Part shown: positions 1 to 64,000 of the stretch, piece by piece | Layout: the number at the start of each line of letters is the position of its first letter | Numbering within the stretch: the stretch's first letter is position 1 | Assembly (NCBI RefSeq): GCF_003054705.1 | Contig: NZ_QAYX01000021.1 | Location: 310,001-374,000, forward strand | Source: Opitutus sp. ER46 | GTDB taxonomy: Bacteria; Verrucomicrobiota; Verrucomicrobiia; Opitutales; Opitutaceae | DNA length: 64,000 bases | Reading direction: 5' to 3' | Notes under the pieces: model-generated | Seen by the model: only the letters and a program-made list of their open reading frames with translations | The model's database searches: none | What the model was told of the DNA's origin: nothing | Position numbers and translations under genes: made by a program

Positions 1-141
1 GGGTGAACGAAGGCCGGAACCTGTCACTTTCCAACTTTCCCACCTGCAACGCCGTGCCGGCGGCCGCCCTGGAGAACCTGGACCCTGCAACTTTCCAGCC
101 TGCCGACGCTCGAACGAACGGGCCGGCGGCGCGGGCGGCGG
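1..141. repeat. Intergenic tract with degenerate AACTTTCC-type repeats
   Basis: No gene is seen here. The tract holds repeated words of the type CAACTTTCC and CACCTGCAAC at about 20-52 and 76-101, with a spacing close to 7 bases. It lies just beyond the stop codon of the SDR gene, which is read on the minus strand. A similar word set recurs at about 7131-7171. The pattern is seen directly; any function is unknown. Confidence 0.5.
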
Positions 142-924
142 TCAGGTGCGAAGGTAGCTCGCGCCGTTGAGGTCGACGATGGAGCCGGTCATGACGGCGG
201 GGGCGTCGAGTCCACAGAACACGGCGGCGCGGGCGATCTCATCCGGGCGGGAGACGCGGCCCAGCGGGTGCTGGGCGTAAATCTCGTCGCGCCGCGGGCC
301 GGTGAGGTGTTCCGCGGCCATGTCGGTTTCCACCCAGCCGGGCGCGAGGCAGAAGATGAAGACGCCCCGTGGGGCGAGGTCCTTGGCGAGCGACTGACTG
401 AGCGAGTTGAGACCGGCCTTGCTGGCGCCGTAGGCAGGCGCGTGCGGTTCGCCGCGAAACGCGCCGCGCGACGAGATGTTCACGATGCGTCCCCGCCCGA
501 AGGCGTCGGGCGTGGTGCGCTCCGCGCGGCTGACCATGGCGAGGGCGGCGAGGTGGCAGAGGTGCGCCGGGGCGAGAAGATTGGAGGCGAGGGTACGCTG
601 CCACGCCTCGCGCCAGGCGGCGTGGTCAGTGGTGAGCGACGCGTGGAGCTCGTAGATGCCCGCGTTGTTCACCAGCAGATCGACCGGGCCAAAGCCCCGC
701 TCGACCTCCGTCCACAGCGTCTCCGCTCCGTCATTACGCAGGAGATCGGCTGCGAAGCAGGCGTGGCCGTCGCCGGGGAGCGTCGCGAGGAGGGATTCGG
801 CGGCGGCGCGATTCTGGTGGTAGTGAACGGCGACCCGGCAGCCGCGCGCGGCGAGTTGCTCGGCAATGGCGCGGCCGATACCGCGGGATGCTCCGGTGAC
901 CAGGGCGTGGAGGCGCGAAGTCAT
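142..924 (-). CDS. SDR family oxidoreductase (3-oxoacyl-ACP reductase-like)
   Basis: This is a short-chain dehydrogenase/reductase of 260 residues, close to the usual SDR length, and is predicted to be a cytoplasmic NAD(P)H-dependent oxidoreductase. The nucleotide-binding motif TGASRGIG is at residues 10-17 and NNAG at 87-90. The catalytic Ser152 and the YxxxK pair Tyr165/Lys169 are all present. I chose the ATG at 924 because the Rossmann fold begins there; the open frame continues to 1005, but that extension is translated repeat DNA. It resembles FabG, but no fatty-acid genes are nearby, so the substrate is unknown. It is read away from the following genes. Confidence 0.85.
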   Translation of the reverse strand: MTSRLHALVTGASRGIGRAIAEQLAARGCRVAVHYHQNRAAAESLLATLPGDGHACFAADLLRNDGAETLWTEVERGFGPVDLLVNNAGIYELHASLTTDHAAWREAWQRTLASNLLAPAHLCHLAALAMVSRAERTTPDAFGRGRIVNISSRGAFRGEPHAPAYGASKAGLNSLSQSLAKDLAPRGVFIFCLAPGWVETDMAAEHLTGPRRDEIYAQHPLGRVSRPDEIARAAVFCGLDAPAVMTGSIVDLNGASYLRT

Positions 925-1226
925 GCGGGCGACGGTACGCGGGTGCCTCGCGGAGGCGAGGGCGCAAGGCTGAAAGCTGAAGGACTGAAAGCGGAATGAG
1001 GACAACTGCCGGTCCGACCCACCCCCGCGCGCCGGGTGCGTAAGTCACGTGCTGGCATCGATCGGTCCCGGCGGAGCGGCCCACGACGGGTTCGGTGCGG
1101 CGGACGGAAAGATTAGCGTCACGAGTGGCAGATTCGTACGTTGTAAGTTGTTGGAAACCAATATGCAGTGACGCCGTAATCGCCGGCGGTGAATATGGGC
1201 CGCGGCGGGTTCGTCTCAGGTGCGCA
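925..1226. other. Intergenic region between divergent genes, with a repeat element
   Basis: This 302-base gap separates the SDR gene (minus strand) from the glycine-zipper gene (plus strand). It contains the hairpin-plus-heptad element at 946-997. The rest, to 1226, is locally less GC-rich around 1135-1170, which is where a plus-strand promoter for the next gene would be expected. I cannot name convincing -35 and -10 boxes. Confidence 0.5.
946..997 (+). repeat. Composite repeat: CCTCGC hairpin followed by GCTGAA heptads (copy 1)
   Basis: A small hairpin, CCTCGC (946-951), GGAG, GCGAGG (956-961), is followed by GCGCAAGGCTGAA (962-974). Further degenerate heptads of the form GCTGAAR then run to about 997. 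The same hairpin arms and the same 13 bases occur at 6438-6467. The element lies 21 bases upstream of the SDR start codon, in the opposite sense to that gene. Confidence 0.7.
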
Positions 1227-1712
1227 ATGAAAACTCTTCTCGTCACTCTCTCCCTCGCGCTCGCGGCCGGTGCAACCACGGTGCAGGCGCAGTCCGCGGT
1301 GGGGCCGGGCGCGGTTGTCGGCGCCATCGCCGGCGGTCTGATCGGTGGGCACAACAACGATCGCTGGGCCGAGGGCGCAGTGATTGGCGGTGTGGCTGGC
1401 GCGATTATTGGCGCCGCGGTTTCGACCCCGAGCCGTCCCGCCTATGCCTACCAGGACACGACGGTCTATGCGCAGCCTGCTCCGGTCGTGACGGCGCCTC
1501 CGCCCACGGTGATCTACACGCAGCCCGCGCCGCAGGTCGTCTATGCGCAGCCGGCCCCGACCGTGGTGTATGCGCCGCCGCCTCCGACGGTGGTGTATGT
1601 GGGCCCCGGCCCGCGGTACTGCCCGCCGCCTCCTCCGGTCAGCTACCATTTCCGCTATTACTCGGGCCCGCGGTATGGTGGTCATGGCCATCACGGCGGT
1701 CATCGCTGGTGA
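1227..1712 (+). CDS. Exported glycine-zipper protein with a Pro/Tyr-rich tail
   Basis: This is a 161-residue exported protein. Residues 1-22 form a signal peptide ending in VQAQ. Residues about 25-65 form a hydrophobic glycine-zipper hairpin with repeated GAIAGG and GGVAGAIIG steps, as in small outer-membrane or surface-associated proteins. The C-terminal 90 residues are rich in Pro, Tyr, Gln and Val with repeats of the type VYAQPAP, and end in a His/Gly-rich tail. I chose the ATG at 1227 because the signal peptide starts there. A strong terminator hairpin follows at 1764-1793. The function is unknown. Confidence 0.75.
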   Translation: MKTLLVTLSLALAAGATTVQAQSAVGPGAVVGAIAGGLIGGHNNDRWAEGAVIGGVAGAIIGAAVSTPSRPAYAYQDTTVYAQPAPVVTAPPPTVIYTQPAPQVVYAQPAPTVVYAPPPPTVVYVGPGPRYCPPPPPVSYHFRYYSGPRYGGHGHHGGHRW

Positions 1713-1763
1713 ACTGGACGGCACTAAGCGAGAAGCGGTAAGCGATAAGCCAATTCATCTAGC

Positions 1764-1800
1764 ACAGGCGGCGGGTTAGGTCCCGCCGCCTGTTGCATTT
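1764..1800 (+). terminator. Intrinsic terminator after the glycine-zipper gene
   Basis: The arms ACAGGCGGCGGG (1764-1775) and CCCGCCGCCTGT (1782-1793) form a perfect 12-bp stem with the six-base loop TTAGGT. TGCATTTTG follows. It lies 52 bases past the stop codon at 1712. Confidence 0.8.
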
Positions 1801-1839
1801 TGAACTTCGGCCCGACGTCCCGTCGGCAGGGGGGCACCG

Positions 1840-2463
1840 GTGATTGAGAATCTGCCGGAGGCGGGCCATGAATGCGCCATGACCGCCCCAGATGCGCCTG
1901 CCGCCGCGACCAACACGACGGAACGGCTGTTCATTGCGCTCTCGCTGCCGGAGGCGGTGCGGACGGCGTTGCTCCCGCTGGTCGAGCCGATCCATGGGCT
2001 TACGTGGACGCGGCCCGAGCAGATGCATGTGACGCTGCGCTTCCTCGGCGACGTCAGGGCCGAGGAGGCGGCGGCGATGGCGGACCGGCTCGCGCAGGTG
2101 CAGGTCGCACCTTTCGTGTTGCCCATGGAAGGACTCGGCACCTTCCCGCCGAACCGGCCGCCGCGCGTGCTCTGGCTGGGCGTGGGGGCGGGACATCCCC
2201 GGCTGTTCCAGCTCCGGCAGCGGATCGACGATGCCGTGCTCGGGGCGGGCATCGATCTCGATGTGCGCACGTTTCACCCGCACGTGACGCTGGCGCGCTG
2301 CACGGAAAGTGTCGGCCCCGCGCTCGCGCACTGGATGCACGCGCACCGGGAATTCGTCGGACCGTCCTTTCGCGTCGAAAGCTTCGATCTCTACGCGAGC
2401 GAGCTGCGGCCGAGCGGGGCGGTGCACACGCTCAAGCGGCGTTTCCCGCTCGCGACGGGATGA
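1840..2463 (+). CDS. thpR: RNA 2',3'-cyclic phosphodiesterase (LigT/ThpR family)
   Basis: This 2H phosphoesterase opens 2',3'-cyclic phosphates on RNA ends and is related to the LigT RNA ligase. Both catalytic HxTx motifs are visible: HVTLRFLG in the N-terminal half and HVTLAR in the C-terminal half. The 207-residue length is slightly long for the family, which usually has 175-190 residues. The GTG at 1840 has a good AGGGGGG ribosome binding site six bases upstream. An in-frame ATG at 1879 would give 194 residues and starts nearer to the conserved TERLFIALSLPE, so the start is uncertain. It stands alone between other genes. Confidence 0.85.
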   Translation: MIENLPEAGHECAMTAPDAPAAATNTTERLFIALSLPEAVRTALLPLVEPIHGLTWTRPEQMHVTLRFLGDVRAEEAAAMADRLAQVQVAPFVLPMEGLGTFPPNRPPRVLWLGVGAGHPRLFQLRQRIDDAVLGAGIDLDVRTFHPHVTLARCTESVGPALAHWMHAHREFVGPSFRVESFDLYASELRPSGAVHTLKRRFPLATG

Positions 2464-2525
2464 CGTCCGCAAGAACGGAAGCGAAGCGCGACAACGGCGG
2501 GCGACGGCGCGGGTGAATCTCAGAC

Positions 2526-3317
2526 TTAGCGCGGAGGAGGCGGAGCGGCGGGCGCGTTGGCGACGCCGGGCTTGACCTTCAGGCGGAGCACCTGCGTTTC
2601 GCGTGCGCCGTTGAACTTGAGGGTCACGGTGAGCGGGGTGTCGGCGGACTCGATGCCGAGCTGCGATGTCATGGGAAAGGCCGCGGCCGCGCCGTTGGCC
2701 GGGACGGGAATCACCTTTGGCTGCACGGCAAAATTGCCGAGCACCGACGTGAACTCCGCCACCTCGACCTGGACGTCGGCACCGGTGGTGTTGCTGAGCC
2801 GGAGATGCAGTCGTACCGGGGGCTGGCTGCCGGCGGTCAGCCGTGCCGTCGGGATGCCCGAGGCCATTTCCTCGCCGCCCATGCCGCCGGGAGGTCCACC
2901 CATGCCGCCGCCAGGGGGCCCGCCCATGCCGCCGCCTCCACCCGGAGGGCCGCCCATCCCGCCTCCGCCGCCCATGCCCATTCCCATGCCGCCACCGCCA
3001 AAGCCGCCGCTGAAGCCGGCGCCGCCACCGCCCCCACCGCGGCCGCTGCGACCGCCGCCGCCCGGGCCGCCTTTGCCCGCTTCGGGGCCGAAGCCGGCGC
3101 TGTTGAGGAGCACGTCGACGACGAGTTGCCCGCCGTAGAACGTCCCGTGGGCCTCCATTTCGGGGATCGTGACCGGGGGCTTGCCCTTGCGGCCACCGGG
3201 CGGGCCGCCTTCCGGGCCGGGACCGCGGTGCGCGCAACCTGCCAGCGCGAAGACCGAGAGAAACGCGAGCGCGGCGGAGAGACCGGCGCGCAGACGGGGC
3301 GAGGGCTTGGACGACAT
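2526..3317 (-). CDS. Glycine-rich predicted lipoprotein
   Basis: This 263-residue protein has a lipoprotein signal (lipobox LAGC at about residues 24-27), so it is probably anchored in the cell envelope. Residues about 80-155 are a low-complexity Gly/Met/Pro segment made of GGGGMGGPPGG-type repeats. The flanking regions are normal sequence: about 45-80 (PPVTIPEMEAHGTFYGGQL) and a C-terminal domain of about 100 residues with a beta-rich pattern. I do not recognise the family. The Gly tract produces a long proline-rich frame on the other strand, which is not a gene. Confidence 0.65.
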   Translation of the reverse strand: MSSKPSPRLRAGLSAALAFLSVFALAGCAHRGPGPEGGPPGGRKGKPPVTIPEMEAHGTFYGGQLVVDVLLNSAGFGPEAGKGGPGGGGRSGRGGGGGGAGFSGGFGGGGMGMGMGGGGGMGGPPGGGGGMGGPPGGGMGGPPGGMGGEEMASGIPTARLTAGSQPPVRLHLRLSNTTGADVQVEVAEFTSVLGNFAVQPKVIPVPANGAAAAFPMTSQLGIESADTPLTVTLKFNGARETQVLRLKVKPGVANAPAAPPPPR

Positions 3318-3356
3318 CGGTCCGGGGCCGACGCAGTCCGTGGTCCGGAGTTACAG

Positions 3357-3674
3357 TTATCGCTCGAAGAGCCGGAGCCCGACGACGCCGCTGACGATGA
3401 GCACGAGGCAGACGATGCGGGCGGTCGACGCGCTTTCGCCGAAGATCAGCATGCCGGCGGTGGCGGTGCCAGCGGCGCCGATGCCGGTCCAGATCGCGTA
3501 CGCGGTGCCGATCGGCAGGCCGCGCGCGGCGAGGGAAAGGAGGCCCACGCTGCCAATCGTGGCGATGACGACGATGACGCTGGGCCAGAGCCGGGTGAAG
3601 CCGTGGGTGAACTTGAGGCCGACCGCCCACACGATCTCGAGGGCGGAGGCGCAGAGTAGGAGCGTCCAATGCAT
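3357..3674 (-). CDS. sugE: SMR-family guanidinium exporter (SugE/Gdx type)
   Basis: This 105-residue inner-membrane protein has four hydrophobic segments, the normal size for small multidrug resistance transporters. It carries the conserved Glu13 in the first segment and features typical of the SugE/Gdx branch: [17 protein letters not shown] near residues 16-32 and [12 protein letters not shown] near 57-68. That branch is known to export guanidinium in exchange for protons. It is read away from the GH28 gene. I looked for a guanidine riboswitch upstream and could not identify one; there is only a long-loop inverted repeat at 3707-3748. Confidence 0.85.
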
Positions 3675-3706
3675 CCGGCACGTTCACCGAGCCCTTGGGC
3701 GCGCGC

Positions 3707-3748
3707 AACCCCGCGGCGCGGCGGGGCAGTCGGACCGTCCTCGGGGTT
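3707..3748. other. Inverted repeat in the sugE/GH28 divergent gap
   Basis: The 7-bp arms AACCCCG (3707-3713) and CGGGGTT (3742-3748) are perfect complements around a 28-base loop. The loop itself holds GGACCGTCC. It would lie in the 5' leader of sugE. It could be a regulatory structure or a chance pairing in GC-rich DNA. Confidence 0.3.
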
Positions 3749-3787
3749 CACGGTTGACCGGGCGAAAAGCGCGCATGCTCTCGCCAC

Positions 3788-5290
3788 ATGAAAGCGAGAT
3801 TCCCCGGGTGGCTGGCGTGGCTGGTGATGGGGCTGGCGGCCGGCGTGGTCGGCCGGGCGGCGGCGCCGGGCCTGGAGCTGCCGGCGTGGGTGGACACGGT
3901 GGGCGCGCAGCGCAGCCCCGCGGCGGAACGGGTGTTTCGCGTGGTCGAGTTTGGCGCGAAGCCCGATGGGGTTACCGTCGCGACCGCGGGCATCCAGGCG
4001 GCGATCGACGCCGCGCACGCGGCGGGTGGGGGAAGGGTGACGTTCGCGCCCGGCACGTACGTGAGTGGCGCCCTGTTCGTGAAGAGCGGCGTGCACCTGC
4101 GGATCGATGCCGGCGTGACGCTGCAGGGCGTGGCGGACGAGGCCGCCTATCCCCGGCGGCCCACCCGCGTAGCGGGCATCGAGATGGAGTGGCCCGCGGC
4201 ACTGATCAACGTGTACGAACAGGAGAACGTGAAGATCTCGGGCGCGGGGACCATCGACGGGAACGGCGAGTGGTGCTGGCGCAAGTACTGGACGCTGCGC
4301 AAGGACGAGTACGACCCGCGCGGGCTGCGCTGGGCGGCCGACTACGACGCGGAACGGGTGCGGCTGTTCGTCGCGTGGCGCGCGTGCGACGTGACGCTCG
4401 AGGGGCTGACGCTGCGGCGCTCGGGATTCTGGACCGTGCAGCTCACCTACTGTGAGCGGGTGACGGTCGACGGCATTCACATCCGCGACAACGCCGGGCC
4501 GAGCACGGACGGCGTAGACGTCGATTCCTCGAGCCACGTGCTGATCCAGCGCTGCGACATCGACAACAACGACGACGACATCTGCCTCAAGGCCGGGCGC
4601 GATGCCGACGGGCTGCGCGTGAATCGCCCGACCGAATACGTCGTGATCCGCGACAACATCGCGCGCCGTGGCGACGGCGTGATCGGGTTTGGCAGCGAGA
4701 CCGCGGGCGGCATCCGGCATGTGGTGGCGTACCGCAACCGTGGCATCGGCACGAACGAAGGCCTGCGCTTCAAATCGGCCCGCACGCGCGGCGGCTATGT
4801 CCGGGATGTGCTGATCCTGGACACGACCCTCGAGCGCGTGGTGCGGCCGGTGACGTTCACGCTGAATTGGAATCCCGGGTACAGTTACGTGACGCTGCCC
4901 ACGGACACATCGAACCTGCCCCCGGCCCTCAAGGGCAGGATGCCGGCCTACTGGCAGGTGATGGCGGAACGGGTGCCGCCGGAGCGCGGGATCGCGGACT
5001 TCGGCGATATCACGATCGCGCGGCTGAAAATCACCGGAGCGCGACAAGTCTTCACGGCGTCGGGCATGGCGGAGCGACCGCTGCACGACATCCGTCTCGA
5101 GGACATCGAGGCCGCGGGCCAGAAGGCGGGGACGATCGCCCACGCCCGCGACTGGACCGTGCGGCGCGTGCGGGTCGTCACGCCCGACGGCGCCCCGGTG
5201 GCCCTCAAGGCAGTCCAGGCCGTGACGGCGCCCGAGGTGACGAAGGCGGGGACCGAAACGGCGCCGGTTCCGCCGCCGCCCGCACGATGA
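3788..5290 (+). CDS. Exported GH28 glycoside hydrolase (polygalacturonase-like)
   Basis: This 500-residue protein has a signal peptide (about residues 1-25) and a right-handed beta-helix of glycoside hydrolase family 28, which hydrolyses galacturonan or rhamnogalacturonan in pectin. The family signature is seen as PSTDGVDVDSS with Asp241, followed by NNDDDICLK with Asp262-264; this matches the usual spacing of the three catalytic acids. The N-terminal VVEFGAKPDG segment with AGIQAAIDAAHAAGG is typical of bacterial GH28. The exact linkage cannot be read from sequence. A LacI-family regulator follows in the same direction and may control it. Confidence 0.88.
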   Translation: MKARFPGWLAWLVMGLAAGVVGRAAAPGLELPAWVDTVGAQRSPAAERVFRVVEFGAKPDGVTVATAGIQAAIDAAHAAGGGRVTFAPGTYVSGALFVKSGVHLRIDAGVTLQGVADEAAYPRRPTRVAGIEMEWPAALINVYEQENVKISGAGTIDGNGEWCWRKYWTLRKDEYDPRGLRWAADYDAERVRLFVAWRACDVTLEGLTLRRSGFWTVQLTYCERVTVDGIHIRDNAGPSTDGVDVDSSSHVLIQRCDIDNNDDDICLKAGRDADGLRVNRPTEYVVIRDNIARRGDGVIGFGSETAGGIRHVVAYRNRGIGTNEGLRFKSARTRGGYVRDVLILDTTLERVVRPVTFTLNWNPGYSYVTLPTDTSNLPPALKGRMPAYWQVMAERVPPERGIADFGDITIARLKITGARQVFTASGMAERPLHDIRLEDIEAAGQKAGTIAHARDWTVRRVRVVTPDGAPVALKAVQAVTAPEVTKAGTETAPVPPPPAR

Positions 5291-5362
5291 GGGGCGCGCG
5301 TTTGGGCAGGGGCATGCGTGATAACCGCCGAGATTCGGCTTGCCAGCGCTTCGCATCGTGAT

Positions 5363-5379
5363 TGCCAGACAGTCTGGCA
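5363..5379. promoter_or_regulatory. 17-bp perfect palindrome over the LacI-type regulator start codon
   Basis: TGCCAGAC (5363-5370), A, GTCTGGCA (5372-5379) is a perfect inverted repeat. Its last base is the A of the ATG of the regulator gene. Length and symmetry fit an operator for a LacI-family dimer, so autorepression is the simplest reading. No Shine-Dalgarno sequence fits next to the ATG. Confidence 0.6.
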
Positions 5380-6488
5380 TGAAGTCATCCCCCGCCCCAA
5401 CCGTCCGTTCACTGGCCCGCGCCCTGGGATTGTCGCACACGACGGTCTCGGATGCGTTGCGGGGCAAGGGACGCGTCGATCCCGAGACGGCCGAGCGCGT
5501 GCGACAGGCGGCGGACGAGGCCGGTTACCGGCGGAATCCGCTGGCGGCGGCGGTGATGTCGGAGTTGCGGCGTTCGCGGGGCGGGACGTTTCGTGGCGTG
5601 CTGGCCGCATTGGACCTCTATGAACCGGGGCGGGCGCCGCATGGGCCGTTTCACCGGGAGCTCCTGCAAGGCGGGCGGAACCGCGCCCTCGAGCTCGGGT
5701 TCAAGCTGGAGGAATTCATCGTCGGCGTGGATGGCATGACGGTGCAGCGCCTCGACGGCATCCTGCAGTCACGCGGTATCAACGGCGTGCTGCTCCTGCC
5801 GTCGTGGTATCCACCGGACTGGACGCAGCTCGACTGGTCGCGCTACGCGGCAATCTATACGGACTACGTGATCGATCGTCCCCCGGTGCACTGCGTGTGC
5901 TGCAACCACTACCGGTCGGTCCTGGCGCTGCTGGCGATCCTGGTGAAGCGCGGGTACCGGCGACCCGGGTTATACGTGGAGCGGGATCGCGACGACCGCA
6001 TGCAGCGGCGGTTCAGCGCGGCGTTTCGTTCGTACCAGGAGGCGCCCGGCACGCCGATCGAGTTTGTGCCGCCCTTGATCACGGATCAGCGCCGGCAGGA
6101 CGAGTTCACGGCCTGGTTCAAGCGCTACAAGCCGGACGTGGTGCTGGGGCATTTTACGGACGCGATCGACTGGATGGAGGCGGCGGGGGCGCGCCTGCCG
6201 GAGACGCACGGCTTTGCGGCGCTCAACGTGCTTTACCGCACGCGGCCGACCGCGGGGTTGGACCAGCAGGCCCAGGAGCTGGGCGCGCGCGCGGTGGAGT
6301 TGCTGATCGCGCAGCTGCAGCGCAACGAAACGGGTATTCCGCAGTGGCCGACCACCACGACGATTCCGGCGCGCTGGGTGGAAGGGCCGACGATCCGGCT
6401 GGCGGCACCGGCGCCTGAGGCTGCCCCGGCGCCAGCGCCTCGCCGGCGGCGAGGGCGCAAGGCTGAAGGGTGCAAGGCTGAAAGCTGA
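5379..6488 (+). CDS. LacI-family transcriptional regulator
   Basis: This 369-residue repressor-type protein has a N-terminal LacI helix-turn-helix at residues about 7-40 (TVRSLARALGLSHTTVSDAL) followed by the hinge helix. The rest is a periplasmic-binding-protein-like sugar-sensing domain (about 65-345). The start at 5379 places the HTH at the normal distance from the N-terminus. The C-terminus is odd: Pro/Ala-rich, then RRRRGRKAEGCKAES, and these last residues together with the stop codon are encoded by a copy of the hairpin/heptad repeat. It follows the GH28 gene by 88 bases and may regulate it and itself. Confidence 0.85.
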   Translation: MKSSPAPTVRSLARALGLSHTTVSDALRGKGRVDPETAERVRQAADEAGYRRNPLAAAVMSELRRSRGGTFRGVLAALDLYEPGRAPHGPFHRELLQGGRNRALELGFKLEEFIVGVDGMTVQRLDGILQSRGINGVLLLPSWYPPDWTQLDWSRYAAIYTDYVIDRPPVHCVCCNHYRSVLALLAILVKRGYRRPGLYVERDRDDRMQRRFSAAFRSYQEAPGTPIEFVPPLITDQRRQDEFTAWFKRYKPDVVLGHFTDAIDWMEAAGARLPETHGFAALNVLYRTRPTAGLDQQAQELGARAVELLIAQLQRNETGIPQWPTTTTIPARWVEGPTIRLAAPAPEAAPAPAPRRRRGRKAEGCKAES

Positions 6489-6498
6489 AGACTGAAGC
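6438..6498 (+). repeat. Composite repeat: CCTCGC hairpin followed by GCTGAA heptads (copy 2)
   Basis: Arms CCTCGC (6438-6443) and GCGAGG (6449-6454) enclose CGGCG. They are followed by GCGCAAGGCTGAA (6455-6467) and further GCTGAAR heptads to about 6498. It overlaps the end of the LacI-type gene and supplies its TGA stop codon. It matches copy 1 at 946-997. Confidence 0.7.
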
Positions 6499-6602
6499 CG
6501 ACCGGCTCGTTTGGGTGGGGCGGTAGATCGGCGTCCCCGTTCTTCGTCATGGCGCCGCGTGTGGCTTGCGCTGCGGAGGTCGTCGGCCCAGATACACAAA
6601 CC

Positions 6603-7052
6603 ATGAAGGTGCTCTTCGTACTCCTTGCGGCGGCGGTTGGGCTGTGTGCCGGATGCACGACGGTGACGATGCGAAAACACCCGACGGTGGACCTCACCCG
6701 CTACCAGCGGGTCTTCGTGGTGCAGCCGTTCAACGAGAACAACCACGTCGACGAGTTCCTCGCGGCGGAGATTCGGCAGACGGGCCGCACGGCGAGTTCC
6801 GGTCCTTTGACGATGATGCCGGAGGACGCCGAGGCGGTGCTGAGCTACAGCGCCCGGTGGACGTGGGATTTCAACGCGTACATCATCGAGCTCAACGCCG
6901 AGCTCCACACCGCGCACACCAAGAAGAAGCTGGCGGAGGTGCGGTTCTACCAACCGTCGGCCCGCACGGCGCCGCCGAGTGTCATCGCGCACGCCGTCAT
7001 TCAAAAGCTGTTCGGTTCCTCCGGCTTGGCTAACGCCAAGCCGGAGAAGTGA
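6603..7052 (+). CDS. Small predicted lipoprotein of unknown function
   Basis: This 149-residue protein begins with a lipoprotein-type signal (MKVLFVLLAAAVGLCAGC, acylated Cys18). The mature part contains a segment beginning TRYQRVFVVQPFNENNHVDEF and the stretch YIIELNAELHTAHTKKKLAEVRF. It may belong with small envelope lipoproteins of the DUF4136 kind, but this is only an impression. The ATG at 6603 was chosen because the signal peptide starts there. The gene ends before a convergent gap shared with the barrel-like protein. Confidence 0.65.
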   Translation: MKVLFVLLAAAVGLCAGCTTVTMRKHPTVDLTRYQRVFVVQPFNENNHVDEFLAAEIRQTGRTASSGPLTMMPEDAEAVLSYSARWTWDFNAYIIELNAELHTAHTKKKLAEVRFYQPSARTAPPSVIAHAVIQKLFGSSGLANAKPEK

Positions 7053-7196
7053 GGTTAAGTGAAAGAGGGTCAGGTCCGGCGGTGACCAGCGAATGGCGCG
7101 ATCGCGTCCCCGGGAGCGGAGCGGGCCGACGGAACCTGGAACCTTCCAACCTGGTACTTTCCGACTTGGACGACGGCGGCGGGCGGCCGCCGCCGA
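7053..7196. repeat. Convergent intergenic gap with GGAACCT/TTCCAAC repeats
   Basis: This gap separates two convergent genes. Degenerate heptads such as GGAACCTGGAACC followed by TTCCAACCTGG and ACTTTCCGAC lie at about 7131-7171. They resemble the words at 20-101. The first words are partly complementary to the later ones, so a hairpin is possible. Confidence 0.45.
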
Positions 7197-8156
7197 TCAG
7201 CGGCTGGCGGCGGGCTTCGGCGTGACGTGTTCGAGCACTTCGCGGAGGGTGGTGCGCCAGCTCACCCGCGTGGTGACGCCGTGGCTGTCGCCGTGGCCCT
7301 CCTCGGTCGTGTAGCGATAGCCGATGGAGACCTGCCATTTGCCGGGCAGCTTCCATTGGGCGCTGCGCCAAAGCGGAATGTCCCAGATGGTGCCGATCTG
7401 CGTCTCGTGGCCCAGGTGGTTTTCGAGCGGCGTCTGGAAATGCCGGAATCGGTATTCGGCAAAGTAGCCGAGCTCGCCGGGCTTGTAGAGCAGGCCGGGC
7501 GCGACTTCGCCGACGTGGCGCCGTTCAACATCCGGCGGCGGCGGGCCGCGCTCGGTGAGCTTCACGCTGCGATCGTAGGAGAAGTTCGTGTAGAACGTGG
7601 TCTGGGGCCAGCGGCGCAGAGTGCGGGAGGTCGCGAGAAAGGGCCGCACGTGCGTGTAGTGGTCGTTGAGCTGGACGGGAGGCTTGCCGAGCGGGACGCG
7701 GGTCTCGAGGCCGACGGTGGCCTTGTCGTAGAACCAGAGCCGGCTGCCGATGTCGTAGCGCGCGCCAATTTTCGCCTCGCCCGGGCCCCAGCGATGGTCG
7801 CGGCCGCTGTTGATGGGATTCGGGGTGAAGGGGGAGACGCCGCCGATGAGTTCGAGCCGGTCCGTGGCGCCGTACCGTACCTCGACGGGCAGGCGGAAGA
7901 ACTCGCGGTCGCGCAGGTCGGTGAAGCGCGGGTTGACGTGCAGGGTGACGTTGTCGGCGCCGAGGGTGCCGGGCAGCACGGTATCCAGGAACTCCGTCAT
8001 CTGGAGGACGCGTTCCTTCAGGACGTACATCGGCGATGATGCGCCAGGCTTTTCCGGCGCGGGGGCGACCGGGGTGGGGTCAGTACCCGCCCGGGCGGTG
8101 GTGCCAATGACGGTCAACGCGAGCAGGACAATCAAGGTCTGGACTGTACGGGGCAT
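7197..8156 (-). CDS. Exported protein, probable outer-membrane beta-barrel
   Basis: This 319-residue protein has a signal peptide (about residues 1-24, ending TTARA). Its C-terminal two thirds alternate polar and aromatic residues in beta-strand fashion, with segments such as RLELIGGVSPF, LGYFAEYRFRHFQ and WQVSIGYRYTTEEG. This fits an outer-membrane barrel or porin-like protein. I do not recognise a named family. I placed the start at the ATG at 8156, since upstream sequence in the same frame contains the xylA terminator. Confidence 0.6.
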   Translation of the reverse strand: MPRTVQTLIVLLALTVIGTTARAGTDPTPVAPAPEKPGASSPMYVLKERVLQMTEFLDTVLPGTLGADNVTLHVNPRFTDLRDREFFRLPVEVRYGATDRLELIGGVSPFTPNPINSGRDHRWGPGEAKIGARYDIGSRLWFYDKATVGLETRVPLGKPPVQLNDHYTHVRPFLATSRTLRRWPQTTFYTNFSYDRSVKLTERGPPPPDVERRHVGEVAPGLLYKPGELGYFAEYRFRHFQTPLENHLGHETQIGTIWDIPLWRSAQWKLPGKWQVSIGYRYTTEEGHGDSHGVTTRVSWRTTLREVLEHVTPKPAASR

Positions 8157-8207
8157 GCTGAGGGCTAGACCACACGATCCCAAGGCGGTGCCCACGGCAA
8201 CGCCTAA

Positions 8208-8243
8208 GCACAAAGAAGCCGGCGGACTTGGGGTCCGCCGGCT
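8208..8243 (-). terminator. Intrinsic terminator after xylA
   Basis: The arms AGCCGGCGGAC (8217-8227) and GTCCGCCGGCT (8233-8243) form a perfect 11-bp stem with a five-base loop. Read on the minus strand it follows the xylA stop codon by about 33 bases and is followed by TTCTTTG. Confidence 0.8.
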
Positions 8244-8276
8244 GCGACTAAGGCGAATGGCTGGCGTGGCGCTGGC

Positions 8277-9602
8277 TCAGGTCAGGTACCGGTTCACCAG
8301 GTTTTCGAGGTACTCCTGCTTGCCGCTGCGGAGCTTGGGCTCGCCCAGCTTCGTCAGGACCAGCTTCTCGAGCTGGCGGAAGTTGGTGCGGCCGGTCTCG
8401 ATCTCGCGGCCGAAGCCGGAGTCGTAGCTGGCATAGCGGTCGGCGACGAACTTCTCGAGTTTGCCCTCGGCGAGGATCTTGCGGGCGACCTTGAACGCCA
8501 GGGCGTAGGTGTCGAACCCGCCGATGTGCGCGTGGAACAGGTCGTCGAGGTCGACCGACGGCCGGCGCAGCTTGGCGTCGAAGTTGAAGCCGCCGGAGCC
8601 AAGGCCGCCGGCACGCAGGATCGACACCATGGCGAGGGTGAGCTCGCGCGCGTCGGTGTTGAACTGGTCGGTGTCCCAGCCGAGGAGCGTGTCGCCGGCG
8701 TTGGCATCGATCGAGCCGAGCATGCCCGCGGCGGCCGCGACCTCGATCTCGTGCGAGAAGGTGTGGCCGGCGAGGGTGGCGTGGTTGGTCTCGATGTTGA
8801 ACTTGAAGGCGCGATCGAGGCCGTACGTGCGCAGGAAGGCGATGCCGCTGGCGACGTCGAAATCGTACTGATGCTTGGTCGGCTCCTTCGGCTTGGGCTC
8901 GATGAGGAACTGGCCCTTGAAGCCGATGAGCTTGGCGTAATCCACCGCCATGTGCATGAAGCGGGCGAGGTGGTCCTGCTCGCGCTTCAGATTGGTGTTG
9001 AGGAGGGTCTCATAGCCCTCGCGGCCGCCCCAGAAGACGTAGTTTTCACCGCCGAGTTCCTTGGTGACCTCGAGTGCTTTCTTCACCTGCGCGGCGGCGT
9101 AGGCGAACACATGGGCGTCGGGGTTGGTGGCGGCGCCGCACATGTAGCGCGGGTTGCCGAAGAGGTTGGCGGTACCCCAGAGGAGCTTCACGCCGGTGGC
9201 CTTCTGCAGCTCGCGGGCGTGCGCGACCAACTGGTCGAGGTTCTTGTTCGACTCGGCGAGCGAGGCGCCCTCGGGCGCGATGTCGCGGTCGTGGAAGCAC
9301 CAGAACGGGGCGCGGATCTTCTGGAAGAACTCGAAGGCGGCCTCCATGCGGGTCTTCGCCACGGAGATCGCATTCTTGCCGCTCTCCCACGGGCGCACGA
9401 TCGTGCCCGGGCCGAACGGATCGGAGCCGACGCCGCGGAACGCGTGCCAGTAGGCGATCGAGAAGCGCATGTGCTCCGACAGCGGCTTGCCGTCGAAGAG
9501 CTCATCGGGGTTGTAGTGGCGGAAAGCCAGCGGGTTTTCCGTGGTCGGGCCTTCGTAGGCGATGGTGCCAATGCCCGGGAAATGGGCGGGGGATTTTTTC
9601 AT
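8277..9602 (-). CDS. xylA: Xylose isomerase
   Basis: This 441-residue cytoplasmic enzyme interconverts D-xylose and D-xylulose using two divalent metals. Length and the N-terminal insertion place it in the longer class II group. The active-site segment [12 protein letters not shown] carries His104 and Asp107. [29 protein letters not shown] and the [12 protein letters not shown] region carry the metal ligands expected of the family. The start is the ATG at 9602 ([12 protein letters not shown]); an upstream TTG is unlikely. It is a single-gene unit with its own terminator and no xylulokinase nearby. Confidence 0.95.
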
Positions 9603-9715
9603 GAGCAAAGAGACCCGCAGCCTATGTCGGCCCCGCTTTGGAACGAGCGTGAAATTAGTCTCTCTGTTGACTTCGGCCCCGCTCCGGCCGCCCCGCCGGA
9701 CCGGCTCGCGGCGCC

Positions 9716-11392
9716 CTAGCGGCGGCGCCGCCGCAGCCCGAAAAGGAGCGCCCCGCCGCCGGCGAGGAGCATGTAGGTTGCCGGCTCCGGCACGGCCTGG
9801 AAGTCCGACAGGCTCACGCTCGTGGCGCCGATCGTCACCGCAAACGAGCCGGACCCGTCGAGCGTGAACACCCGGCCGCCGCTCAGGTTCGCAAAGGTCC
9901 CGCTCACTCCGGCGGCCCGCAGGAACGTGAAGGTGTCGGCCGACTGCACCAGGCTGCCGTAGCCGCCGACGAACAGGACCGCCAGGGTGCCGTCGAGGCT
10001 CGCCTGGCCGCTTACGTCGAGAAAGTCATAGCCGGTGCCCGGCGTCGTACCGCCCAGCTCGATGAGCAGCACCGAGGTCGAGAGCAGGTCGAAGTCGCCG
10101 GTGATGGTCAGCGTGCCCGCGGAGTTGCCCGGTGCGACCCAGCCGCCGGCGATCACGCGGCTGGCCTCGATCGTGCCCCGGCCGACGAGGTACGTGTCCG
10201 TGCCGAAGGTGAGCGGGCCGCCGAACTGCGCGACCGCGCCGCCGGCGAGCACGATCGAGCCGCGGTTCGTGAACGCACCGTTGAACACCATGCGGCCCGC
10301 GAGGACGGACACCACGCCGTCGTTGACGAAGGCGGCGTTCATGGTCGAGGTGCCGGCGCCGTCCTTGCCGTAGGAGCCGCGGTTGATGAAGAGGAAGCTG
10401 TTGGCGTTCGCCCCGGCGTTCACACTCGAGGACGCGCCGTCGTGGAAGATGCCCTCGTTGACGAGGGTCGCACCGTGGTCGCCGCTGAGCGTGCCGCCGG
10501 TCCAATTCACCACGCCGTCATTCGTCAACGTGTGCTGATCGAGCCCGTGGTCGCCGTCGCCGCTGAGCGTGAGGACACTGCCGCCCGCCACCGTGGTGGT
10601 GCCGCCGGCACCGAGCGTGCCGCTGACGAAGTCCATCATGCCGGACAGCGTCAGGGTGCCCTGGAGCGTGGCGCCATCGAGCACGAGGTTCTCGGCGAGG
10701 ACCGTACCGTACGCCGTAAACGCGCCGCCGGTGAGCACGGTGGTGCCGGCGCCGACAAACGCGGCGTGGTCGCCCAGGCTGCCGCCGGACGCGAGCTTCA
10801 GCCGGCCCTGGTCGACGATGACGCTGCCCGCATTGTGAAATGCCACGCCGCTGACCTGGGTGTCGCCGGCGCTCGCCTTGGTGAACGTGGCCCCGACCTG
10901 GTTCACGAAGACGCCGTCGTCGGAGCCGCCGACGAGATGGCCGGTCGCACTCCAGTACACCGCGCCGTAGTTGGTCAGCGTGGCGCCGTCGAGCACATGG
11001 TCGGTGGCACCGCTGATGGTTAGGAAGGCGCCCGGTTGCACCGTGACGCCCCCGCCGCTCGAGAACCGGAGCGTGCCCGCGCTCCAGACCGAGCTCGCGG
11101 TCGTGCTGTGCAGCGAGACGGTGTTGCTGCCGCCGCGCAGTTTCCCGCCGGCAAGTTCCAACGTCCCGATATCCCAGGCGCGGAGCACCCGCACGGTGCC
11201 GTGCGAGATCCGGACGTGGTCGAGTAGCGAAGGCACGCCGGATCCGCCCCAGCGGGTGTGTTGATCGAAATCGTCCTCGTCGTCGTTGCCGCCCCAGTCC
11301 CAGACGGGCGACGCGGGCAATGCCAAGGCACTGCACCAAAGGAGCAGGGCCCAACGGGCATGGCGCAGCCAGCGGGTTTGCGATCCGGTCAT
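9716..11392 (-). CDS. PEP-CTERM sorted beta-helix surface protein
   Basis: This 558-residue protein has a signal peptide (about residues 1-27) and an Asp-rich segment ([11 protein letters not shown]). About 400 residues of short beta-helix-like repeats follow, of the type [33 protein letters not shown]. The C-terminus is a textbook PEP-CTERM tail: VPEPATY, a hydrophobic segment and RRRRR. Such tails are cut by an exosortase and the protein is exported to the surface or matrix. No exosortase is in this window. It is divergent from the M13 peptidase gene. Confidence 0.85.
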
Positions 11393-11581
11393 CGTGGGAA
11401 GCGTGGTAGGCGGTCATAGGTGCCGCTTGAGGCGAGTGACGGCGATGCAAATTCGCGGCGGGATTCCCGGTGGGCGCATGGGGCAATTTCCGATACCTGG
11501 ATGCGGTGAAAACGGGTGGCTTCGGGACGGGAACGGCGGCAGGGCTTGCGCCCGGCGGGGTGCGTGCCGACGGTGGCGGCC

Positions 11582-13615
11582 ATGCGCAAAACCCTTCTGG
11601 CCGCGGCAGCGGCCGTGCTCGTGGCGGCGGCTCCGCTTGGGGCCGGCGTCGAACCCCAGTATTTCGATCCTTCGGTTCGCCCGCAGGACGATTTTTTCAG
11701 CTACGTGAACGGTACGTGGCTGAAGCACGTCGTGATCCCGCCGCACCTCGCGCGCTACGCGAGCTTCAACCGGCTGCAGGAGGAGAACTGGGCCAAGCTG
11801 CACGGCCTCTGCGAGCAGGCGGCGACCAAGGGCGGCGCGGCGACCGGCGCCGAGCGGTTGGTGGGCGATTTCTACGCGAGCGGCATGGACGAGGCGGCGA
11901 TCAACGCCGCCGGCGCCAAGCCGCTGGACGCGGAGCTCGCGCGGATCGCGGCCGTGCGCACGGCCGACGACGTGCTCGAGGCGCTGGGACATCTGCGCAT
12001 GCTCGGCGTCAACGCCGGCTTCCGCTTTGGCAGCGGGCCGGACGACAAGGACAGCACGCGCGAACTCGCGGAAATCGCGCAGGGCGGGCTCGGGCTGGCG
12101 ATCAGCGACCAGGGGCGCGACGCCGACCGTGACTACTATTTCAACCCCGACGCCAAGTCGCAGAAGCTGCGCGAGGATTACGTCGCGCACATCGCGGCGA
12201 CCTTCGTCCTGCTCGGCGATACCCCGGACGCCGCGCGGGCCGCGGCGGGGCGCGTCCTGCAGCTCGAAACCGAGCTGGCGCGGGCGTCCTCGACCCGCGT
12301 GCAGTTGCGCGATCCCCAGACCAACTACCACAAGATCAAGTTCGCGGACCTGCCGACCTACACGGGTGGGGTTGACCTGAAGCGGTACTTTGCCGCGACG
12401 AACGCCCCGGCATTCAGCGAGCTCAACCTGGCGCAGCCGGCCTTCCTGAAAGGCTTCGCCGCCCAGCTCCAGTCGGCGCCGGTCGAGGACTGGAAGTCCT
12501 ACCTGCGCTGGCATCTCCTCCGCCGCACGGCGCCCTTCCTCGGCGACGCGTTCGCCGATCCGCACTTCGCGTTCTTTGGCACCGCCATGACCGGCGTGAC
12601 CGCCCAGGAGCCGCGCTGGAAACGTGTGGTCACGGCGACCGATGACGCGATCGGCGATGCGCTCGGCCAGCTGTACGTCGGCGCGTTCTTCCCGCCGGCG
12701 GCCAAGGCCCGGGCGCTGGAGCTCGTGGGCAACGTCCGCGCCGCGATGCGCGAGCGGCTGGCGACGCTCGAGTGGATGGATGCGCCGACCCGGGCGAAGG
12801 CCGTGGCCAAGCTCGACGCCTTCACGGTGAAGATCGGCTATCCCGACCGCTGGCTGGACTACTCGGCGGTCGGTATCGACCGCCGCTCGTACGTGCTGAA
12901 CGTGCTTCGCGCGGCCGAGTTTGAGACGCGCCGCAACCTCGCGAAGATCGGCGGGCCGGTGGACAAGGACGAGTGGCACATGACCGCGCCGACGGTGAAC
13001 GCCTATTACAGCTCCGCGGTGAACGGCATCACCTTCCCCGCGGGCATCCTGCAGCCGCCCTTCTTCGACGCGCAGGCGGATGATGCGGTGAACTATGGCG
13101 GCATCGGCGTCGTGATCGGCCACGAGATGACCCACGGCTTCGACGACTCGGGCCGGCAGTACGATGCCCACGGCAACCTGAACGACTGGTGGACGGCCGC
13201 GAGCGCGGAGCAGTTCAAGCAGCGGGCAGCCGGCCTGGTGAAGCAGTATTCCGGATACGTGGCGCACGCGGACGTGCACCTGAACGGCGAGCTCACGCAG
13301 GGCGAGAACATCGCGGACCTCGGTGGCCTCAAGGTGGCCTACGCGGCGCTGCAGAAGGCGCTCGCCGGCAAGCCCCAGCCGAAGATCGACGGTTTCACGC
13401 CGGCGCAGCGGTTCTTCATCAGCCATGCGACGGTGTGGCGCGACATCATGCGGCCGGCGGAGGCGATCCGCCGCGCGCGGGTCGACCCGCACTCCCCCGG
13501 CAAGTGGCGCGTCAACGGCCCGCTGGCGAATCTCGACGAGTTTGCGCAGGCGTTCGACGTGCCGGAAGGCGCGCCGATGCGCCGCGCGAAGAGCGAGCAG
13601 GTCGTGATCTGGTAA
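11582..13615 (+). CDS. pepO: M13-family zinc metallopeptidase (PepO/neprilysin-like)
   Basis: This 677-residue endopeptidase has a signal peptide (about residues 1-22), so it is predicted to act outside the cytoplasm. It cleaves peptides of limited size using one zinc. The zinc motif HEMTH has His514, Glu515 and His518, and the third ligand is Glu575 in GENIADLGG. The NAYYSSAVNGITFPAGILQPPFF substrate-binding segment is also present. The family length is normal. The open frame extends to 11516, but the signal peptide starts at the ATG at 11582. Its end is 18 bases from the convergent aldolase gene. Confidence 0.93.
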   Translation: MRKTLLAAAAAVLVAAAPLGAGVEPQYFDPSVRPQDDFFSYVNGTWLKHVVIPPHLARYASFNRLQEENWAKLHGLCEQAATKGGAATGAERLVGDFYASGMDEAAINAAGAKPLDAELARIAAVRTADDVLEALGHLRMLGVNAGFRFGSGPDDKDSTRELAEIAQGGLGLAISDQGRDADRDYYFNPDAKSQKLREDYVAHIAATFVLLGDTPDAARAAAGRVLQLETELARASSTRVQLRDPQTNYHKIKFADLPTYTGGVDLKRYFAATNAPAFSELNLAQPAFLKGFAAQLQSAPVEDWKSYLRWHLLRRTAPFLGDAFADPHFAFFGTAMTGVTAQEPRWKRVVTATDDAIGDALGQLYVGAFFPPAAKARALELVGNVRAAMRERLATLEWMDAPTRAKAVAKLDAFTVKIGYPDRWLDYSAVGIDRRSYVLNVLRAAEFETRRNLAKIGGPVDKDEWHMTAPTVNAYYSSAVNGITFPAGILQPPFFDAQADDAVNYGGIGVVIGHEMTHGFDDSGRQYDAHGNLNDWWTAASAEQFKQRAAGLVKQYSGYVAHADVHLNGELTQGENIADLGGLKVAYAALQKALAGKPQPKIDGFTPAQRFFISHATVWRDIMRPAEAIRRARVDPHSPGKWRVNGPLANLDEFAQAFDVPEGAPMRRAKSEQVVIW

Positions 13616-13633
13616 GGCCGCCGCCGGGCGGAC

Positions 13634-14911
13634 TCACTCCACGTTGAACACGCGGCGGAGTTCGCTGATGGCCTCGTCGGGCATGGGCACGACGGGGCCG
13701 AGCGGCTGGGCGAGCAGCAAGGCTTCGGTCGTCGCCTCGAGCACCTCGAGCCGGTCGAAGGCGTCGAGCACGTCGCGGCCGAGGACAAGCGCGCCCTCGT
13801 TCTGGATGAGCACGACCGGGCGCTTGCGCAGCGAAACCTCCTGCGCGATCCGCTCGGCGTCCTCGACGATGCGGAGGAACGGGAGGCGCGGCGCCTCGTT
13901 GAGCACGATATAGCTCTCGGGGATGGTGCGCGTGCTCAGCGGCGCGGCGGTCATGCAGAACGCGGAGGCGTGCGCGGGCTGGGCGTTGATGATGGCGCCG
14001 ACGTCGGGGTTGCGTTCGTAGATGAGCGCGTGGAGGAGGGCGGCGCGGCTGGGGCGCTTGCCGTGTTCACAGGCGCCGCGGCGCGCGCGAACGATGCTGG
14101 CGGCGGTCATCTCGAGCCGGTCGCGGCGGCGGGGGGTGATGAGGAATTCGTTATCCTGCAACCGCGCCGAACACGCGCCGGCGGTGCTGATCAGGAGCCG
14201 CTGCTGGTAGGCGCGCTGCACGAAGCGGCAGATCGCGGTGCGCAACTCCTTCTCGCGGTTGGAGACGACGGCGTCGGGCAGCTCCGTGAAATCGGGCATG
14301 GTTTCGACGCCGAGCTGCTCCGGGGACAGCTTCTGCACCGTGCCGAGGGCGGAGGCGTTGATGAGGGTCTGGGCGACGAACTCGAGCGTCTCGAAACGCT
14401 GGAACGCCTCGGCCAAGTCGCGGCCGCCGATCACGACGCCGTGGTTCTCGAGCAGCACGCAGTCGGCGCCGCCGGCGAACGTTTCGGCAATCTTCTCGCC
14501 GAGCTCCGCGGTGCCGGGGCAGGCGTAGGGGGCGATGGCCACGCGGCCACAGACGGAGAACACGTGCGACTGCACGCGCGTCTCCGGCACGCGCCGGCAG
14601 ATGGAGAACGCGACGAGGGCGCCGGGATGGGCGTGGACGATCGCCTTGATGTCGGGTCGGCGGCGGTAGATCTCGCGATGGAACGGAAACTCGGAGGACG
14701 GCGGGTGCAGCCCCTCGCGAGTGCCGTCGGGCAGCACGCGCACGATGTCGGTCGGCTGCAGGCTGCCCTTGTCCACGCGCGACGGCGTGATCCACATGCT
14801 GCCGTCGGGGTCGAGGATCGACAGGTTGCCGCCAGACGTGGTCGTCATCTTGTAGCGGTAGATGCGACGCATGGTTTCGACGAGTTCCTCGCGGGGATGG
14901 AGCCAGATCAT
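13634..14911 (-). CDS. Two-domain class II aldolase family protein, second domain degenerate
   Basis: This 425-residue protein holds two tandem class II aldolase/adducin domains (about 1-195 and 220-425). The family cleaves sugar 1-phosphates to DHAP and an aldehyde. Domain 1 has the zinc ligands His93 and His95 in HAHP and His157 in ENHGVV, plus Glu74 in PSSEFPFH. In domain 2 the equivalent positions read NAQP (Asn309, Gln311) and QNEG (Glu372), so the metal site is lost. It is downstream of rhaB on the same strand, so rhamnulose-1-phosphate is the likely substrate. This is inference; fuculose-1-phosphate-type activity is also possible. Confidence 0.85.
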   Translation of the reverse strand: MIWLHPREELVETMRRIYRYKMTTTSGGNLSILDPDGSMWITPSRVDKGSLQPTDIVRVLPDGTREGLHPPSSEFPFHREIYRRRPDIKAIVHAHPGALVAFSICRRVPETRVQSHVFSVCGRVAIAPYACPGTAELGEKIAETFAGGADCVLLENHGVVIGGRDLAEAFQRFETLEFVAQTLINASALGTVQKLSPEQLGVETMPDFTELPDAVVSNREKELRTAICRFVQRAYQQRLLISTAGACSARLQDNEFLITPRRRDRLEMTAASIVRARRGACEHGKRPSRAALLHALIYERNPDVGAIINAQPAHASAFCMTAAPLSTRTIPESYIVLNEAPRLPFLRIVEDAERIAQEVSLRKRPVVLIQNEGALVLGRDVLDAFDRLEVLEATTEALLLAQPLGPVVPMPDEAISELRRVFNVE

Positions 14912-15032
14912 GGGCGTGGTGGGTTGGAGAGGTTGGGCGACGACGATGAGGGCCCGGCCGGCAGCGTAGCCGGGCGGGCGTGAAGGAGGAATGGACCGGC
15001 GCGGCGGGCGCGCCGACAGCGGGAGGAAGGGA

Positions 15033-16487
15033 TCAGGCCTGCGGCTTGAAGACGGTCTGCTTGAGGTTCGCGGCCAGGTGGCGGCGGAACGTCGGCAGAT
15101 CCTTCACGGCGCCAATGGCGATGAGCTGCCGGGCGAGGTTGCCCACGGCCGTGCCCTCGAGGGCGAACGACAGGACGGGCAGGCCGGCCGCGTTGGCGGT
15201 GGCCTGGCAGAGGAGGCGGTTCTTGGAGCCGCCGCCCACGATGAGGATCCGCTTGAACGTGCGGCCGCTCATCTTCTCGAACGCGCGCATGGCGTCGGCG
15301 TGGCCGCGGCCGAGCGAGTCGCAGATCAGGCGGGTGTAGCCGGCGAGGTTCTTCGGCGGCGCGACCTTGCGCTTGCGCAACTGGGCGTCGATCGCGGCGC
15401 GCATCGACTTCGGGTTGCTGAAGGCGGGATCGGTGACGTCGAGGAGCTGGGCCGGCGCCGGGAGTTTCTCGGCGGCGGCGATGAGGGCGCTCCACTCGCG
15501 ATCATTGGCCGGGCGGGAGGCGAACTCCTTGAGGGTGCACTCGAGCAGCCAGAGCCCGATCACGTTGGTGAGCGGACGATAGCGACCGTCGCCAATGCGC
15601 TCGTTGGCCACGCGCGCGGCGAGCGCTTCGGCGCCGAGGAGCGGCTTTTCGCTCTCGTAGCCGACGAGCGACCAGGTGCCGGAGCTGATGTAGAGGTCGG
15701 AGCCGTCGGGCGCGGCCGGCATGGCGTCGTAGGCACAGGCGGTGTCGTGGCCGGGGACGGCGATGACCTGGGCGGCCTCGAGGGCGGGCGCGGCGAGCGC
15801 CTCGCGGGTGCCGGCGCTGAGCCGGCCGAGCTTCGTGCCTGCGAGCACCGGCTTCGAGAACCACTGCGACGGGATGCGGAAGTGATCGAGGGCCGGGCGG
15901 GACCAGTCGGTCGAGTTGACGTCGAGCAGCTGCGTGGTGCTGGCGATGGTCAGCTCATTGGCCATCCGGCCGGAGAGCAGGTAGTTGAAGTAATCCGGCA
16001 GGAAGAGGCAGCGCGTCGCGAGATCCTCGACCGCGGGGCAGGAAGCGACGACCTCCTCGAGTTGGAGCGAGGAGTTGTAGAAGACATTCGGGATGCCGGT
16101 CGCGGCGTAGATGCGGGCGAGGGCGGCGCGGGTGTTGCCGAGGCGCTTGAGTCCAGGCTGGGTGCGGGCGTCGCGGTAGGCGTGCACCGGGAAAACCAGC
16201 CGGCCGGCGTCGTTGAGCAGCGCGTAGTCCACGCCCCAGCAGTCCACGCCGATGGAGGCGAGCTTCGCGCCGCGGGGCAGGAGGGCGGCGAGCTTGCGCA
16301 GGCCGGTCTGCACCTCGTGCCAGAGCCCGCCGACGTCCCAGTAATCGTGGCCATTGAGCGAACGAAATGCGTTCGGGAAGCGGTGGGCTTCCGTGAGCGC
16401 AAGCCGGTTGCCGGCCCAGGTGCCCAGGATGACGCGACCGCTGGTCGCGCCGAGATCAACGGCGGCGGAGTAGATTGCTTTGGCCAT
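15033..16487 (-). CDS. rhaB: Rhamnulokinase (FGGY family)
   Basis: This 484-residue cytoplasmic kinase phosphorylates L-rhamnulose at O1. The N-terminal phosphate loop VDLGATSGRV, the segment GVDCWGVDY, YRDARTQPG, the HDTA motif after VPGHD, SSGTWSLVGYE, and the C-terminal VGGGSKN motif all match RhaB proteins rather than xylulo- or glycerol kinases. It precedes the class II aldolase by 121 bases on the same strand, which supports a rhamnose catabolic unit. No rhamnose isomerase or regulator of that pathway is seen directly alongside. Confidence 0.92.
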   Translation of the reverse strand: MAKAIYSAAVDLGATSGRVILGTWAGNRLALTEAHRFPNAFRSLNGHDYWDVGGLWHEVQTGLRKLAALLPRGAKLASIGVDCWGVDYALLNDAGRLVFPVHAYRDARTQPGLKRLGNTRAALARIYAATGIPNVFYNSSLQLEEVVASCPAVEDLATRCLFLPDYFNYLLSGRMANELTIASTTQLLDVNSTDWSRPALDHFRIPSQWFSKPVLAGTKLGRLSAGTREALAAPALEAAQVIAVPGHDTACAYDAMPAAPDGSDLYISSGTWSLVGYESEKPLLGAEALAARVANERIGDGRYRPLTNVIGLWLLECTLKEFASRPANDREWSALIAAAEKLPAPAQLLDVTDPAFSNPKSMRAAIDAQLRKRKVAPPKNLAGYTRLICDSLGRGHADAMRAFEKMSGRTFKRILIVGGGSKNRLLCQATANAAGLPVLSFALEGTAVGNLARQLIAIGAVKDLPTFRRHLAANLKQTVFKPQA

Positions 16488-16617
16488 GGAGGGACTGAGT
16501 TGAGGGCGCAGCGTAGGTGGGCGGGCGCAGTCGGCGCGAGCATCGGTTTTGCCCGTCCGTCAGATTTTGGCACCGGCGCGCGGCTGCGCCGCAGCGTCGG
16601 TCCGGCTCCCGTCCAGC

Positions 16618-17154
16618 TCAGTGGTCGCCCGCGGCGTCGGTGCCGAAGGTGAACTTGAAGTCCATCCGGCCGCCGAGCGGGTCGGCCCCGAGGTACAGGC
16701 GTTCGCCATTTGCCTGCACACGGTAATGAATCACACGGGCCGGCACGATGCGCCAGCGATGCACGGCGGCGGCGATGGCGCGCAATACCTCGTCGGCGTG
16801 CTCCGGACGCAGGACGAGGCCGCGCAGACTTGGCGCGACATCGGTGACCGTGCCGTTCTCGTCATAGGTCACGGTGACGATGAACGTGCGCTGGCCACCG
16901 ACGGCGGCGAGCGTCGCGGCGCTGAGAGTGGGACGCGCGTTGCCGTAGATCCGGGGCGAGGTCACGACGTCGACCGTATCCGCCAGGACCGGCTCGCCCC
17001 CGGCGGGTTGCCGCGCGGCCGGTGCGGCGAGCGGGTCGAGCGCCTCGAACGAACTCGTCAAGGTGCGCGGCGGCCGGTGGGCGCACGCGGCCAGCAGGAG
17101 CACGGCCAGCGCGGCCGTGCCGAAGCCAAGGCGGTGCACGGGTGGACGATCCAT
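16618..17154 (-). CDS. Predicted lipoprotein with a TonB-C-like domain
   Basis: This 178-residue protein begins MDRPPVHRLGFGTAALAVLLLAACA, a lipoprotein signal with lipobox LAAC. The mature C-terminal part (TFIVTVTYDENGTVTDVAPSL, then a helix and WRIVPARV) resembles the small alpha/beta fold of TonB C-terminal domains, but there is no membrane-spanning TonB linker. The function is unknown. The open frame extends further upstream, but the signal peptide fixes the start at 17154. The gene is divergent from lutA. Confidence 0.65.
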   Translation of the reverse strand: MDRPPVHRLGFGTAALAVLLLAACAHRPPRTLTSSFEALDPLAAPAARQPAGGEPVLADTVDVVTSPRIYGNARPTLSAATLAAVGGQRTFIVTVTYDENGTVTDVAPSLRGLVLRPEHADEVLRAIAAAVHRWRIVPARVIHYRVQANGERLYLGADPLGGRMDFKFTFGTDAAGDH

Positions 17155-17320
17155 CAACCTGATGGTAGCCGCGGCGGTGGAAACCGCACCAGGCGGCGTG
17201 GGCCGCAGTTTGGGCCGACGGCGCGAGCGGCAAATCAGCGGCGTTCGGGGCGGCGCCGGCGCGGCCGGATTTTCGATTGCACTGGGGACGCCCGGGGGCA
17301 GCGTTTTCGCTTTCGCTCTC

Positions 17321-18088
17321 ATGCTCCATACCGAGCGCACTCCTATCACGGGCAAGCGGGTCCAGCTCATGGCCACGTGCCTGTGCGACGCATTCTATGA
17401 CGACGTGGCGGCCGCCACGGTGGAGGTTCTCGAACACCTCGGCGTCGAGATTGCCTTTCCTGAAGCGCAGACCTGCTGCGGTCAGCCGGCCTTCAACGGC
17501 GGCGATTGGGCTGCTTCCCGCAAGGTCGTGCGCCATGCGGTGCGGACCTTCGCCGGCGACGACCCGGTGGTGGTGCCGTCCGGCTCGTGCGCGGCCATGA
17601 TGTTCCATGGCGCGATCATGGAGTTCGAGAAGGAGCCCGATCTGCCCGAGGTCGCCGCGCTGGGCCGCCGCACCTGGGAAATCTGCGATTACATCGTGAA
17701 CGGGCTCGGGGTGAAAACCTGGCCTGGCCGCTACGACGCGAAGATTGCACTGCACCGCGCCTGCCACACGCGGGGCACGAACTCGATCCCGGCGGCGCTG
17801 CAGCTGCTGGGCTCGATCCAGGGCGTGCAGCTTGTCGACTTTGGCGAGATGGAGCAGTGCTGCGGTTTCGGTGGCACGTTCTCCGTGGCCTTCCCCAACA
17901 TCTCCGCGTCGATGGGCGAACTGAAGCTCGAGCATGTGCGCGCGGCGCAGCCCGATGTCTATGTTTCGCCCGACATGAGCTGCCTGATGCACCTCTCGGG
18001 GCTCGCCCAGCGTCAGGGCAAGCCGCTCAAGGGACTGCATGTGGCCCAGGTTCTCCGGGACGCCCTGAAGGGCGGAAAAAAGGACTGA
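17321..18088 (+). CDS. lutA: LutA, Fe-S subunit of L-lactate oxidation complex
   Basis: This 255-residue protein belongs to the CCG-domain family, LutA/YkgE. With LutB and LutC it oxidises L-lactate to pyruvate in the cytoplasm. The two CCG-type cysteine motifs are seen as QTCCGQPAF and QCCGFGGTF, each with preceding Cys residues (CLCDAF and ACHTRGTN). The ATG at 17321 was chosen because family similarity starts with VQLMATC shortly after; the open frame upstream overlaps the divergent lipoprotein. The next gene, lutB, starts one base after the stop codon, so the two are surely co-transcribed. Confidence 0.92.
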   Translation: MLHTERTPITGKRVQLMATCLCDAFYDDVAAATVEVLEHLGVEIAFPEAQTCCGQPAFNGGDWAASRKVVRHAVRTFAGDDPVVVPSGSCAAMMFHGAIMEFEKEPDLPEVAALGRRTWEICDYIVNGLGVKTWPGRYDAKIALHRACHTRGTNSIPAALQLLGSIQGVQLVDFGEMEQCCGFGGTFSVAFPNISASMGELKLEHVRAAQPDVYVSPDMSCLMHLSGLAQRQGKPLKGLHVAQVLRDALKGGKKD

Positions 18089-18089
18089 G

Positions 18090-19484
18090 ATGAGCTGCCA
18101 ACCGATTGACCAGTACGCGACCCAGATCCCGCGCGAGAAGCGCGCGGCGGTGTACCAGGGGACGAAGGCGACGCACGAGAAGCGGACCAAGCTGCTCTTC
18201 GACCAGTTTGCCGACCCCAACCGCCTCCGCCGGCTCGCGGGCGAGATCAAGCAGCACACGATCGAGAACCTCGACACCTACCTCCCGCAGGTGGAGGCGA
18301 AGCTGAAGGCCAATGGCGTGAACGTGCACTGGGCCGGCAACGCCGAGTCGGCCTGCAAGGCCGTGCTGGATATCATGCAGGCCCGCGGCGCGACCAAGAT
18401 CGTCAAGGCCAAGACCATGGTCAGCGAGGAGATCGAACTCGCGCCGTTCCTCGAAAAGCACGGGATGGAGGCGCTGGAGACCGACCTCGGCGAATTCATC
18501 GTCCAGATCGACCACGACCATCCGAGCCACATCGTCCGTCCGATCATCCACAAGAGCCGCGCCGAGATCGCACGCAGCTTCGAGCGCGAGGGCCTGGGCG
18601 CGTACAATGACGACCCGGAGACGATCACGCGGCGCGCGCGCCAGTTTCTGCGCCACAAGTACCTGAGCGCGGACGTCGGGATGACCGGCGGCAACTTCGT
18701 GTCGGCCGAGAGCGGCCGAATCGCGGTGGTGACGAACGAGGGCAACTCGCGCTTCTGCCTCGCCGCAACCAAGTGCCATATCGCGGTGATCGGCATCGAG
18801 AAGATCGTGCCGCGCGACCGGGACCTGGCGGTGTTCCTCAACCTGCTCGCGCGTTCCGCGACGGCGCAGGAGCTGACGACCTACACCGAGTTCATCCGCG
18901 GGCCGAAGAGCCCGGAGCAGCCGGATGGTCCCGAGGAGATGCACGTCATCTTCGTCGACAACGGCCGCTCCGAGGTGCTGGCGAGCGAGTGCCGGGAGAT
19001 CCTGCGCTGCATCCGCTGCGGCGCGTGCCTCAATGTCTGCCCGATCTACCGGCAGGTCAGCGGCCATGCCTATCGCAGCGTTTATCCCGGCCCCGTGGGT
19101 GCGGTGCTCTCGCCGCTGCTGATGGGCGAGAAGTTTCCGCAGAAGGCCGACCTGCCGAAGGCATCGAGCCTTTGCGGCGCGTGCAACGAGGTCTGCCCGG
19201 TCAACATTCCGATCCCCGATCTGCTCCTGCGGCTGCGCAACCGCGCCAAGGAGGAGAACGTGCCGTCGGTTGGCACGCCGCCGATGGGCGGCTGGTCGAT
19301 CCTGGCCTCGCAGCCGGCCGCCTGGCGCGCCGCGCTCGTGGGCGGCAAGATCATGGACTTCCTGCCGCTCCGGCACATCCCCGTCCCGCCGCTCAGCAAA
19401 TGGGAGGCGAAGCGCGACCTGCCGCCGTGGCGCGGCGGCCAGTTCCGCAAATGGATGAAGCAGCGGCAGCGCCCCGGCGCCTGA
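18090..19484 (+). CDS. lutB: LutB, ferredoxin-type subunit of L-lactate oxidation complex
   Basis: This 464-residue protein has an N-terminal LUD domain (about residues 70-295) and a C-terminal double [4Fe-4S] ferredoxin region. Cluster motifs are Cys307, Cys310, Cys313, Cys317 (CIRCGACLNVC) and Cys362, Cys365, Cys369 (CGACNEVC). It is the electron-transfer subunit of LutABC. The N-terminal region contains AVLDIMQARGATKIVKAKTM and MTGGNFVSAESGRIAVV, typical for LutB. It directly follows lutA. Confidence 0.94.
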   Translation: MSCQPIDQYATQIPREKRAAVYQGTKATHEKRTKLLFDQFADPNRLRRLAGEIKQHTIENLDTYLPQVEAKLKANGVNVHWAGNAESACKAVLDIMQARGATKIVKAKTMVSEEIELAPFLEKHGMEALETDLGEFIVQIDHDHPSHIVRPIIHKSRAEIARSFEREGLGAYNDDPETITRRARQFLRHKYLSADVGMTGGNFVSAESGRIAVVTNEGNSRFCLAATKCHIAVIGIEKIVPRDRDLAVFLNLLARSATAQELTTYTEFIRGPKSPEQPDGPEEMHVIFVDNGRSEVLASECREILRCIRCGACLNVCPIYRQVSGHAYRSVYPGPVGAVLSPLLMGEKFPQKADLPKASSLCGACNEVCPVNIPIPDLLLRLRNRAKEENVPSVGTPPMGGWSILASQPAAWRAALVGGKIMDFLPLRHIPVPPLSKWEAKRDLPPWRGGQFRKWMKQRQRPGA

Positions 19485-19545
19485 GCCGTCGGCACACCCG
19501 CTGCTACCTGCCCCGTTTTCCTCCTCCCGGTCCTTTCAACGTCCC

Positions 19546-21876
<2,331 letters not shown>

Positions 21877-21940
21877 ACGTGAGGCTCGGGCGCGGCGCCC
21901 GGGCCTGCTCCCTTTCCCGAATCTCCCGTTATCCGGCACC

Positions 21941-22552
21941 ATGTCCGACGATCGTGAATCCATCCTCTCCCGTGTGCGGGGCGCCCTGGCGCCGCTGCAT
22001 GAGCGCGCGCCGCTGCCCGACTACGACTCCGAGCTGGCGGTGATGCGAAAGCTGATCGCGGGGCGCGATCTGGCGGAGCTCTTTGCCGAGCGCATCAAGC
22101 GCGTCAACGGCCTGGCCGTGACGAACGCGGCAGACCTCGTCGCCTACCTGCGCAAGGGCGGCTGGCTGCACGGCTACTGCGACCCGGTGCTGTGGCCCAA
22201 GCTGCAGCCGGCGTTCGGGCCGGACTTCACGGTGGAGACGACATTCGACCGCAAACGGGTCGACGACTACGCGTTCGGCATCACCCGCGCGGCGGGTGCG
22301 ATTGCCGAGTCGGGCACGATTGTCTTGAACGACGCACTGACTTCCAGCCGCCTCGGGGCGCTCGCGCCCTGGGTGCACGTGGCGGTGATCGAGCGTGCGC
22401 TGATCCACCCCGACCTGCCCACGGCGGTCGCGGCGCTCGGGACCGATCCCAATGTGATCTGGGTGACCGGTCCGTCGCGTACCGCGGACGTCGAGGGCAT
22501 CCTCATCGAGGGCGTCCACGGTCCCGGCCAGCAGGTCGCGCTGGTGGTGTAG
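21941..22552 (+). CDS. lutC: LutC, LUD-domain subunit of L-lactate oxidation complex
   Basis: This 203-residue protein has a LUD (DUF162) domain as in LutC/YkgG. Recognisable family features are AFGITRAAGAIAESGTIVL and a C-terminal VIWVTGPSRTADVEGIL. Its sequence past residue 60 is complete and its length is close to the usual 200-240. It is the third LutABC subunit, separated from lutA-lutB by the OPT gene. A strong hairpin terminator follows at 22606-22633. Confidence 0.92.
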   Translation: MSDDRESILSRVRGALAPLHERAPLPDYDSELAVMRKLIAGRDLAELFAERIKRVNGLAVTNAADLVAYLRKGGWLHGYCDPVLWPKLQPAFGPDFTVETTFDRKRVDDYAFGITRAAGAIAESGTIVLNDALTSSRLGALAPWVHVAVIERALIHPDLPTAVAALGTDPNVIWVTGPSRTADVEGILIEGVHGPGQQVALVV

Positions 22553-22565
22553 CGCGCCTCTGACG

Positions 22566-22650
22566 GGTCTTTCTCTTACTCCTACTCATTCTCTTGCTCT
22601 CAGCTTTCTCGGCCGGCATCAGCCGGCCGAGAACGAGAACGAGAACCGGG
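22566..22650. terminator. Bidirectional terminator with hexad repeat arms
   Basis: A perfect 12-bp stem, TTCTCGGCCGGC (22606-22617) and GCCGGCCGAGAA (22622-22633), has the tetraloop ATCA. Outside it, the left side is a pyrimidine-rich run of CTCTTAC/TCATTC words. The right side repeats GAGAAC about three times, so the stem can extend imperfectly. It lies between the convergent lutC and EF-hand genes. Confidence 0.8.
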
Positions 22651-22664
22651 CGGCGAGGGCCTGA

Positions 22665-23144
22665 TCACGAACGCGGCGGCGGGAGGGGACGGAGTTCTTC
22701 GCCGGAGAGCTGGCCGTCCTTGTCGGCATCGAGGGCGGCGAGGCTGCTCGCGGCGTTGGCAATCTCAGCAGCGGAAAGCGCGCCGTCGCTATCGGCGTCC
22801 AGGGCGAGCATTAGCGGGTCGCCGCCGGGACCCCGGGGCGGAGCGGGAGGGGCACCGTTGGCGTCGGCGGGCGGCGGGGGCGCGTCGGCCGGCGGGGGCG
22901 GGAGGAGTTCGGCTGCGGAGACGTTGCCATCTGCATCCTGGTCGAGGGCGGCGAGCACCGTGGGTGCCTGGGCGAGTTCGGCGGCGGAGATGACGTGGTC
23001 GCGGTCGGTGTCGAGCGCGGCCACGAGGGGGGAGGGCGGCGGACCTTTTGGACCGCGGGGAGCGGAGGTGGCGTCGCTGGCGGCGACGGCGAACGGAGCG
23101 AGGCTGAGCAGCAGCCCGGCGACAATGCAACGAGGCGTGGTCAT
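22665..23144 (-). CDS. Exported EF-hand protein with four calcium-binding loops
   Basis: This 159-residue protein has a signal peptide (about residues 1-22, ending AVAA). Four EF-hand loops are visible: DTDRDHVISAAE, DQDADGNVSAAE, DADSDGALSAAE and DADKDGQLSGEE, in two pairs. A Pro/Ala linker of about 30 residues separates the pairs. It is predicted to bind Ca2+ outside the cytoplasm. Small EF-hand proteins of this type are common in Verrucomicrobia and Planctomycetes; the role is not known. Confidence 0.82.
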   Translation of the reverse strand: MTTPRCIVAGLLLSLAPFAVAASDATSAPRGPKGPPPSPLVAALDTDRDHVISAAELAQAPTVLAALDQDADGNVSAAELLPPPPADAPPPPADANGAPPAPPRGPGGDPLMLALDADSDGALSAAEIANAASSLAALDADKDGQLSGEELRPLPPPRS

Positions 23145-23427
23145 GGGAAAGGAACCGCGTGACCGTCGCGGTCGCCCGACATGGGCGGCGCGGAAACACG
23201 ACGGTGGTGTGGATCCAGGGAGCCAGACGCGGCGAGTGTTAGGGGCTCGTCATGATTTGCCGGAGATTCGTTAAGCTCGAGTAAAGCACCGCAGCCGCGG
23301 TCCCGCGTGGGACCATGGCGGTGGGAGCGGTCGCTGGCGGGCGGCGACTCGACGCCAGAAGGCGAGAGCGGGAGGTTGGGCCAAGGCGGTGGGCCGGGGT
23401 GTGACCGCCGCCACGCGCCGGCCCGGC

Positions 23428-23895
23428 TCAGTTGAGTACGACGATCGCGGCGTTCAGGGCGGTCGCGTAGGCGACCCAGACGACGTACGGGGCCCAGAGC
23501 CAGCCGGAGAGCCGGTCGATGCGGGCGTGTCGGACCAGGATGACGACGAGCAGCAGCCAGAAGACGATGACCTCGATGAGCGCGATGGCAGGCTGGCGGA
23601 GGCCGAAGAAAAGCACGGACCAGCCGGCGTTGAGGACGAGTTGGGCGACGTACAGCCACAGGATGGGCTGCCGGGGCTTGGCCTTGCGCCAGGCAAGCCA
23701 GGCGGACACGGCCATCGCCATGTAAAGGAACGACCACACCGGACCAAAGAGCCAGTTGGGCGGCGTCCACCCCGGTTTCTGGAGCGTGGGATACCATTCG
23801 GCCACGCTGGCGTACGTGGCGGAGGAGCCGATCACGCCCGCGGCAACCGCGCCGAGGATGAAGAGCACCAATGTGGGGAAGCGTTCCGAGGACAT
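23428..23895 (-). CDS. tspO: TspO/MBR family membrane protein
   Basis: This 155-residue protein has five hydrophobic segments, the normal TspO size. It has the family signatures WYPTLQKPGWTPPNWLFGPVWSFLYMAMA and LNAGWSVLFFGLRQPAIALIE. Bacterial TspO proteins bind porphyrins and are linked to tetrapyrrole and stress responses. The open frame extends to 24165, but similarity begins at the ATG at 23895. A 12-bp palindrome sits immediately upstream. Confidence 0.9.
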   Translation of the reverse strand: MSSERFPTLVLFILGAVAAGVIGSSATYASVAEWYPTLQKPGWTPPNWLFGPVWSFLYMAMAVSAWLAWRKAKPRQPILWLYVAQLVLNAGWSVLFFGLRQPAIALIEVIVFWLLLVVILVRHARIDRLSGWLWAPYVVWVAYATALNAAIVVLN

Positions 23896-23900
23896 GCGAA

Positions 23901-23912
23901 ACGTTGCAACGT
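23901..23912. promoter_or_regulatory. Perfect palindrome just upstream of tspO
   Basis: ACGTTGCAACGT at 23901-23912 is a perfect 12-bp palindrome ending five bases before the tspO start codon (23895, minus strand). Position and symmetry fit an operator that blocks the ribosome site or early transcription. It occurs once in the gap. Confidence 0.4.
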
Positions 23913-23970
23913 AGTGGCTGTTCGAAATCCGGCAACTGATGGAAGTTACGCAGCGTAGAAATACCCTTCG

Positions 23971-23990
23971 ATCGCGGCTGGCGCCGCGAT
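23971..23990 (-). terminator. Hairpin after the histidine kinase gene
   Basis: The arms ATCGCGGC (23971-23978) and GCCGCGAT (23983-23990) form a perfect 8-bp stem with loop TGGC. It lies about 100 bases past the stop codon of the kinase gene and upstream of tspO on the same strand. No clear T-run follows, so it is only a possible terminator or leader hairpin. Confidence 0.4.
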
Positions 23991-24088
23991 TGAAGACGGG
24001 GTGTTGGTGATCGAAGTCACTAATGGAAATTGGGATGCGCGCTTTTGGATGGCGACGAAATGGACGTCGTTGCGGACATTCGCGCGGC

Positions 24089-25615
24089 TTAGCTGGCGGC
24101 GGGAAGGCGGAGTTCGGCGCGGAAGCCGCGCGGCGAGCGATTGGTGAAACGTACCTGACCTCCACAGGCGGTCACGCTTGTGCGCACGATGGCGAGCCCG
24201 AGGCCGACGCCGCCGGTTTCGCGGGTGCGAGCGAACTCGGGGCGGTAGAAAGGTTCGCCCAGCCGCTCGAGGGCGGCGGCGGGCACGCCGGGGCCTTCGT
24301 CCTCCACGGCGATGACAACGGCATCGCGCTCGCGGAGCGCCGAGAGCACGACCGGGCTGAGGGCGTCACTGTAGCGAAGCGCGTTGCGGACCAGATTGCA
24401 GACGGCACGGAGGAGCAGCGGTTCGTCGGCGAGGACCTGCAGGGACGGGGAGAAACGGCGCTGCACGCGACCGGTGGCATCCTCCCGCGCGACCACGGCG
24501 GCGAAGAGGGACTCCACGGCGACCGGGGTAAGGGATGGGCCGCGGGGCTGCATGCCGGCGCGGGTGAAGGCCAGCAGCTCGTTGACGAGCGTGGCCATGT
24601 GCTGGACCTCCTCGCGGACGTCGCCGACCTGGACTTGCAGGTCTGGATCGGCGCGGGCAGCGAGAATTTCGGTGGCGACCTGCAGCCGGCCGATCGGGGA
24701 ACCCAGTTCGTGGGCGACGTCGGCCAGGAAGCGCTTCTGGCCGTTGACGAGCGTGTCGAGCCGCGCGGCCATGGTGTTGACCGATTCGCCGAGCCGGCCG
24801 AGTTCGTCGCGGCGGTCGGCCGGGACGCGGGTGGAGAACCGGCCCTCGGCGATGTGCTCGGTTGCCGTCGTGAGAGCCTGGATATGGCGGGTGATGCTGC
24901 GGACCAGGGGAAGCCAGATGAGAACGGACCCCGCGAGGACGGAGCACGCGACGAGGATCCAGGAGGAAAGATCGAGGAGGAGCAGGACCCGCCAGAAGGA
25001 GCTGGCGTGGATAAGGAGCGTGGTCGGGCCGGTGCGGAAGTCGGCGCCTCCGAGCCGCACCTCGAGCCCGATCCACCAGCCCTGGTTGCCGCCGGCGCGG
25101 ATGAGAAAGCGGTCGCCGGGGCCGCCCGGTGTGCCTTTCGTCGGGCTGCCCCGAAGTTCGCCCGGCGGGAGCGGAGGGGGGGCGTCGGGAGGCTGGGGTT
25201 GCTGGTCGAGGTCGGAGAAGCGCGGCTCCGGGCCGTCGAGCGCCTCGGGCGGCTCGAGCATGGGCCGTGGTCCCGGGCGGCGTTGTTCGAGCCGGCGTTG
25301 CACGACCGCGGGCAGTGCGAGCTTGGCGCCGGCGAGCCGGCCGCTGCGCGAGCGGGCGAGCAGGAAGTCGGCGTGATAGGCGGTGCTGAAGCGGGCGAGC
25401 ACGGCGTCGCGCGCGGCGGGTGAGGCGGCGGAGACCTCGCCCGCGATGACGTCGCCGAGTGACTGCAGGCGATCCCCGGGCGTGCCGACCACGAAGGTGC
25501 TCCAGCCTCGGCCACCCTGGGTGAACAGGAACGCCGCGGCGCCGCCACCCAGCAGCGCCAGATTGAGCAGCAGCCAGAGGCCGACCTTAACCGAGAGAGG
25601 GAAGCGGACCTTCAT
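24089..25615 (-). CDS. Sensor histidine kinase with a Pro-rich sensor loop
   Basis: This 508-residue membrane sensor kinase has TM1 at about residues 10-32 and TM2 at about 208-236. The extracytoplasmic loop of about 175 residues contains a Pro/Gln-rich stretch (120-165). A HAMP domain (about 237-290), the H-box with His302 in FLADVAHELGSP, and a HATPase domain follow. The ATPase has the N-box NLVRNALRYS, the G1 box VEDEGPGVP and the G2 box GVGLGLAIV. Layout is CpxA/EnvZ-like. It follows its response regulator by 115 bases, so the two form a pair. Confidence 0.92.
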   Translation of the reverse strand: MKVRFPLSVKVGLWLLLNLALLGGGAAAFLFTQGGRGWSTFVVGTPGDRLQSLGDVIAGEVSAASPAARDAVLARFSTAYHADFLLARSRSGRLAGAKLALPAVVQRRLEQRRPGPRPMLEPPEALDGPEPRFSDLDQQPQPPDAPPPLPPGELRGSPTKGTPGGPGDRFLIRAGGNQGWWIGLEVRLGGADFRTGPTTLLIHASSFWRVLLLLDLSSWILVACSVLAGSVLIWLPLVRSITRHIQALTTATEHIAEGRFSTRVPADRRDELGRLGESVNTMAARLDTLVNGQKRFLADVAHELGSPIGRLQVATEILAARADPDLQVQVGDVREEVQHMATLVNELLAFTRAGMQPRGPSLTPVAVESLFAAVVAREDATGRVQRRFSPSLQVLADEPLLLRAVCNLVRNALRYSDALSPVVLSALRERDAVVIAVEDEGPGVPAAALERLGEPFYRPEFARTRETGGVGLGLAIVRTSVTACGGQVRFTNRSPRGFRAELRLPAAS

Positions 25616-25730
25616 GCATCCGTGAAACCAGGACGCAGCTTGGCGGATTGGCGGGCGAATTACCCCAACGTTTACGCGAGCTTAACAAAAAACGGGATGG
25701 AGGCGCGGGCGCGCGCTGCCGCCGGCCGCT

Positions 25731-26465
25731 TCAGGCGGGGCCGGTGAGCATGTAGCCGGCGGAGCGGACGGTCCGGATGAAGCGCGGCTCCTTGGCGTCG
25801 TCGCCGAGCTTCTTGCGTAGGGCGGAGATGTGGACGTCGATCGAGCGATCGAACACGTCGTAGTTGCGATCGCGGATCTCATCGAGCAGGGCCTCGCGTG
25901 ATTTCACGCGACCGCGGGCGCGGGCGAGACAGGCGAGCAAGTCGAACTCCACGGGCGTGAGCGTGAGGGGGGCGGCGCCGAGCACCGCGGTGCGCGCTTC
26001 GATGTTCACCCGCAGCGGACCAACGACGATTTCGGCGGGGGGCGGCGGGGTGGCGGCGGTCCCGGCGGCCTGCGCGAGCTGGTTGCGGCGCAGCACGGCA
26101 CGCAGCCGGGCGAGCAGCTCGCGGGTGGAAAAGGTCTTGGGTAGGTAGTCATCGGCGCCGACCTCGAGGCCGACGATGCGGTCGGTCTCATCGCCGCGCG
26201 CAGTGAGCATCAGGATCGGGACGGTGCTCTGCGCGCGGACGCGCTTGAGTACCTCAAAGCCGTCGAGGCCGGGGAGCATCACATCGAGGATGATCGCGTG
26301 CCAGGTGGCACCGGCCGCCGTGGCCTGCGCGACGCCGTCGGGTCCGGTATGCACCGCGGTGACATCGAACCCGAGCGGTTCCAGGTAAGCGCTGACGAGG
26401 CGGCAGAGCTTCCGGTCGTCATCGATCATCAGCAGCCGCGTGCGGCCGTCCGTCGTTTCGGGCAT
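25731..26465 (-). CDS. OmpR-family response regulator
   Basis: This 244-residue regulator has a receiver domain (acidic pair Asp15/Asp16, phosphorylated Asp61 in ILDVMLPG, Thr88, Lys110) and a C-terminal winged helix (about 145-240, ending RTVRSAGYMLTGPA). It is the partner of the downstream histidine kinase. The start at 26465 excludes 12 extra codons of the open frame. The stimulus and regulon are unknown. Confidence 0.92.
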   Translation of the reverse strand: MPETTDGRTRLLMIDDDRKLCRLVSAYLEPLGFDVTAVHTGPDGVAQATAAGATWHAIILDVMLPGLDGFEVLKRVRAQSTVPILMLTARGDETDRIVGLEVGADDYLPKTFSTRELLARLRAVLRRNQLAQAAGTAATPPPPAEIVVGPLRVNIEARTAVLGAAPLTLTPVEFDLLACLARARGRVKSREALLDEIRDRNYDVFDRSIDVHISALRKKLGDDAKEPRFIRTVRSAGYMLTGPA

Positions 26466-26514
26466 GGGAACCGGTTTGCGAGAAAAGCCGCCCGTCGGCA
26501 AGAAAGCGGAGCGC

Positions 26515-26648
26515 CAAGCCGGAAGGCAGAAGCCAGAGGCCAGAGGCCGGATGTCAGATGTCAGCAGTCAGAGGCCAGCAGCGAATCTTGCTGTGGCCAC
26601 TAGCTTCGGGATTCGGGCCTCTGGCTTCCGTCCTCTGGCCTCCGGCTT
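26515..26648 (-). repeat. Inverted pair of GAGGCCA heptad arrays after the cupin stop codon
   Basis: The left arm (26516-26550) repeats AGAGGCC/AGAAGCC words. The right arm (26612-26648) repeats their complements, GGCCTCTGGCTTCCG-like. Read on the minus strand the purine-rich arm begins at the TAA of the cupin gene and the pyrimidine-rich arm comes second. The transcript could fold into a long imperfect hairpin with a loop of roughly 60 bases. The arrangement would suit a terminator or 3'-end stabiliser. Confidence 0.65.
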
Positions 26649-27675
26649 ACTCCTCGCCGTCGTAGTAGTCGGCTTCGGTGGGACGGAAGAACATGCGCGG
26701 GGCGCGGAAACCCCACTTTCTGGAGTCGGGGTAGTGCCAGTAGTCGGCAGGCGGATTGTCGGCGATGAGGTAGAACTCGAGCCGCTCGGTGGCCGAGGCA
26801 TTGCGAATCTGGTGGGGCTCGCCGGGCGGGTGCAGGACGACGTCGCCCGGACCGAACGTATGGGCGGTTTCGCCGGCGCGCACCGTCGCCTGGCCGCGCA
26901 CAATCCAGTACAGCTCCCATTGCGCGGCGTGGCTGTGAAACGGACAGCCGGTCATCCCGGGATCGAGCCGGCTGAATTCGACTTCGAACGGATGGCCCCC
27001 CAGCCCAATCGGCGTGTTGCGCTGCGCGCCGAGCGCGATCGAGAGCTCCTGGCTGGTGCCGAGGAAGCGGCGACGCGGCGAGTCCCAGCTCTCCCAGGGA
27101 ATGTCGTTCGTGTGGCGCAGCCGGTCGGCCAGAGTGGCTCCCGGCGACGCAGACGCGGTCAGCAGCGGGCTGGCCGCAGTGCGGTCGTTCGGCGCTGCCG
27201 CGGAGGACCCGGTCGCCGGGGACAAGTGGGTCGACGCGAGCTTCTGCCCGGGTGCGCGCAGGTGCCAGGTGCCGGAGTCGAGATCGTGCACCGCGTCGAG
27301 CAGCGGCTGATCGGTGACGAGCATGACCTCGAGGTCGACGGAGCCGGAGTTGCGGAGCTGATGGGCCTCCCCGGGAGGGTGGACGAAGACATGGCCGGGA
27401 CGGACGGCGTCGGTGCTCTCGCCCCGGCGGACCTCACCCGCACCGCTCAGGACGAGCACGAACTCCCATTGGGCGAGGTGAGCTTGGAACGGACTGAGCG
27501 CGGCGCCCGGTGGGACGCGGACGAGCTCCACAGCAAACGGATGGCCGCCACCCCATGTGCCGGTGTGCGGTCGGCCGCCGAGCGCGGCGGAGATTTCGCG
27601 GACGAGGGTGCGGTGGCGTCCGGCGTCTGAACGGCGCTCCTGCCATGGCAGAGCGGGGATGTGGGTGTGGTGCAC
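26647..27675 (-). CDS. Double-cupin protein of unknown function
   Basis: This protein of about 342 residues has two cupin domains that resemble one another: one around GGGHPFAVELVRVPPGA to VHPPGEAHQLRN, the other around GGHPFEVEFSRLDPGM to LHPPGEPHQIRN. In domain 2 the metal site HSHAAQWE plus the later His is intact. In domain 1 the first His is Gln (FQAHLAQWE). I propose the GTG at 27675 as the start. The open frame extends to 27807, but that part is promoter-like repeats and unlikely to be translated. No substrate can be assigned. Confidence 0.7.
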   Translation of the reverse strand: MHHTHIPALPWQERRSDAGRHRTLVREISAALGGRPHTGTWGGGHPFAVELVRVPPGAALSPFQAHLAQWEFVLVLSGAGEVRRGESTDAVRPGHVFVHPPGEAHQLRNSGSVDLEVMLVTDQPLLDAVHDLDSGTWHLRAPGQKLASTHLSPATGSSAAAPNDRTAASPLLTASASPGATLADRLRHTNDIPWESWDSPRRRFLGTSQELSIALGAQRNTPIGLGGHPFEVEFSRLDPGMTGCPFHSHAAQWELYWIVRGQATVRAGETAHTFGPGDVVLHPPGEPHQIRNASATERLEFYLIADNPPADYWHYPDSRKWGFRAPRMFFRPTEADYYDGEE

Positions 27676-27794
27676 GGTCGAGTGAAAGTGAGAGTGGGCG
27701 GGCAGGACTAAAGCGTAAGTGCGGGGCGAGTATGCTGGGCGCCGGGCTGTGGGGCACAGTGAACTCCGGGCGCGCGAGTCTGCCAGCTGCGGGG

Positions 27795-27851
27795 AGTATC
27801 CGGACATTCTCCCAAAAGTATCCGGACATTATTGCCGAGTATCTGGGCATT
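27795..27851 (-). promoter_or_regulatory. Three 14-bp direct repeats at 21-22 bp spacing upstream of the cupin gene
   Basis: The word AGTATCCGGACATT occurs at 27795-27808 and 27817-27830, and with two changes (AGTATCTGGGCATT) at 27838-27851. Start-to-start distances are 22 and 21 bases, two helical turns, so all three face the same side of DNA. This is the layout of AraC-family half sites. They lie 120 bases upstream of the proposed cupin start. Confidence 0.65.
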
Positions 27852-27912
27852 ATCCCGCAAGCCACTGCAGAACGGTAGGATATAATTGCAGCCGTCCTGC
27901 CCTCCTGATCGT

Positions 27913-27936
27913 CAGTTTTCGTGTCGGCGAAAACTG
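27913..27936 (-). terminator. Intrinsic terminator after the GH42 gene
   Basis: The arms CAGTTTTCG (27913-27921) and CGAAAACTG (27928-27936) form a perfect 9-bp stem with loop TGTCGG. It lies directly after the GH42 stop codon (27938-27940, minus strand) and ends the GH112-GH42 unit. Confidence 0.7.
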
Positions 27937-27937
27937 G

Positions 27938-30112
27938 CTACTCCTGCCAGACGGCGACGCCGGCGATGGGGAGTTCGCGGGCGCCGAGCAGGAGCTTCGC
28001 GTTGGTGGGGACGGGCGCGGCCTGGGGCTGGGCGGTGAAGTTCGTGGCGATCCAGAGCCCGTCGCGCCAGTCGACGACGAAGCCCTCCGGGTAAGCGGCG
28101 GGCTTGGCGCCGGCGCGGGTGAGGACGTCGCGCACGAGTTCCACCTCGAGTTCGCCGTTCAGGGAGTCGACGCCGATGTAGGTGACGCTGCCGCGGCCGA
28201 GCGGGCGCGTGATGGCGGCGAGGCCGTTGGCGTAGTACTGGTCGAGATATGTCGCGAGCGGGGTGACGCCGGCGTTGGCGCGCGGCGCGAGCACCTCGCC
28301 CCAGGTCTGCCAGGGGTGGGCGCCGCCGGGACCGCGAACCTGGCCGACGTTCGGGGCGGGCAGGGTGTCGTAGAACGAGATGTCGGCGCCGATCAGGTCG
28401 AGGATCGGCGCGGCCCACGGGCCTTCCCAGAGCTGGCCGCGGCGGTCCTTCTGGCCGGTGCGGCAGGTGAGGATGAGGTGGCCGCCCTGTTCCACGTAGC
28501 TGCGCCAGCGGGCGACGAGCTTCGCGTCGAGGAGCTGGTAGGCGGGGGCGACAACAAACGGGTAGGCGGAGATGTCGCGGTCGCCGGTGAGGATGTCGAC
28601 GGGCGCGCCGGCGCGTTTGAGCGCGGCGTAGTACTTCATCAGGTGGCCGTACGTGTCCCACGCCTTGTGCTGCTTGTGGTTATCGATGTCCCAGCGGTTC
28701 TCGTAGTCGTACAGCAGCGCGGTGCGCCGGGCGGCGTACGCGGCGGGGAGCGGGGCGCCGGGCTGGGCGACGCGGCGGAGCGCGACGATGTCCTGCATGG
28801 TCTGGGCGTATTGCAGGCCGCCGGTGGACGGGGTGACGCCGTCGGTGCCCACGAGGCCGTAGTGGTAGAGTTCGGCGCCGTAGAGCGGCTGGCGGTAGCG
28901 ATAGGCGCAGGCGAACTTGGAGCCGCTGGCGAAGATGCGCATGAGCCAGAGGCGGACGGCGCCCGGGTAAGGCTGCGGGTTGACGTCGCCCCAGTTCACC
29001 TGGCCGGGCTGGAGCTCCATGATGCCGGCCTGGCCGTTGATGCTGCGCATGAAGTCGCCGGCGAAGGACATCACGTACGGGTCGCCGAGCCGGAACCCGA
29101 GCGGGCCGCGGTTGGCGTTGCCGTGGGCAGGGTAGTGCGTCCACGAGACGACGTCGAAGTCTGCGCCGTTGAGCACGGGGTTCACGGCGCTGAAGTTGTG
29201 GATGTGGTTCGTGGTGATCCACTGCCGGTGGCCGCAATACTGGCGGAGGATGTTGGTCTGGAAGCGCAGGTAGTCGGCGGTCTCCTCGGCGAACCAGCGC
29301 TGGGCGTCGAGCATCTGGTGCGGGTTGAACTGGGCGACGTACTCCTTTTCGTTCGGCAGCCGGATCTGGCCGAAGTGCTGGTACATCTGGGACCAGAACG
29401 CGTTGCCCCAGTCGCGGTTGAGGGCGTCGATCGTGCCGTACTTGGTTTTCAACCACGCCTGGAACTTGCGCTGGGAGGACGCGCTGAAGTCCGGCTCCTT
29501 GCCGTAGTGGGTGAGCTCGTTGTCGAGTTGCCAGCCCCAGACGCGCGGGTCGTGGCCGTAGCGGCGGCCGAGCTCGTGGACGATCTTGGCCACGTAGCCG
29601 CGGTAGACGTCGGAGCTCCACGTGGCGTGCTGGCGCGTGCCGTGGATCATGGTGCGGCCGTTGGCGTCGACCATGAGAACCTCGGGGTGCTTTTCAGTGA
29701 GCCAGGCCGGGGGCGTCGGCGTGGGCGTGCAGAGGATGACCTTGAGCCCCTGGTCGGCGGACAGCTGGATGACGCGGTCGAGCCAGGCGAAGTCGAACTT
29801 CCCCTCGGTGGGCTCCATGAAGGCCCAGGCGAACTCGCCGACGTGGATGAACTCGAGCCCGAGCTCGCGGATATGGGCGATGTCGCGGGCCCACTGGTCG
29901 GCCGGCCAGGCCTCGGGGTAGTAGTACACGCCGATGTTCATCAGATCGGCGGCGGGAAACAGGAAGCGGGTGGGCTCGCTGGCCGCGGGTTTCGCGGGAG
30001 TCGTGGCGGCGGCAGCCGGCTGGGCGGTCGCGGGGGTGGCGGCGCGGGCGACGAAGGGGAGGGCGGCGAGCGTGCTGAGCGCGAGGGCGAGGCGAAGGCG
30101 TTTGGGGTGCAT
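27938..30112 (-). CDS. Exported GH42 beta-galactosidase-like enzyme
   Basis: This 724-residue glycoside hydrolase family 42 protein is predicted to release terminal beta-linked galactose. The acid/base Glu is in WGWQLDNELTHYG and the nucleophile Glu is in GIMELQPGQVNW. The N-terminal barrel starts NIGVYYYPEAWP. It has a signal peptide (about residues 1-24) followed by an Ala/Pro/Thr linker, which is unusual since most GH42 enzymes are intracellular. I chose the ATG at 30112 for that reason; the open frame to 30412 overlaps GH112. It follows GH112 on the same strand. Confidence 0.9.
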   Translation of the reverse strand: MHPKRLRLALALSTLAALPFVARAATPATAQPAAAATTPAKPAASEPTRFLFPAADLMNIGVYYYPEAWPADQWARDIAHIRELGLEFIHVGEFAWAFMEPTEGKFDFAWLDRVIQLSADQGLKVILCTPTPTPPAWLTEKHPEVLMVDANGRTMIHGTRQHATWSSDVYRGYVAKIVHELGRRYGHDPRVWGWQLDNELTHYGKEPDFSASSQRKFQAWLKTKYGTIDALNRDWGNAFWSQMYQHFGQIRLPNEKEYVAQFNPHQMLDAQRWFAEETADYLRFQTNILRQYCGHRQWITTNHIHNFSAVNPVLNGADFDVVSWTHYPAHGNANRGPLGFRLGDPYVMSFAGDFMRSINGQAGIMELQPGQVNWGDVNPQPYPGAVRLWLMRIFASGSKFACAYRYRQPLYGAELYHYGLVGTDGVTPSTGGLQYAQTMQDIVALRRVAQPGAPLPAAYAARRTALLYDYENRWDIDNHKQHKAWDTYGHLMKYYAALKRAGAPVDILTGDRDISAYPFVVAPAYQLLDAKLVARWRSYVEQGGHLILTCRTGQKDRRGQLWEGPWAAPILDLIGADISFYDTLPAPNVGQVRGPGGAHPWQTWGEVLAPRANAGVTPLATYLDQYYANGLAAITRPLGRGSVTYIGVDSLNGELEVELVRDVLTRAGAKPAAYPEGFVVDWRDGLWIATNFTAQPQAAPVPTNAKLLLGARELPIAGVAVWQE

Positions 30113-30130
30113 GGCGAAAGGGGAAAACGG

Positions 30131-30177
30131 TTCGTTCCCGGCCTCACCACCGCGACGGCGGGAGGAACGGGAACGAA
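30131..30177 (-). other. Inverted repeat between GH112 and GH42 genes
   Basis: The 10-bp arms TTCGTTCCCG (30131-30140) and CGGGAACGAA (30168-30177) are perfect complements around 27 bases that contain a smaller CCGC/GCGG pair. It lies in the 119-base gap within the two-gene unit, in the leader of GH42. It could be an attenuator or processing site. Confidence 0.5.
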
Positions 30178-30231
30178 GAGGATGACGAACCACGGGGCGG
30201 AAAGGATTACCCTGCCGCCCCGGCAGGAGGA

Positions 30232-32442
30232 CTAGACGTCGAGGATCGCGATGTCGTGCGCGGCGAGGTCGACGCGTTTCTGCGTGCGGCCGTCGGCGAG
30301 CGTGACGGTGGTCTGCTGCGGCTCGCCGGCGTTGTTGATGACGACGAGCTTTTTCTCGGCGGCGAACCAGGCGCACTCGGTGCGGACGTTGGTCGTGTTC
30401 CAGACCGGCCACGCCGCTTCCTGCGCCGCGGCCCAGAAGAGGGCGCGGTGGAGGAGCCGGGTGTTTTCGGCGGTGAACTTGAAGCCCGACAGGTACACGG
30501 CGCGGCCGCGGCCGAACGCATGCGTCGTCAGACGCGGCGTGCCCTCGCGCTCGGCGAGGACCGTCGTCGTGCCGTCGAGGACGTACGTGCCCTCGACGTC
30601 GCGACCGAGGTCCGGGGCGCTCGTGAGGTCGGCGGTGATGAAGTGGTCGGCGATGCCGGCGACGCGGCCCGCGGGGGCGGCGTACTTGTATTTGCCGTTG
30701 GCGATGCGCTCACCGCGGTCGCGGTCGACACCGAGGACGGGCGCCAGCCGGAAGAACTGGCCCGCCGTGGCGAATGCGGACGGCTCGCCGATGCCGACGA
30801 CGGCGCCGCCCTTGCCGGCCCAGTTGGTCAGGCAGGCGACGACCTCGGGATCGTTCCAGTAGTGGCCGCCGCTCCAGGCGCTGCCGTCGCGGCCGCAATT
30901 GATGATGACCTTCACGCCGCGCGGCACGCCGCTCTCCTTGAGGTCGTCGAAGCTGATGAAGGACACGTCGACCGGCAGGCCGGCGAGGGCCTCGATGACG
31001 TGGTAGAGCTCAACGCTGGCCGTGAAGTGGCCGGAGCAGGTCCAGGCGCGCAGGTCGCCCCACGCGGTCAGCACGGCGACCTTGAACGGCGCGGTGTAGG
31101 GCTTGCCGGCGGCGTGGAAGGACTTCAGCAGGCGGAACTCGCGGGCGAGCTGCTCGATGTAGTCCTGAAAGTCCGGGAACGGCTCGACGAGCGAGAGGTA
31201 GCCGCCGAGGCCGATGCGATCGATCGGCGCGCGCAGGATGCCGCGGCGGGCGTCGATCCAGAAGTTCTTCGCATCGAGTGTCGGGTTGCCGCCGGCCTTG
31301 AAGGTCGGCTCGCCCTTGAGCCCCGTCGGGAACAGGTACGGGTGCAGCCGGAGCTCGTGGGTCTTCACGCCCTGGGCGTGGGCGCAGAGGCGGACCTCGA
31401 ACGCGTTGAACACACACTTGATCAGGCCGTCGAAGCCGAACTCGGCGAACCGCGCGCTGTTGGGCTCCACGCCGATCCAGTGGTCATCGTAGAACACGTA
31501 GGCCTTCTTGCCGGCGGCGTGGACGCGGTCGATGCACTGGCGGCCGAAGGCGATGACGAAGTCGTGGATGAACGCCATGTAGTCGCGGTAGCGGCGCGAC
31601 GGGGCGTTGTGGGTGGAGTTGTAGAGCCCGCCGTTGACGAAGTCCTCGGAGGTGAGCGCGTAGCCGTAGACCTTCTTGAATTCGGTGAGGGCGCGCGGGC
31701 TGACGGTCATCGCGTAGTCACCCCAATCCGAATACACGTCGCGCAACGTGGCCTGGTTGGCGCCCCAGAACCAGGAGAAGTTGTAGAACATCGACGTGAA
31801 GCGGACCACGCGGGTGTCCGGATGGTCGGCGAGCCAGCCGTCGAGGAACTTGAGGATCACCCGCTGGGTTTCCGGATGCATCGGATCCACGGCCGCGAGG
31901 TGTTCGCGGTCGCCCCAATTGTTGGTGATGTGGTTGTACATCGAGATCTCCTCCCAGATGCGGAAGGCGAGGAAGTTCACGGTGTAGCTGTGGCCGGGAA
32001 TTGTGTCGCGGACGGTGACCGTGCCCTTGCGGACATTGAAGTCCCACGCGCGCTTGGCGACCTCGGTGCCGGTGGTGCGGTCGAACACCTGCCACCACTT
32101 CTTCGGGTCGTCTTCGACGTTGAGCACGAATTGCTCGGTGAAGTAGCCGGCGAGCGGGGTGATCGTGACGGTCTTCTTCTCCGCCACGACCGGGTAGCTC
32201 ATCAGGAAGTTCTGCTGGAGCTTGTTCCGGTTGACGCGCGCCCAGGGCTGCACGGAGCGGACCAGGCAGACGGTCGAGTAGATGTCGTAGCCGGACTGGA
32301 CGATCTCGGGCGACAGCTGGGTGCCGTCGGAATCGCGGATCGTGTCGGCGCCCCACTTCTTGGCGAGGCGCAGCGTGAGTTGCTCGTAACCGGCTTCACC
32401 GGGCAGCGTGAAATCGCCGGAATTGAGAGAGGAAGGTTGCAT
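30232..32442 (-). CDS. GH112 phosphorylase (galactosyl-HexNAc or galactosyl-rhamnose type)
   Basis: This 736-residue enzyme without a signal peptide belongs to glycoside hydrolase family 112. The family uses phosphate to split galactosyl-beta-1,3-N-acetylhexosamine or galactosyl-beta-1,4-L-rhamnose, giving galactose 1-phosphate. The segments VVRFTSMFYNFSWFWG, the acidic region around LTSEDFVNGG, and KKAYVFYDDHWIGVEP match the family. The choice of acceptor cannot be read safely. Rhamnose is favoured here because rhaB, the aldolase and a GH28 pectinase are in the same window. It is the first gene of a pair with GH42. Confidence 0.88.
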   Translation of the reverse strand: MQPSSLNSGDFTLPGEAGYEQLTLRLAKKWGADTIRDSDGTQLSPEIVQSGYDIYSTVCLVRSVQPWARVNRNKLQQNFLMSYPVVAEKKTVTITPLAGYFTEQFVLNVEDDPKKWWQVFDRTTGTEVAKRAWDFNVRKGTVTVRDTIPGHSYTVNFLAFRIWEEISMYNHITNNWGDREHLAAVDPMHPETQRVILKFLDGWLADHPDTRVVRFTSMFYNFSWFWGANQATLRDVYSDWGDYAMTVSPRALTEFKKVYGYALTSEDFVNGGLYNSTHNAPSRRYRDYMAFIHDFVIAFGRQCIDRVHAAGKKAYVFYDDHWIGVEPNSARFAEFGFDGLIKCVFNAFEVRLCAHAQGVKTHELRLHPYLFPTGLKGEPTFKAGGNPTLDAKNFWIDARRGILRAPIDRIGLGGYLSLVEPFPDFQDYIEQLAREFRLLKSFHAAGKPYTAPFKVAVLTAWGDLRAWTCSGHFTASVELYHVIEALAGLPVDVSFISFDDLKESGVPRGVKVIINCGRDGSAWSGGHYWNDPEVVACLTNWAGKGGAVVGIGEPSAFATAGQFFRLAPVLGVDRDRGERIANGKYKYAAPAGRVAGIADHFITADLTSAPDLGRDVEGTYVLDGTTTVLAEREGTPRLTTHAFGRGRAVYLSGFKFTAENTRLLHRALFWAAAQEAAWPVWNTTNVRTECAWFAAEKKLVVINNAGEPQQTTVTLADGRTQKRVDLAAHDIAILDV

Positions 32443-32544
32443 GGGAGGATGCGACGCCGGAGCTGACGACGATCAGCCCGCAGGCGCAACAGCATCGTCG
32501 GCGGGGCCGCCGCGCCGGGAAAACCCTCCGGGGGGATGACAGTC

Positions 32545-32585
32545 AGGCTTTTTCGGGGCGAGCGGGGCTCGCCCCGAAAAAGCCT
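32545..32585 (-). terminator. 18-bp perfect hairpin after nrfA
   Basis: The arms at 32545-32562 and 32568-32585 are perfect 18-bp complements (AGGCTTTTTCGGGGCGAG and its complement) around a five-base loop. It lies four bases after the nrfA stop codon and upstream of GH112. A/T tracts in the stem make it usable on both strands. It insulates the nrf and GH112 units. Confidence 0.8.
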
Positions 32586-32589
32586 ATGG

Positions 32590-34053
32590 TCAGTTGCTGG
32601 CGGTTTTGACCGGCTGGGGGGCGTGCGTCGGGGTGATCTTCGCGGCTTCGATCTCGCCCTGGCGGGCGTAGTCGATGGCTTCGGCGAGGATGCGGGCGGC
32701 CTCCTGCGAGGCATGGAAGCCCATGGAGTTCTCGGCGTAGACGAAGTCGAGGCGCCATTGGGCCTTGCGCTGCAGTTCGCGGGCGGCCTTGAGCTGCTCG
32801 GCGGAGGCGCCGGACTTCTCGGCGTTGATCAGCGCGTCGATCAGGCCGACGACGGCCACCTGGCCGCGGTCGAGCAGCAGGCGGTTGCGGTCCTGGATGG
32901 TTTCGATGCGGGCCTTGAGCTCGGTCTCGGGCACGCGGTGGCAGGTCTGGCAGGCGGCGGCGAGGTTGAGCATCGGCGAGCTGACGTGGTGGTTGCTCAC
33001 CTTGATCGCGCCTTCGCGCTGGTACGGCATGTGGCAGTCGGCGCAGGCGACGCCGGCGCGCGCGTGCACGCCCTGGCTCCACATTTCGAACTCGGGGTGC
33101 TGCGCCTTGAGGACGCCGGCGCCGGTCTCCTTGTGCGTCCAGTCCTTGTAGTTCTGGGCGTCGTAATACGCCTCGATGTTCTCCACGCGCAGGCCCTTGT
33201 CCCACGGGTTGGTCACGAGCTTCTTGTCGCCCTTGAAGTAGTACTCGTTGTGGCACTGGGCGCAGACCATGGAGCGCATCTCCTGGCGGGAAGCTTCGGT
33301 GTTGGGGTTGTATTCGCCCTGGCGGCCCTCGCGGCGCCAGCGCTCGATGCTGGGCAGGTGCGGGGTGGCGTAGTCGGAGCGGGCGAGCGCGCGGATGCCG
33401 TTGAGGAAGGCGGGCCGGGAAACGCGCAGGTTCATCGTGTCGGCCTCATGGCAGTCGATGCAGGAGACGGGATGCTCGACCAGTTTGGTGACCTCGGCGT
33501 ACGGCTGCGGACAGATGACCTCGAAACCCTTCTGGATCTGCTCCTCGCGGTGCTCCTTGCCGGCGGGCGCGCCAGCCTTGAGGCCGGCTTCGATGTAGGC
33601 GGGGATGACGGAGGCGTGGCACTGGAGGCAGGCGCCGGGTTGCTTGAACTGCTTCACGCGTTCGGTCTCGCGCTGGTCAACCAGCATGTAGGCGTGGCCG
33701 CGTTCCTCGCGGTAATCCACGGCGAAGGCGTAGCCGTTGAAGATGCGCTTCCAGGCCGGGTCACGCTCGAGGTGGGAGAACGCCTCGCTGCCGCCGTACT
33801 TGGTGTAGATCTTGTCCACCGTCCGCTTGTAGCTGTCGTACTGGCGCGGGTAATTCTTTCCCCAGAGAACGGGGTCCGTCGTGCTGTCGTCGACGTTGAC
33901 GACGCGGAATACGTGCTGCGTCGCCTCGGCCTGACGGTTCACGATGTTCTGGTAGAGCAGCAGCACCAGAAACGTGGCCAGCGCGACACCGGCGATCACG
34001 GCGACGTAGACCCAGAGGGCGACGCCACGACGGGAGGAGAAAGGCGAGTTCAT
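32590..34053 (-). CDS. nrfA: NrfA, pentahaem cytochrome c nitrite reductase
   Basis: This 487-residue periplasmic enzyme reduces nitrite to ammonium with six electrons. It has an N-terminal hydrophobic segment (about 10-34). It has five haem motifs: Cys142-His146 (CLQCH), Cys198-His202 (CIDCH), Cys264-His268 (CAQCH), Cys337-His341 (CADCH) and Cys368-His372 (CQTCH). The active-site Tyr region (CHNEYYFKG) and QHPEFEMW are present. The first motif is CxxCH, not the CxxCK of E. coli NrfA, as in some other lineages. The start at 34053 is fixed by the membrane segment. It is 52 bases after nrfH. Confidence 0.93.
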   Translation of the reverse strand: MNSPFSSRRGVALWVYVAVIAGVALATFLVLLLYQNIVNRQAEATQHVFRVVNVDDSTTDPVLWGKNYPRQYDSYKRTVDKIYTKYGGSEAFSHLERDPAWKRIFNGYAFAVDYREERGHAYMLVDQRETERVKQFKQPGACLQCHASVIPAYIEAGLKAGAPAGKEHREEQIQKGFEVICPQPYAEVTKLVEHPVSCIDCHEADTMNLRVSRPAFLNGIRALARSDYATPHLPSIERWRREGRQGEYNPNTEASRQEMRSMVCAQCHNEYYFKGDKKLVTNPWDKGLRVENIEAYYDAQNYKDWTHKETGAGVLKAQHPEFEMWSQGVHARAGVACADCHMPYQREGAIKVSNHHVSSPMLNLAAACQTCHRVPETELKARIETIQDRNRLLLDRGQVAVVGLIDALINAEKSGASAEQLKAARELQRKAQWRLDFVYAENSMGFHASQEAARILAEAIDYARQGEIEAAKITPTHAPQPVKTASN

Positions 34054-34105
34054 GAGGGAAAGAAGTCGGACGGGCGGAGTGAAGGAGGGCGGAGGTGGCG
34101 GGCGT

Positions 34106-34588
34106 TCAGATGGTCGGGCCGTGGCCGACGTCCCGGTGACAGTGGATGCAGTCGAGCATCTCGCGGCTCTTGCCGGGGTGGGTGTTGATTCCGGATACGA
34201 TCTGCTGGTGGCAGGACACGCAGTTGCGCTGCAGCACGGTGGAGTTCTTGGGGCGGATCTGGATCGGCTCGTGAAAATCCTGGAGCGTGAACCCCTTCGA
34301 GTGCCAGTAGCCGTTCTCCGCCTTCGTGAGGTACTTCCCGAGCAGATCGTGCGGGGTGTGGCAGTCGTTGCAGGTGGCGACCGCATGATGCGGCGACTTC
34401 AGCCAGCCGTCGTATTGCTCCCGCATGATGTGGCAGTTCACGCAGGCCTTCGGATCGTTCGAAAAATACGAGAGGCCGCGGGCGTAGTAGAACGTGTACG
34501 AACCCGCGCCGGCGAATAGCCCAACCGTGCTCGCCAACGCGAGCAGCAGCAGGATCTTGGTACGTGTCCGAGGTGGGGTCACGGGCAT
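34106..34588 (-). CDS. nrfH: NrfH, tetrahaem quinol-oxidising subunit
   Basis: This 160-residue membrane-anchored cytochrome of the NapC/NirT family has one N-terminal membrane helix (about 11-34). It has four haem motifs: CVNCH (49-53), CNDCH (73-77), CVSCH (123-127) and CIHCH (147-151). Met55 directly after the first motif fits the unusual Met ligand of NrfH. It passes electrons from the quinone pool to NrfA. It is the first gene of nrfHA, and an FNR-type box lies 81 bases upstream. Confidence 0.93.
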   Translation of the reverse strand: MPVTPPRTRTKILLLLALASTVGLFAGAGSYTFYYARGLSYFSNDPKACVNCHIMREQYDGWLKSPHHAVATCNDCHTPHDLLGKYLTKAENGYWHSKGFTLQDFHEPIQIRPKNSTVLQRNCVSCHQQIVSGINTHPGKSREMLDCIHCHRDVGHGPTI

Positions 34589-34662
34589 GCGGCTCAGCGT
34601 CAGTTCGGAGGTGGGATGGTCAAAGCAGAACCGCCGCTGTTCCCGGGAAACTGGCCGGGCGC

Positions 34663-34676
34663 ATGATCTGGATCAA
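34663..34676 (-). promoter_or_regulatory. FNR/CRP-type box upstream of nrfHA
   Basis: Read on the minus strand the site is TTGATCCAGATCAT. It differs at one base from the FNR consensus TTGATnnnnATCAA. Its centre is about 81 bases upstream of the nrfH start codon. FNR-type activation of nrf genes under anoxia is established in other bacteria. Confidence 0.65.
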
Positions 34677-34696
34677 GCCTGCGCGCGCGGGCAAAG

Positions 34697-34862
34697 ACGG
34701 AAAGCTGAAGCCGTCCCGGGGAAAGGCTGAAAGCTGAAGGCGGAAGGCTGAAGTCGAACTCGATTTCCGGCTTCCGGCTTCTGGCCTCTGGCATCCGGGC
34801 ATCTGGCCTCTGGCGTCCGGCCTCTGGCTTCTGGCCTCGGGCTTCCGGCTTCCGACCTCTGG
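34697..34862 (-). repeat. Heptad arrays between the esterase gene and nrfH
   Basis: From 34763 to 34862 the plus strand repeats 7-base words of the kind TCTGGCC, TCCGGCT and TCTGGCT about thirteen times. From 34697 to 34755 it has GCTGAAG-type heptads. On the minus strand the purine-rich CRGARGC heptads follow the esterase stop codon directly, then CTTCAGC words come second. The two halves are only partly complementary. The FNR box lies just beyond, on the nrfH side. Confidence 0.65.
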
Positions 34863-34865
34863 TTG

Positions 34866-36590
34866 TCAGCGACTGATGCGGAGGCGGGTGGGGCGGGCGG
34901 GAGGAATGACGACACCCGGGACGGTGATATGCCCCGTGGGGTCGACGCGGATACGCGTCGGAGCTGCGCTGTCCTGGATGACCGTAAGCTCGTCACCGGG
35001 ACGCGGGCGGAAATGCTGGACGCGGCGCAGGGTCACGTCGGTCCGCACGGGTTCGGCGCTCACGGAGGGCTCCGCTTGGAGGGTGATCTCGTAATGGTCG
35101 GGCTCGTCCACGATTCCAGACCAGTCGAGCCCGCGGTTCATCCAGCCCACGATGTCGCCCGAGGTGGGCGCACCGTCGCCGGGGTCGCGATTGGTCGAGG
35201 TGTGCGAGAACGCGGGGAAGCTCTCGTTCAGCCGGAAACGCCGCAGCCGCTTCTTCCAGCCCTTGATGTCGTCCGGCGCGTCGCGGGCGACCGTTCCGTG
35301 CGTGCCATCATTCCAATGGGCGGCGAAGCCTTGCCGGGATTCGTCGAGGGTCCGGTAGAAGCCGGGGTTGTTCGCCCACGGAATCGACGTGTCCTGCCGG
35401 CCATTCAGGATGAACAGGAACGGTAGGTCGGCGGACGCGCCGGTGACATACCGGCCGGTGTCCATCCGTTCGAGAAGACGGGCGCCATCGTCTGTCAACA
35501 GGTCCGACGCGATGGGGCCGCCCACGAGTGGCTCGAGCCGGTGGGCGGTGAAGCCGGCGGCGGCTGAGCTGGCGTAACGATACGCCACAATCGGCACATT
35601 GGCGTGGCACGCCGCGAACAACTCGGGATGCCGATAGGCGAAGGTGAGTGTGCCACACCCGCCCATCGAACTGCCGTTGCAGTACCAGCGGTTGCGGTCA
35701 GTGCGGTAGTGGCGCTGCACCCAGTCGAGAAGCCAGAGCAGCCGACGCTCGGTGTAGGCGGTCGGGACGCCCTGCGCCGTGGTCGAGCGGTCGTAAATCT
35801 GCGAACTCGTGCCATACCAGAACGTCCAAATCGCCGGAACGCCGCTGTCGCCCGCCTCCGTGAAGGGGCGGTTGATCCAGTTGCGGTCGGTGGGCCGCAC
35901 CACAACCTCGTCCTCCGCGATGCGCACGCTGAAACGGAAGGGCAGTCCCTCCCGCCAACCCATGCTGGCGTCGCCAAACATCAGATACTCGCTGCCAGCG
36001 ACCACGCCGCCCTTCGCGTGCAGTTCCATGCGGAGCGGCAGTCCCTCGCCCGCTCCCGGCGCGGGCGCCGGCGCATCGGGTTGCCAGATGGGTTCGATCG
36101 CCCGGTGCGAGACGGCGACACCCGCCGCCGTGGCGTTGCGGCCGAGGCGCACGCTCCGGTCCTCGGTGCCGTCTGGGCCGGTGGTGGTCACCGCGAAGAA
36201 CCGTGCCTCGGCGGCGGCGCTTGGCGTGTGGACGAACAAGCCGCCGCCGGGAGCGAGCCGGTCCGAGTGCGCGACGAGGCGAAAGCCGGGGGCGGCCGCG
36301 GGCTTGGCGTCCCGGGCAAACGCGGCCGGGTTCTCCCACCAGTCGGTCGCGCTGTGCGCCTCAATGTGGTGGCCGATGCGCGTGGCCGCCGCGACATCGC
36401 GGATCGGCGCCGCCGCGACGTACACGTTGAAGGTCGTGCCGGGCGGGGTGTCCGATTCCGCCCAAGTGAGGAAGACCTGGCCCTGGCGAGGCGCGGCGTG
36501 GAGCTGGCTTGCGGCTGGTTGCGCGCGGAGCGCGGCGGCCGGGAGGAGGCACGTGAGCAGAAGGGCGAGGTAACGGAGCAGCGGGTGCAT
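34866..36590 (-). CDS. Exported alpha/beta-hydrolase, probable carbohydrate esterase
   Basis: This 574-residue protein has a signal peptide (about residues 1-24). A beta-rich region of about 100 residues follows (QVFLTWAESDTPPGTTFNVYV), resembling a fibronectin type III fold. A catalytic region has the nucleophile elbow GSSMGG with Ser308 and a candidate catalytic His in WNDGTHG. The C-terminal 100 residues are beta-rich. It is a serine hydrolase acting outside the cytoplasm. A polysaccharide deacetylase or feruloyl/glucuronoyl esterase role is plausible but not shown. The start at 36590 is fixed by the signal peptide. Confidence 0.75.
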   Translation of the reverse strand: MHPLLRYLALLLTCLLPAAALRAQPAASQLHAAPRQGQVFLTWAESDTPPGTTFNVYVAAAPIRDVAAATRIGHHIEAHSATDWWENPAAFARDAKPAAAPGFRLVAHSDRLAPGGGLFVHTPSAAAEARFFAVTTTGPDGTEDRSVRLGRNATAAGVAVSHRAIEPIWQPDAPAPAPGAGEGLPLRMELHAKGGVVAGSEYLMFGDASMGWREGLPFRFSVRIAEDEVVVRPTDRNWINRPFTEAGDSGVPAIWTFWYGTSSQIYDRSTTAQGVPTAYTERRLLWLLDWVQRHYRTDRNRWYCNGSSMGGCGTLTFAYRHPELFAACHANVPIVAYRYASSAAAGFTAHRLEPLVGGPIASDLLTDDGARLLERMDTGRYVTGASADLPFLFILNGRQDTSIPWANNPGFYRTLDESRQGFAAHWNDGTHGTVARDAPDDIKGWKKRLRRFRLNESFPAFSHTSTNRDPGDGAPTSGDIVGWMNRGLDWSGIVDEPDHYEITLQAEPSVSAEPVRTDVTLRRVQHFRPRPGDELTVIQDSAAPTRIRVDPTGHITVPGVVIPPARPTRLRISR

Positions 36591-36755
36591 GGGGCGCGAG
36601 CGTGGCGGCGAAGCGGCCCGGTCGCTCAAGTACGGTGACGTGCGACGCGCTGGGACCGAGTGCAACCAGGGTAGATGATGCCCTCCGATGCTCGGCGCTG
36701 CCATTGGCCGATCGGTCAGCGGCGACCGGCCCCCGCGGGCCTCGCGGTGGCCGAC

Positions 36756-37571
36756 TCAAGCTTTGGCGGGAGCGGGCTCCAGGGTGACCGGATTGGTGAG
36801 GGCGCCGATCTTCTCGATCTCGATCGTGATGCTGTCGCCGGCTTTCAACCACACCGGCGGGCGGCGCGCGAAGCCGACGCCATGCGGCGTGCCGGTGAGG
36901 ATTACCGTGCCGGGGAGGAGGGTCTTGGAGCCGCTGAGAAACTCGATGATCGCCGGCACGTCGAAGATCATGTCGTTCGTGTTCCAGTCCTGCATGACCT
37001 GGCCATTCAGGATGGTCTTCAGCTGGAGCGCATTCGGGTTCGGGATCTCGTCCTTGGTGACGAGCACCGGCCCGAGCGGACAGAAGGTGTCGAAGCTCTT
37101 GCCCTGGCACCACTGGCCGGCGCCGGCGTCGCGCTGCCAGTCGCGGGCGGAGACGTCGTTGGCGCAGGTGTAGCCAAGGACGTAATCGAGGGCGTTGGCG
37201 CGCGTCGCGTTCTTGCAGCGCCGTCCGATCACGACCGCCAGTTCGCATTCGTAGTCCACGCGGTGGCTGGCGAGGTGCTGGGGAATCTCGATCGGCTCGC
37301 CGGGGTGCTGGAGGGCGGCCGTGTTCTTGATGAACAGGACGGGGTACTGCGGCAGCGGGCTTTTGCTCTCGGCGGCGTGCTGCTTGTAGTTGAGCCCGAT
37401 GCACAGGAGGTTCGTCGGCACGACGGGCGCGAGCGACTTGCCCGGCGTGACGACGCGGTTCGTTACCTGGAAGTCGCCGAAGATGTCCCCGACAACTTCG
37501 AGCGCGCGGCCATCAGGCTGCAACGCGGCGTAGGCGGGTCCGGAAGCGGTGAGGTGACGGAGCAGGCGCAT
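36756..37571 (-). CDS. Fumarylacetoacetate hydrolase family protein
   Basis: This 271-residue cytoplasmic enzyme belongs to the FAH family, which cleaves or decarboxylates beta-diketo acids with a divalent metal. The metal-ligand acids are in DYECELAVVIGR, and GYTCANDVSARDWQ, KSFDTFCPLGP and TVILTGTPHGVG are typical. Family members include steps in catechol, fucose and rhamnose catabolism, so the substrate is open. It is separated from gcvP by a long heptad hairpin. Confidence 0.88.
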   Translation of the reverse strand: MRLLRHLTASGPAYAALQPDGRALEVVGDIFGDFQVTNRVVTPGKSLAPVVPTNLLCIGLNYKQHAAESKSPLPQYPVLFIKNTAALQHPGEPIEIPQHLASHRVDYECELAVVIGRRCKNATRANALDYVLGYTCANDVSARDWQRDAGAGQWCQGKSFDTFCPLGPVLVTKDEIPNPNALQLKTILNGQVMQDWNTNDMIFDVPAIIEFLSGSKTLLPGTVILTGTPHGVGFARRPPVWLKAGDSITIEIEKIGALTNPVTLEPAPAKA

Positions 37572-37580
37572 CGGGAAGAA

Positions 37581-37749
37581 AAGGCTGAAAAGCTGAAGGA
37601 CTGAAGGGCTGAAAAGGAGAAGGCTGAAGGGACGAAGGCTGAAAGCTGAAGGGAGCGGGAGCAGGCTGGGGGAACGAAGGGCTAAACTTGGCCGTCTTTT
37701 AGCCTTCGGTCTTTCAGCGGTTTCTTCCTCAGCTTTCAGCCTTCAGCAT

Positions 37750-37758
<9 letters not shown>
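37581..37758 (-). repeat. Inverted GCTGAAR heptad arrays between gcvP and the FAH gene
   Basis: The left arm (37581-37653) repeats GCTGAAR/ACTGAAG words on the plus strand. The right arm (37696-37758) repeats the complements, CTTTCAGC/CTTCAGC. Read along the gcvP transcript, the first repeat unit, GGCTGAA, supplies the gcvP TGA stop. The first arm can pair with the second across a loop of about 40 bases. The second arm ends about nine bases before the FAH start codon. Confidence 0.75.
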
Positions 37759-40623
<2,865 letters not shown>

Positions 40624-40967
40624 GATTGGGCGCACGCTAGGACGGGCTTGCGGACTCGCAATCGTGATTTCGCGGGCCGGGTGGCCTTGCCGCCAAAACG
40701 TAGCTTTCGCGCCATTGACGTTCCGCGAGCATGATCTTTGCTGATCGCAATCGTGAACGTCTACCACGCCGAATTATCGGGTTCTCGAGTTGCAGCCAGC
40801 GGACCGCCGCCAGTGGCGTCCCGCCCCAGGATTCTGACTCGATTGCGTTCACGCTGAACGGCCACCTCGGCCGTCGATCGTTGCGCCGGGATCTTCATGG
40901 TCCACGCGCACCCACCACTCTTTCGCCGGCGCCAACCCCGCCGCCGGCACTCCGTCCCGTTTCAGCC
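40624..40967. promoter_or_regulatory. Divergent intergenic region between gcvP and the giant nuclease gene
   Basis: This 344-base gap must hold both promoters. The 11-base word CGCAATCGTGA occurs twice in the same direction, at 40657-40667 and 40746-40756, 89 bases apart. TTGACG at 40715-40720 could be a plus-strand -35 box, but no good -10 follows. The nuclease frame is open from 40731, but the signal peptide argues for the later start. I see nothing else definite. Confidence 0.4.
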
Positions 40968-43900
40968 ATGTCCTTATCCCAACTCGTTACGCGGCGCGCC
41001 ATCGTCGCGCTAATGCTCCTGGCCACCCTCGTGGTGGCTCCCATCGCCCGCGCCTACCAGGGCGTCACCCTGCAGACGCAGCTCGGCAATCCCAGCAATG
41101 CCACGGCCGATGCGACCAACCACACGCATTACCTGATCCAGCGCGACCAGTACGTGCTCGATTACAACGACACGAACTTCGAGTCGAACTGGGTGAGCTG
41201 GAGCCTCACCAGCTCGGACCGCGGCGGCACCGATCGGACGGACAAGTTCGCCGCCGACCCGCTGCTGCCGAGCGGTTTCACGGCCATCGACCAGAACGGC
41301 TACAAGGGCTCCGGCTACGACCGCGGCCACATGTGCCCGTCGGCCGATCGCACGACCAGCGTGGCGGACAACGAGGCCACGTTCTTCATGACGAACATGG
41401 TGCCGCAGACGGCGGACAACAACCAGGGCGTCTGGAATAACTTCGAGGGCTACTGCCGCGATCTCGCCGCCGCCGGCAATGAACTGCTGATCATCTCGGG
41501 TCCCGGCGGGTTCGGCAGCTCGAAGATCGCCAGTGGCGTGGCGATCCCCGGGTACACCTGGAAGATCGTCACCGTGGTGCCATTGGGCTCCGGCTCGGCC
41601 GTCAGTCGCATCACGGCCGCTGGCGCGGCTTCGATCCGCGTCATCGCAATCAAGGTGCCGAACATCGCGGGTATTCGCAGCAATCCCTGGCAGAACTACG
41701 TGACGAGCGCGGCGCAGCTGGAGTCTGACACCGGTCTCACGTTCTTCACTGAACTCGATACGGCCAGCGCCGCGACGCTTCGTGCGAAGGTCGACGGCTC
41801 CACCACGAGCGGCCTGCCGGTGATCTCCCTGCAGCCGGCCGGCCAGTCCGCCGCCGCGGGCGGCATGGCGACGTTCTCCGTCACCGCCACCGATGGCGGC
41901 AACCCGCCGCTCTCCTACCAGTGGTTCAAGGGCGAGGACGCGATCAGCGGCGCCACCAACGCGACCTTCACGCTCACGAACGTGCAGGCGACCGATGTGG
42001 CCGGCTACTCGGTCCGCGTCACCAACACCGTCGGCTTCGTCACGAGCTCCGTCGCCAACCTCGTCGTCACCGGCCTGCCGCCCGCGATCACCAGCGCGCC
42101 GCTCTCGCAGACCGTCGGCGCCGGCGCGAACGCGGTCTTTTCCGTCACGGCCAGTGGCTCGCCGACGCTCACCTATCAGTGGCGCAAGGACGGCAACCCG
42201 CTTGGCAATGGCACCGAGATCACCGGCGCCACCACGCCGACGCTCACGCTGACGAACGTCCAGGCCGCCGCGCAGGGCTCCTACGATGTCGTGGTCACGA
42301 ACAGCGTCTCCTCCGCGACCAGCGCTGCGGTCACCCTGACGGTCACGGCCACCGCGCCGACCATCACCTCGCAGCCGGCTTCCCAGTCGCTCGGGCTCGG
42401 CAGCACCGCGACCTTCGTCGTGGTCGCGAAAGGCTCGGCGCCGCTCAGCTACCAGTGGCGCAAGGGCGGGGCGGACCTCACGACCAACAGCTCGGCGACC
42501 ACCCCGACGCTCGTCATCACGGGCATGACCGCCGACGACGCCGGTGACTACGATGTGGTCGTCACCAACACCGCCGGCCACGCCACCAGCAGTGTGGCGA
42601 CGCTGTCTGTCGCCTCGGCGACCGAGGCCGCGGTCTTCTACACCGGCGGCACGTACTCCCAGAACTTCGATTCGCTGCCGAGCGCCACGGGCAACTTCAC
42701 CCTGACCGGCACCGGCCCGATCAATCTCTCCGCCGCGCCGATCTCGGCCACCGGGCTGGGCGGTTGGAGCTTTGCGAAGACGATGGGCAACGCGACGGTT
42801 GCCTTGTTCAACGTCGGCACCGGCAGCGGCAACACCGGTTCGCTGTACTCGTTTGGCGCCGCCGCCGCGACCGAGCGCGCGCTGGGGGCGCTCGCGAGCA
42901 ACACGCTCACTTGCGGCTTCGGGGTCACGCTTGTGAACCAGACCGGCCACACCATCACCGAGTTCACGATTTCCTACACCGGTGAGCAGTGGCGGCGGGG
43001 CAATACCACCGCCGGCAGCCAGGATACGTTGGCGTTCGGCTACCAGGTGGGCGGCACCGACCTTGCGACGGGGACGTTTACCGATGTCGCGACGCTCAAG
43101 TTCGTCTCGCCCATCACGACGGCGTCGGCCGTGGCGCTCGACGGCAATCTCGCCGCCAACCAGGCCGTGATCAGTGGCTCCGTCACGGGCATCACGTGGA
43201 ACCCCGGCGAGAAGCTCATCCTCCGCTGGAATGACGTGAACATCAGCGGCTCCGATGACGGGCTCGCGATCGACAATTTCTCCTTCACCACCAGCACCAC
43301 CGGCCCGGTAGGACCGGCCGTGACCGCGACCTCGCCGATCAGCGGCGCGAGCGACGTCGCCCTCAACAGCCCCGTCACGATCACCTTCAACCAGGAGGTG
43401 AATGTCACCAGCGGGTGGGTCGCGCTCACGAGCTCGACGGAGGGCAGCATCAGCCCCGTCATCGCGACGACCGATCACAAGACCTTCACGCTCACGCCGC
43501 CGGCCAACTACGGCTACAGCGACACCATCGGCGTCACCGTCTACGGCGCCAACGTGACCAGCGAGTCGACCGGCCTGCATCCCGAGGGGGACTACACGTT
43601 CTCCTTCGTGACCGCCGCCCCCGTGGCTCCTTCGATCACGACGCCGCCCGCGAACCAGACGGTCGCCGCCGGTGAGACCGCCACCTTCACCGTGGTGGCC
43701 GATGGCACCCAGCCCTTGACCTACCAGTGGCGCAAGGACGGCGCGGACCTCAATATCACCACCAATCCCAGCGCCGCCACCGCCACGCTCGCCCTGGCCA
43801 ACGTCCAGGCTGGTGACATGGGCAGCTACGACGTCGTCGTCAGCAACGGCGTCCTCCCCGTCGCGACGAGCACGGGCGCCACGCTCACCGTCACCGCCGC

Positions 43901-46900
43901 GGCGCCGACGATCGTCACGCAACCCTCCGCGGTGACCGTCACGGCCGGTGAACCCGCCAGCTTCAGCGTCACGGCCAAGGGCACGGCCCCCCTCGCTTAC
44001 CAGTGGCGTAAAGACAGCACGCCGATCTCCGGCGCGACCACGGCGACGCTGAGCATTGCGCACACCGTGCAGGGCGACGCGGGCAGCTACGACGTCGTCG
44101 TCTCGAATTCCGTGGACGCGGTCACGAGCTCGGCGGCCGCCCTTGTGGTGAACGCCGCGGCCGCCGGCCACGCGACGTACGTGGGCGGGACCTACACGCA
44201 GGACTTCGACACGCTGCCCGCCGCGGGCACGTTCGCGCTCACGGGCAAGGGCCCGATCCAGCTCGACGACGGCGCGACCATCAACGCCACCGGCATGGCG
44301 GGCTGGAGCTTCGCCACCTACCTGGGCACCTCCACCGTGGCAAAATTCACGGTTAGCGATGGTTCCAGCAACTCCGGCAGCGCGTTCTCCTTCGGCGCCA
44401 GCGGCGCGACCGACCGCGCGCTCGGCTCACTCGGCAGCGGCTCCGTGGCCTCGCGCTTCGGCGTGACGTTCCTGAACAACTCCGGCCAGACTATCACCGA
44501 GTTCACGCTCTCCTACACCGGCGAGCAGTGGCGGCGCGGCAGTGCCGCGGCCAACACGCTTACGTTCGAGTACGCCGTGGACGCCACCGACCTGAACACC
44601 GGCAGCTACGCCGCGGCGACCGCCCTGAACTTCGTCGCCCCGGTGGCGACCGGTTCCGGCGCCGCCCTCGATGGCAACGCCGCCGCGAACCGCACCGCGG
44701 TCACGGCCACGGTCACTGGATTGAACTGGGCACCCGGCCAGACGCTCACGCTCCGTTGGAATGACGTCGACGACACCGGCAGCGATGACGGCATCGGCAT
44801 CGACGACCTGACCTTCGCCACGCCGGCGATCGTCATGGCGGCGCCGACGATCACCACCCAACCCGTTCCGCAGATCGTCACGCCCAACTCCACCGTGACC
44901 TTCTCGGTGGTTGCGACCGGCGCGCCGGCTCCGACCTACCAGTGGCGCAAGAATGGCTCCGCTCTCGTCGACGGCACCGGCATCGCGGGGGCCACGACGG
45001 CGACGCTGACCCTTACCGGCGTCACGACTGCCGCCTCCGGCAACTACGACGTCGTCGTCACCAACGCCGCCGGTGAGAAGACCAGTGACGCCGCGGCGCT
45101 CACCGTCGCCGGCTTCACCCCGGGCAATCTCGTGGTGGTGCGCGTGGGCGACGGCAGCACGGGGCTCCTCAACACGGGCAACCCCGTCTTCCTCGACGAG
45201 TTCACGACCACGGGCACGCGGGTGCAGTCGATCGCGCTGCCCGCCGCCGTGAATGGCGCCAACCAGCCGTTGATCCTCAGCGGCACCGCCACCTCCGAGG
45301 GCCTCATGACCCGCTCTGTCGACGGCCGCTATCTCGTGCTCGTCGGCTACGGCGCGGTTCCCGGAACCCCCAACCTCACCACCTCTTCCTCCGCGACCGT
45401 CAACCGCGTCGTCGCCCGCGTGGCGGCGAACGGCGTGATCGACACGACCACCGCGCTGACCGATGCCGCGACCGGCAGCAACCCGCGCGGTGCGGCTTCG
45501 GTTGATGGCACCAGCTTCTGGGTCACGGGCGGCGCGGGCGGCGTGCGCTACGCTGCCTTCGGCGGCACGACGTCCACCCAGCTCACCACCACACCGACCA
45601 ACGTCCGCAACGTGGCGGTGTTCGGCACCCAGCTCTATCTCTCAACGGGGTCCGGCACGCTCCGCGTCGCCAGCGTTGGCGCCGGGTTGCCCACCACCGC
45701 GGGCCAGGTGGTGACCAATCTCCCCGGCCTGCCGACCAGCTCGGGCAGTCCGTACAGCTTCTTCCTGGCCGACCTCAACCCGGAGGTCACAGGCGAGGAC
45801 GTCCTCTACATCGCCGACGACTCCGGCAAGATTCTGAAGTACTCGCTCGTCGCCGGCGTCTGGACCGCGAACGGCTCGGTGAGCGCCAGCTCGATCCGGG
45901 CGCTCGATGGCCGCGTCAGCGGCACCACCGTCACGCTTTACGGCGCCTCGGGCGCCAGCAGCGGCACGGGCGGCGGCAACCTGTATGCCTTCACCGACAC
46001 CACCGGCTACAACGCTACGCTTACCGGTACCGTGACGACCCTCGCCACGGCGGGCACCAACACCACGTTCCGCGGCCTGGCCTTCGCGCCGGGCGTTGAG
46101 CCGCCGACGACCCCTGCCATCACGACCGACCCGGTCACGCAGACCGTCCTGGCCGGCGACAACGTCACGTTCACCGTCGCCGCCAGCGGCACCGCGCCGC
46201 TGACCTACCAGTGGCGCAAGGGCGGCGTGGCCATCACGGGCAACAGCTCCGCGACCACCGCGACGCTCACGCTCGCCACCGTCGCCGTCGGCGATGGCGG
46301 CAGCTACGACGTCGTGGTGACGAATGCGGCGGGCAGCGCCACCAGCGCGGCCGCGACGCTCACCGTCAACCCGGCCCCGACCGCCCCGACGATCACGACC
46401 GACCCGCAGTCGCAGACGGTCTCCGTCGGGGGCAACGTCACCTTCACCGTCGTCGCCACCGGCACCGCGCCGCTGAGCTATCAATGGCGCAAGGGCGGCA
46501 CTGACATTTCAACCGCGACGACCGACACGCTCACGCTGACGAACGTCACGCTGGCCGATGCCGGCAGCTACGATGTCGTGGTCTCCAATGGTGTCAGCCC
46601 GGCGGCCACGAGCGCCGTGGCGATCCTCACGGTCAACCGACTGCCGTCGGTCCTGGCGGCATGGGACTTCAACGGCACCTCCGCCACCACGATCCCCGGC
46701 GGGGTGAACGCACCCCTGCCGGTGGCGGGCTTCGGCACCGCCTCGCTCGTGGGCGGCACCACGGCCACGTTCGCCAGCGGCACCGGCTCGTCGGACAGCG
46801 TGACGACCTCGCCGCCGAACTACGCCTGGAACAACGCCGGCTTCCCGGCCGCCGCCGCCGCGAATCTCTCGGCCGGCGCCCAGTTCATGGTGAGCACCGT

Positions 46901-49900
46901 CGGGTACGACCACGTGGCGTTCCACTTCGACCTGCGGCACTCCAACACCGCGAGCCGGTATGAAGCCGTCCAGTACACACTCGATGGCGGTACCACGTGG
47001 ACGACCGCGACGTTCTTCGACGGCAACGTGGGCAGCACCTGGTTCAACCGCGTGGTCGACTTCTCGACTGTCGCCGGCGTGGCCAACAACCCGCAGTTCG
47101 GCGTCCGGGTCGTCGCGGCCTTTGCCTCGACCGCCACGGGCACCGGCGATGCCGCCTATGCCCCGACCAGCGCGACGGGCACCTACGGTACCTCGGGCAC
47201 GTGGCGCTTCGACATGGCGGCCGTCACCGCGCAGCTTGCCGGCGACCCCGTCGTCACCCTGGTGGCGACCGACGCCACCGCGGCGGAGGCCGGCCCGGAA
47301 ACGGCCGCGTTCCGCTTCGCGCGCGACGGCGACACCACCGCCGCCCTGACGGTCAACTACACGCTCTCCGGCACGGCGACCGCGGCGGATGTGACGCCCG
47401 CGCTCACCGGTTCGGTGACCTTCCCGGCCGGCCAGGCCGTCGTCGACCTCGTCCTCACGCCCGTCGATGATGCCGCGAACGAAGGCGACGAAACCCTCAC
47501 GTTGACGCTGGACGCTGGTACCGGCTACGTGCCGGGCGCCTCCACGGCCGGCACGGTGACGATCACCGATAACGACATGCCGGTGAATGTCGCGCCGACC
47601 CTCACGACGCAGCCGGTCGCGCAGACCGCGACGGTGGGCGACACCGTGACCTTCACGGTGGCGGCCGCCGGCACGCCCGCGCCCACGTTCCAGTGGCAGA
47701 AGGACGGCGCGGCCCTGGCCGGCGCCACCACCGCCACGCTGACGCTTCCCGCCGTGACGAGCGCCAGCGCCGGCAACTACTCGGTCGTCGCAACGAACGT
47801 CGCCGGCACCGCCAACAGCGCGGTGGTCGCCCTCACCGTCAACAAGGCCTCGGCCACGGTGACGCTCGGAGGACTCGACATTGTTTACGACGGCGCCCCG
47901 CATGCCGCCACGGTGACCACGGCCCCCTCGGGCCTGGCGGTCACGGTGACCTACAACGGCGTCGCGACGGTTCCCTCGGCGATCGGCACCTACGCCGTGG
48001 TCGCCACGGTGGACGACACGGATTTCGAGGGCAGTGCCAATGGCACCCTCGTGATCTCGCGGCCTGCCCCACAGGCTCAGGAGATCACGTTTGCCGCGCT
48101 GCCGGATGTCCTCTCCGACGCCGCGCCGATCACGCTCGTGGCCACCGCCAGTTCCGAACTGCCGGTCACCTTCACCTTGGTGTCAGGCCCGGCCACCTTG
48201 TCCGGCCGCACGCTGACGCTGACTGGCGAAACCGGCACCGTCACGGTGCGGGCGTCGCAGGCGGGCAATGACTTCTACAGCCCGGCGGCCGACGTGACCC
48301 GCAGCTTCGCGGTGGCGGCCGCCACCGAGGCGCCGCGCATCACCACGCAGCCGGCAAGCGTCAGCGCCCTGCGCGGCGAGAGTGCGACGTTCACCGTCGT
48401 GGCGACGGGCCGTCCGGCCCCGACCTACCAGTGGCGGCGCAACGGCACGGCCATCCCGGGGGCGACGGCGGCGACCTGTACGATCGCCGCGGTGCAGCCG
48501 TCCGACGCCGGCAGCTACGACGTGGCGGCCACGAATGTCGCGGGCACGGCGGTCAGCACGCTCGCCCGCCTGACCGTGACCTCCGCCGACCTCGCGCCGG
48601 TCATCACCACCCAGCCGCGCAGTCTGACGGCGGTGGTGGGCCGCAGCGCCGCGATGTTGGTCAGCGCCACCGGCGTGCCCGCGCCGACGTACCAGTGGTA
48701 CAAGGACGGCGCGCTCGTGAAGGGCGCGACGGCCGCCACGCTGACGTTTGACCCGGTGCGGCCGCCGCTCGCGGGGAGTTACACCGTCGTCGTCGCGAAC
48801 CGCGCCGGCGTGGTCACCTCCAACGCCGCCACGCTGCGCGTGATCGGCCGCAGCTATGCCGGCTGCTACTTCGGCCGGATCGGCAGCATCGGCTTCTTCG
48901 CGATCCAGATTCGCGACGACAACACCGGCGTGTTCCTCGGCTACCTGACCTCGATGCAAGTGCCGTTCATCGCGCTCGAGGTGACGGTCGACGACGACGG
49001 TCACTTCCACTTCGGCTCGGTCGTCGCCCCGGCGGGCGGCGCCTCGATCGCCGCGGACGGCGTGGGCACCGAGGCGGATCCGCTCGAGTTCACCTTCGAC
49101 GGCGCGATCTCCGAATCGGGCGAGCTCTCCGGCACCATCACCGGCGCCGCGGATGCCGACCTCAGCGCGACCCGCGCGTCGGACACCGGCACGACCGGCG
49201 AATACGCCGGGTTCTACCAGGCCTCGGCCGCCGGCTCGGCGGCGACGACGTACACCATCGTGAGCCCCGAGGGCGAGGCGCTGGTGATCACGCAGACCGA
49301 CAGCGGCGTCGATGCCGGCACCGGCACGATCGACAGCTCCGGTGCGATGGCCATCACCACGGTGAACAACCAGACGATCGCGGCGACCATCGCGGACGCG
49401 ACCATTGCGGCGCAGGTCACGACGGCGGACGGCAAGACCACGAACTTCGCGGGCGGCACCGAGACGGTGCTGGCCGTGCAGCGGCTGGCCAACCTCTCGT
49501 CGCGCGCGACGATCGATCGCGGCGGTTTTGCGATCGCCGGCCTGGTCATCACCGGCCAGGAGGCCAAACCCGTGCTCCTGCGCGTGGTCGGCCCCGGCCT
49601 GAAGCAGTTCGGCATCGCCGACTTCCTCGCGCGTCCGCGCCTGCAGCTCTACTCGGGCCAGACGGTCATCGCGACGAACGAAGGCTGGAGCACCGGCAAC
49701 GTCGAGGAGACCGCGGCGGCGGCCGCCATGGTCGGCGGTTTCCCGCTGGACAAGGGCAGCACCGACGCGGGCATGGTCATCACTCTCGCCCCCGGCCAGT
49801 ACACCATCATGGTGACGGCGGCCGACGGCGGTGCGGGCACGTTCCTCGTCGAGGCGTACGACCTCGCGGCACCGAGCGTGGGCCAGAAGATGGTTAACAT

Positions 49901-50276
49901 CTCGACGCGCGCGCACGTGGCCGCGGGGCGTCCGGTCATCGCCGGCTTCGTCGTCAGCGGCACGGTGCCGAAGCGCCTGCTCATCCGCGGCGCGGGCCCG
50001 ACGCTCGTCGAACTGGGCATCACCGACCCGGTCGCGCAGCCGCGCCTCGCCGTTTATCACGAGGGCAAGGTCATCGCGGAGAACGCCGGCTGGACGGCCG
50101 ACGGGAACGCGGCGCAGATCGCCGCGGTGGGCGCCCAGATCGGGGCCTTCGGCTTCACCTCCACCCGCGACGCGGCGCTCCTGCTCACGGTCGAACCGGG
50201 GGTTTACTCGGTCGTGCTGTCGAGCGACAGTGGCGTGCCGGCGACGGCGCTGGTGGAAGTGTACGAAGCGCCCTGA
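40968..50276 (+). CDS. Giant secreted DNA/RNA non-specific endonuclease with Ig-like repeats
   Basis: This 3,102-residue protein begins with a signal peptide (about 1-30). Residues 31-280 are a NUC1-type endonuclease: DRGHMCPS with Asp118 and catalytic His121, and the metal-binding NMVPQTADNNQGVWNNFE. About 11 Ig-like domains follow (units starting xxITxQPxxQTV and ending SYDVVVTN). They are interrupted by two similar lectin-like beta-sandwiches (554-778, 1064-1287), a Big_5-like domain (781-884), a propeller-like region (1382-1711), a Calx-beta domain (2090-2204) and an MBG-like domain (2294-2367). Two similar modules (2841-2967, 2975-3101) end the protein. It probably degrades nucleic acids outside the cell. 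No PEP-CTERM or sortase tail is seen. Confidence 0.88.
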   Translation: MSLSQLVTRRAIVALMLLATLVVAPIARAYQGVTLQTQLGNPSNATADATNHTHYLIQRDQYVLDYNDTNFESNWVSWSLTSSDRGGTDRTDKFAADPLLPSGFTAIDQNGYKGSGYDRGHMCPSADRTTSVADNEATFFMTNMVPQTADNNQGVWNNFEGYCRDLAAAGNELLIISGPGGFGSSKIASGVAIPGYTWKIVTVVPLGSGSAVSRITAAGAASIRVIAIKVPNIAGIRSNPWQNYVTSAAQLESDTGLTFFTELDTASAATLRAKVDGSTTSGLPVISLQPAGQSAAAGGMATFSVTATDGGNPPLSYQWFKGEDAISGATNATFTLTNVQATDVAGYSVRVTNTVGFVTSSVANLVVTGLPPAITSAPLSQTVGAGANAVFSVTASGSPTLTYQWRKDGNPLGNGTEITGATTPTLTLTNVQAAAQGSYDVVVTNSVSSATSAAVTLTVTATAPTITSQPASQSLGLGSTATFVVVAKGSAPLSYQWRKGGADLTTNSSATTPTLVITGMTADDAGDYDVVVTNTAGHATSSVATLSVASATEAAVFYTGGTYSQNFDSLPSATGNFTLTGTGPINLSAAPISATGLGGWSFAKTMGNATVALFNVGTGSGNTGSLYSFGAAAATERALGALASNTLTCGFGVTLVNQTGHTITEFTISYTGEQWRRGNTTAGSQDTLAFGYQVGGTDLATGTFTDVATLKFVSPITTASAVALDGNLAANQAVISGSVTGITWNPGEKLILRWNDVNISGSDDGLAIDNFSFTTSTTGPVGPAVTATSPISGASDVALNSPVTITFNQEVNVTSGWVALTSSTEGSISPVIATTDHKTFTLTPPANYGYSDTIGVTVYGANVTSESTGLHPEGDYTFSFVTAAPVAPSITTPPANQTVAAGETATFTVVADGTQPLTYQWRKDGADLNITTNPSAATATLALANVQAGDMGSYDVVVSNGVLPVATSTGATLTVTAAAPTIVTQPSAVTVTAGEPASFSVTAKGTAPLAYQWRKDSTPISGATTATLSIAHTVQGDAGSYDVVVSNSVDAVTSSAAALVVNAAAAGHATYVGGTYTQDFDTLPAAGTFALTGKGPIQLDDGATINATGMAGWSFATYLGTSTVAKFTVSDGSSNSGSAFSFGASGATDRALGSLGSGSVASRFGVTFLNNSGQTITEFTLSYTGEQWRRGSAAANTLTFEYAVDATDLNTGSYAAATALNFVAPVATGSGAALDGNAAANRTAVTATVTGLNWAPGQTLTLRWNDVDDTGSDDGIGIDDLTFATPAIVMAAPTITTQPVPQIVTPNSTVTFSVVATGAPAPTYQWRKNGSALVDGTGIAGATTATLTLTGVTTAASGNYDVVVTNAAGEKTSDAAALTVAGFTPGNLVVVRVGDGSTGLLNTGNPVFLDEFTTTGTRVQSIALPAAVNGANQPLILSGTATSEGLMTRSVDGRYLVLVGYGAVPGTPNLTTSSSATVNRVVARVAANGVIDTTTALTDAATGSNPRGAASVDGTSFWVTGGAGGVRYAAFGGTTSTQLTTTPTNVRNVAVFGTQLYLSTGSGTLRVASVGAGLPTTAGQVVTNLPGLPTSSGSPYSFFLADLNPEVTGEDVLYIADDSGKILKYSLVAGVWTANGSVSASSIRALDGRVSGTTVTLYGASGASSGTGGGNLYAFTDTTGYNATLTGTVTTLATAGTNTTFRGLAFAPGVEPPTTPAITTDPVTQTVLAGDNVTFTVAASGTAPLTYQWRKGGVAITGNSSATTATLTLATVAVGDGGSYDVVVTNAAGSATSAAATLTVNPAPTAPTITTDPQSQTVSVGGNVTFTVVATGTAPLSYQWRKGGTDISTATTDTLTLTNVTLADAGSYDVVVSNGVSPAATSAVAILTVNRLPSVLAAWDFNGTSATTIPGGVNAPLPVAGFGTASLVGGTTATFASGTGSSDSVTTSPPNYAWNNAGFPAAAAANLSAGAQFMVSTVGYDHVAFHFDLRHSNTASRYEAVQYTLDGGTTWTTATFFDGNVGSTWFNRVVDFSTVAGVANNPQFGVRVVAAFASTATGTGDAAYAPTSATGTYGTSGTWRFDMAAVTAQLAGDPVVTLVATDATAAEAGPETAAFRFARDGDTTAALTVNYTLSGTATAADVTPALTGSVTFPAGQAVVDLVLTPVDDAANEGDETLTLTLDAGTGYVPGASTAGTVTITDNDMPVNVAPTLTTQPVAQTATVGDTVTFTVAAAGTPAPTFQWQKDGAALAGATTATLTLPAVTSASAGNYSVVATNVAGTANSAVVALTVNKASATVTLGGLDIVYDGAPHAATVTTAPSGLAVTVTYNGVATVPSAIGTYAVVATVDDTDFEGSANGTLVISRPAPQAQEITFAALPDVLSDAAPITLVATASSELPVTFTLVSGPATLSGRTLTLTGETGTVTVRASQAGNDFYSPAADVTRSFAVAAATEAPRITTQPASVSALRGESATFTVVATGRPAPTYQWRRNGTAIPGATAATCTIAAVQPSDAGSYDVAATNVAGTAVSTLARLTVTSADLAPVITTQPRSLTAVVGRSAAMLVSATGVPAPTYQWYKDGALVKGATAATLTFDPVRPPLAGSYTVVVANRAGVVTSNAATLRVIGRSYAGCYFGRIGSIGFFAIQIRDDNTGVFLGYLTSMQVPFIALEVTVDDDGHFHFGSVVAPAGGASIAADGVGTEADPLEFTFDGAISESGELSGTITGAADADLSATRASDTGTTGEYAGFYQASAAGSAATTYTIVSPEGEALVITQTDSGVDAGTGTIDSSGAMAITTVNNQTIAATIADATIAAQVTTADGKTTNFAGGTETVLAVQRLANLSSRATIDRGGFAIAGLVITGQEAKPVLLRVVGPGLKQFGIADFLARPRLQLYSGQTVIATNEGWSTGNVEETAAAAAMVGGFPLDKGSTDAGMVITLAPGQYTIMVTAADGGAGTFLVEAYDLAAPSVGQKMVNISTRAHVAAGRPVIAGFVVSGTVPKRLLIRGAGPTLVELGITDPVAQPRLAVYHEGKVIAENAGWTADGNAAQIAAVGAQIGAFGFTSTRDAALLLTVEPGVYSVVLSSDSGVPATALVEVYEAP

Positions 50277-50287
50277 CCGGTCTGCCC

Positions 50288-51781
50288 ATGTCCCTCCGCA
50301 AAGTTCTCCTGTTCGTCCTGATTCTGGCCGCCGTCGCGCTGGCCTGGTTCGCCTGGCGGCGGGCCGGACCGGCGACGCCGGCCGCGGCAACGCGCGGCGC
50401 GGGGACGTCTTCGCGTCCGGCGGCCACCGCGACGGCGGGCGCCCCGGCGGACTTTGCGGCGCAGTTTGACGCGGCGCGGACGCTGACCGACCGCGGGCAG
50501 CGGAATCGCGAATTTGGCCGGCTCTTCCGGGCGTGGCTGGACCGCGATGCCGCGGGCGCGGTGGCGTGGTTGCGGCAACAGCCGCGCGACGCGGCGGAGT
50601 TCACGCCGCTGCTGCTCATGGCGCTGGACACGCTGGTGCGAACGGATCCCGACGCGGCGCTGGCGCTGGCGGGCGAGTTGGCGACGAATCGCGACCAGCG
50701 CGCCGGCTACAGCGTGATCTTTGCGGTGCTCGCGCAGCAGGACCCCGCCGCGGCGGCGCGCCGGTTGGCGCGGGTGCCGGGTGGGGAGGCGCGGGAGCTG
50801 GCGTTGCGCGCGGTGGCGGCGGCCTGGGCGCGGCGGAATTCCACGGCGGCGCTGGGCTGGGCGGAAGGCCTGGCGGACGACGACCGCGAGATGGCGGTCG
50901 AAAGCGTTTTGGCGGATCTCGTGCATGCCGATCCCCTGCGGGTGATCGAAGTCGCGCAGCGCTCGCTGCACGGCGAGGCGCTGGCGCGGACGCTGACGGC
51001 CGCGTTGCATGGCCTCGTGCGCACGGATCCGGTGGCGGCTTCGGCCATCGTGCCCCTGTTGCCCGCGGGCGAGGGGCAGGTCGTGGCCGCAGCGGCTGTG
51101 GCGCGCGCGCTCGTCGCGAAAAGCCCGGCGGAAGCGGTGAGTTGGGTGAACGGTTTGACGAACGACACCGCGCGGCGCACCGCGATGGCGCGGCTGCTGG
51201 AAACCTGGACGGCGACCGACGCCGAGGCGGCTGGGCGCCACGTGGCGTCGCTCCCGCCGGCGCAACAGGCGACTGACGCGCCGGTGGTGGCCGGCATCAT
51301 GGCGGCGAAGAACGAGCAGGCCGCTCTGGCCTGGGCGCAGGCGCTCAGCACCGCCGAAGCGCAGGGCGTGGCCTTGGCGGCAGCGGCGAACGCGTGGTCG
51401 CAGCGTGATGGGGCGGCGGCCAGTCGCTGGGTGGCGGACAACGCGGCGCGGCTGGGCGAGCGGACGCCGGAGACGCTGCAGGCGGCGCTTTCGTATTGGA
51501 TTTTGCAGGACGCCGCGGCGGCGCAGCGGTTCGTCGGCGCGCTGGCGCCGGCGCTGCAGGCCGGCGCGGCGGAGTTCGTGGCGCCGCTCCTGGCGCAGAA
51601 GAACCCGACGGCCGCGCTGGCTTGGGCGCAGAGCCTGCCGAGCGCGGAAGCGCGCGACGCCGCGGTTGCGGCCGCCTTCGTGCGCTGGCGCCGCAACGCG
51701 CCCACCGCCGCCGACGCCTGGCTCGCGGCTACGCCCCTCCCGGTCGAGACGAAGGCCAGGCTGGCGCCGCCTGCGCGCTAA
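50288..51781 (+). CDS. Membrane-anchored helical-repeat protein downstream of the nuclease
   Basis: This 497-residue protein has an N-terminal membrane helix (about 4-22) and an Ala/Pro linker. About 420 residues of Ala-rich helical repeats follow, with a unit of about 30-35 residues such as DPAAAARRLARVPGGEARELALRAVAAAWARR. The repeats look TPR- or HEAT-like, so it may be a scaffold at the membrane. It starts 11 bases after the nuclease stop codon and is surely co-transcribed. I do not recognise a named family. Confidence 0.7.
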   Translation: MSLRKVLLFVLILAAVALAWFAWRRAGPATPAAATRGAGTSSRPAATATAGAPADFAAQFDAARTLTDRGQRNREFGRLFRAWLDRDAAGAVAWLRQQPRDAAEFTPLLLMALDTLVRTDPDAALALAGELATNRDQRAGYSVIFAVLAQQDPAAAARRLARVPGGEARELALRAVAAAWARRNSTAALGWAEGLADDDREMAVESVLADLVHADPLRVIEVAQRSLHGEALARTLTAALHGLVRTDPVAASAIVPLLPAGEGQVVAAAAVARALVAKSPAEAVSWVNGLTNDTARRTAMARLLETWTATDAEAAGRHVASLPPAQQATDAPVVAGIMAAKNEQAALAWAQALSTAEAQGVALAAAANAWSQRDGAAASRWVADNAARLGERTPETLQAALSYWILQDAAAAQRFVGALAPALQAGAAEFVAPLLAQKNPTAALAWAQSLPSAEARDAAVAAAFVRWRRNAPTAADAWLAATPLPVETKARLAPPAR

Positions 51782-52026
51782 CACCGCTGCACTCCGATTC
51801 CGCCCGTCGAGCCAACAGCGGCGTGGGGACGAAACCCGAATCTTACAGGGAGTGACGCAGACCGACGGTCGGACTGGCGCCCTGAATTTCCGTTCGCTCT
51901 CCGGCTCACCTTCGCCCGGCGGAACTCGTCGTGGGAATACTTTTCTCCAGCGGCGAAAAATTCCGCTTGCCAGCTAACACGTTTTAGCATCCATTCGGGC
52001 TAAATCGATTCAGCCGCCCCCCTATC
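51782..52026. promoter_or_regulatory. Leader of the right-hand utilisation locus with TTAGC-type sites
   Basis: This 245-base gap precedes a long co-directional gene set. GCTAA at 51973-51977, TTTAGC at 51983-51988 and GCTAAA at 51999-52004 form overlapping inverted pairs 22-53 bases before the start codon. The local sequence is AT-richer than its surroundings. A repressor or activator site is a reasonable guess. The rest shows nothing recognisable. Confidence 0.45.
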
Positions 52027-52962
52027 ATGAATACCGATTTCAAGCCCCGCGGGGTGTATTCCGCGCAATGGATTCCAACCGACGCCGAGGGTCGGACGAA
52101 GCGCGGAGCACTGGCCCGCCATATGGCCTTTGAGCGAAAACAGGGCGTCGCCGGCTTCCTGGCGCTGGGGAGCTCCGGCCAGTTCCCGCTCTTCACGCTT
52201 ACCCAGCGGCGGCGGATCCTCGAGGCGGTCCTTGCTTCAGCCGAGTCCCTGCCCGTCATCGCCAACGTCACAGCGCTGCGCGTCGGCGACGCCATCGAGC
52301 TCGGACGGCATGCAAAATCGGCCGGAGCGCGCGCGATCGCGCTGATGCCCCCGATGTTCTACCCCCTGTCCCAGGCCGACATCCTGGCCCATTTCCTGGC
52401 GGTCGCGGATGCCGTCCGCTTGCCGGTGATGCTCTACAATTTTCCCGAGCTCACTGGGAAGAAGATCGAGCTCGCCACAATTTCAGCCTTTGCCGACCGC
52501 GCGTCGATGGCGGCGATCAAACAGAGCGGCGGTGAGTTCTCCTACCATCGCGAGCTCATCGCGCTCGGCCGCAAAAAGGGGTTTGTTGTCATGTCAGGAG
52601 CGGACACGCGGCTGCAGGAGGTCTTTGCCCTCGGCGGGGCGGGCTGCATCGGCGGCCTCGTCAACATCGTGCCCGAGGTGATGGTTGCAATCTACCGGGC
52701 CAGCACCGCGGCGACGAAGACCGACATCGCCGCGCCGGCTGCGCTGATGGTCGAAGTGGGGCGGATCGTCGATCAACTGACCTTCCCAGTGAACGTGGGG
52801 GCCGGGCTCCAGGCCCGCGGTTTCGAAGCGGGCGAGCCCCAGATGCCGATCTCGGCCCAATCGAAAGTTTTGTATCGACGCATTGTCGCCGAGCTCCGTG
52901 CGGTCCTTGCAAAGGCGGGACTCACGGCGCCGGCCGAATCCCGTCCACGCGTCAAGGCCTGA
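52027..52962 (+). CDS. DHDPS/NAL-family aldolase, N-acetylneuraminate lyase-like
   Basis: This 311-residue TIM-barrel class I aldolase forms a Schiff base through Lys165 (AAIKQSGGE), with Tyr137 in LYNFPELTG. The pyruvate-binding loop reads GSSGQ (48-52) where most relatives have GxTGE. YNFPELTG resembles the YNIPALSG of N-acetylneuraminate lyases. It lacks the Arg found in true dihydrodipicolinate synthases (YNVPSRT). With sialidase-like and sialate O-acetylesterase genes downstream, cleavage of a sialic-acid-like 2-keto acid is the best guess. It is the first gene of the locus. Confidence 0.8.
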   Translation: MNTDFKPRGVYSAQWIPTDAEGRTKRGALARHMAFERKQGVAGFLALGSSGQFPLFTLTQRRRILEAVLASAESLPVIANVTALRVGDAIELGRHAKSAGARAIALMPPMFYPLSQADILAHFLAVADAVRLPVMLYNFPELTGKKIELATISAFADRASMAAIKQSGGEFSYHRELIALGRKKGFVVMSGADTRLQEVFALGGAGCIGGLVNIVPEVMVAIYRASTAATKTDIAAPAALMVEVGRIVDQLTFPVNVGAGLQARGFEAGEPQMPISAQSKVLYRRIVAELRAVLAKAGLTAPAESRPRVKA

Positions 52963-52980
52963 GGCACGCCGCCATCGTCC

Positions 52981-54273
52981 ATGACGAACGCACTGAGAGC
53001 ACAGCCAGCGGAGTCCCTCCGTCCCGCCTACAAATGGTGGGTGGTCGGCATGCTTTGGTTCGTCTGTTTCTTCAACTACGCCGACCGGCAGGCAATCAGC
53101 TCGGTGCTTCCGCTGCTGGCGCGCGAGTTCAACCTCGATGATGTGGCGCTGGGCTGGATCGGCTCCGCGTTTGCCTGGGTCTATGCCGCGGCGGCGCCGG
53201 TAGCTGGTCTGATTGCGGACCGGCGGCCCCGCAAGATCCTGATCCTCGTGGCGTGCGTGGTCTGGAGCTTCTTCACGCTTGCCACCGCGTGGTGCCAGGG
53301 GGTGACGGCGCTGTTCGTGATCCGCGCGCTGACGGGGCTGGGCGAGACGTTCTACTTTCCAGCGGCGATGTCGCTGCTGAGCGACTATCATGGCCAGGGC
53401 ACGCGTTCGCGGGCGATGTCGTGGCACCAGTCGGCGGTCTATGCGGGGACGATTCTGGGGAGCTGGCTCGCGGCTGAACTCGCGGAACGGCACGGCTGGC
53501 GGGCGCCGTTCTGGTGGTTTGGCCCGATCGGAATCGTCCTCGCGCTCGTCCTGTTCTGGGCGTTGCGCGAGCCGCGCCGGGGTTCGTCGGGCGCGGTGGC
53601 CGAGGCCCAGCATCCGGCCGTCGGCACCACCTCGCTTCCGATTGGCCAGACGTTGCGCCTGCTCTTCCATACGCCGGTGGCGCTGCTGCTGATGGGCGCC
53701 TTCCTCTGCGCGAATTTCGTGGCGGTGATCTTCCTCACCTGGACCCCCAAGTTCCTGGTTGAAAAGTTCGGCTACTCGCTCGGGTCCGCCGGCCTCACCG
53801 GCACGCTCTACATTCATCTGGCGAGCGCACTCGTCGTGCCGATTGCCGGGTGGCTCGCGGACTGGCTGGGGGCGCGGCTGCGCTTCGGCCGGATCCTCGT
53901 GCAACTGATCGGACTCTCGGTCGGCGCAATCTTCGTCTTCATCGTCGGCCACACCGAAAGCCGCGTGACCCTGGTGACGGCGATGACCTTGTTCGGTGTC
54001 TGCAAGGGGATGTACGACTCGGGCATCTTTGCGGCGCTGTACGACGCGATCGAGCCATCGGCCCGCGGCACCGCGGCCGGAATCATGAACACCGTCGGCT
54101 GGGCCGGTGGTGCCCTCGGGCCTTTGGCCGTCGGCATTGCCACTCGCTATGGACGGCACCCGCGTCTCATCGACAACATGAGCGAGGCGATCGCCCTCGG
54201 CTCGGTCGTCTATGTTGCCGGCGCCCTTTTGCTTGGAATTGCCGCCTGGCACCGCGCCCGGCACGCCGAGTAA
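52981..54273 (+). CDS. MFS transporter, anion:cation symporter (hexuronate/sialate) type
   Basis: This 430-residue inner-membrane protein has 12 predicted helices. The N-terminal motif FFNYADRQAISSVLPLLAREF and the loop ADRRPRKILI match the ACS group of the major facilitator superfamily, which moves sugar acids such as glucuronate, galactonate or sialate with protons. It lies 18 bases after the aldolase gene, so it probably imports that enzyme's substrate. The exact sugar acid is unknown. Confidence 0.88.
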   Translation: MTNALRAQPAESLRPAYKWWVVGMLWFVCFFNYADRQAISSVLPLLAREFNLDDVALGWIGSAFAWVYAAAAPVAGLIADRRPRKILILVACVVWSFFTLATAWCQGVTALFVIRALTGLGETFYFPAAMSLLSDYHGQGTRSRAMSWHQSAVYAGTILGSWLAAELAERHGWRAPFWWFGPIGIVLALVLFWALREPRRGSSGAVAEAQHPAVGTTSLPIGQTLRLLFHTPVALLLMGAFLCANFVAVIFLTWTPKFLVEKFGYSLGSAGLTGTLYIHLASALVVPIAGWLADWLGARLRFGRILVQLIGLSVGAIFVFIVGHTESRVTLVTAMTLFGVCKGMYDSGIFAALYDAIEPSARGTAAGIMNTVGWAGGALGPLAVGIATRYGRHPRLIDNMSEAIALGSVVYVAGALLLGIAAWHRARHAE

Positions 54274-54322
54274 CGGCCGCTTCAGCCGGTCACGTCCGTC
54301 CCCTTTTCCCCAAGATACCACG

Positions 54323-57286
54323 ATGCCTCAAAACACACCCACCATCCGCGGAGCGCGCGCCCGTCATCTTTGCTCGCGCGTCCTTCTGGTTCTCGTTTGC
54401 GGCCTGATGACGTGCCTGGCGGTCAGCCGGGTCGAAGCCGCGAGCCTTTCCGGCACGGTGAGCAATGCCGCCACCCGCCGTTTCCTCGAGGGCGCCCGGG
54501 TCGACGTTCCCGCGTTGGGCCTGTCGGCCATCACCGATCAGACGGGCAACTACCTCCTGCTCGACCTGCCGGCGGGCACGCATCAGGTCGTCGCCTCCTA
54601 CACCGGCCTGGATCCGATCCACGCCACCGTCGCGGTGGGCGGCTCCGACCGCGCGGTGCACAATTTCGACCTGACCGCCGAAGTATACCGGTTGGAGGAG
54701 TTCCGGGTGTCCGGCGAACGCGAGGGCAATGCCGCCTCGATCACGCGGCAGCGCACCGCCGACAATGTGAAGAGCGTCGTCGCGCTCGATGCGTTCGGCC
54801 GGCTCAGCAACGACAACGCCGGCGAACTCCTCGTCCGGCTGCCAGGCATCGGCGGTCGGCTCGATGATGAGGGCAACATCACCGGCGTCATGATCCGCGG
54901 CACCGCCCCCGGCTTGAACACCGTCAGCGTCGATGGCAATCTCCAGGCCAGCACGGGTGGCATGGGCCGTGATTTCCGGCCGCACGCCATCTCGGGCGCG
55001 CTGTTCGACGAGATCGACGTGGTCAAGGCGCCGACGCCCGACATGCCGGCCGATTCGCTCGGCGGCTCGGTGAACTTCAAAACGCGCTCCGCCCTCGACA
55101 TGAAGGAGACCCGGCGTTTCGCGTATCGCCTCTCGGGCCGCTGGGCTGCGCCGTTCTACGACACCATCCCGATGCGCGAGCAGCGGCGGCTCCATCCGCT
55201 GCTGAACGCGAGCTACCAGGAGGTGTTCAACGCCTTTGGCGGCACCCACAACCTCGGCATCTCCGTGGACGCCTTCTACAGCGAGAACGTATCCGGCTAC
55301 TACAAGATGATCCAGGACTACGAGTACACGCTGAACTCGCCGGCGTACGTCTGGGATTACCGCACCACCGACGGCTACAACAACCGCAAGCAGACGAGCA
55401 CCAACTTCAAGGTCGATTACCGGCTCTCCGACAACTCCCGGTTCTTCCTCAACTTCCTCTACAACGACGCGTTCGAGCCGTACAACCGCCTCTATACGAT
55501 GCGCGCCTACACGTCGCGCAGCGTGGGTACCACCAGCTCCTCCGGCATTGCGCCCGGCTACACCGAGGATGTCACGCAGGTGAACCCCATCTCGTCGTCG
55601 CGCGTGCAGCTCAACTCCACGATGTACAGCTTCATGACGCGGGAGCGGCAGCTGAACCTCGGCGGCAAGCACGAGTTCGACCGCTGGAAGCTCGATTACG
55701 ACGCGAATTACAATTACAGCCACCCGAACCTCGGCAACGGCCGGACGCCGGACCAAAGCGGCGGCATCTTCACGATGAACACGACGAAGACGGGTTGGAT
55801 CCTGGACAAGACCGGGAGCGACATCTACCCGCAGTTCACCCAGACGTCCGGCGCCAGTCTGTCGAGCATTGCCAGCTACGGCAGCGGTCAGCTCGTCACC
55901 CGCAACGGCGGGCGCGATACCGATATCTACGCCGCTTCCGCCAACGCCAGCTACGTCCTGCCGACGACGCTCAAGGCAATCGTCAAGGCCGGCGCCCGCT
56001 ACCGGTCCGAGCGCTTCGATGTCACGGCGGGCGATCGGCAGTGGGCGTATGCCGGCGGCGCGCTCGGCTCGTTGGTTGATCCGTCGATCGTGACCTCGGG
56101 CGAGCTGCGGCACGGCATCGACCTGCCCTATGTCGAGTCGTCGCTCGCGATGCGCTCGATCCGGGAACACCCCGAGTTCTGGAAGGAGAACCTGTACTAT
56201 GCCGAGTCGGGCCGGCTTTCGGATTCGAGCCAGGTTACCGAGGATGTCCTCGCGGCCTATCTGCAGTCGCAGGTCACGGTCAAGCGCCTGCGCATCCTGA
56301 TTGGCTCCCGCTTCGAGCGGACGGATGTGGATGCGTTTGGACGGATCGCGGCCAAATCGCTGACGACCGCCGCGCAACAGGCGGCTGATCCCATCGGTTC
56401 GGCGCGCCTCGACTACGATCATCCACAGACCACGCGCGGACACTACGCCGACTGGTTCCCGGGTGTGTATCTCACTTATCGCATCGCTCCGAACCTCCAG
56501 GCCCGCGCCAACTGGTCGAACAGCATCGGCCGCCCCGCCGCCAGCCAACTGACGCCGAGTCGGACGGTCAGCGACACGAACGGGACGGTGACGATCAACA
56601 ATCCGAGCCTGAAGCCGCAGCACGCGGAGAACTGGGACGCCAGTCTCGAGTACTACTTCGAGCCGGTGGGCCTGCTGTCGGTCGGCGTGTTCCGGAAGGA
56701 CCTGACCGACTTCATCACCAGCGCGCAGGTGGGGGTCATCGGCACCGGTCCGGACAACGGCTATAACGGCGACTACTCCGGCTACGGCCTGATCAGCGCG
56801 TTCAACGGCGGTAACGCCCGGATGCAGGGCATTGAATTGAACTACCAGCAGCAGTTCAGTTTTCTCCCCGGCCTGCTCAAGGGGCTCGGCGTTTTCGCCA
56901 ACTACACCCAGCTCACGACGAATGGAGACTACGGCGAATCGACGGTGCGCTCGACGAGCGAGATCGCGAATTTCGTCCCGAAGACGGCCAATGGCGGGCT
57001 GACCTACAAGTACCGCCGGTTCGGCGCTCGGGTGCTGGTCAACTACACCGGCCGTTACCTCTCGAACTACTCGGCGGATCCGTCCCGGCTGCAGTACCGG
57101 ATGGCCAAGACCACCGTGAACCTCGGCACGTCGTACGAGCTCACCAAGGGACTCTCCCTCTTCTGCGACCTCGCGAACATCTTCAACGCGCCGCAGAAGC
57201 TCTACCGCGGCTTGTCCTCATCGCACATCTCCGCCGCCACGTATAACGGCACGGTCATGACGTTCGGCGTCTCGGGCCGGTTTTGA
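54323..57286 (+). CDS. TonB-dependent outer-membrane receptor
   Basis: This 987-residue protein has a long signal peptide (about 1-39). A carboxypeptidase-regulatory-like domain (about 40-120, SLSGTVSNAATRRFLEGARV) follows, then a plug with LVRLPGIGGRLDDEGNITGVMIRGT and VKAPTPDMPADSLGGSVNF. A 22-stranded barrel ends in TFGVSGRF with the typical C-terminal Phe. Such receptors import oligosaccharides in polysaccharide loci. It has no SusD partner here, as is usual outside Bacteroidetes. The open frame begins at 54212, but the signal peptide starts at 54323. Confidence 0.9.
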   Translation: MPQNTPTIRGARARHLCSRVLLVLVCGLMTCLAVSRVEAASLSGTVSNAATRRFLEGARVDVPALGLSAITDQTGNYLLLDLPAGTHQVVASYTGLDPIHATVAVGGSDRAVHNFDLTAEVYRLEEFRVSGEREGNAASITRQRTADNVKSVVALDAFGRLSNDNAGELLVRLPGIGGRLDDEGNITGVMIRGTAPGLNTVSVDGNLQASTGGMGRDFRPHAISGALFDEIDVVKAPTPDMPADSLGGSVNFKTRSALDMKETRRFAYRLSGRWAAPFYDTIPMREQRRLHPLLNASYQEVFNAFGGTHNLGISVDAFYSENVSGYYKMIQDYEYTLNSPAYVWDYRTTDGYNNRKQTSTNFKVDYRLSDNSRFFLNFLYNDAFEPYNRLYTMRAYTSRSVGTTSSSGIAPGYTEDVTQVNPISSSRVQLNSTMYSFMTRERQLNLGGKHEFDRWKLDYDANYNYSHPNLGNGRTPDQSGGIFTMNTTKTGWILDKTGSDIYPQFTQTSGASLSSIASYGSGQLVTRNGGRDTDIYAASANASYVLPTTLKAIVKAGARYRSERFDVTAGDRQWAYAGGALGSLVDPSIVTSGELRHGIDLPYVESSLAMRSIREHPEFWKENLYYAESGRLSDSSQVTEDVLAAYLQSQVTVKRLRILIGSRFERTDVDAFGRIAAKSLTTAAQQAADPIGSARLDYDHPQTTRGHYADWFPGVYLTYRIAPNLQARANWSNSIGRPAASQLTPSRTVSDTNGTVTINNPSLKPQHAENWDASLEYYFEPVGLLSVGVFRKDLTDFITSAQVGVIGTGPDNGYNGDYSGYGLISAFNGGNARMQGIELNYQQQFSFLPGLLKGLGVFANYTQLTTNGDYGESTVRSTSEIANFVPKTANGGLTYKYRRFGARVLVNYTGRYLSNYSADPSRLQYRMAKTTVNLGTSYELTKGLSLFCDLANIFNAPQKLYRGLSSSHISAATYNGTVMTFGVSGRF

Positions 57287-57376
57287 TCGCAGGGGCTCAC
57301 CCGCGTCGGTCTCGCCTTGGGCATCATGGGCCAGGCGAGGCCGATGGCCGGTGGCCCGTTTGGCACCATGCAATCC

Positions 57377-58720
57377 ATGATTCGCAGCACGTTTCCCCTC
57401 CGCGCCGTTGTGGCGTGGTCAGTCCTCACGGCCGCGCTCGGCGCAGCGACGCCCGCGGCGACCGAGTCCGTCGGCGGTCCGGTCCGTCCGCTCGCCAATC
57501 CGTTCGTGGCGGTCGGCGAGTCTCCGGACCCGGCGACGATCCCGTTGTACACGCCCAGCCTCCTCCGGCTGCCGAGCGGACGCCTCCTGGCGGCTTACGA
57601 CCGCGGCGGTGCCGCGGGTCGGAAGGGCATGGCCAACGCCGTCCTGCTCAGCTCCGACGACCATGGCGTCACGTGGACGCAGCGCGGCGCCATGGCGATG
57701 ACGCATGGGCGGCTGTTTCAGGCCGGGACCAACATCTATTATCTCGGGCAGAAGGGTGACCTGCGCGTCGCCTGTTCGAAGGACCAAGGCGAGACCTGGG
57801 GCGAGCCAGTGGAGCTGACGTCGGGCCAGCAATGGCATCAGTCCGCCTGCAATGTCTGGCACACGGGCGGACGCGTATACCTCGTGATGGAGCGCCGGGT
57901 TTCGAACACGATCCGCGCGTGGCCGGTCGGCGAACTTGCGCCAGTTTTGATGCGGGCCAGCGAGGCGGCCGACCTCACCAAACGCGAGAGCTGGACTTTC
58001 GCCTCCGAGCTCGCGTTTCGGGACGTCGTTCCCGGCTACGAAAAGAACGACATGGACCTGGGCTGGTTCGGCGTTCCGTTCTTCCCGATGACGTACCCAG
58101 CGAAGAGCAGCGTGGGCGGCCGGCGCTCCATGGCTCCGATCGGCTGGCTCGAGACCAATGTCGTGCAGGTGCGGGACCCGGATCACGTCTGGTACGATCC
58201 GACCGGTCACACCTTCCATCTCTTCATGCGGGGCCACACCGGCGGCACCGGTTACGCCGCGGTCGCCAAGGTGGTCGAAAACGACGACGGCACCATGACT
58301 ACGCAGCTCGAGAAGATGCCGTCCGGTAAGCCAGTTCTCTTTCTGCCGTTTCCCGGCGGACAGATGCGCTTCCATATCTGCTACGACGAGAAGACGCGGC
58401 TCTACTGGCTGTTGAGCTCGCAGGCGACGGACTCGATGGCGCGCCCCGACCGGCTTCCGCCGGAGCGTTACGACCTTCCCAACAACGAGCGCCACCGGCT
58501 CGTGCTGCACTTCTCCCGCAACCTCGTCGATTGGTGCTTCGCTGGCGTCGTGGCCATCGGGCCGTCGCCGAAGCAGTCGCGGCACTATGCGAGTATGGAC
58601 ATCGACGGCGACGACCTCGTGATCCTTTCGCGGAGCGGAGACAGTCGCGCCAAGAGCGCGCACGACGGGAATCTGATCACCTTCCACCGCGTCCGAAACT
58701 TCCGCGACCTCGTGTACTGA
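57377..58720 (+). CDS. Exported sialidase-like BNR-repeat protein 1
   Basis: This 447-residue protein has a signal peptide (about 1-28). Its beta-propeller contains at least two Asp boxes, SSDDHGVTW and SKDQGETW, as in exo-sialidases of GH33 type. The classical FRIP motif is not seen; the equivalent position reads SLLRLPSGRLLAAY. Hydrolysis of a terminal acidic sugar is plausible but unproven. The start could also be the ATG at 57368. It is closely related to the next gene, above all in the last 90 residues. Confidence 0.78.
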   Translation: MIRSTFPLRAVVAWSVLTAALGAATPAATESVGGPVRPLANPFVAVGESPDPATIPLYTPSLLRLPSGRLLAAYDRGGAAGRKGMANAVLLSSDDHGVTWTQRGAMAMTHGRLFQAGTNIYYLGQKGDLRVACSKDQGETWGEPVELTSGQQWHQSACNVWHTGGRVYLVMERRVSNTIRAWPVGELAPVLMRASEAADLTKRESWTFASELAFRDVVPGYEKNDMDLGWFGVPFFPMTYPAKSSVGGRRSMAPIGWLETNVVQVRDPDHVWYDPTGHTFHLFMRGHTGGTGYAAVAKVVENDDGTMTTQLEKMPSGKPVLFLPFPGGQMRFHICYDEKTRLYWLLSSQATDSMARPDRLPPERYDLPNNERHRLVLHFSRNLVDWCFAGVVAIGPSPKQSRHYASMDIDGDDLVILSRSGDSRAKSAHDGNLITFHRVRNFRDLVY

Positions 58721-58752
58721 GCCGCGTCCGACGTTTCCGCCACCCCACGTCG

Positions 58753-60087
58753 ATGAGCTTCAGACTTCTCCTTGCCCTTGACGCCGCGCTCATGCTCGGC
58801 GGAGCCGGCGTGGAGACGCAGGCCCAGCCGATCCGCCCGCTGGCCAACACCTATGTCGTCGTAGGCGAATCGCCGGCGCCCAGCTCCGTCCCACTGTACT
58901 CCCCGAGCATCCTCCGGCTGCCTTCCGGGCGGCTGCTCGCGGCGTACGCCCAGGCGAGCAAGGACTCGAAACGCTTCGGTCCGGCGCAGGAAATCCTCCT
59001 CAGTTCGGACGATCATGGCGTCACCTGGACGCGGCGTGCGACCAGCCCTGAGTTGCAGGGCCGGCTGTTTCTCGCGGGCAAGGCGGTGTACTACCTGGCG
59101 ACCGGAGCGGGCCTGCCCATTCAGCGCTCCGCCGACGAGGGCGTGACCTGGTCCGCGCCTCGCGAACTCACCGCCCACCGCGAGGTCTGGCAGCAGACGC
59201 CGGCGAACGTCTGGTACGCCAACGATAGTGTGTATCTGGCCTTCGAACACCGGCACGCGGTCATCGACGCGTGGGGACCGAGCGAGAAGGGGCTCGTGCT
59301 GCTGCGCGCCCGTGCCGGGACCGACCTCACCCAGCCGGCGGCGTGGACCTTCTCGAGCGAACAGGTCTTCGCGGACGTCGTTCCCGGCGTACGGGACAAC
59401 GCGATCAACACGTCCGGCCTCGATTTCTTCGGCGTTCCCTTCCTCCGGCAAAACTACCCGCACCGCGCCGTTGTCGCCGAGTCGCCGCGGCGAACGATGC
59501 CGCCGATCGGCTGGGTCGAGCCCGAGGTCGTGCAGATCCTCGATCCCGATCACGACTGGTACGACCCCGCCGGACACACCTTTCACATCCTCGCGCGTGC
59601 CCACACGGGCGGCACCGGCTTCGCCTGCCTCACGAAGGTCGTCGAGCAACCGGACGGCTCGATGACGATGTCGCTGGAACGGGCCCCGTCCGGGAAGCCC
59701 ATGCTTTACCTGCCGGTACCCGGCGGACAGCTGCGCTTCCACCTCGTTTACGATCGCCAGACCAAGCTGTACTGGATGGTCGGTTCGCAGGCGACCGACT
59801 CGATGCGTCGCGCCGATCGATTGCCCCCTGACCGGTTCGATCTACCCTACAACGAACGGCACCGGCTCGTGCTCCATTTCTCCCGCAATCTCGTGGACTG
59901 GTGTTTTGCCGGGCTGGTCGCCGTGGGGAACGGTCCCGGCGAGGCGCGGCACTACGCCAGCATGGATATCGACGGTGACGACCTCGTGATCCTCTCGCGC
60001 AGCGGTGATGCCCGGGCCAAGAGCGCCCACGAAGGCAACCTGATCACCTTTCACCGGGTGAGGAACTTCCGGGACCTCGTGTATTGA
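58753..60087 (+). CDS. Exported sialidase-like BNR-repeat protein 2 (tandem paralogue)
   Basis: This 444-residue protein has a signal peptide (about 1-25, ending TQAQP) and the same propeller plan as the preceding gene. It has the Asp box SSDDHGVTWTRR, a degenerate second one (SADEGVTW), and SILRLPSGRLLAAY. The C-terminal stretch from NERHRLVLHFSRNLVDWCFAG to RNFRDLVY is nearly identical to its neighbour. Substitutions in the first half suggest different specificity. It starts 32 bases after the previous stop codon. Confidence 0.78.
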   Translation: MSFRLLLALDAALMLGGAGVETQAQPIRPLANTYVVVGESPAPSSVPLYSPSILRLPSGRLLAAYAQASKDSKRFGPAQEILLSSDDHGVTWTRRATSPELQGRLFLAGKAVYYLATGAGLPIQRSADEGVTWSAPRELTAHREVWQQTPANVWYANDSVYLAFEHRHAVIDAWGPSEKGLVLLRARAGTDLTQPAAWTFSSEQVFADVVPGVRDNAINTSGLDFFGVPFLRQNYPHRAVVAESPRRTMPPIGWVEPEVVQILDPDHDWYDPAGHTFHILARAHTGGTGFACLTKVVEQPDGSMTMSLERAPSGKPMLYLPVPGGQLRFHLVYDRQTKLYWMVGSQATDSMRRADRLPPDRFDLPYNERHRLVLHFSRNLVDWCFAGLVAVGNGPGEARHYASMDIDGDDLVILSRSGDARAKSAHEGNLITFHRVRNFRDLVY

Positions 60088-60097
60088 AACCCACCCG

Positions 60098-62065
60098 ATG
60101 ATCCCCCTGCGTCCATCGGTTGTTTCCGTTGCGGCTGGCGCGCTGCTGGCCGTCATTGCGGTCACTTCCCAATCCACGCTGGCCGCCGAAGCAACGCCGC
60201 CCGATCACAGCGAGGGGGCGGCGCTTCCCGCACGCACTCGCTGGACGGCAACAGGATCGGCGCTGAACGCGTCGCTGCGTCCGCCGAACGCCGACCTGCC
60301 TGCGACGGTTTGGGCGGACAGCCGGGTGGCGACGAATGGCACGGGCGCGACCGGCACGCTGACTTCGCCGCCGTTCTCGCTGACGCAGCCTTGCTTGGTT
60401 TTCCAGATCACGGGCGGCGCCCATCCCTTCCGCGCCGCCTTCAATCTTCTCTGTGACGGACAGGTCGTGCGGACCGCGACCGGTGGAGGCACCACGCCGC
60501 GGACAGTTACTTGGGATGTCCGCCGCTGGTTGGGCCGGAAAGGACAGCTCCAAGTGGTGGATTTGGTGGACGGCGACGACGGTTTTGTGCGCGTGGAGGC
60601 GCTGAGTTGGGCCGAAACGCCGGCGACTGCACCGAGCGGCGATGTGCCCATGGCAGTGCAAAGCGCGCGGCAGGAGGCGCAGGCTGACGTCGCAGCCGCG
60701 CGGCGGCGGGCGGGCGAGGATCCCTGGCGGCCGCAGTATCATTTTCTCCCCCCGGCCCAACGGATGAACGATCCCAACGGCCCGTTTTGGGCGGATGGCT
60801 GGTATCATCTCTTCTATCAGTGGAACGTCTTCGCGGACCGGCCCGGAGCCGGGGCCATGACGTGGGGACAAGCCCGCAGCCGGGATCTCGTGCGCTGGGA
60901 GCATCTGCCAATCGCGCTCTGGCCCGATTGGGAGCGGGGTGAGGCGCAGTGCTATTCGGGCGGCGCGTTCCAGCCCCGTGGCGGTGCTCCGCTGTTGTTC
61001 TATGCCTCGGTGCCGGCGACGGCGGGCATGCGGTCGCAGTGGCGCGTGGCGCCGCGCGATGCGGCCTTTACCCGCTGGGAACGCGACCCAAGTCAGGCCG
61101 TGGTCGCGGCGGACCGGCAGGACGGCCCGGCCCAGCATGCCGCCTGGCGGGATCCCTTCGTGTTCGAGACGGGTGGCCGAACCTTCATGCTGTTGGCGGC
61201 AGAGCACGTGCCGATTTACGAGGCCACCGACGCAGCGCTGACTCACTGGACCTATCGCGGCGTGTTCTACGATCGGCCGGGTCTCAGCGCGGAATGTCCC
61301 AATTTGTTCCCGATCGGCGACCGCTGGATCCTACTGCTCTCGCCCAAGGGGCCGGTGGAATATTGGGTGGGCCGCTTCGATCCCGAAACCGCGCGGTTCA
61401 CCGTCGAGCGGGAAGGCCGGCTTCATCAGGGCAAGGCGTTCTATGCGACCCACGGCCTGCGCGACGGCCAGGGCCGGCAGATTCTCCTCGGCCTCGTGAA
61501 AGGCTTCCCGAGCGGACGCGGCTGGCGGGACTGTCTGGCGCTGCCTCGGGTGCTGACGCTGGGCGCTGACTTGCGGCCGCGCCTCGAACCCGTGCCGGAA
61601 CTCGCGCAACTGCGAGGGGAGGCAAAGACGGTGGCCAATCTCACAGTCGCCAACACAACGCGGGCGATTCCGGGTGTGACGGGCGATCGGCTGGAACTCA
61701 TCGCCGACCTTGAGCTCGGTGATGCCCGCGCCTGCGGGCTGCGCGTGCGGACCGCGAGCAATGGGAGTCGCGGCGTGGAACTGCGCTATGTGCCGGGCGA
61801 ACTCCGGTTGCCAGGCAGCACCGTGCGGCTGGCACCGTCGAACTCCGGACGGGTACGTCTGCACGTCTTTCTTGATCGGGGTGTAATCGAGGTGTTCGCC
61901 GACGAAGGCCGGATCGCCGAAGTGGCGGTCGTGCGGCCTGATCCTGCCGATCTCACGCTAACTTTCTTCGCGGAAGGTGGCACCGCCGTGCTCCGCCGCC
62001 TCGATGCGTGGACCCTCGCGGCGCTGCCGGAGACTGACGTGCCTTGGGAGACAACCGCCCCGTGA
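60098..62065 (+). CDS. Exported GH32 glycoside hydrolase
   Basis: This 655-residue protein has a signal peptide (about 1-31) and an N-terminal beta-sandwich (about 45-185). A GH32 five-bladed propeller follows with all three catalytic acids: nucleophile Asp225 in RMNDPNG, Asp352 in WRDPF, and acid/base Glu399 in AECPNLF. A C-terminal beta-sandwich (about 510-640, VFLDRGVIEVFADEG) completes it. The family hydrolyses fructans or sucrose. A fructan enzyme beside sialidase-like genes is unexpected. It starts 10 bases after the previous gene. Confidence 0.92.
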   Translation: MIPLRPSVVSVAAGALLAVIAVTSQSTLAAEATPPDHSEGAALPARTRWTATGSALNASLRPPNADLPATVWADSRVATNGTGATGTLTSPPFSLTQPCLVFQITGGAHPFRAAFNLLCDGQVVRTATGGGTTPRTVTWDVRRWLGRKGQLQVVDLVDGDDGFVRVEALSWAETPATAPSGDVPMAVQSARQEAQADVAAARRRAGEDPWRPQYHFLPPAQRMNDPNGPFWADGWYHLFYQWNVFADRPGAGAMTWGQARSRDLVRWEHLPIALWPDWERGEAQCYSGGAFQPRGGAPLLFYASVPATAGMRSQWRVAPRDAAFTRWERDPSQAVVAADRQDGPAQHAAWRDPFVFETGGRTFMLLAAEHVPIYEATDAALTHWTYRGVFYDRPGLSAECPNLFPIGDRWILLLSPKGPVEYWVGRFDPETARFTVEREGRLHQGKAFYATHGLRDGQGRQILLGLVKGFPSGRGWRDCLALPRVLTLGADLRPRLEPVPELAQLRGEAKTVANLTVANTTRAIPGVTGDRLELIADLELGDARACGLRVRTASNGSRGVELRYVPGELRLPGSTVRLAPSNSGRVRLHVFLDRGVIEVFADEGRIAEVAVVRPDPADLTLTFFAEGGTAVLRRLDAWTLAALPETDVPWETTAP

Positions 62066-63477
62066 TCACGTTGCCGCCATGGTCCTGGCCTCTGGTCGTG
62101 GGCGCACTTGTGGGCGCGCCCCGGACGGCGGTCGCGTTCGGTTTGGAGGATGTCTCGGACCGCTGTCGTGACCACGTCCTCACCACGAAGGAGCACGGCC
62201 ACGTGCTGACGAATCTCAACGTCTGGACGCCCGACAGTGGGGCGGTCGTGTACGACACGCGTTCGGCCGACGATCGCTTCGACGGGATCAGGATCGAGGA
62301 AGTCGACGTCGTGACCGGCCAGGTCCGTGAGCTCTTCCGCGCCACGGGGGGCGCTCATTGCGGTGCGGTGACCTGCGCGCCCGATGGCTCTCACGTGGTC
62401 TTCATCCTCGGTCCCGAGCATCCCACCCCCGACTGGACCTACGGCACGACCCGGCGCTGCGGCTGGATGGTGAGCCGGGCGCAGCCGGGAGCGGGCACCG
62501 CGCTCGATGCGGAGGGATACGCCCCGCCATTTGTCGCCGGCGTACTGCGCGGCGGTTCGCATGTGCATGTTTTCAGTCCGGACGGCACCCGCATCAGCTT
62601 CACCTACGAAGACGAGGTGTTGGCCCAATTGGACGCCCGGGCAGATGCGCCGGAGCACGACCCGAACCAGCGCAATGTGGGCGTCGCCCTGCTCGACGGC
62701 GGCCCGGTGCGAGTGCCTCCCACGCATCCGCGTTCCCACGACGGCTCGGCCTTCTCGGTCCTCGTGACGCGCACGGTGGCAAAACCGCGTCCCGGCTCCG
62801 ATGAAATCAGTCGCGCCTTCGAGGAAGGCTGGGTGGGCACGCGCGGCTATCGGAAGCCCGATGGTTCCTGGCAACAGCGGGCGCTCGCCTTCCAAGGCCG
62901 GGTGGTGGCGGCGGACGGCCGCGAGCACGCGGAAGTGTTCATCGTCGATCTTCCCGACGATCTGCGGCGTCCCGGTGCGGGCCCGCTCGCGGGCACGACC
63001 ACGCGTCGACCGGCACCGCCCGCCGACGTCCGGCAGCGGCGGCTCACCTTCACCGACACGCGCGAGCGACGGGGGTTGGCCTCCGTACCGAGGCACTGGC
63101 TCCGCTGCGCGCCGGATGGGAGCGCGATTGCTTTTCTGCTGCCGAATGAAGACGGCGCGGCGCAACTCTGGACGGTTTCCCCCAACGGCGGGCCCATGCA
63201 CCCGATCGGCCACGGTGCCCCCGCGGTGGCGTCGACGTTCACCTGGAGCCCCGATGGCCGGTGGATCGCCTGCATTCGCGACGGCAGCGTCTGCGCAACG
63301 GAGGTCGCCAGCGGACGCACCCTTCGGTTGACCGCCCGCCGTGATCCGCCGCACGACCCGCAGCCGTACGCCTGTGTGTTCGCACCCGACGGCCGCCGCA
63401 TTGCCTACACGCGGCGCGTGGGTGAATGGGCGCAGGTGTGCGTGGTCGAGGTCGGTCCGGACCTGCTGTCGCGCTGA
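62062..63477 (+). CDS. Exported YidR-family (DUF3748) beta-propeller protein
   Basis: This 471-residue protein has a signal peptide (about 1-21) followed by a TolB/oligogalacturonate-lyase-like propeller. HVLTNLNVWTPDS, GGSHVHVFSPDGTRISFTYEDE, PGSDEISRAFEEGWVG and RHWLRCAPDGSAIAFL match E. coli YidR closely, a family without known function. Unlike YidR as I recall it, this one is exported. The GTG start at 62062 overlaps the GH32 stop as GTGA, a sign of translational coupling. Confidence 0.82.
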   Translation: MITLPPWSWPLVVGALVGAPRTAVAFGLEDVSDRCRDHVLTTKEHGHVLTNLNVWTPDSGAVVYDTRSADDRFDGIRIEEVDVVTGQVRELFRATGGAHCGAVTCAPDGSHVVFILGPEHPTPDWTYGTTRRCGWMVSRAQPGAGTALDAEGYAPPFVAGVLRGGSHVHVFSPDGTRISFTYEDEVLAQLDARADAPEHDPNQRNVGVALLDGGPVRVPPTHPRSHDGSAFSVLVTRTVAKPRPGSDEISRAFEEGWVGTRGYRKPDGSWQQRALAFQGRVVAADGREHAEVFIVDLPDDLRRPGAGPLAGTTTRRPAPPADVRQRRLTFTDTRERRGLASVPRHWLRCAPDGSAIAFLLPNEDGAAQLWTVSPNGGPMHPIGHGAPAVASTFTWSPDGRWIACIRDGSVCATEVASGRTLRLTARRDPPHDPQPYACVFAPDGRRIAYTRRVGEWAQVCVVEVGPDLLSR

Positions 63478-63493
63478 GCATTCCTTTTTCCCA

Positions 63494-64000
63494 TGAGAAG
63501 CATCGCCGTTACCTTTCGCCTCACCGCGCTCGCGGTCGGATGGGTTGCCGCGCTGGCGCTCGGCCGGGCCGAGATCACGCTCGCGCCGTTGTTCCGCGAC
63601 GGAGCGGTCGTGCAGCGGGATCAGCCGCTCCCGGTTTGGGGCTGGGCCGCTCCCGGAGAGAACCTGAAGATCACGTTTCATTCCCAGTCGGTCATGACCA
63701 AGGCGGGCGAGGACGGCAGCTGGCTCGCGATGCTGGCGCCGGAGCCAACCGCGGCGCAGCCGGCGCAACTCGTGGTGCAGGGATCAGAAACCCGGCGTGT
63801 CGACGGCATATTGGTCGGCGACGTGTGGCTGTGCTCGGGTCAGTCGAACATGGAGTTCCGCGTTTCCGAGGTGCGCAACGCCGAGCAGGAGATCGCGGCG
63901 GCGACGTTCCCGCTGATCCGGCATTTCAAGATTCCGCATCTCGTGGCGGAGAGGCCGCAGCGCGACTGTCCCGGAGCGTGGGAGACCTGCTCGCCCGAGA
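63494..64000 (+). CDS. Sialate O-acetylesterase-like SGNH hydrolase, partial (3' end outside window)
   Basis: Only the first 169 residues are in the window and no stop codon is reached. A signal peptide (about 1-26, ending GRAE) is followed by a beta-domain (APLFRDGAVVQRDQPLPVWG). The SASA-family nucleophile block CSGQSNMEF then appears near residue 118. Such enzymes remove acetyl groups from sialic acids or xylan side chains. It is 16 bases after the YidR-like gene, in the same direction. Confidence 0.85.

Follow-up and report, generated by a model that had tools for sequence, protein, structure and literature searches.

Gene-end arrays of degenerate 6- to 8-bp repeats in an Opitutus genome are candidate gene-less arms of S23p/IVS-type hairpin elements

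Introduction

Cyanobacterial STRRs are degenerate heptads, while REPINs and BIMEs are dispersed extragenic inverted pairs characterized by a tagged REP hairpin and a RAYT transposase. The protein S23p (23S rRNA-intervening-sequence protein) reportedly assembles as a homopentamer, each subunit being a four-helix bundle.

Among the closest described systems is the Coxiella 23S rRNA intervening sequence (IVS), which, in the available portion of the report (PMC4990558), has a 28-bp inverted-repeat stem with GACAGAT heptads before the S23p ORF; the ORF decays, and the IVS is excised by RNase III. Gene-end heptads have been described for Xanthomonas (GGGAATC) and Nostoc (GGGGA(C/T)T). According to the available text (PMC4692102), those of the coding strand cluster by stops and those of the non-coding strand by starts; they show a preference for four units and are discussed as G-quadruplexes. 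In the P6b stem of the Nostoc tRNA-Leu intron, degenerate heptads pair into a hairpin (PMC3488679, available part), and the TAACTGA heptads of Beggiatoaceae are dispersed, intergenic, and direct, being found mostly just upstream of starts (PMC4679880, available part).

We analyzed a 64,000-nucleotide stretch of the genome of Opitutus sp. ER46 (contig NZ_QAYX01000021.1, positions 310,001 to 374,000; referred to here as the window). A sequence-only reading of the window had reported heptad arrays after stop codons and knew heptads from cyanobacteria but not in this arrangement. The arrangement has precedents, in that heptads near stops with the same strand preference are published for Xanthomonas and Nostoc (PMC4692102, available part). 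A link of intergenic heptads with S23p was not found in the literature searched (mostly without subscription journals; one search was S23p specific), and we take this absence as a weak sign of novelty.

Results

Repeat arrays in the window

Gene calling relied on a self-trained codon model rather than a published caller. The sequence-only reading had listed seven repeat stretches belonging to three word families. All seven are present in the sequence; by eye, the third family, AACTTTCC, is weaker than GCTGAAR and CRGARGC.

A heptad palindrome of GCCRGAR/GTCAGAN words at 26495..26646 (minus strand; purine arm, approximately 26602-26646; pyrimidine arm, approximately 26516-26582) adjoins the stop of a cupin gene (26647-27531) and has no S23p gene in its loop. 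Another minus-strand heptad palindrome (34690..34865), composed of GCCRGAR words and a GCTGAAR part, adjoins the stop of an esterase-like gene (34866-36590), with its purine arm at approximately 34765-34859 and its pyrimidine arm at approximately 34697-34753. The gap between gcvP (37750-40623) and an FAA-hydrolase gene (36756-37571) is filled by a minus-strand GCTGAAR palindrome (37572..37757) that overlaps the gcvP stop; gcvP orthologues align up to residue 954 of 957. A hexad palindrome absent from the earlier list (22553..22664; no strand assigned) occupies the gap of convergent genes, with the pyrimidine arm first and a GC hairpin at its apex. Folding of these four gaps gave z -4.9 for 26495..26646, z -4.9 for 37572..37757, and z -2.7 for 22553..22664; the fold of 34690..34865 was weak and not significant (z -1.3). 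By eye, a short U-run was present only at the 37572 gap, and none followed the 26495 stem.

The other arrays are a GCTGAAR array on the plus strand (6459..6498), a lone plus-strand GCTGAAR arm (966..997) upstream of the start of a minus-strand SDR gene (142-924), a GGAACCT/AACCTTCC array (7131..7171; no strand assigned) within the convergent gap 7053-7196, and a weak AACTTTCC-type stretch (1..101; by eye, no strand assigned) 41 bp past the stop of the SDR gene. The window arrays are intergenic and outside 23S rRNA. The placement between genes described earlier is not strict, 6459-6498 including the stop of a called ORF (5379-6488). Relative to the called genes, six of the seven listed stretches are found at a stop or past it by up to 41 bp, the exception being 966-997. 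No S23p gene was detected within the window by a profile search, and no Rfam family reached its gathering score there.

Abundance, position, and words across the genome

The genome (5.71 Mb; GC, 67%) was sampled over 864 kb, consisting of the window and 40 stretches at fixed steps. Among named loci, the highest protein match came from Opitutaceae (62%), followed by Holophagaceae (54%) and Opitutae (52%), a tentative indication of the taxon; a 16S gene was looked for and not detected. Intergenic gaps of at least 30 bp in this sample contained 38 (lag 6), 28 (lag 7), and 6 (lag 8) period segments, compared with means of 0, 0, and 0.05 in dinucleotide shuffles (n = 20). At a lower threshold, lag 7 gave 41 intergenic versus 3 coding segments, and lag 6 gave 52 versus 12. 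The heptad period of the sequence-only reading is therefore real, with periods of 6 and 8 bp occurring too.

The reported closeness to stops was confirmed, with a median array edge-to-stop distance of 18 bp and 28 of 61 edges no farther than 15 bp from the stop; for starts in the 864-kb sample, the median was 97 bp, and 9 of 51 edges were that close. Gaps between convergent genes had arrays in 16 of 93 cases; the figures were 29 of 367 for co-directional neighbors and 11 of 101 for divergent ones. Their placement was not random: in co-directional gaps, arrays were nearer the stop than random positions in all four genomes compared (p 0.0012 to 0.0058). The universal translation stop suggested by the sequence-only reading was rejected: among the 51 stop-adjacent arrays, 25 lack stop codons whichever frame is read, and only 11 carry one in each of the three frames. 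Three-frame stops do hold for the two stop-adjacent GCTGAAR arrays. As to the hairpin terminator that was also suggested, the arrays in divergent gaps count against such a role.

The period-7 word families of this genome are GCCRGAR/GTCAGAN, GCTGAAR, and GAATGNA; those of period 6 are GAGNAA, AGTGAR, and GAGAAC, and period 8 is represented by CCCTCAAT. A four-core GAGNAA pattern had 291 matches genome-wide, 100 of which resolved into 48 runs and 13 inverted pairs. The A-G-T order within GAGNAA occurred 15 times versus 4.9 expected, a value reached by none of 2,000 shuffles, and one 29-mer recurs at different loci of two relatives (G008 and G006). Word order and 29-mers shared across loci indicate dispersed repeats rather than arms produced by local slippage alone.

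Unit number depended on the word. AGTGAR had four units in 10 of 22 runs in this genome, and GCCRGAN, with four units in 4 of 90 runs, was not quantized (longest run of the GCCRGAN pattern, 27 units). In G008, four units were found in 10 of 12 GTTGAAR runs and 5 of 16 GTTGAGN runs; by eye, the GTTGAAR copies have a common tail like GANCGGA. Since words without G-tracts can keep four units, G-quadruplexes do not suffice to explain this preference.

Palindromes, polarity, and folding

Many array gaps form palindromes whose apex is either a GC hairpin or a loop of unrelated sequence. Array gaps folded better than the remaining gaps (all 42 of the 60- to 400-bp array gaps versus 38 of 316 others; Mann-Whitney p 0.011), which, together with the window folds, supports the hairpin part of the earlier reading for many copies. 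The inverted partner was in the top 5% for 17 of 55 array gaps here (Wilcoxon p 0.0006); this enrichment was also present in G031 (p 0.001) and was absent in G008 (p 0.4) and G019 (p 0.7).

Polarity was counted for arrays at most 60 bp from an ORF end with a clear purine bias. Arrays with 42 to 58% purines (6 here, 7 in G008, 3 in G031, and 6 in G019) were excluded, as were those over 60 bp away from each of the two ends. The earlier statement that the purine arm comes first agrees with the heptads of this genome, which were purine-rich outward from the nearest ORF end in 25 of 26 cases, as were 8 of 9 octads and 10 of 11 AGTGAR hexads. It does not extend to the remaining hexads (GAGNAA and GAGAAC), of which 0 of 17 were purine-rich and 17 of 17 were pyrimidine-rich outward. 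The heptad rule was weaker among relatives, where heptads ran purine outward in 10 of 15 cases in G008 (p 0.3), 7 of 8 in G031, and 2 of 4 in G019, and the octads of G019 did so in 11 of 11. The gene-less GAGNAA inverted pairs obtained from 100 of the 291 matches had the pyrimidine arm first in 13 of 13 cases, with 12 distinct left arms.

Pairing here brought no extra similarity between arms relative to arrays elsewhere (1 of 24 versus 1.4 expected), and the arm-specific similarity of hexad pairs was weak (p 0.04). Paired arms appear exchangeable with arrays of other gaps, so that in-register pairing is not conserved. Compensatory pairing was not seen by eye in L230 (4344-4678) between G008 and G006. 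One seemingly coordinated change was noted by eye at position 7834 of L237.

S23p genes between repeat arms

The 864-kb sample contained one clear S23p gene, in L054, where a hexad palindrome (11756-12242) carries a 147-aa ORF in its loop. The pyrimidine arm comes first, as in the 13 of 13 gene-less hexad pairs, and stops a few bases upstream of the start codon (ATG); the purine arm encodes the C-terminal residues and the stop (GAG-TAA). The protein matches PF05635 (23S_rRNA_IVP, S23p; E 2e-18) and also TIGR02436 (four helix bundle protein), and one solved relative was found (PDB 2gsc, XCC0516).

Five further clear S23p genes were identified by profile search (L098, L127, L134, L138, and L164) in loci preselected for a heptad pattern; arrays, some of them short, lie at both ends of each. 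The window's own word is in the arms flanking S23p at L098 and L127, the L127 element being located between ORFs that we take to be carA and carB. By eye, L134 and L138 (Bacteroidales) are not simply purine first. A weak S23p-profile match in L255 of G019 (E 8e-6) has no clear arrays, and two scans of viral contigs with S23p proteins detected no relatives.

Flanks of plasmid S23p genes

Searches of plasmid records with three S23p queries gave 7, 24, and 32 overlapping records, mostly from cyanobacteria. We took 22 places, chosen for being distinct while their flanks were still unseen (19 of 22 cyanobacterial, some of the 22 near relatives), although six of the 22 loci had been inspected by eye before the flank thresholds were set. 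Duplicates, near-duplicates, and weak or partial matches were left out (H6, H13, H20, H25, H27, H28, H30, H31, H54, H56, H57, H61, H63, and the second place of the record of H12). The controls were 50 complete CDSs of L354 to L369 that do not neighbor S23p; 4 more were dropped owing to short flanks. An array was scored if a period of 6 to 8 bp was found within 120 bp of the gene.

Arrays were present on both sides of 16 of the 22 S23p genes versus 0 of 50 other CDSs of the same loci, and on at least one side of 21 of 22 versus 7 of 50. An inverted flank match was found for 15 of 22 S23p genes versus 1 of 50 controls. Where both arms were clear, a purine arm upstream was combined with a pyrimidine arm downstream in 15 of 17 loci, and none was reversed; the median arm lengths were 31.5 and 33 nt (20 loci with a measured arm per side). 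The exceptions were L367, without arrays, L354, with two purine arms, and L356, with two pyrimidine arms; in L350, L358, L363, and L369, one side was missing or ambiguous. In L352 and L353, the arm extends over the stop codon of S23p.

In L363 (Azospirillum), the S23p gene lies within a full-length 23S rRNA match, i.e., a classical IVS, in which the right arm scores a period of 7 and the left arm has heptads by eye (CAGAGGACGGATGACAGAGGACGGAGGACAG). The arm style is the same inside rRNA (L363) and outside, and the heptad order, purine first, is common to the plasmid S23p elements and the gene-less copies of this genome.

Turnover and spread among relatives

By eye, the 3' gap of gcvP carries arrays of other words in 4 of 21 loci of relatives whose sequence continues beyond the stop (G005, G004, G013, and G011); the other 17 loci have different hairpins, terminator-like stems, or neither. 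Some relatives have, by eye, REP-like palindromes in this gap. Between G008 and G006 (matching blocks, 84 to 92% identical), 21 orthologous gaps were compared, of which 6 have arrays, 5 of these in both genomes. Units had changed in concert, with four GTTGAAA in one case opposed to four GTTGAGA and, in another, about a dozen GACCGGA to AATCGGA.

The GCCRGAR word is not restricted to this clade. Its four-unit matches in named genomes, among the matches listed, include Phycisphaerales, Acidobacteria, Gemmatimonadetes, Opitutae, Desulfobacterales, and others, at 2 to 200 matches per genome (19 genomes counted), and by eye GCCRGAR palindromes adjoin stops in several loci elsewhere.

Discussion

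On balance, we consider the window arrays to be probably the arms of short S23p/IVS-type hairpin elements, here without the gene. A full element would comprise an arm of at least approximately four degenerate 6- to 8-mers (approximately 28 to 35 nt), a loop holding an S23p (PF05635) gene, and a second arm, complementary to the first and built of the same word. Judging from sequence, the gene-less arrays may be derivatives or lone arms of such elements, in which the gene was lost or never present. Transcripts of gene-less arrays would fold, and RNase III may cleave the hairpin as in rRNA IVSs; for a hairpin cut in this way, a site at an ORF boundary would presumably cost little. The arms might be renewed through unit slippage and copying between elements, and the purine-first order could reflect an upstream arm that serves ribosome binding of the S23p ORF. 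Because the window copies have no S23p gene and lie outside rRNA, we do not file them as IVSs.

We advance a wider proposal tentatively, as a possibility rather than an expectation. Heptad arrays (STRRs and those of Xanthomonas, Acidobacteria, Planctomycetes, Verrucomicrobia, etc.) may mostly be arms of one phylum-spanning hairpin class, with S23p as its protein, 23S IVSs as its rRNA branch, and gene-less palindromes as its miniatures. S23p would recognize the heptad stem and aid spread or persistence, and the purine-first order would be left over from the upstream arm's role in ribosome binding for the S23p ORF. If the shared anatomy holds, several unexplained repeat families may be one. Gene-end heptads and S23p both lacked an explanation, and the shared anatomy makes both testable; it also offers a possible annotation signature for array-coded C termini and stops.

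The arrays could instead be independent gene-end hairpins, acting in termination or in protection of mRNA 3' ends, that S23p elements use as landing sites, so that the arms belong to the target. Such a function would account for the closeness to stops, the better folding of array gaps, and the other hairpins or terminator-like stems in the gcvP gap of relatives (by eye). We nevertheless regard it as unlikely, since the IVS of L363 has heptads inside the insert, 11 of 101 divergent gaps have arrays too, and an arm encodes the C terminus and stop of S23p in L054 and extends over its stop codon in L352 and L353.

Neutral minisatellites generated by replication slippage in relaxed intergenic DNA are a quite improbable source of the arrays. 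Words and word order are common to distant loci, polarity is fixed, some families have a fixed size (GTTGAAR in G008, 10 of 12, though GTTGAGN, 5 of 16), and arrays are associated with S23p, all of which speaks against slippage; in its favor are the long runs (up to 27 GCCRGAN units) and the differences in unit number between species. REPIN/BIME-like elements moved by a RAYT transposase are very improbable, inverted pairs with differing loops and the REP-like palindromes in the gcvP gap of some relatives (by eye) notwithstanding, given that the arms are direct repeats of 6- to 8-mers and not small hairpins.

Interpreted as gene-less arms of S23p/IVS-type elements, the arrays can be placed among the known systems. 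They resemble REPINs/BIMEs in being dispersed extragenic inverted pairs and differ from them in having periodic-word arms. The Beggiatoaceae TAACTGA repeats are likewise dispersed intergenic direct heptads, in unrelated phyla, but are located mostly on the start side in the available part of that report. Degenerate heptads pair into a hairpin in the Nostoc intron as they do here, although the available description concerns an intron stem and ours gene-end elements. The Xanthomonas and Nostoc heptads share the period of 7, the gene-end placement with its strand preference, and, for some words only (GTTGAAR in G008 and AGTGAR here, but not GCCRGAN), the four-unit preference; unlike those heptads, described in the available text as one word per genome and without mention of an S23p link, the arrays here use several words without G-tracts and periods of 6 and 8 as well. 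From the 23S rRNA IVSs, the window copies differ in being intergenic and without an S23p ORF. With these IVSs, which carry S23p/IVP, the arrays have in common the terminal inverted repeats that form a stem, the heptads within that stem (as in L363 and, in the available part of its description, Coxiella), and, in L054, an S23p gene in the loop.

S23p elements and their gene neighborhoods

At one of the loci chosen for a heptad pattern (L127), the gene for the S23p protein (PF05635, 23S rRNA-intervening-sequence protein) lies on the reverse strand at 3124 to 3522 between GAGGCCA arms. The neighboring open reading frames (ORFs), one on each side of this element, were read as carA and carB, and the end of the upstream ORF is encoded by the upstream array. 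Among the plasmid S23p loci, which were picked without sight of their flanks, two carry an S23p gene that is annotated as two pieces (L365, 2571 to 3249; L358, 3004 to 3310). Because the annotation splits the gene in two, these loci suggest gene decay inside the arms.

Array-bearing S23p elements were also seen among CRISPR genes. In both Anabaena sp. 90 (L348) and Pseudanabaena galeata (L354), the flanking genes are cas6 and cas4, and the arm words differ between the two; in Picosynechococcus (L351), the element lies between cas10 and a Cmr3 gene.

Dispersed repeats

Genomes G008 and G006 share a dispersed element of ~150 to 170 bp whose left arm consists of four heptads (L233, 16906 to 17066, in G008). 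With 40 candidates scored, copies were found in at least 37 places in G006, a lower bound. The alignment of 12 copies showed conservation in the core and none in the outer flanks.

A second dispersed repeat, which is intergenic and composed of direct copies of approximately GAGTATCCGGACATTAT followed by TAATTGCAGCC, is distinct from the arrays and falls outside the 6- to 8-bp kind. It occurs in the window at 27794 to 27856, with further copies at six loci (L031, 2519; L035, 10777; L045, 1405; L049, 3697; L056, 15331; L060, 9921).

Coding sequences of the window and the gcvP 3' end

A very long ORF (~3,088 aa) was called on the forward strand at 41013 to 50276. At 37750 to 37757, the window gcvP, as called, extends 3 residues beyond the aligned end of its relatives; these extra codons and the stop lie within the array. 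The gcvP 3' gaps of some relatives contain REP-like palindromes (L184, L186, L190, L208, L192, and L194), followed in L184, L190, and L208 by an ORF that looks RAYT transposase-like by eye.
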